A stretch of DNA of 17,881 bases from assembly GCA_020216655.1 (NCBI GenBank), contig JAIWNU010000043.1, forward strand, positions 1-17,881, in the 5' to 3' direction. The DNA is from Treponema sp. Its GTDB lineage: Bacteria; Spirochaetota; Spirochaetia; Treponematales; Breznakiellaceae. Below are positions 1 to 17,881 of this stretch, piece after piece; the stretch's first letter is position 1, and each line of letters opens with the position of its first letter. The notes beneath the pieces were generated by a model that did no database searches, was not told the origin of the DNA, and worked only from the letters and a program-made list of their open reading frames with translations. Made by a program: the position numbers and the translations under genes.

Positions 1-858
1 TCCGTAGAGTTCCTTCGCAAGGCCCGATGCAGACTTCCCCGAATCGGTCCGGGCAGAGGCTTGGCCGAGCAGCAGGGGCTCTTTAAGGGAATGCTGACCG
101 GAGAAAGAGAAATTACAGCCGAGAAAAGCAGCCACCCCGGCAGCCCCGCAGGCAGAAATCCGAAAAGATTTTACAAAAGAAAGTATATCGTCGGCCTTCC
201 TTTCCCGTATTAGTTCCAAAAACAGCCGGCTCTGTTCAAAGGCCTCGGTGTCGTCATAATGGGCGGACAGGTTTGTGGTAATGACAAAAAGGGTTTTATC
301 AAGTTCTTCTCCAAAGCTGATCTCAAGGGCCCGGCTTAAGGAATGGATGTGGCTCGTCCTGAAGGCTCCAATAAGAATCGGTACGATTGAAGCGCCGGGG
401 CAGGTAATCTGCACCCAGGGAAGAAGGACTTCTAGGGAATGTTCAGCCAGATGGGGAATGTCGTTAATCTCCAATGCGGTTGTGCAGGAGAGGAGTTCAT
501 CAACCTTATCGAGGTTTACCGAAATATCGCCCAGGGGGGTCTCAAATACCGAGGAGTCACTGAGAAAAACACCCTCTTCGTGCCATTCGTGCAGCGGTCC
601 AATGAGTACCACCTGGGTTATAGAACGGTTTTTAACCTGATTAAAGGCCCGGGCAAGGAGGGGGCCCGCAATATCCCATGCCGCATGGGGGACTATGAGG
701 GCGAGGGGATTCGACGCTGCTTCAGTTTCATCCTGCATCGAGCGATAGGTTTGCAGGGCCTTTCTGATTTCTGCTTCGGTTTCAGGATAAAATATCCCTG
801 CCACCACCGCAGTTCGCCGTTTTTCGGAATTATCCGACAGGTTGGTTATTTCAAGCAT
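1..858 (-). CDS. AmmeMemoRadiSam system protein B (MEMO family), 3' end missing
   Basis: The minus strand is open from an ATG at 858 down to base 1, giving 286 residues without a stop, so the C-terminus lies outside the window. An in-frame TAG two codons upstream fixes the ATG. MEMO family motifs occur in order: AVVAGIFYP (17-25), IVPHAAW (55-61), VVLIGPLHEWHEEG (83-96), EHSLEVLLPW (139-148), TTNLSAHYD (194-202) and ACGAAGVAAFL (236-246). H58, H90 and C237 correspond to the conserved His/His/Cys pocket of this family, which is structurally related to non-haem iron dioxygenases. Family members often sit with an AMMECR1 protein and a radical SAM protein, but neither partner is in this window. 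The biochemical role of bacterial members is not established. Two motifs depart from consensus: PHAAW for PHAGY, and an extra Ala in the LSHY motif. Family assignment is firm; function is unknown. Confidence 0.9.
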   Translation of the reverse strand, partial: MLEITNLSDNSEKRRTAVVAGIFYPETEAEIRKALQTYRSMQDETEAASNPLALIVPHAAWDIAGPLLARAFNQVKNRSITQVVLIGPLHEWHEEGVFLSDSSVFETPLGDISVNLDKVDELLSCTTALEINDIPHLAEHSLEVLLPWVQITCPGASIVPILIGAFRTSHIHSLSRALEISFGEELDKTLFVITTNLSAHYDDTEAFEQSRLFLELIRERKADDILSFVKSFRISACGAAGVAAFLGCNFSFSGQHSLKEPLLLGQASARTDSGKSASGLAKELYG

Positions 859-864
859 ACTCTA

Positions 865-893
865 AGTGTAGAACCCTTTGTGGTTGAATGCAA
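865..893 (-). promoter_or_regulatory. sigma-70-type promoter of the MEMO gene, predicted leaderless
   Basis: On the minus strand a -35 TTGCAT (888-893) and a -10 TACACT (865-870) are separated by 17 bases. The -10 ends six bases before the ATG at 858, so transcription should begin at or next to the A of the start codon. No Shine-Dalgarno sequence precedes the ATG. The assignment is by consensus match only. Confidence 0.5.
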
Positions 894-923
894 CAAATGT
901 GAGCGTTTCCTTTTTACGATGCT

Positions 924-952
924 TTGAAAAAGCCCTCGTTTCAGGGTATACT
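924..952 (+). promoter_or_regulatory. sigma-70-type promoter of the adenylate cyclase operon, predicted leaderless
   Basis: A -35 TTGAAA (924-929) and a -10 TATACT (947-952) are separated by the ideal 17 bases. The -10 ends six bases before the ATG at 959, so the predicted transcript starts at the start codon. There is no convincing ribosome binding site. This promoter also argues against the upstream in-frame ATG at 878, which lies before the promoter. Confidence 0.6.
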
Positions 953-958
953 GGTCTT

Positions 959-2626
959 ATGAGTATCCGCCTGAAAACAATAGTAGTCGTAATGCCCCTT
1001 TTGATAGCCTCTGTTGTGCTTGCGGGAGTTTCTTCCTATTTTTCTGCTGCCTCGGCAGTGACCCGGCTTGCGGTAGATTTTCTTACGTTTAAGGCGGAGG
1101 AACTGGAAAATTATGCCAACAGCCAATGGAACCTTCTGGTGGATAACGGTTTTGTAGGCCGGAGCGACATGGAGCAGGCTGCCCAGACGGCGGTTCAGTC
1201 CTTCGGCCGCAGTATACTACGAAGTTCCACGGAAGCAATTTTTGCCATGGATAACAAGGGCTCCCTGGCACTGCAAATAGGCGCCATTGGCAGCTCTTCT
1301 GATCTTTCGGCGGAACTGGATGCCATACAGAAAGCTATTCCTGCGGGTCAGCGGGGCTTTGTAACCCTGTCCCTGGGTGGTATCGAGCGGGTGGCGGTTA
1401 CCTTTCCCTTTGTGCCCTTTGGCTGGCAGGTCTTTGTTTCCGAGCAGCGCCAAACCTTTTTTGGCGATGTGGAAACCATAGCCCAGACCACATTGTATAT
1501 ACTCCTCGGGGCAAGCCTTATCAGCATACTGCTCCTCCTCCTTATGACTGGATATCTAACCCGGCCTATCGAAAAGGTTGTGGGAGTCATGCGCCGGATT
1601 ATCGAGTCCAATAACCTCTCTGAACGGGTACCGGTGCTCTATAAAGATGAAATTGGGCAGCTCTCCCATACCTTTAATTTGATGCTCGAAGAACTGGACC
1701 AGGCTTACAACCAGATAAAGAAATATGCCTTCGAGGCCGTGGTGGCCCAGAAGCGAGAAAACCGGATCCGTAACATTTTCCAGCTCTACGTTCCCAAGGA
1801 TGTTATCGATGAGGTTTTCATGAACCCCGATAAGATGCTGGTGGGAAACAATCGGGATGTGTCCATTCTCTTTTCCGATATCCGGAGTTTTACCACTATT
1901 TCAGAAAAGATGGCCCCCGACGCCCTGGTAAATGCCCTGAACCGGTATTTTTCCATCATGGTTGATGTCATCGTGGCCCGGAACGGCATGGTGGATAAAT
2001 ACATTGGCGATGCAATTATGGCAGTCTTTGGCGCACCGGTGAGCCATGGCCACGATGCAATGGACTCAGTGCTGGCAGGTCTTGAAATGACCGAGGCCCT
2101 TACAGTTTTTAATGATGAGCAAAAACGATTAGGGGGGCCGGAGTTTAAAATCGGCGTAGGCATTAACTACGGTATTGTAACGGTGGGCAACATTGGCTGC
2201 GACAAAAAGATGAACTATACGGTCATTGGCGATACGGTAAACCTGGCTTCCCGGCTCGAGGGTCTTACCAAACATTATCACCAACCGATACTCTTTTCCG
2301 ACTATGTCTATGAGCATATCAAAGGGAAAATACCCTGCCGCATGGTGGACAAGGTAGCTGTTAAAGGCAAAACCCAGGGTGTTCCCATACTCACCGCCCG
2401 CAGGGAAATCAGCAAAACCGAAGCGGAAGCCTGGAAGATACACGAAGAAGCGGTGGATCTATACTATCGCCGTTCCTTTGGACGGGCTGCAGAGCTTTTT
2501 GAAAAGATACTAGCCTTGCTCCCCGGGGACGACATCGCGGCCCAATATCTTGAGCGCAGTCATCGTTATGCGAAAAATCCTCCCCCCGCCGACTGGGACG
2601 GGGTCGAGGTCATGACGGAGAAATGA
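959..2626 (+). CDS. Membrane-anchored class III adenylate cyclase with sensor, HAMP and TPR-like tail
   Basis: Predicted to convert ATP to cyclic AMP in response to an extracytoplasmic signal. The 555-residue protein has a transmembrane helix (7-25), an extracytoplasmic sensor region of about 145 residues (30-172), a second helix (176-198), a HAMP domain (199-252), a short coiled linker, and a class III catalytic domain (about 296-480). Catalytic residues visible are metal-binding D307 (FSDIRSF) and D351 (KYIGDA), base-selecting K347 and T421 (NYTVIGD), and transition-state N428 and R432 (VNLASRLE). The Lys/Thr pair is the class IIIb type and supports ATP over GTP. The C-terminal 75 residues are TPR-like and end in PPPADWDGVEVMTEK, a tail typical of spirochaetal cyclases. 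An in-frame ATG at 878 would add 27 unlikely residues in front of the first helix. I chose 959 because it follows a strong promoter and begins a clean membrane anchor. It heads an operon of overlapping genes. Confidence 0.93.
   Translation: MSIRLKTIVVVMPLLIASVVLAGVSSYFSAASAVTRLAVDFLTFKAEELENYANSQWNLLVDNGFVGRSDMEQAAQTAVQSFGRSILRSSTEAIFAMDNKGSLALQIGAIGSSSDLSAELDAIQKAIPAGQRGFVTLSLGGIERVAVTFPFVPFGWQVFVSEQRQTFFGDVETIAQTTLYILLGASLISILLLLLMTGYLTRPIEKVVGVMRRIIESNNLSERVPVLYKDEIGQLSHTFNLMLEELDQAYNQIKKYAFEAVVAQKRENRIRNIFQLYVPKDVIDEVFMNPDKMLVGNNRDVSILFSDIRSFTTISEKMAPDALVNALNRYFSIMVDVIVARNGMVDKYIGDAIMAVFGAPVSHGHDAMDSVLAGLEMTEALTVFNDEQKRLGGPEFKIGVGINYGIVTVGNIGCDKKMNYTVIGDTVNLASRLEGLTKHYHQPILFSDYVYEHIKGKIPCRMVDKVAVKGKTQGVPILTARREISKTEAEAWKIHEEAVDLYYRRSFGRAAELFEKILALLPGDDIAAQYLERSHRYAKNPPPADWDGVEVMTEK
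2617..2620 (+). promoter_or_regulatory. Shine-Dalgarno deciding among three consecutive ATGs
   Basis: GGAG lies inside the last codons of the cyclase gene. The following gene begins with three consecutive ATGs at 2623, 2626 and 2629, which are 2, 5 and 8 bases from this site. Spacing favours 2629, with 2626 possible. The first ATG overlaps the cyclase TGA stop, so translation is probably coupled. Confidence 0.45.
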
Positions 2627-2628
2627 TG

Positions 2629-3903
2629 ATGAACGGTACAGGCAGTCGGAGATGTGAAGCGCCCATTTTTCTGCTCTTTCTGGTCTGTCTGAGTCTTGTT
2701 TTACCGACAGCCGCTCATGCCCAGGCTCCCGAAGTGATAACTGCAGAGCAGGAAAACACTCAAGATAAGTTTGATAGCAGCCAGTACCTCATCCTATGGC
2801 GGGCCATGGGGGAAGCTGAAATGGCTTCTGAGCTTGAATCCTTTACCCGCTACATACTTCAGAACCTCAGGACCGCCATGGAACGGGATGGGTACCGGCT
2901 TGCGGACACGCTGCGAAATACGGACAGTACAAAAAATCTTGGCGAAGCTGCATTTGCCGCTGGAGTTCTGCAGAGGATCCGCTGGGTGTTTACGGTAGAT
3001 CTGGCACTCGAAGCCCAGCGTCTTTCCTGGCGTATGGCCGCCTATGACGCGGAGCGTAAAAGCCTCAGGTCAAGCGAAATCTATGCTGCCTATCCGGGCC
3101 TTTCGGTTCTACCCGCTTTGGATGAGGCGGTATCGCGTCTCTTACAGGACTGGAAAAGTGCTATCGCTCTGGATGCGGAAGTCCTGGACCTCACGGAACG
3201 ATCCCAGGTCTTTAAAGCCAAGCAGAATGGTGTGGAAGTCTGGTATGGTCCCCATGGGGAAGGAATCCTGGCGGGTACCATAAGTTCCGGTACTCTCGAA
3301 GCCCTGTACCTGCCCTTCCCTGAAAAAAGTCCCCTCTATGTGGAGCTCTATAAAGATGGATACTGGCCTAAAAGCCTGGTTCTGCCCAAGGGGGTTACAG
3401 ACAAGCCGGTAATGCTGCCGGCTCTCCAGAAAAAAGCAGTCCATGTCTGGGGAGTGGGAACGGAAGTTGGCAAACTCCTTGGGGCAACCTACCTGTACCG
3501 TTATTATCCTCTGCCAGACCGCTTGTACTTTAGATTCGACAATGCCCTCTGGGCTGGCTATTCGTTTCTGCCTGGAGCCATTCCCATCTTTCACGATGAA
3601 GTCCGCTTTGGGCTGGGTCTTTATTTGCAAAGCCGTACTGACTTTCCCCTCCGTATCAGTATTGGCACTGGAGGATCGGCCATATTCTCGGTTATCCCGC
3701 CTCTCCAAGATGCCCAGGCTCGTTCGGCCCTGGATATATTATTGGATCCCCTCTGGGTAACCCTGGAGTGGCACTTCCCAGTATGGGCTTTTGTAACGGA
3801 ATTCCGTCTTCCCTATGCAACGGGGTCGGGATTTATAAACCAGGGGTGGATCTCCGCCGGTGAAGGTGGCCCTTTTGTATCTGTGGGGGTGCTGATAAAA
3901 TGA
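2629..3903 (+). CDS. Secreted protein with PEGA-like domain and outer-membrane barrel-like C-terminus (paralogue 1)
   Basis: I do not recognise a named family. The protein (424 residues from 2629; 426 if it starts at 2623) opens with a signal peptide ending LPTAAHA before QAPE, a good signal peptidase I site. The next roughly 150 residues form an alpha/beta region (ILWRAMGEAEMASELESFTRYIL...) resembling the N-terminal modules of TolB-like periplasmic proteins. A short PEGA-like beta domain follows (about residues 200-270, SPLYVELYKDGYWPKSLVL). The remainder alternates aromatic and hydrophobic residues as in amphipathic beta strands (YLYRYYPLPDRLYFRFDN, EVRFGLGLYLQSR, WVTLEWHFPVWAFVTEFRL), which suggests a small outer-membrane barrel. 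The gene has the same module order as the gene at 4965 and is likely its paralogue. It overlaps the cyclase before it and the lipoprotein after it by four bases (ATGA), so it belongs to the cyclase operon. Barrel and location are inference. Confidence 0.8.
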   Translation: MNGTGSRRCEAPIFLLFLVCLSLVLPTAAHAQAPEVITAEQENTQDKFDSSQYLILWRAMGEAEMASELESFTRYILQNLRTAMERDGYRLADTLRNTDSTKNLGEAAFAAGVLQRIRWVFTVDLALEAQRLSWRMAAYDAERKSLRSSEIYAAYPGLSVLPALDEAVSRLLQDWKSAIALDAEVLDLTERSQVFKAKQNGVEVWYGPHGEGILAGTISSGTLEALYLPFPEKSPLYVELYKDGYWPKSLVLPKGVTDKPVMLPALQKKAVHVWGVGTEVGKLLGATYLYRYYPLPDRLYFRFDNALWAGYSFLPGAIPIFHDEVRFGLGLYLQSRTDFPLRISIGTGGSAIFSVIPPLQDAQARSALDILLDPLWVTLEWHFPVWAFVTEFRLPYATGSGFINQGWISAGEGGPFVSVGVLIK

Positions 3904-4931
3904 GTAGATTGATGAACCTCCGCCGCATCTTTAGTTTCGTTTCCCTTTGTTGTATCGCCGCTTTCGTCCTGGTGAGCTGCGCCTTCCTTGTAATGGATTA
4001 TTTTCCTGCCTACCTCGGCCAAGAAATGGCTGCGGCAGATTTTTCGGAAATTCTAAAATCTGCGGGGCTTCCGGACTCAACGGAGCTCCATGATATCTAT
4101 CTCTTAACCGTACCAGGGTCGGGCAAGAAGTTCGTGGTCTTAAGGGTCGGATCATTTATGGCTCCTAAGTCCCTTATATTCCTAGATGGTGCTGATCTCC
4201 GTTTTCTTCGCTCATTTACGAATATCCCATTAGGAAAGTTTATTACGGTAGATATGGAAGGCTATATAGTAACCGGGTGGGATTACCAACTAACCAGGAT
4301 AGATCCTCAGAGCTTAACTAAAGATACTGTGCCACCGAACCCCAATCTTTCTGTGTCTTCTGCCCAGTTCGCCTTTACCGCTAGTGTTGGTATTGATATA
4401 TCAACCTATCTAGTGGGTATAGAGTCTGGTAATATAAAGTTAATTGTATATAAAAATGATTGGTCTTCAGGTTCTGAAAATCAAAAATCTAATATATTTT
4501 CTTACCAGCCAGTAAGCAACTTTGAATACCGTGATCTTTATTACGACGGTACTGGCGTTCGGATGGCGGTGAACAATATAGAAACCAAAGAATCATATAT
4601 TATTTCTTGGGATACTCTGACAAAATTTGCCGATGCATTTACATCTAGTTATAGTTATCTTGCTGAAAATGCTTCCCATGTTGTTATTGTTCCCCGGGGA
4701 GACGGAAAATACGGCGGACTAACCAAGGCGGGTTATATTCAGCTTATGTATGGTTATGAAAACAAGACGATTCTTGACCGGAGAAACACAACAACCGGAC
4801 AACAAGAGCTGCCTGTTTTTACCATGCCGGACAATTTCCGTGGCCGTTATGCATTTTTCCGCGATGCCTCAGCCTGGGTGCTTTACAATGAGCGGGATGG
4901 CAAGCTCCATCTTTTAAGGCCCTGGTGGTAG
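3900..4931 (+). CDS. Predicted lipoprotein, unknown function (first of two in the operon)
   Basis: The 343-residue product begins with a basic, hydrophobic leader ending in LVSC, a lipobox with the acylated cysteine at residue 27. The mature part is beta-rich with repeated short strands (FVVLRVGS, SLIFLDGADLRFLRSF, FITVDMEGYIVTGWDYQLTRI). This is compatible with a propeller-like or beta-sandwich surface protein, but I recognise no family. The start overlaps the preceding stop (ATGA). Bases about 4270-4670 are noticeably richer in A+T than the flanking genes, although the frame stays open. Its pairing with a barrel-like partner immediately upstream is repeated by the next two genes, suggesting that each lipoprotein works with its barrel partner in the envelope. 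That link is inference. Confidence 0.82.
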   Translation: MSRLMNLRRIFSFVSLCCIAAFVLVSCAFLVMDYFPAYLGQEMAAADFSEILKSAGLPDSTELHDIYLLTVPGSGKKFVVLRVGSFMAPKSLIFLDGADLRFLRSFTNIPLGKFITVDMEGYIVTGWDYQLTRIDPQSLTKDTVPPNPNLSVSSAQFAFTASVGIDISTYLVGIESGNIKLIVYKNDWSSGSENQKSNIFSYQPVSNFEYRDLYYDGTGVRMAVNNIETKESYIISWDTLTKFADAFTSSYSYLAENASHVVIVPRGDGKYGGLTKAGYIQLMYGYENKTILDRRNTTTGQQELPVFTMPDNFRGRYAFFRDASAWVLYNERDGKLHLLRPWW

Positions 4932-4950
4932 CTTATGAGAAGAGCATATT

Positions 4951-4955
4951 GGAGG
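4951..4955 (+). promoter_or_regulatory. Shine-Dalgarno selecting the ATG at 4965
   Basis: GGAGG is nine bases before the ATG at 4965. The in-frame ATG at 4935 has only a weak GGTGG upstream. The downstream start also yields a more typical signal peptide. Confidence 0.5.
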
Positions 4956-4964
4956 TTGCGGCAG

Positions 4965-6233
4965 ATGGATTTCAGGCCTGCTTATAAAAAGTATAGGTTT
5001 TTTCTCTTTATTGTGGGCTTCATCTTTATCTGCAGTCTGCCCCTCTTTGCTCAGGATAAAGAAGAAACCCAGAAAACCCCGCCTCCGCGGGCCTTTGTTA
5101 TCCTGGTTTCCCCGGATATGGATGGTATCTGGTTTAACTCCCTCTGGTACAACCTGGGACGCCTTTCCCGCCTGAGAGAACTGTACCGCTGGGTGCTCGG
5201 GGAAAAGAAGGCTGAGACGGAATCCACTGCCGCCCCGATCACCGAATCAGAAGTCCAGGCTTCCCGTCGCTGGGCAGCCCTGCACGACTATGGCTTTATT
5301 CTTGTATTGCAGCGGGAACCAAACTCCGGTCCAGACCAGGTCCGTATATCCTACCGAGTGGTGGATGTCATTTCAGGGCAGGAGCGGCTTTCGGGAGTTC
5401 TTGAGGACCGAACTCCCGATGAACGGGACCTGGAAGAAATATTTTGGCTCCCCCTTATGGCTGAACTGGACTCCCTGGAAGCCCAGAAAAATGTGGGACT
5501 CCTCACGGTGCGGGCCCTGCCGGGCACCAAGGTTATAGGTATTGGCTCTGACCCGCCTCTGATAGATGAAAGCGGCGAAGCTCAAGTACAGATAGCGATC
5601 CCCGGTACCTACCGCTGGAAAGCAGAAGCCCGTGGAATGACAACTGCTTCTGGTATTATAAGCCTCCGGGAAAGCCCTGCGGAACTAGTTATTTCCCAGC
5701 AAAGGATTAGCAGTTGGACCTTAGAAGCGGGGGTCCTGATGGGCCAATTTGGTGACCTTTGGATTTCTAAGCTCTTTGCAAAGGAGCAATATTGGATAGG
5801 TTTTGGTCTCCAGCAGTATTGGATCGGCATAAACTATCCGAGCCCTGAGGATCCTTTTCCCTATTCTGAGCCGGTTATATCTTTACCTATGATCCAGCCG
5901 GGCCTCTGTGTTGGATATCGCTATTATGACGAAACATCCTTCCTCCGCCCTTACATCTCTGGGCTCATGATGGCCAGACTAAATACAAGCCTCATGATGC
6001 TAGATCCGGTGGCTCCCTGGGTCATCTATGGAAACGGAGGTCTCGAATGGCGTCTGCTTCGTTCTTTGGCCTTCTTTGCGGAAGCCAGCGCAGCTTACTA
6101 TCCCATGAGCATGGGACGTTTCCTTGTAGCAAGCAAGATTGGTGAAAACCGAACTCCTTCGACTTATATTTTTGCCGAAGACTGGTTTCTGGAATTTCCC
6201 CTTTTTAGATTGGGAGTGCGTTATTTTCTATGA
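4965..6233 (+). CDS. Secreted protein with PEGA-like domain and barrel-like C-terminus (paralogue 2)
   Basis: The 422-residue protein begins with a signal peptide (KKYRFFLFIVGFIFICSLPLFA, cleavage before QDKEE). An alpha/beta module follows (RAFVILVSPDMDGIWFNSLWYNLGRL... to about residue 170). A PEGA-like domain comes next (GLLTVRALPGTKVIGIGSDPPLIDESGEAQVQIAIPGTYRWKAEARG, about 180-240). The C-terminus has aromatic strand-like stretches and ends in LFRLGVRYFL, as outer-membrane barrel proteins do. The order of modules matches the gene at 2629. An alternative start at 4935 adds ten residues; I prefer 4965 because of its ribosome binding site. The stop overlaps the next gene's start (ATGA). The signal peptide and architecture are visible, while the barrel and its cellular role are inferred. 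Confidence 0.8.
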   Translation: MDFRPAYKKYRFFLFIVGFIFICSLPLFAQDKEETQKTPPPRAFVILVSPDMDGIWFNSLWYNLGRLSRLRELYRWVLGEKKAETESTAAPITESEVQASRRWAALHDYGFILVLQREPNSGPDQVRISYRVVDVISGQERLSGVLEDRTPDERDLEEIFWLPLMAELDSLEAQKNVGLLTVRALPGTKVIGIGSDPPLIDESGEAQVQIAIPGTYRWKAEARGMTTASGIISLRESPAELVISQQRISSWTLEAGVLMGQFGDLWISKLFAKEQYWIGFGLQQYWIGINYPSPEDPFPYSEPVISLPMIQPGLCVGYRYYDETSFLRPYISGLMMARLNTSLMMLDPVAPWVIYGNGGLEWRLLRSLAFFAEASAAYYPMSMGRFLVASKIGENRTPSTYIFAEDWFLEFPLFRLGVRYFL

Positions 6234-7276
6234 AACAAAGAATGATTGTTTGTGATAATCCGCAATTGAGCAGGCTGCTCCTTATACTGCTCGCCGTACT
6301 AGCCTTCTCGTCTTGCTGGCATCCGCCCTTTGACCCTGATATTTCCGCTTCGGTTATAACAACCCAAAAACTGGGGAATCCGGTATGGGAAGTCCGAACC
6401 CGGCTCCCCTCCAATGCCCGGGGGGGCTACTATGTGCCATCGAGAACGAATTATGAACAGGGATTATGGATAGGCTATAATAACAGCAGACTAAGCCTGA
6501 GTCATTTTTTTTATGATTTCAATTCAAGCAAAGCGTTATTAGACAGCTATATGGAAATCCCCCTTCCTTCGGATGTAGGGAGAAAAATAATCCCCTCCAT
6601 TGGAGCTCCGAGTATTTTTTTTATGACTTTTTCTGTTTTTGACAAATGGCTGATTTATAAAACTATTGAAAATTATTTTGTTCATTCATCTGCATATCCA
6701 GGCTTTTTAGGTACTGGTTTCCAATATGGCACTCCAACTGATATTCTGTATATTGCCGAGATGGTCGACAGCAAGATACAAATACATTACATCGAAGTAA
6801 GTGGAGACCCAAGTAGTGATTTTAATTATTTCACTGATTTTACCAACGGTTATAGTTACCTCCCCTCCGAACTACCTACTACGGTAACCTTGGCTGTACC
6901 GACATCTTCGGGGGAACTCTACCTTTCCGGTACAAAATCAGACGGTTCAGCGGTAACCTGGTTTTGGTCAGACTATGGAGAGGTTCCACAAAAGCTCCCC
7001 ATAGACAAACCCCTTACGGGGATCCTCTCTGATGGGAGACTTGTAGCTGACATGGGAGACCGGCTTTATGTATACAGCCCTGATGGTTATTCATCCTTCT
7101 CCATTCCCACAGGGGCCCTTCATTTTTCCTATGAACGGTACGACAATGATCAGCCGCGCTGGCTCTCAGTGTTCACGAGAACTATTGAAATTCCAGTTCC
7201 CCACAGTGGGGATGCTGACTATATTATTTCTATTTTTGAGATACCGACGAGCCGGCTTTCAGAATTGGCCCAGTAG
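6230..7276 (+). CDS. Predicted lipoprotein, unknown function (second of two in the operon)
   Basis: The 348-residue product has a hydrophobic leader (LLLILLAVLAFSSC) with a spirochaete-style lipobox and acylated Cys at residue 29, followed by WHPPFDPDIS. The mature chain is rich in Tyr, Phe, Ser and short beta strands (QGLWIGYNNSRLSLSHFFYDF, GELYLSGTKSDGSAVTWFWSD, DRLYVYSPDGYSSFSIP), hinting at a repeated beta fold. No family is recognised. It overlaps the upstream barrel-like gene by four bases and is the last gene of the cyclase operon. Bases about 6470-6860 are A+T-rich compared with the flanks, as in the other lipoprotein gene. It converges on the minus-strand gene ending at 7294, with only 17 bases between the two stops and no clear terminator. 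Confidence 0.8.
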   Translation: MKQRMIVCDNPQLSRLLLILLAVLAFSSCWHPPFDPDISASVITTQKLGNPVWEVRTRLPSNARGGYYVPSRTNYEQGLWIGYNNSRLSLSHFFYDFNSSKALLDSYMEIPLPSDVGRKIIPSIGAPSIFFMTFSVFDKWLIYKTIENYFVHSSAYPGFLGTGFQYGTPTDILYIAEMVDSKIQIHYIEVSGDPSSDFNYFTDFTNGYSYLPSELPTTVTLAVPTSSGELYLSGTKSDGSAVTWFWSDYGEVPQKLPIDKPLTGILSDGRLVADMGDRLYVYSPDGYSSFSIPTGALHFSYERYDNDQPRWLSVFTRTIEIPVPHSGDADYIISIFEIPTSRLSELAQ

Positions 7277-7293
7277 TGCGGCTGCCGCTCTGC

Positions 7294-7974
7294 TCACTTC
7301 TCATCCCGGAAAAGGGTTTCGCCTTTCACAAACCAGGAAAAACCAAAGGCCCAGAGGGCTATGGTCTCTAGTATAAGAACTGGAGCATAGTGGCGGAGCA
7401 CTGTTTTTTGCAGAAAGAGCATATATAGGACAATGCCCAAAAGGCTTGCCACAATAAGGATGCCGCAGGTGCGGTAAACGGTGTTGCGTTTTAGTTTTTG
7501 CGGACCCGGTTTTTTATCTCCCGTTTTGGTAAAGAGAAAATAGGCGTTATAGGCTAAAAGAATAAAGAAGAGCAGGGCCCAGAGGAGATGCAAAGTCCCG
7601 GAAAGCTCAGGTTCTAACTGAAAAACGCCGAGGCGGGGGGGCAGTAATGCAGCAAGCCCAGAATTATCTGAGGCTACAGTCGGAAACAGGGCAACTCCGA
7701 TGGCAAAAAGGCCAGATAGGTTTGTTACGAGATTATCTTCCTTATCGTAGCCGTGGTAGCTTATTAAAAAAAGCCCCACCACAAAGAGGATCCCCACAAA
7801 GAGGTCCCGCATGTTGGTGTGGTAATAGGCGCTGATTGAACCCTGGATACCTCCGCCGGGCTGCAGGAATCCCCCTGCGATGAGGGCTACTGGCAAAGCC
7901 ATACCGAGGATGCCGATAAGGCGGCGGAGCGTTTTATAGGAAATCAATATACTTCTGTTTCGTGTGGCTGGCAT
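7294..7974 (-). CDS. Polytopic membrane protein, DUF998-like
   Basis: The 226-residue protein has about six hydrophobic helices: TLRRLIGILGMALPVALIAGGF, NMRDLFVGILFVVGLFLISY, NLVTNLSGLFAIGVALFP, GTLHLLWALLFFILLAYNAYFLF, YRTCGILIVASLLGIVLYMLFL, and APVLILETIALWAFGFSWFV. The segment SISAYYHTNMRDLFVGILF followed by YHGYDKEDN resembles widely distributed, uncharacterised DUF998-type membrane proteins. That assignment is from memory and moderate. A Shine-Dalgarno AAAGGAG lies eight bases before the ATG. The gene starts 21 bases after the coiled-coil gene ends, so the two are probably co-transcribed. No function can be assigned. Confidence 0.8.
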   Translation of the reverse strand: MPATRNRSILISYKTLRRLIGILGMALPVALIAGGFLQPGGGIQGSISAYYHTNMRDLFVGILFVVGLFLISYHGYDKEDNLVTNLSGLFAIGVALFPTVASDNSGLAALLPPRLGVFQLEPELSGTLHLLWALLFFILLAYNAYFLFTKTGDKKPGPQKLKRNTVYRTCGILIVASLLGIVLYMLFLQKTVLRHYAPVLILETIALWAFGFSWFVKGETLFRDEK

Positions 7975-7995
7975 AGAAGCTGCTCCTTTTTTGTA

Positions 7996-10404
7996 TCAGC
8001 GCAGTCCACGCTGCAGGGCGTCCACAAAGGCAAGCATAGCCTGGTCGTCCTTATACCGGGACTTGAGGTCCTGGAAGTAGCGGGTGCGACTTGTTTCGTC
8101 CCTGAGCTTAAAGGCCGTATCTGCAATCGTCATGGCATTGTAGAGGCTTTCTTTCTGCCCAGCCTCCACAAAGGCCTTTTCATACCGGGCAATCCGGTCC
8201 CGAAGGGTGGGGAAGGTACGCTGTACCGCAGGACTAGTCAGGAAGGTTTCGAGCTGGGATCGGGCCGCAAGCAGAGAGCCGGTCCCGCTCCGTGAAAGCA
8301 GCTTATCCTCTTCTGTTTGATATGCCTTGTATGCCTGGGTCAAAAGATCATACTGCCCTGCAATTTGGGAGAGCCGTTCGTTGTCCTTTTTGAGCTGGGC
8401 TAGATCCTGTTCAAGGCTTGCAGATCCGTTTGCGCCGGCAGCAGTGCCGGCAGCCGTAGAACCGGCTGCAGAGCCGGCTGAAGCGCTGGCCGCAGAGCCA
8501 GTGCCCGCAGGTACTGTTCCCGCCTGGCTCGCCAAAGCTTTAGACCGCTGCCGTTCTTCTTCCAGAAGGCGCTCCAGTTCGGCAATCTTCTTGTCCCGCT
8601 CCTGTATGGTTTGGCCGCTCCCGCTGCGGAGGCTGTTTGCTTCGGCGAGGCTTTTTTCAAGATCCGCTGTAAGCTGGGCTATTTTTGCTTCCAGGTCTTG
8701 TATTTTCTTTTGCGATTCTGCGTTGGCCCGCTCTGTTTCCCTCACCATATTGACAATAGCCGTATCGATGCCCTCCAACGCGGAACCGGTTTGTTCTGCG
8801 TTGGGGTGTTTCTTTAACAGGCTTGCAAAGGTTTTAATGGCCCCGCTCCAGTTCCGCTGGTTAAGTTCTGCATTTCCCTGACGCAAAAGATTTCTCGCTC
8901 CGTTTGTGTCCGATGCAGAAAGGGCTTGCCGGTTCTGTTCCACCGCGAGAGCCGAAATGCCTTCAGTGAGATCAAGGCTCTCTTCTGCGGAAAGTCCCAG
9001 AGCGCGGAGGGTATCTCCGTAGGCTATAGCAGCGGAAGAAAAGTCCTTTTTGGTGCGGGCTGCAGTAGCTCTGCCAAGGGCGGCGAGTGCATTCTTTAAG
9101 GATTGTTCCCGGTCGCTCATGGCCCGGTTCACAAAATATTGGTGAGCTTCGGTTATTTCCGGTATACGGTTCAGCGCTTTTTGATATGCCTGAGCTGCCC
9201 CATCGGCATTGTTGTTTTGCAAGGCCGTTCTGCCTTCCTGTACTGCAGACCGTATGGCGGCCAGGGCCTCTGCCTGGGTCAAAAGCACATTGGTATCGAT
9301 GCTGCTCCGTTCTACTTCGAGCCGGGCAAGCTGACCCATGGCATCCAAAGCAAAGAGGTCGCCAGGTCGCCGTTTTTGAATCGAAGGAAGGCTCATGATT
9401 GCGGGGTCGTTCAGCAATGATTTAAAGCTGTTAATTGCCTTGAGACTCTCGTCATAACGGCGGTTTTGGAAAGCAGCCTGTATAGCCTGATAAAGCCCTG
9501 CAATCTGGTCCTCCGCAGCGGCGGAAGCCCGGCGCTGTTCATCAATCCTGGCAAGCTCTTTCTTGGCTTCTTCCAAACTTGCGCTTGCCTGAGCTGCAGT
9601 TCTGGCTAATTCCTGATTTTTTTGTTCCAGACTGCTGCGAATCTGCTGTTCTCTCTGACGGGCATCTTCCTGTATTTTCTGCCGTTCCGCATTCAGGGCT
9701 GATATGTTGCTGGAATATTCCTGCCGCAGTTTCGCGAAGGATGCTTCCGCCGCAATACGTTCCTGTTCCAATTGTTTCTGGTATTCTTCGAGCTTCTGTT
9801 TGTAGTAGGCGAGGCGTTCAATTTCGAATTTTTTAAGCCGTTCCTGTATAACCGCTTCGGAGAGGCCCTGTTTTAAGAGCCGTTCCCGCTCCTGTTCAAC
9901 CTCTTTACGGAGCATTTCTTTAAATTCCGCTTCTTTTTGTGCAAGCCGCTCCTGGAAACTCGCCTTAAGGTTTGCCTGTTCTTTTTCAAGGCTCGCCAGG
10001 CGCGCTTGGAATTCGGCTATTTCTTTTTCTTTCTGTGCAAGCTGCCCTTCGGCTTCTTTTTTTATTTCCTGGATGAGTTTTCCTTCAGCGCTGCTCAGGG
10101 CGGTTCCGGACTGCTTTATTTCTGTAGTTCGCTGGGAAAAGAACTGAGAGAGGCCGTAGAGGGCCGAAGCGGTAGCACCGATGATGATGATGTTGACCAC
10201 CAGAGGAAAGAGCAGGCCATGTTTTTGAGCTTTTACCGCAAATGCAGAGGAATCAAAGGTGCGCCGATTTTGCTTTGTAATCTTATCAATCTGGGATATG
10301 ATTTCGGCCCGGTCTTCGGGGCTAATACCGGTGGTGGTATCGGTTTCGCCTGAGTTTGCCTGCAGCTTTTCTTCTGCCTTTTTCAACAAGCCTGCATTGT
10401 TCAT
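7996..10404 (-). CDS. Large one-pass coiled-coil membrane protein with TPR-like region
   Basis: The 802-residue protein has a cytoplasmic-looking N-terminus (1-60), one transmembrane helix (about 63-87, LLFPLVVNIIIIGATASALYG) and a long charged coiled coil (about 105-295, rich in Glu, Lys, Gln, Arg). A helical, TPR-like region follows (about 300-550; for example DGAAQAYQKALNRIPEITEAHQYF and RNWSGAIKTFASLLKKHPNAEQ). A second coiled coil (about 555-640), a low-complexity Ala/Gly/Ser/Thr linker (about 643-680) and a final helical domain complete it. No enzymatic motif is seen. An envelope scaffold is the natural guess, but this is inference. It is the middle gene of a minus-strand operon, 24 bases after the NFACT gene and 21 before the small membrane protein. 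An AAGGA ribosome binding site lies ten bases before the ATG. Confidence 0.85.
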   Translation of the reverse strand: MNNAGLLKKAEEKLQANSGETDTTTGISPEDRAEIISQIDKITKQNRRTFDSSAFAVKAQKHGLLFPLVVNIIIIGATASALYGLSQFFSQRTTEIKQSGTALSSAEGKLIQEIKKEAEGQLAQKEKEIAEFQARLASLEKEQANLKASFQERLAQKEAEFKEMLRKEVEQERERLLKQGLSEAVIQERLKKFEIERLAYYKQKLEEYQKQLEQERIAAEASFAKLRQEYSSNISALNAERQKIQEDARQREQQIRSSLEQKNQELARTAAQASASLEEAKKELARIDEQRRASAAAEDQIAGLYQAIQAAFQNRRYDESLKAINSFKSLLNDPAIMSLPSIQKRRPGDLFALDAMGQLARLEVERSSIDTNVLLTQAEALAAIRSAVQEGRTALQNNNADGAAQAYQKALNRIPEITEAHQYFVNRAMSDREQSLKNALAALGRATAARTKKDFSSAAIAYGDTLRALGLSAEESLDLTEGISALAVEQNRQALSASDTNGARNLLRQGNAELNQRNWSGAIKTFASLLKKHPNAEQTGSALEGIDTAIVNMVRETERANAESQKKIQDLEAKIAQLTADLEKSLAEANSLRSGSGQTIQERDKKIAELERLLEEERQRSKALASQAGTVPAGTGSAASASAGSAAGSTAAGTAAGANGSASLEQDLAQLKKDNERLSQIAGQYDLLTQAYKAYQTEEDKLLSRSGTGSLLAARSQLETFLTSPAVQRTFPTLRDRIARYEKAFVEAGQKESLYNAMTIADTAFKLRDETSRTRYFQDLKSRYKDDQAMLAFVDALQRGLR

Positions 10405-10428
10405 AATGCGTCCGTCCTTAAAACTATG

Positions 10429-11901
10429 CTAACTATCGCTTCGACACTGCTCTAATTCTTTTAATCGGCGGTCTTCCAATACTATATGAAGATTTTTTTC
10501 CTGGGTTGGTATGACGAGCCCCTTGGGGCCGTTTTTTGCCCGCCGCAGGAATTTTACCGGCGTATAAAAGAGGTCCCCTTCGCCGTTGTTCCGTCCCTTA
10601 GAGTAAAAAAGAGCCAGGTTCCCTGCATCTAATAGTATGTCCAGAGGTACGGTTTTTCCAGCCCTGGCTTTGATAAACACATAGGAGCCTGGGTAGTCCC
10701 TGGCATGGAGCCACAGGTCGCTGCCCTTAACATAATGCCGTAGAAGGTCATCGTTTTCTGTCGCATCCCGGCCGACAATAAGCATCCAGCCGTTACGGAT
10801 AAAAGTGAGGCCCGGCCGTTTTTTATCTTCCGGTTTTATAATCTGCCGTTCTTTCTGCAGAGCCCGGTGGAGCCGTAATGGATTGTCTTCTGCTAAAAGG
10901 TCTAGGAGCTTCTGCTCGAGCCGTGCCTGTTCTGCCTCGCCCCGTTCAATTTCTTCTTTGACTTCTAGCAGTCCCGTTTTGGCCTTCCGGTACTGTTCAT
11001 AGTAGATTTCCGCGTTAGCCTGGGGAGTCTTTTGCGGATCCAGTTTGATGCGCACCTGCTCATTGTTGTAAAAATTAAGGCCCTCAAACCAGCTGTCGCC
11101 GGTCCTTATCTGGTGGAGATTGGCCATCAATATATCGCCGTATTCTTTAAGGGTTTCTCCCTTCTCGTAGGATGCTTGTTTTTCCCGCAGCCGTTCCAAA
11201 GATGCGGCAAGACGGCCCAGTCGGCCTTCGTAAAGCTTTTTTGCCTGCTCCCGGAGGGCTTCCAGCGAAAGGGCGCTTCCCTGTTCTGCATAGTAGGCAT
11301 CGATCTGTTCGTTAAAGGATCCGGGGCTCTCAAAGGAGCGGATTTCGAAATTTCGTTTTGGCCGCACCGCTGCCGATGCATCTTCAACCTGATCTTGAGC
11401 CCCCTGGCTTCCCTGATCTGCTTGCTGAGCCGCTTGCTGAGCTGCTTCGGGTTGGTAAGAACCCCCGCTGATTTCTCCCCGCTTTGGGCTGCGGCGCATC
11501 ACGTCCAGGATTTTACCTTCCGTATCGGTAACAATAACATTGGCCGCATTTGACCAGAGCCTTACATATATGCGGTACAAGAGGTCTCCCCGGCGTACGG
11601 TGATGCGGACTATCCGGTCTTCCCCCAGCTGGACAGCCTCAGTGATCCATCCGTTTACGATACGGGACTTTAGGAATTCCGCAAAGCGCAGGGGCTTCTC
11701 CGGCTTTGGCACCGCACGGTATGTGGCATGGAGCCTGCAAGCCCCCGGTGTCAGCGCTACAAGCAAGGTGGTAGCTTTGCCCCCTTTGTAAAGCTGGAGG
11801 GCTAGCACATCATAGGCGCTTTGAATAACCCCCTGGATTTGTGATCCTTCCAGGGAAAGCTCAGAGAGCACAAGATTTATTTCTTTCCAATTTAGTGACA
11901 T
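10429..11901 (-). CDS. NFACT/RqcH-like ribosome quality control protein (FbpA family)
   Basis: By family, RqcH binds stalled 50S subunits carrying peptidyl-tRNA and recruits Ala-tRNA to add a C-terminal alanine tail. The 490-residue protein shows an NFACT-N domain (1-150) including the functionally important Asp-Arg pair at D95-R96 (LGEDRIVRI) and LWSNAANVIVTD. A coiled-coil region spans about 215-345. The NFACT-R domain (about 355-475) has the characteristic GSDLWLHARDYPGSYVFIKA. It is shorter than typical homologues (about 560 residues), and the region after NFACT-N contains a Gln/Ala-rich insert (about 153-188) that looks like a flexible linker. An older alternative name is fibronectin-binding protein FbpA, but the intracellular role is better supported for the family. 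It begins with GGAG five bases before the ATG and heads the minus-strand operon. Confidence 0.9.
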   Translation of the reverse strand: MSLNWKEINLVLSELSLEGSQIQGVIQSAYDVLALQLYKGGKATTLLVALTPGACRLHATYRAVPKPEKPLRFAEFLKSRIVNGWITEAVQLGEDRIVRITVRRGDLLYRIYVRLWSNAANVIVTDTEGKILDVMRRSPKRGEISGGSYQPEAAQQAAQQADQGSQGAQDQVEDASAAVRPKRNFEIRSFESPGSFNEQIDAYYAEQGSALSLEALREQAKKLYEGRLGRLAASLERLREKQASYEKGETLKEYGDILMANLHQIRTGDSWFEGLNFYNNEQVRIKLDPQKTPQANAEIYYEQYRKAKTGLLEVKEEIERGEAEQARLEQKLLDLLAEDNPLRLHRALQKERQIIKPEDKKRPGLTFIRNGWMLIVGRDATENDDLLRHYVKGSDLWLHARDYPGSYVFIKARAGKTVPLDILLDAGNLALFYSKGRNNGEGDLFYTPVKFLRRAKNGPKGLVIPTQEKNLHIVLEDRRLKELEQCRSDS

Positions 11902-11919
11902 GGATACTCCGGTATCAAG

Positions 11920-11947
11920 AGTATATCAAAACTGACAGACTTTTGAA
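11920..11947 (-). promoter_or_regulatory. Extended -10 promoter for the NFACT operon
   Basis: The minus strand carries TATACT (11920-11925) preceded by TG plus one base, giving an extended -10. A weak -35 TTCAAA (11942-11947) lies 16 bases upstream. The predicted start near 11913 leaves a leader of about 12 bases that still holds the GGAG ribosome binding site. The -35 overlaps the 16-base repeat at 11938-11953. Confidence 0.45.
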
Positions 11948-11953
11948 ATTGGC
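11938..11953 (+). repeat. 16-base repeat, left copy
   Basis: GACTTTTGAAATTGGC here is identical to 16727-16742, in the same orientation. The left copy lies 45 bases before the four-gene radical SAM operon and the right copy lies 131 bases after it. The right copy forms one arm of a perfect hairpin, whereas the left copy retains only a weak opposing TCAAAA (11926-11931). Confidence 0.7.
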
Positions 11954-11982
11954 TCAGTTCTCTACCGGTTTTTATATTTCTG

Positions 11983-11991
11983 TGCTAAAGT
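11983..11991 (+). promoter_or_regulatory. Possible extended -10 for the radical SAM operon
   Basis: TGCTAAAGT fits an extended -10 (TGn plus TAAAGT), and its hexamer ends seven bases before the ATG at 11999, again predicting a near-leaderless message. No ribosome binding site precedes the ATG. An alternative is TTGGCT (11949-11954) with TATATT (11973-11978) at 18-base spacing. The evidence is weak. Confidence 0.3.
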
Positions 11992-11998
11992 TCTCTCT

Positions 11999-12586
11999 AT
12001 GGATATAAAAAGTGCGATGCTCCGGTTCCTTAAGTCTCCTTTGGGCCTCATCGTGATGGGTCTTAACATCCTTGGCGCAGCTCTCGCGATGCTTTTATTT
12101 CATTTCCCCATTATGGTTGTTTTGCCAGTTTTTATCGTCATTGCCCTGGCAGATGTCATTGTCCTTTTACAGACCGAAACGGGGGCCCGGTCGGTGATTG
12201 CGGAGCAGGATCGGGAACGGGCTGAACGGGACGCCCGTATTTTAGGCGGTGTGGCGGCAGCGCGGAAACGGCTCAGCATGCTTCGTTTTGACACAGGACC
12301 GGTAAAAGAGGCGGTGGACCAGCTTGTATTTGCAGCGGGACTATATTTAGAAGCTACCGTAAAAGGTTCAGGCCGGGATCCCTTAATAGAGGATGCTATT
12401 ATTGGTGCCCTTGAAGTTGTGGATGAATATCTGCATCAGATAGATATGATTAAGAGTGAATCGCTGCTTACATCAGGAGAAGGTCAGGATGCCCGTATTA
12501 AAGATTTCTCAGCCCATACAGCGGCAATAGTAAAGCAGTCTGTGGAAGAAGTTACCCGCCGGCTCGGGCAGATCGAATCGCAGTAG
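11999..12586 (+). CDS. Small membrane protein with two N-terminal helices and a cytoplasmic helical domain
   Basis: I recognise no family. The 195-residue product has two adjacent transmembrane helices (about 15-34 and 37-57, a hairpin). A charged helical region follows (RDRERAERDARILGGVAAARKRLSM...) and continues to the C-terminus. The start ATG is the only reasonable one and has no Shine-Dalgarno sequence. The gene ends 15 bases before the TTG start of the DUF2207-like gene and is therefore the likely first gene of the radical SAM operon. A helper that anchors or organises the tail-bearing membrane protein is possible, but nothing in the sequence shows this. Confidence 0.78.
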   Translation: MDIKSAMLRFLKSPLGLIVMGLNILGAALAMLLFHFPIMVVLPVFIVIALADVIVLLQTETGARSVIAEQDRERAERDARILGGVAAARKRLSMLRFDTGPVKEAVDQLVFAAGLYLEATVKGSGRDPLIEDAIIGALEVVDEYLHQIDMIKSESLLTSGEGQDARIKDFSAHTAAIVKQSVEEVTRRLGQIESQ

Positions 12587-12601
12587 TTTAGGGGGAGTCC
12601 A

Positions 12602-14323
12602 TTGAATAAAAATAAAGCATGGTTTTTGGGTGTCTTTGTATCGATAATGCTGCTAACCGCAATCCCTGGGCCGCAGCTCCAGGCCCTCGATGCGGATCTT
12701 GCATCGGTGGAAATTTATATCACCCTCCAGAGCGACGGCAAGGCTGTGGTCCAGCATGCTCTTGAATGGAGGGTGGCCTCTGGTACCATGGGGGGCTTTT
12801 ATTTTCAGGGAGAAGCGGCCCCCTTTGCCTGGGACCAGGCGCGCTGCTGGGCCGATACTGCCGATGGCAGACGATTACCCCTAGATATCCGTAGAGCTGG
12901 TGATAAATGGGATGTGCTTCTTGCCAATTCCCAGCGTCTTTCAGGCACAAGCCACTGGGTGCTCACCTACGGTGCGGATCTTGCCGCCGCAGGCATGCTC
13001 AATAGAACCTACAACAGTGAGCGAGGCAACCTCATTGTGTTTAATTGGGCTCCGCCTGTTTGGGATGAGGCATTGGAACACCGTACGATAACAATCATTT
13101 TACCGATACCAATAGCCAAGAATGCACAGGGTGATAGCAGGTCTGCGGAGCTGGAAGCATTTGGTTTTGCTACCGAAAAATTTGTAAACGCCAGGAATAA
13201 AATCGACTGGTTTGCTGTTCCTGGACAGGATGGTGCATACTACCTGGCGCTGCGTTTCCATGAGGCACCGGTACAAGCGGGCGGCACAAATCAACTGCAA
13301 TGGTATCTTTCGGAAGATAAGGTTGCCTCCTCTTTCGACCCCTTTTTATCGTCCCGCAGAGGCTCTAAAGAATCTCCGTCTAACCAAGATGATTTGTCAA
13401 CTCCCAATGAGCCCGCAGGGGGCAAGGAACCACCTACGCCCGCATCCCATCCCATCCTTTTTATCTTTCTCTCAGGCGGGCTTGTTGCCCTGGGGGCCTT
13501 TTTATTCCGTAAAAAGGTCCAGGATTTCCCCCGGGTTGTTGCGAAAGCAGAAGGGATAGCCTGGGCAGGGGATTCATGGATACCGCCCCGGCTTGTGGAA
13601 GGAACCTATTCGGTTCCAGGCAAGATAGCAGAAAACCTGCATCCCCTCGAAGTAGCCATGCTCTTTGAACTGACACTTCCGCAGATAGTAGCCATTATGA
13701 TTCAGACCCTGGAAGCACAGGGAACAATAAAATTGATGCAGGAAGCGCCCCTCAGGATCCAGATCCTGAAAAGCCCCTCAGAGCTTGGGGGCGCCATTGA
13801 GGCCGCAGACGCCTATGGAGAGCTTTTCCTTAAAGCCTTCGATACCGAGGGCTGGGTCCTGTCGGGCCTTTTGGCAGATTTCTTTGAGGCGGTCATTAAG
13901 GGGCTTCAGGAAAAGGTGTGGGACTGCGATATCGAAGCAACCAAGGCCTACTACCGCAAAAAAATGGAAGCTCCGGATGAATCTGATATCGGTAGTACCT
14001 CCGCTGCTCGGTCCCAGAGCCGCTTGAGTTCTACCTATTACCCCTATTGGCATTCCTATTATTATCTTCATCATCATCCTGACCATTTTAGGCCCTATGG
14101 ACTTCCCAAAGAGTTTTCTGGAACCTACGCTGCTTTCATGGCTTCCAGTTCCTGTTTCTCTGGCTGCTATTCGCCAAAGAACCTTTCTGGCACCGCCGAA
14201 GCCTGTTACTCTGCCTGTCATAATGCCTGCCATTCGGCATGTCATCAAGCCTGTCATTCTGCCTGTCATAGCGCCTGCCATTCTGCCTGTCATTCAGCCT
14301 GCGTTTCAGGGGGCGCCCATTGA
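12602..14323 (+). CDS. DUF2207-like membrane protein with Cys-His repeat tail, candidate substrate of the adjacent radical SAM enzyme
   Basis: The start is a TTG at 12602 after GGGGGAG (12591-12597); only this start gives a signal peptide (about 6-28). The 573-residue protein has an extracytoplasmic beta-rich DUF2207-like domain (30-240) and a polar linker. One transmembrane helix follows (about 284-301, then RKK). The cytoplasmic region includes a winged-helix-like segment (LHPLEVAMLFELTLPQIVAIMIQTLEAQGTIKL, 346-378). After a Tyr/His-rich stretch (478-500) the C-terminus contains C518 and C522 and then nine tetrapeptides ACYS, ACHN, ACHS, ACHQ, ACHS x4, ACVS (534-569), ending GGAH. Nine cysteines are spaced exactly four apart. 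The DUF2207 relation is from motif memory. Related families with low-complexity Cys/Gly tails are known, and this His-bearing version is a distinct variant. The stop overlaps the radical SAM start. The tail could instead bind metal. Confidence 0.85.
   Translation: MNKNKAWFLGVFVSIMLLTAIPGPQLQALDADLASVEIYITLQSDGKAVVQHALEWRVASGTMGGFYFQGEAAPFAWDQARCWADTADGRRLPLDIRRAGDKWDVLLANSQRLSGTSHWVLTYGADLAAAGMLNRTYNSERGNLIVFNWAPPVWDEALEHRTITIILPIPIAKNAQGDSRSAELEAFGFATEKFVNARNKIDWFAVPGQDGAYYLALRFHEAPVQAGGTNQLQWYLSEDKVASSFDPFLSSRRGSKESPSNQDDLSTPNEPAGGKEPPTPASHPILFIFLSGGLVALGAFLFRKKVQDFPRVVAKAEGIAWAGDSWIPPRLVEGTYSVPGKIAENLHPLEVAMLFELTLPQIVAIMIQTLEAQGTIKLMQEAPLRIQILKSPSELGGAIEAADAYGELFLKAFDTEGWVLSGLLADFFEAVIKGLQEKVWDCDIEATKAYYRKKMEAPDESDIGSTSAARSQSRLSSTYYPYWHSYYYLHHHPDHFRPYGLPKEFSGTYAAFMASSSCFSGCYSPKNLSGTAEACYSACHNACHSACHQACHSACHSACHSACHSACVSGGAH
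14201..14308 (+). repeat. Nine tandem 12-base units coding the Ala-Cys-His-Ser tail
   Basis: Nine in-frame 12-base units encode ACxx tetrapeptides. Cys is written as TGT or TGC, Ser as TCT, TCG, TCA or AGC, and Ala as GCC or GCA. The units therefore differ at synonymous positions while Ala and Cys are invariant and His is kept in seven of nine. This pattern is expected from selection on the protein and not from recent replication slippage. Confidence 0.9.
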
Positions 14324-15702
14324 AAGGCCCATTGAAAGCCTTTGCGGCAATTACCTCCCCCGCACCGGCGTCCTTAAGCCTTGCATGGATAGATGAATTC
14401 TGGAGCCGGGCCGGAGCCTATATTTTTTGCCGTGATCTGGATCAGGTACTGATTTTGCCACCCAACCGGGTGTATCGGACCAATGAAACGGGTATACGAC
14501 TTCTTACTTTGCTTAAACAGGGCTATTCTATCCAGGATATCAAATTCCCTTCTCCTCAGGCACGGGAAGATACGGCCCGGTTTTTCGGAGACCTGGCAGC
14601 CCTGTATCGGGGCGACCGGCCGGTAAATGGAACCCTTTTTGCCCAAACCTACGATTTTCAGTTTACCCAGCTTCCGGTATTGGCTGAATTGGCCCTTACC
14701 TATCGGTGCAACAACGCCTGCCGCTTTTGTTATGCAGGCTGTGGCCTTCCAAACGGTACCAGTGCTGCGGAAGCCCAGCACCCGGAACAAGATACGGCTG
14801 CCTACAAACGGATTATCGATATCTTTGCTGACCAAGCCCAGGTTCCCTTTTTTTCTTTTACCGGCGGAGAGCCCACCCTTCGTCCAGATCTAGAGGAACT
14901 GATTGCCTATGCCCGAACAAAAAATCTTGTGACGAATCTAGTAACCAATGGAACGCTCATTACGGAAGAACGGGCCCAGGCTCTTAAAGCTGCGGGGCTC
15001 GGAAGCGCCCAGGTGTCGGTGGAAGGCCCCAGGGCGGATGTGCATGACAGCCTTGTGGGCAGCCACAGCAGCTTTGATGCGACCCTTCGGGGTATTGCGG
15101 CCCTGCAGCGGGCCGGTATTCCCACCCAAACCAATACGACCATCACAAGGGATAACATCGATCTGATACCCCTCATGCCCGCCTTCCTTTCAGGGCTTGG
15201 TGTCGAGCGCTTTGCCATGAATTTGTTTATACCTACCATACCGGGAGCCGAAGCAGACCGGCTCTTTGTAGCCTATGAGGAAATTGGAGCCCTGGTAGAC
15301 CGGGTAATGAAAGAAGCCCGTACTCGAGGCATGACCTTTTTTTGGTACAGTCCCACACCCTTCTGCTCCTATAACCCCATAGCCCGAGGGCAGGGAAATA
15401 AAAGCTGCGCGGCCCTGGACGGCCTTCTTTCAGTAGCACCCGACGGTTCTGTACTTCCCTGTTCAAGCTGGGATGAGCCCCTGGGCAACGTGCTTGAACA
15501 ATCCTTTCGAGAGATTTGGTTTGGTTCAAAAAGCGCTTTTTTTAAGGAAAAACATTTTGCTCCCCAGCCCTGCAAAAAATGCCCATCCTTTGTTGCCTGC
15601 CAGGGTGCCTGTCCCCTCTACTGGCGCTATACAAAAACCTGTCCGCCGGGTTTGGAACAACTAACGCAGGCAGCTCAGTCTGCCGAAAGGAGTGACTTAT
15701 GA
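14320..15702 (+). CDS. Radical SAM/SPASM peptide-modifying enzyme with PqqD-like N-terminal domain
   Basis: Predicted to modify a peptide by S-adenosylmethionine radical chemistry in the cytoplasm. The TTG at 14320 overlaps the upstream TGA and follows AGGGGG by six bases; a second TTG at 14332 is possible. The 460 residues comprise a PqqD-like (RRE) region at about 32-100 (VLILPPNRVYRTNETGIRLLTLLKQGYSIQDI) that could bind the substrate. The radical SAM core is at about 118-340, with the cluster-binding C130, C134 and C137 (CxxxCxxC) and GGEP at 182-185. A SPASM domain holds C363-x12-G-x4-C381, then C418, C421, C427, C431 (CxxCx5CxxxC) and C441, enough for two auxiliary clusters. C141 and C349 are extra cysteines. 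Immediate coupling to the Cys-His tail gene makes that tail the prime substrate. Thioether or other crosslinking is possible. Class is firm; substrate is inference. Confidence 0.93.
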   Translation: MKGPLKAFAAITSPAPASLSLAWIDEFWSRAGAYIFCRDLDQVLILPPNRVYRTNETGIRLLTLLKQGYSIQDIKFPSPQAREDTARFFGDLAALYRGDRPVNGTLFAQTYDFQFTQLPVLAELALTYRCNNACRFCYAGCGLPNGTSAAEAQHPEQDTAAYKRIIDIFADQAQVPFFSFTGGEPTLRPDLEELIAYARTKNLVTNLVTNGTLITEERAQALKAAGLGSAQVSVEGPRADVHDSLVGSHSSFDATLRGIAALQRAGIPTQTNTTITRDNIDLIPLMPAFLSGLGVERFAMNLFIPTIPGAEADRLFVAYEEIGALVDRVMKEARTRGMTFFWYSPTPFCSYNPIARGQGNKSCAALDGLLSVAPDGSVLPCSSWDEPLGNVLEQSFREIWFGSKSAFFKEKHFAPQPCKKCPSFVACQGACPLYWRYTKTCPPGLEQLTQAAQSAERSDL

Positions 15703-16595
15703 TTCCGGTTTCTGTTCCCTATCGAATTTCGGGTCTGTCTACCGACTCCCGCCTTATTGTGTATTCTATCGTAGCAGTCCTTGGCATACTGATACAGGTT
15801 TTTGTTCCCCCGTACAGGACCGCAGGTATTTTTATGATGCTCTTGCCGCTTCCTTTGCTCAGTGCCCGTCCCTGGACTAATAAACCAAAGGATCTAGGAG
15901 AAGAGAATTGGCAGGCGGTTACCGATGCGGAAGTGGATCGGATTGCTGAAAACTTTAAGAATGCCCGGAAAATCCGCATCCCCCTCTGGTACCGCCCCGG
16001 TTTCGGCATACCCTTTACGATTATCCTGGCGGTTCTCTCCTTTGTGTTTGACCTTGAACGCACTATCCCTGGCATCCTTTGTATGGACGCCCTTATTCTT
16101 CTCTGGCCCGCCCTCTATTTTCTCAAAATTATGATTTGGATTCCCCGCCAATTTGAACTGATTATGACCGCCATTCAGGCGGCTCGGACTGTTTCGCTGC
16201 CTGCTGGCATTCACTGTACACCCTATCTCCGATTTGACCGTGACAGGGAGGGCCTGCGCATTCCGGAAGACTGCAGGCTCATGTATGAAATCCGCAACAA
16301 GCCGGCAGACCTCGTGGGTGTTCAGGTCCAGGTAGCCGTCAATAACGGACCGAACGGCGAAGTTCCCTATATGTATGCGGTCGTGCTGACCCACGGCCAG
16401 GGACAGACCTGGAAGAAAATTATCAGCATGGGGCTGGACCATAAATTTGTGGTGGAGCCGGGAGGCGATGAAGACTATGGTACCGTTGTCATCAGGCAAA
16501 AAACCGATGACGGGGGCTACCATACCACTAAGGATGACTGCAGAACTTTGATCTATTGGGTAATTCAAATTTTGGAAAAATTGGCATCAAATTGA
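15699..16595 (+). CDS. Membrane protein of the radical SAM operon, unknown function
   Basis: The 298-residue product overlaps the radical SAM stop by four bases (ATGA) and follows AAGGAG at a six-base spacing. It has hydrophobic stretches at about 19-37 and 42-55, then a polar loop (EENWQAVTDAEVDRIAENFKNARKIRIP). Two more helices follow (FTIILAVLSFVFDL and PGILCMDALILLWPALYFLKIMIWI). The final 140 residues are soluble and beta-rich (LVGVQVQVAVNNGPNGEVPYMYAVVLTHGQGQ...). No family or catalytic motif is recognised. Its fixed coupling to the maturase suggests it takes part in the same process, for example by holding the modified membrane protein or helping to move it, but this is inference. Confidence 0.82.
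   Translation: MIPVSVPYRISGLSTDSRLIVYSIVAVLGILIQVFVPPYRTAGIFMMLLPLPLLSARPWTNKPKDLGEENWQAVTDAEVDRIAENFKNARKIRIPLWYRPGFGIPFTIILAVLSFVFDLERTIPGILCMDALILLWPALYFLKIMIWIPRQFELIMTAIQAARTVSLPAGIHCTPYLRFDRDREGLRIPEDCRLMYEIRNKPADLVGVQVQVAVNNGPNGEVPYMYAVVLTHGQGQTWKKIISMGLDHKFVVEPGGDEDYGTVVIRQKTDDGGYHTTKDDCRTLIYWVIQILEKLASN
16578..16589 (+). repeat. Direct repeat flanking the palindrome cluster, left copy
   Basis: AAATTGGCATCA at the very end of the preceding gene is repeated exactly at 16735-16746, and similarity continues for a few bases beyond. The two copies bracket the palindrome cluster, as a duplicated target would, but 12 bases could also reflect shared repeat sequence. Confidence 0.5.
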
Positions 16596-16596
16596 G

Positions 16597-16629
16597 GTTC
16601 TTTCAAAACTCAGGGAGTTTTGAAAGAAC
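16597..16629 (+). repeat. Perfect 15-bp hairpin directly after the radical SAM operon, possible terminator
   Basis: GTTCTTTCAAAACTC and GAGTTTTGAAAGAAC pair perfectly across a three-base loop, starting one base after the last gene's stop. Position suits transcription termination or 3' end protection. There is no T-run after the stem, so it is not a canonical intrinsic terminator. Confidence 0.65.
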
Positions 16630-16633
16630 TACC

Positions 16634-16718
16634 TTGAAATCCGCGATTTAGCGCGACGGTTGCATGCGTTCTATATGAAACAGCATGCAACCGCAAGCAA
16701 TCGCAAAGCCAATTTCAA
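16634..16718 (+). repeat. Long imperfect hairpin with three stems
   Basis: Three nested arms pair in order: TTGAAAT (16634-16640) with ATTTCAA (16712-16718), GCGATT (16643-16648) with AATCGC (16699-16704), and CGGTTGCATGC (16657-16667) with GCATGCAACCG (16683-16693). The apical loop is 15 bases. It could be a small structured RNA, a palindromic repeat unit or a protein-binding site. No coding frame explains it. Confidence 0.55.
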
Positions 16719-16742
16719 AAGTAACCGACTTTTGAAATTGGC
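16708..16742 (+). repeat. Perfect 15-bp hairpin overlapping the long hairpin
   Basis: GCCAATTTCAAAAGT (16708-16722) pairs perfectly with ACTTTTGAAATTGGC (16728-16742) across a five-base loop. Its left arm includes the outer arm of the preceding long hairpin, so the two structures exclude each other. The right arm is the second copy of the 16-base repeat found at 11938-11953. Confidence 0.7.
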
Positions 16743-16746
16743 ATCA
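16735..16746 (+). repeat. Direct repeat flanking the palindrome cluster, right copy
   Basis: Exact second copy of AAATTGGCATCA, lying within and just past the last hairpin. A GAGGAGG ribosome-binding-like sequence follows soon after, but the only frame it could serve is a three-codon TTG frame ending in TAA before the insertion sequence. Confidence 0.45.
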
Positions 16747-16785
16747 CATTAAAGAGGAGGATATTTATTGGTTGTTTAACAGACA

Positions 16786-17881
16786 TGGTACCCCCCTGGA
16801 CATTAGGCAGCCCATAGAGCAAGTTCAGCTTTATACTGAACCAGTAAGTTGTCAAGGATGACCGGCGGAAATACCACTGCGTCTGCCGGTAGTTCTGGGT
16901 ATGTCTCTCGTACCAGGTTTAACGGTGTATTACCCTTGTAACGATTATACCGGCCGCAATTAAACCACTTTTGGTAGTGCGCTGCTTTTTCCAAAAAATC
17001 CTGCTCAGAAGCAAACGTCTCAGCAGCATACAGTTCTTCCTCAATCCACCGATGGGAACTCTCCACATCACTTTGATAGGTCTTTGCTCCCGGTGGGATA
17101 CGATGATGATGGGCTCCCCAGCATCGTTCGACGAGCTTGGTGAATATCGTGACCTTAGTGCTGTTCCATGGGGCGGTAAACTCCGTCCCGTTGTCCGTTT
17201 GCACCACTGACCCCTCAAAACGAATCCCATACCGCTGAAAATGCTCATGAAGGGTGAGCAGAAACAGTGATGCGTTGGTGACACTCTTTTCCCGCCCATA
17301 GGCAATAAAGAGGGCCCCGGTACGAACACAGCGGGCGGTAAACTGGTATTTGGGTAGGTTATGCCGGCGATATTCCTCATACAACTCGGGAATGTCATCC
17401 AGATATTTTACATCCACCTGGAGCTTCTCCATGGCTTTCAGCCGCTGCTTCACCAGCCGTAAGTCTCGTTTCTTCTCCACCACCTTTCGCTGCGGCCGTA
17501 ATAATCCTTCAGCCCGGAGTATTTTCAGTACCGTCGTTACACTCACCGGTAGCTCTAATTCTTGCTTCAATCGCGTTGCACTCTTTCGTTTGCCTGCCCG
17601 CTGCAGTTCCTCTACTGCTTGCTTAAGCTTAAAGCGTATCCAGGGCTTCGTGGCTCGAGGACTGGTGTGTGGCCGGCGGCTCTGTTCGACAAGTCCTGCC
17701 TTCTTCTCTGCTTCATACCGCCTCACCCACTTCCTCACCGTCTTTACGGTCGTCCCATACTGATGAGCGGTAGGCTTAATACCATGCTCTAAAGCGGCTT
17801 CTACCAGCTCAAGCCTTGCTGCATACCGGTCTTTACTTATCTTGATAAACTCGTAATACTTCTTCTCGTACATTGGTACCC
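16786..17881 (-). mobile_element. IS481-like insertion sequence, right end at or beyond the window edge
   Basis: The element contains a complete transposase and little else. The left boundary is placed at TGGTACCCCCCTGGACATT, which resembles insertion sequence ends, immediately before the transposase stop. The right side has GGTACC just before the last base, but no matching inverted repeat can be completed within the window. Boundaries are therefore approximate. No target duplication can be checked. Confidence 0.7.
16803..17873 (-). CDS. IS481-like family transposase (DDE integrase core)
   Basis: By family it catalyses cut-and-join transposition of its own element. The 356-residue protein is intact. 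It has an N-terminal helix-turn-helix (about 20-55, YGTTVKTVRKWVRRYEAE), a second winged-helix segment (about 98-127), and an rve-type integrase core (about 145-300). The acidic catalytic residues are D154 (LQVDVKY), D227 (QTDNGTEF) and E271 (YQSDVESSHRWIEEE). The D227 to E271 spacing (43 residues between) is longer than the usual near-35, because of a small insert around HHHRIPPGAK. The ATG at 17873 lies only eight bases from the right edge, so its ribosome binding site is outside. Family placement is by motif and could also be a related rve group. Confidence 0.88.
   Translation of the reverse strand: MYEKKYYEFIKISKDRYAARLELVEAALEHGIKPTAHQYGTTVKTVRKWVRRYEAEKKAGLVEQSRRPHTSPRATKPWIRFKLKQAVEELQRAGKRKSATRLKQELELPVSVTTVLKILRAEGLLRPQRKVVEKKRDLRLVKQRLKAMEKLQVDVKYLDDIPELYEEYRRHNLPKYQFTARCVRTGALFIAYGREKSVTNASLFLLTLHEHFQRYGIRFEGSVVQTDNGTEFTAPWNSTKVTIFTKLVERCWGAHHHRIPPGAKTYQSDVESSHRWIEEELYAAETFASEQDFLEKAAHYQKWFNCGRYNRYKGNTPLNLVRETYPELPADAVVFPPVILDNLLVQYKAELALWAA

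Follow-up and report, generated by a model that had tools for sequence, protein, structure and literature searches.

MNIO (DUF692) enzymes are encoded next to membrane proteins of the TIGR04222 family that bear Cys-rich C-terminal tails (Antoine et al. 2025, PMC12452194). Ordinary DUF2207 proteins, such as SMU.243 of Streptococcus mutans, combine a DUF2207 N-terminal domain with a low-complexity C-terminal tail, and deletion of SMU.243 lowers survival in acid and peroxide (PMC10457818). Radical SAM enzymes that form Cys thioethers include the ranthipeptide/SCIFF maturases (CteB, and PapB, with six Cys-Asp links in freyrasin) and QhpD, which acts on a real protein (PMC8326336). NCBIfam also holds a CXXX-repeat system, in which, by model names, a radical SAM target with Cys at every fourth residue (TIGR04117) is paired with an enzyme (TIGR04115). 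Here, we describe a locus from Treponema sp. (GCA_020216655.1, contig JAIWNU010000043.1) that shares traits with each of these and, among the open-license PMC papers searched, is named in none. The window, i.e., the whole stretch of DNA analyzed, covers positions 1 to 17,881 of this contig.

The locus (11999-16595) consists of four ORFs, all on the plus strand, and the junctions of 15, -4 (TTGA), and -4 (ATGA) bases recorded in the initial annotation were confirmed. The first gene, g1 (11999..12586), encodes 195 aa with two hydrophobic N-terminal stretches on reading; g2 (12602..14323; TTG start) encodes a 573-aa membrane scaffold; g3 (14320..15702; TTG start), which shares 4 bases with the end of g2, encodes a 460-aa RRE-like/radical SAM/SPASM enzyme; and g4 (15699..16595) encodes a 298-aa membrane protein with a soluble alpha/beta domain. 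A perfect 15-bp inverted repeat directly 3' of g4 (16597..16629) may mark the end of transcription; a terminator scan did not call it as a terminator. As in the TIGR04222/MNIO pairs, a membrane scaffold with spaced Cys in a low-complexity C-terminal tail adjoins a peptide-modifying enzyme. However, no MNIO is found among the four genes, whose Pfam matches (radical SAM, SPASM, Fer4, and PqqD) fall in g3 only, and the tail is a strict CHxA repeat, whereas theirs are Gly/Ser with Cys (PMC12452194).

Relatives were compared at 79 loci, taken from the best 80 of 112 confirmed stretches, and every count out of 79 rests on this set. By record title, a label under which misbinned contigs may be included, 50 are of Spirochaetota type, 12 Elusimicrobia, 4 Myxococcales, 3 Planctomycetota/Phycisphaerae, 3 Omnitrophota, 1 Sumerlaeota, and 1 Clostridia, and 5 carry no group name; the genome titles of tailed g2 relatives among the matches listed span seven phyla. 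Five loci (L011, L014, L029, L041, and L061) have a cut or disrupted g3 gene, and the start of g2 is open in L060, L062, and L063.

The g2 protein has a signal peptide, a beta-rich N-terminal domain predicted to be extracytoplasmic (residues 30-244; 12689..13333), a single transmembrane helix followed by basic residues (residues 284-318; 13451..13555), a predicted cytoplasmic C-domain that is largely helical but includes a short beta hairpin (residues 348-500; 13643..14101), and the Cys-His-Xaa-Ala repeat tail (residues 535-573; 14204..14320), all on the plus strand. Its description as DUF2207-like in the initial annotation is supported through relatives, though not by the window protein, which has no Pfam match: at E≤0.1, the DUF2207 model of Pfam finds 9 of the 24 g2 members in an alignment (best 1.1e-8). 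The TIGR04222 model finds 2 of the 24 at E≤0.1 (best 4.1e-5), scores 15.6 and 16.9 bits (cut-off 43) against two relatives, and has no match in the window g2; DUF2207_C scores 19.9 bits (cut-off 33) against one distant relative. In relatives, the C-domain is the part with this weak similarity to TIGR04222 and DUF2207_C. Identity of the g2 body among the listed relatives goes down to ∼30%. A search of solved structures with the g2 profile gave 0 matches. By fold search, the N-domain resembles M1-aminopeptidase N-domains and an oligosaccharyltransferase subunit domain, which we take to be ribophorin I/OST1, and these similarities are uninformative on the tail. Topology was scored for 61 of the 79 listed relatives, since 15 lack the anchor motif and 3 (L042, L043, and L044) have no transmembrane segment above threshold. 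Lys/Arg are richer after the transmembrane segment in 52 of the 61, with the opposite in 2 and a tie in 7. Together with the AlphaFold model, this count supports the predicted membrane anchoring of g2 with its C terminus and tail in the cytoplasm, as first proposed, whereas the TIGR04222/MNIO tails are periplasmic by prediction (PMC12452194).

The window tail (ACYS [36 protein letters not shown]) has nine Cys at period 4 and ends in CVSGGAH; TRF reports it as three overlapping rows with scores of 97, 124, and 150. It had been read as a nine-fold ACHS repeat: the nine Cys units stand, and exactly ACHS occurs in five of them. The repeat is kept, with 8 or 9 Cys, in all 77 readable tails of the 79 listed loci; numbers outside this usual range are 4 in L161 and 10 in L087. 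Among the nonterminal units of these 77 loci, Cys and Ala are invariant (608/608 each), and His is present in 569 of 608; the 39 units without His are all first units by count, the last unit also lacks His, and Xaa varies freely. The mean majority-residue fraction is 0.90 in the tail versus 0.46 in the rest of g2 (24-member alignment), and a C[FY]xG element precedes the tail in 73 of 77 listed loci. At the DNA level, the last CHSACV has 49 spellings in 67 listed loci, and pairwise codon differences between tails of equal length are 32884 synonymous versus 5899 nonsynonymous. Thus, what is conserved is the repeat of the protein and not its spelling in DNA; the mostly synonymous change rules out a DNA-level repeat artifact, and the recurrence of the same tail in 77 listed loci rules out a chance origin.

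A search for the repeat in short proteins found three: in one the repeat is interrupted, and the other two come from contigs 578 and 728 bases long. The tail search in plasmids and phages gave no match. The carrier of the repeat is a protein of 573 aa, unlike the short secreted precursors of classical RiPPs. On reading, the weak matches to the tail alone in G053, G076, G081, and G178 look like simple repeats; G332, G401, and G495 lie outside that reading. The 98-position TIGR04117 model matches the tail stretch only, with a best score of 20.8 bits and 12.2 for the window tail against a cut-off of 50, which none of 296 Spirochaetota genomes exceeds. The usual c-type heme motif has the spacing CX2CH. 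The inner Cys of the tail precede His and so create overlapping CxxxCH strings along which heme might be attached, but the spacing here is CX3CH and the tail is predicted to be cytoplasmic, where, to our knowledge, c-type heme is not attached; we rejected a c-type cytochrome identity on these two points and regard heme attachment as next to negligible.

In the window g3, the radical SAM core (residues 126-275; 14695..15144; C130-X3-C134-X2-C137) and the SPASM domain (residues 363-431; 15406..15612; CX2CX5CX3C at C418, C421, C427, and C431) exceed their Pfam cut-offs (88.7 versus 29.5 bits and 42.1 versus 21.5 bits, respectively), as initially assigned. The PqqD-like (RRE) region at residues ∼20-105 (14377..14634) stays below threshold (17.7 bits, cut-off 23.4), and the PqqD model reaches E≤0.1 in 5 of 20 relatives (best 9e-5). 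CX3CX2C is present in 73 of 77 listed g3 ORFs; it is missing from L014 (disrupted), from L029 and L061 (contig ends), and from L043, a true exception in which an otherwise full-length enzyme has Ser for the first radical SAM Cys beside an intact tail. The SPASM motif is present in 72 of 77; the other five (L011, L014, L029, L041, and L061) are all cut, masked, or disrupted. In G186, the g3 reading is split over two frames. The g3 profile matches structures of SkfB, PqqE, and sulfatase-maturating enzymes, along with entries 5v1q and 5wgg, presumably SuiB and CteB. Among the 25 NCBIfam matches listed, g3 passes no cut-off: the top scores, to heme-synthesis and PqqE-like enzymes, are far below theirs, and PapB (66 bits, cut-off 340) also falls short. 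Against the TIGR04115 model, g3 scores 25.5 bits (cut-off 350). We set aside a defense system (PADLOC gave solely viperin models, on the radical SAM core), a g3-g4 fusion in L027 (a masked N run lies between the genes), and a g2-g3 fusion in L048 (the reading frame breaks within the tail region).

The coupling of the tail protein to a radical SAM/SPASM gene, claimed from the single locus, is borne out by the relatives. A tailed g2 adjoins g3 in 77 of 79 listed loci; in a few, including L029 and L061, the contig holds the g3 start alone, and the genomes of L029 and L061 yielded no complete g3 elsewhere (63 positions of one in the first case, nothing at E≤1e-20 in the other). Among 296 Spirochaetota genomes, g3 is found at E≤1e-60 in 12, in each of which it adjoins a tailed g2. 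In the phylum to which the Elusimicrobiales genome of L067 belongs, g3 is found in 8 of 198 genomes, and the same 8, 3 of which overlap the 79-locus set, have a tailed g2. Over the 494 genomes of both phyla, the enzyme and a clear tailed protein occur in the same 20, and tail proteins do not regularly occur without the enzyme. Departures are a second tailed g2 with g4 and no adjoining enzyme in one genome and a partial g2-like match (E 3.7e-9) without g3 at a contig edge in G227. This near-absolute pairing differs from that of TIGR04222 proteins, as 490 of 1372 TIGR04222 genomes lack MNIO (PMC12452194). Distances between g2 bodies and between g3 proteins covary (r=0.947 against a largest value of 0.198 in 999 permutations; 65 of 79 listed loci, with 13 cut or broken loci omitted by hand and L057 omitted for lack of g3), a result that plain coinheritance would also produce.

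Ordinary DUF2207 proteins are built differently at the C terminus: their tails are Gly/Ser-rich and mostly end in Trp, and in the same phylum as the window, 25 of the 29 such loci that we read end in a Gly-rich tail and none in CHxA. Most DUF2207-bearing genomes (37/39) lack g3. From these comparisons, a tail-plus-maturase module seems to have been swapped onto a known membrane scaffold. The repeat does take the position of the Gly-rich tail, and one could suppose that it is low-complexity sequence of the same kind, with the enzyme adjacent by operon inheritance only. Such an origin is very improbable given near-identical tails in seven phyla by title on bodies of ∼30% identity, mostly synonymous codon change within the tail, and an enzyme that is retained in 77 of 79 listed loci and missing from those 37 genomes.

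The conserved partner g4 adjoins g3 in 69 of 79 listed loci. Its AlphaFold model has a pLDDT of 84.6; the fold search gave no PDB match at E≤0.001, and the window g4 has no Pfam or NCBIfam match. By contrast, g1, initially listed as one of the four genes of the system, is dropped as a core gene: tblastn finds its relatives in 28 of 79 listed loci, and single-linkage clustering places them ∼0.6 kb 5' of g2 at 38 of 79, none of them among the loci titled Elusimicrobia, Omnitrophota, or Planctomycetota. It matches nothing in Pfam and passes the cut-off of no NCBIfam family, and we treat it as an accessory gene of Spirochaetota-like loci. We conclude that the core of the system is g2-g3-g4, whose anatomy, conservation, and co-occurrence are established. 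As noted at the outset of the work, no peptidase or exporter is visible: none is prominent among the families common to many listed loci, with neighbors read by eye. Since g2 and g4 pass no NCBIfam cut-off, and g3 none among the matches listed, the system would go unnamed in such annotation. It is real and without a name in the libraries searched; the word "undescribed" needs tempering, as NCBIfam already includes the family "Cys-Xaa-Xaa-Xaa repeat radical SAM target" and Cys-rich TIGR04222 tails beside MNIO enzymes have been published (PMC12452194).

We propose that, at the protein level, g2-g3-g4 is the counterpart of a RiPP system. In g2, the low-complexity C-terminal tail of a DUF2207/TIGR04222-kind scaffold would have become a cytoplasm-facing (Ala-Cys-His-Xaa)n repeat; the RRE-like domain of g3 would let the enzyme bind g2, probably at the conserved Cys-Phe/Tyr-Xaa-Gly element that immediately precedes the tail, and the units of the tail would be modified one after another by the radical SAM and SPASM clusters of g3. 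Judged from sequence, the g2 tail is quite probably the g3 substrate, and the RiPP-like explanation as a whole is reasonably likely. An unmodified tail could instead serve as a metal- or iron-sulfur-binding string, with g3 acting at another step or maturing a component linked to the metal site. Cys-His dyads run all along the tail (8-9 Cys and 7-8 His in most), a distant spirochete family has three-block tails of [14 protein letters not shown] units, and IscU-like and IscS-like genes, named on reading, follow g4. These genes, at nine loci each, occur in just 11 of 79 listed loci, mostly with Elusimicrobia titles, and a metal string would leave unexplained both the invariance of Ala and the almost constant company of a SPASM enzyme, several of whose solved relatives are peptide or cofactor maturases; we consider it unlikely.

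If g3 does modify the tail, the likeliest product would be a ladder of Cys thioether links, a chemistry to which we give a little less than an even chance. Its acceptor is expected to be the invariant Ala (at the alpha carbon) or His rather than Xaa, because Xaa is free, Ala and Cys are invariant, and His varies in the first unit only (and is absent from the last). In line with this proposal, SkfB uses Ala as an alpha-carbon acceptor (PMC8326336); the repeat has no conserved Asp, Thr, Asn, or Glu acceptor, which counts against thioethers and, like the membrane protein tail as substrate, separates the system from ranthipeptides and from QhpD as described in PMC8326336. Alternatively, g3 may act by nonthioether chemistry, such as Cys-His cross-links, formylglycine, epimerization, or a bound cofactor. 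Radical SAM RiPP and sulfatase enzymes perform several such reactions, some of them described in PMC8326336, but Cys-donor SPASM enzymes are a known context for thioethers (PMC8326336). The retained Cys-His order and the leading heme-synthesis and PqqE-like scores of g3 are compatible with another reaction, yet nothing points to a specific one, and we hold this alternative to be rather unlikely. On the thioether reading, the finished tail would remain attached as a stiff or metal/redox-active appendage working with g4; a metal or redox role as such is possible but doubtful.

More broadly, and tentatively, DUF2207/TIGR04222 may be a display platform with exchangeable C-terminal tails and their own maturases (Gly-rich with none, Cys-rich with MNIO, and CHxA with radical SAM-SPASM), with CHxA made into an uncleaved, unexported thioether-ladder rod on the cytoplasmic face of the membrane. 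The locus offers a testable handle on these large families, for whose tails we found no printed role, and a uniform repeat substrate for reading out one SPASM reaction. A peptide-type modification on a large membrane protein would be unusual. If the proposal is true, radical SAM peptide chemistry builds a permanent part of a membrane protein instead of a released peptide, with one near-invariant sequence in seven phyla by title.

Reading of the ORFs bore out four adjoining plus-strand genes: g1 (11999-12586), the tailed membrane protein g2 (12602-14323), the RRE-like/radical SAM/SPASM enzyme g3 (14320-15702), and the membrane partner g4 (15699-16595), with g1/g2, g2/g3, and g3/g4 junctions of 15, -4, and -4 bases. 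The window g2 ends in nine Cys at a spacing of four (residues 535 to 573). The nine-fold ACHS tail of the initial annotation thus stands as nine period-4 Cys units, of which five are exactly ACHS and the rest are ACYS, ACHN, ACHQ, and ACVS.

To follow this tail, genome contigs were scanned with an alignment of eight g2 sequences, yielding 112 confirmed stretches, and the best 80 (79 loci) were used; among these, the closest relative with a name, at 79% g2 identity, comes from a MAG with the title Gracilinema caldarium. The tail is readable in 77 of the 79 loci (the contig of L045 stops inside it, and the frame of L048 is broken there), and all 77 have the same period-4 repeat, with nine Cys in 69 and eight in 8, as 39 distinct peptides. 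Across nonterminal units, Cys and Ala are present in 608/608 and His in 569/608; the 39 non-His units carry Tyr, Val, or Phe and are, by count, all first units. The third position can be Ser, Asp, Asn, Gly, Gln, His, Ala, or Thr. In a 24-member g2 alignment, 22/39 positions are invariant in the tail versus 24/534 outside it. The last CHSACV has 49 DNA spellings among 67 loci, and codon differences over all pairs of equal-length tails are 32884 synonymous versus 5899 nonsynonymous. The DNA of the tail thus varies freely and mostly synonymously, and we therefore conclude that selection acts on the peptide. A Cys-Phe/Tyr-Xaa-Gly element lies ≤30 residues upstream of the repeat in 73/77 loci. Outliers in Cys number are the tails of L087 (ten) and L161 (only four). 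Relatives with three-block tails and open frames of up to about 930 to 1030 residues occur in six Spirochaetota genomes, all from a single additional family.

CXXXC-tailed DUF2207-like proteins do lie beside radical SAM genes, as had been anticipated: among the best 80 of 112 stretches, g3 is immediately 3′ of g2 in 77/79 loci. In L029 and L061, the contig holds the g3 start only, and no further full g3 was found in these genomes. The two exceptions are L045, at a contig end, and L057, where g2 and g4 occur without g3. A different contig of the L057 genome (L113) carries another tailed g2 together with g3 and g4, and this g3 may serve both tails. L057 also has an IscU-like gene (by reading), some 6 kb away from g2. 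Among 296 Spirochaetota genomes, 12 have g3 (E≤1e-60) and 17 have a g2 match (E≤0.001), including all 12 with g3, in each of which a tailed g2 is on the same contig. Of the five matches without g3, four resembled simple repeats by eye; the fifth (E = 3.7e-9) covers part of the N-domain at a contig edge of a 69% complete genome, G227. Within the phylum to which the L067 genome (Elusimicrobiales) belongs, g3 is found in 8/198 genomes, and the identical 8, three of which overlap with the 79-locus set, have g2 (E≤1e-165); three more genomes have tail-only matches (E of 1e-4 to 1e-6). Distances between g2 bodies, taken without the tail, correlate with those between g3 proteins (0.947 in 65/79 loci and 0.887 in 44 Spirochaetota-like loci); the maximum among 999 permutations was 0.198. 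g4 adjoins g3 in 69/79 loci, and the other ten comprise eight on short or ending contigs, L027 with an N-masked stretch, and L057, where g4 is beside g2. The conserved order suggested for all four genes narrows to a g2-g3-g4 core, with g1 outside it. The system is distributed patchily, even inside one genus: G001, the sole single-contig genome of the window's genus, has neither g2 nor g3, and g2 is present in the other three, the window's own included.

In the window g3, Radical_SAM and SPASM exceed Pfam cut-offs and the PqqD stretch falls below its own, confirming two of the three domains first assigned. PDB matches of the g3 profile include SkfB (5.9e-28), PqqE, 5v1q (which we take to be SuiB), MoaA, an anaerobic sulfatase-maturating enzyme, and 5wgg (presumably CteB), among others. 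No model exceeded its cut-off among the best 25 of 80 matching NCBIfam models, of which heme b synthase scored highest (136 bits; cut-off, 500); PapB gave 66 bits (cut-off, 340). The motifs CX3CX2CY and CX2CX5CX3C are found in 73/77 and 72/77 g3 locus ORFs, respectively. The sole true exception is L043, whose full-length g3 (2352-3791) has Ser for the first radical SAM Cys beside an intact tail.

We propose that the RRE-like domain of g3 would bind g2 and that g3 would modify the tail, which is probably its substrate. A repeated thioether is a plausible but tentative product; Ala or His would be the expected acceptor, because the third residue varies, whereas Cys, Ala, and His (first and last units aside) are fixed. 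A published account describes Ala as accepted by SkfB, at the alpha carbon, and six Cys-Asp links in freyrasin (PMC8326336). Alternatively, the tail may bind metal or iron-sulfur: IscU-like and IscS-like genes, identified by reading, each occur 3′ of g4 in nine loci, ∼4.3 to 5.2 kb past the g2 start. Together these make up eleven loci (L067, L075, and nine others), most of which carry Elusimicrobia titles.

The description of g2 as DUF2207-like holds for some relatives: Pfam DUF2207 matches 9/24 aligned members (best, 1.1e-8), and DUF2207_C weakly matches one distant relative. The window g2, like g1 and g4, matches no Pfam model at E≤0.1, nor does any NCBIfam model exceed its cut-off. DUF2207 proteins (E≤0.001) occur in 39/296 Spirochaetota genomes, 37 of which lack g3. 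Thirty ordinary DUF2207 loci were fetched, and among the 29 readable ones, 25 tails are Gly-rich and mostly Trp-closed, two are cut, two are other, and none is a CHxA repeat, so the CHxA tail occupies the usual place of the Gly-rich tail. Two genomes, G146 and G186, have both a DUF2207 protein and g3. In G146, the DUF2207 protein is Gly-rich-tailed (L130), and the tailed g2 is at a separate locus (L093); in G186, the fetched stretch (L101) stops before the protein end.

The window's assembly comprises 2.66 Mb in 251 contigs. On both sides of the block lie palindromic repeats (11923-11953, 16597-16629, and 16708-16742) whose core is ACTTTTGAAATTGGC, with core copies at 11939 and 16728 and an inverted arm at 16708; they are possibly an intergenic repeat family or an insertion mark. 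Directly 3′ of the block, a minus-strand ORF of 356 aa (16803-17873) with HTH_28 over the Pfam cut-off is read as a putative transposase. Elsewhere, an adenylate cyclase (878-2626) precedes four successive ORFs (2623-7276; 426, 343, 432, and 348 aa) whose starts, by eye, resemble signal or lipoprotein sequences and which have no Pfam matches at E≤0.1. Ordinary minus-strand genes encode a Memo-like protein truncated at the edge of the window (1-858) and an NFACT-family protein (10429-11901).

Against the NCBIfam models for CXXX-repeat systems, g2 tails stay below the cut-off of the target model TIGR04117 and g3 below that of the enzyme model TIGR04115; g2 relatives match TIGR04222 weakly. Antoine et al. 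(2025; PMC12452194) propose that MNIO enzymes use as substrates the Cys-rich tails that some TIGR04222 membrane proteins carry. No such system was named in the open-licence PMC literature searched. We file it as a putative case in which radical SAM modification of Cys repeats has moved onto a membrane-protein tail.
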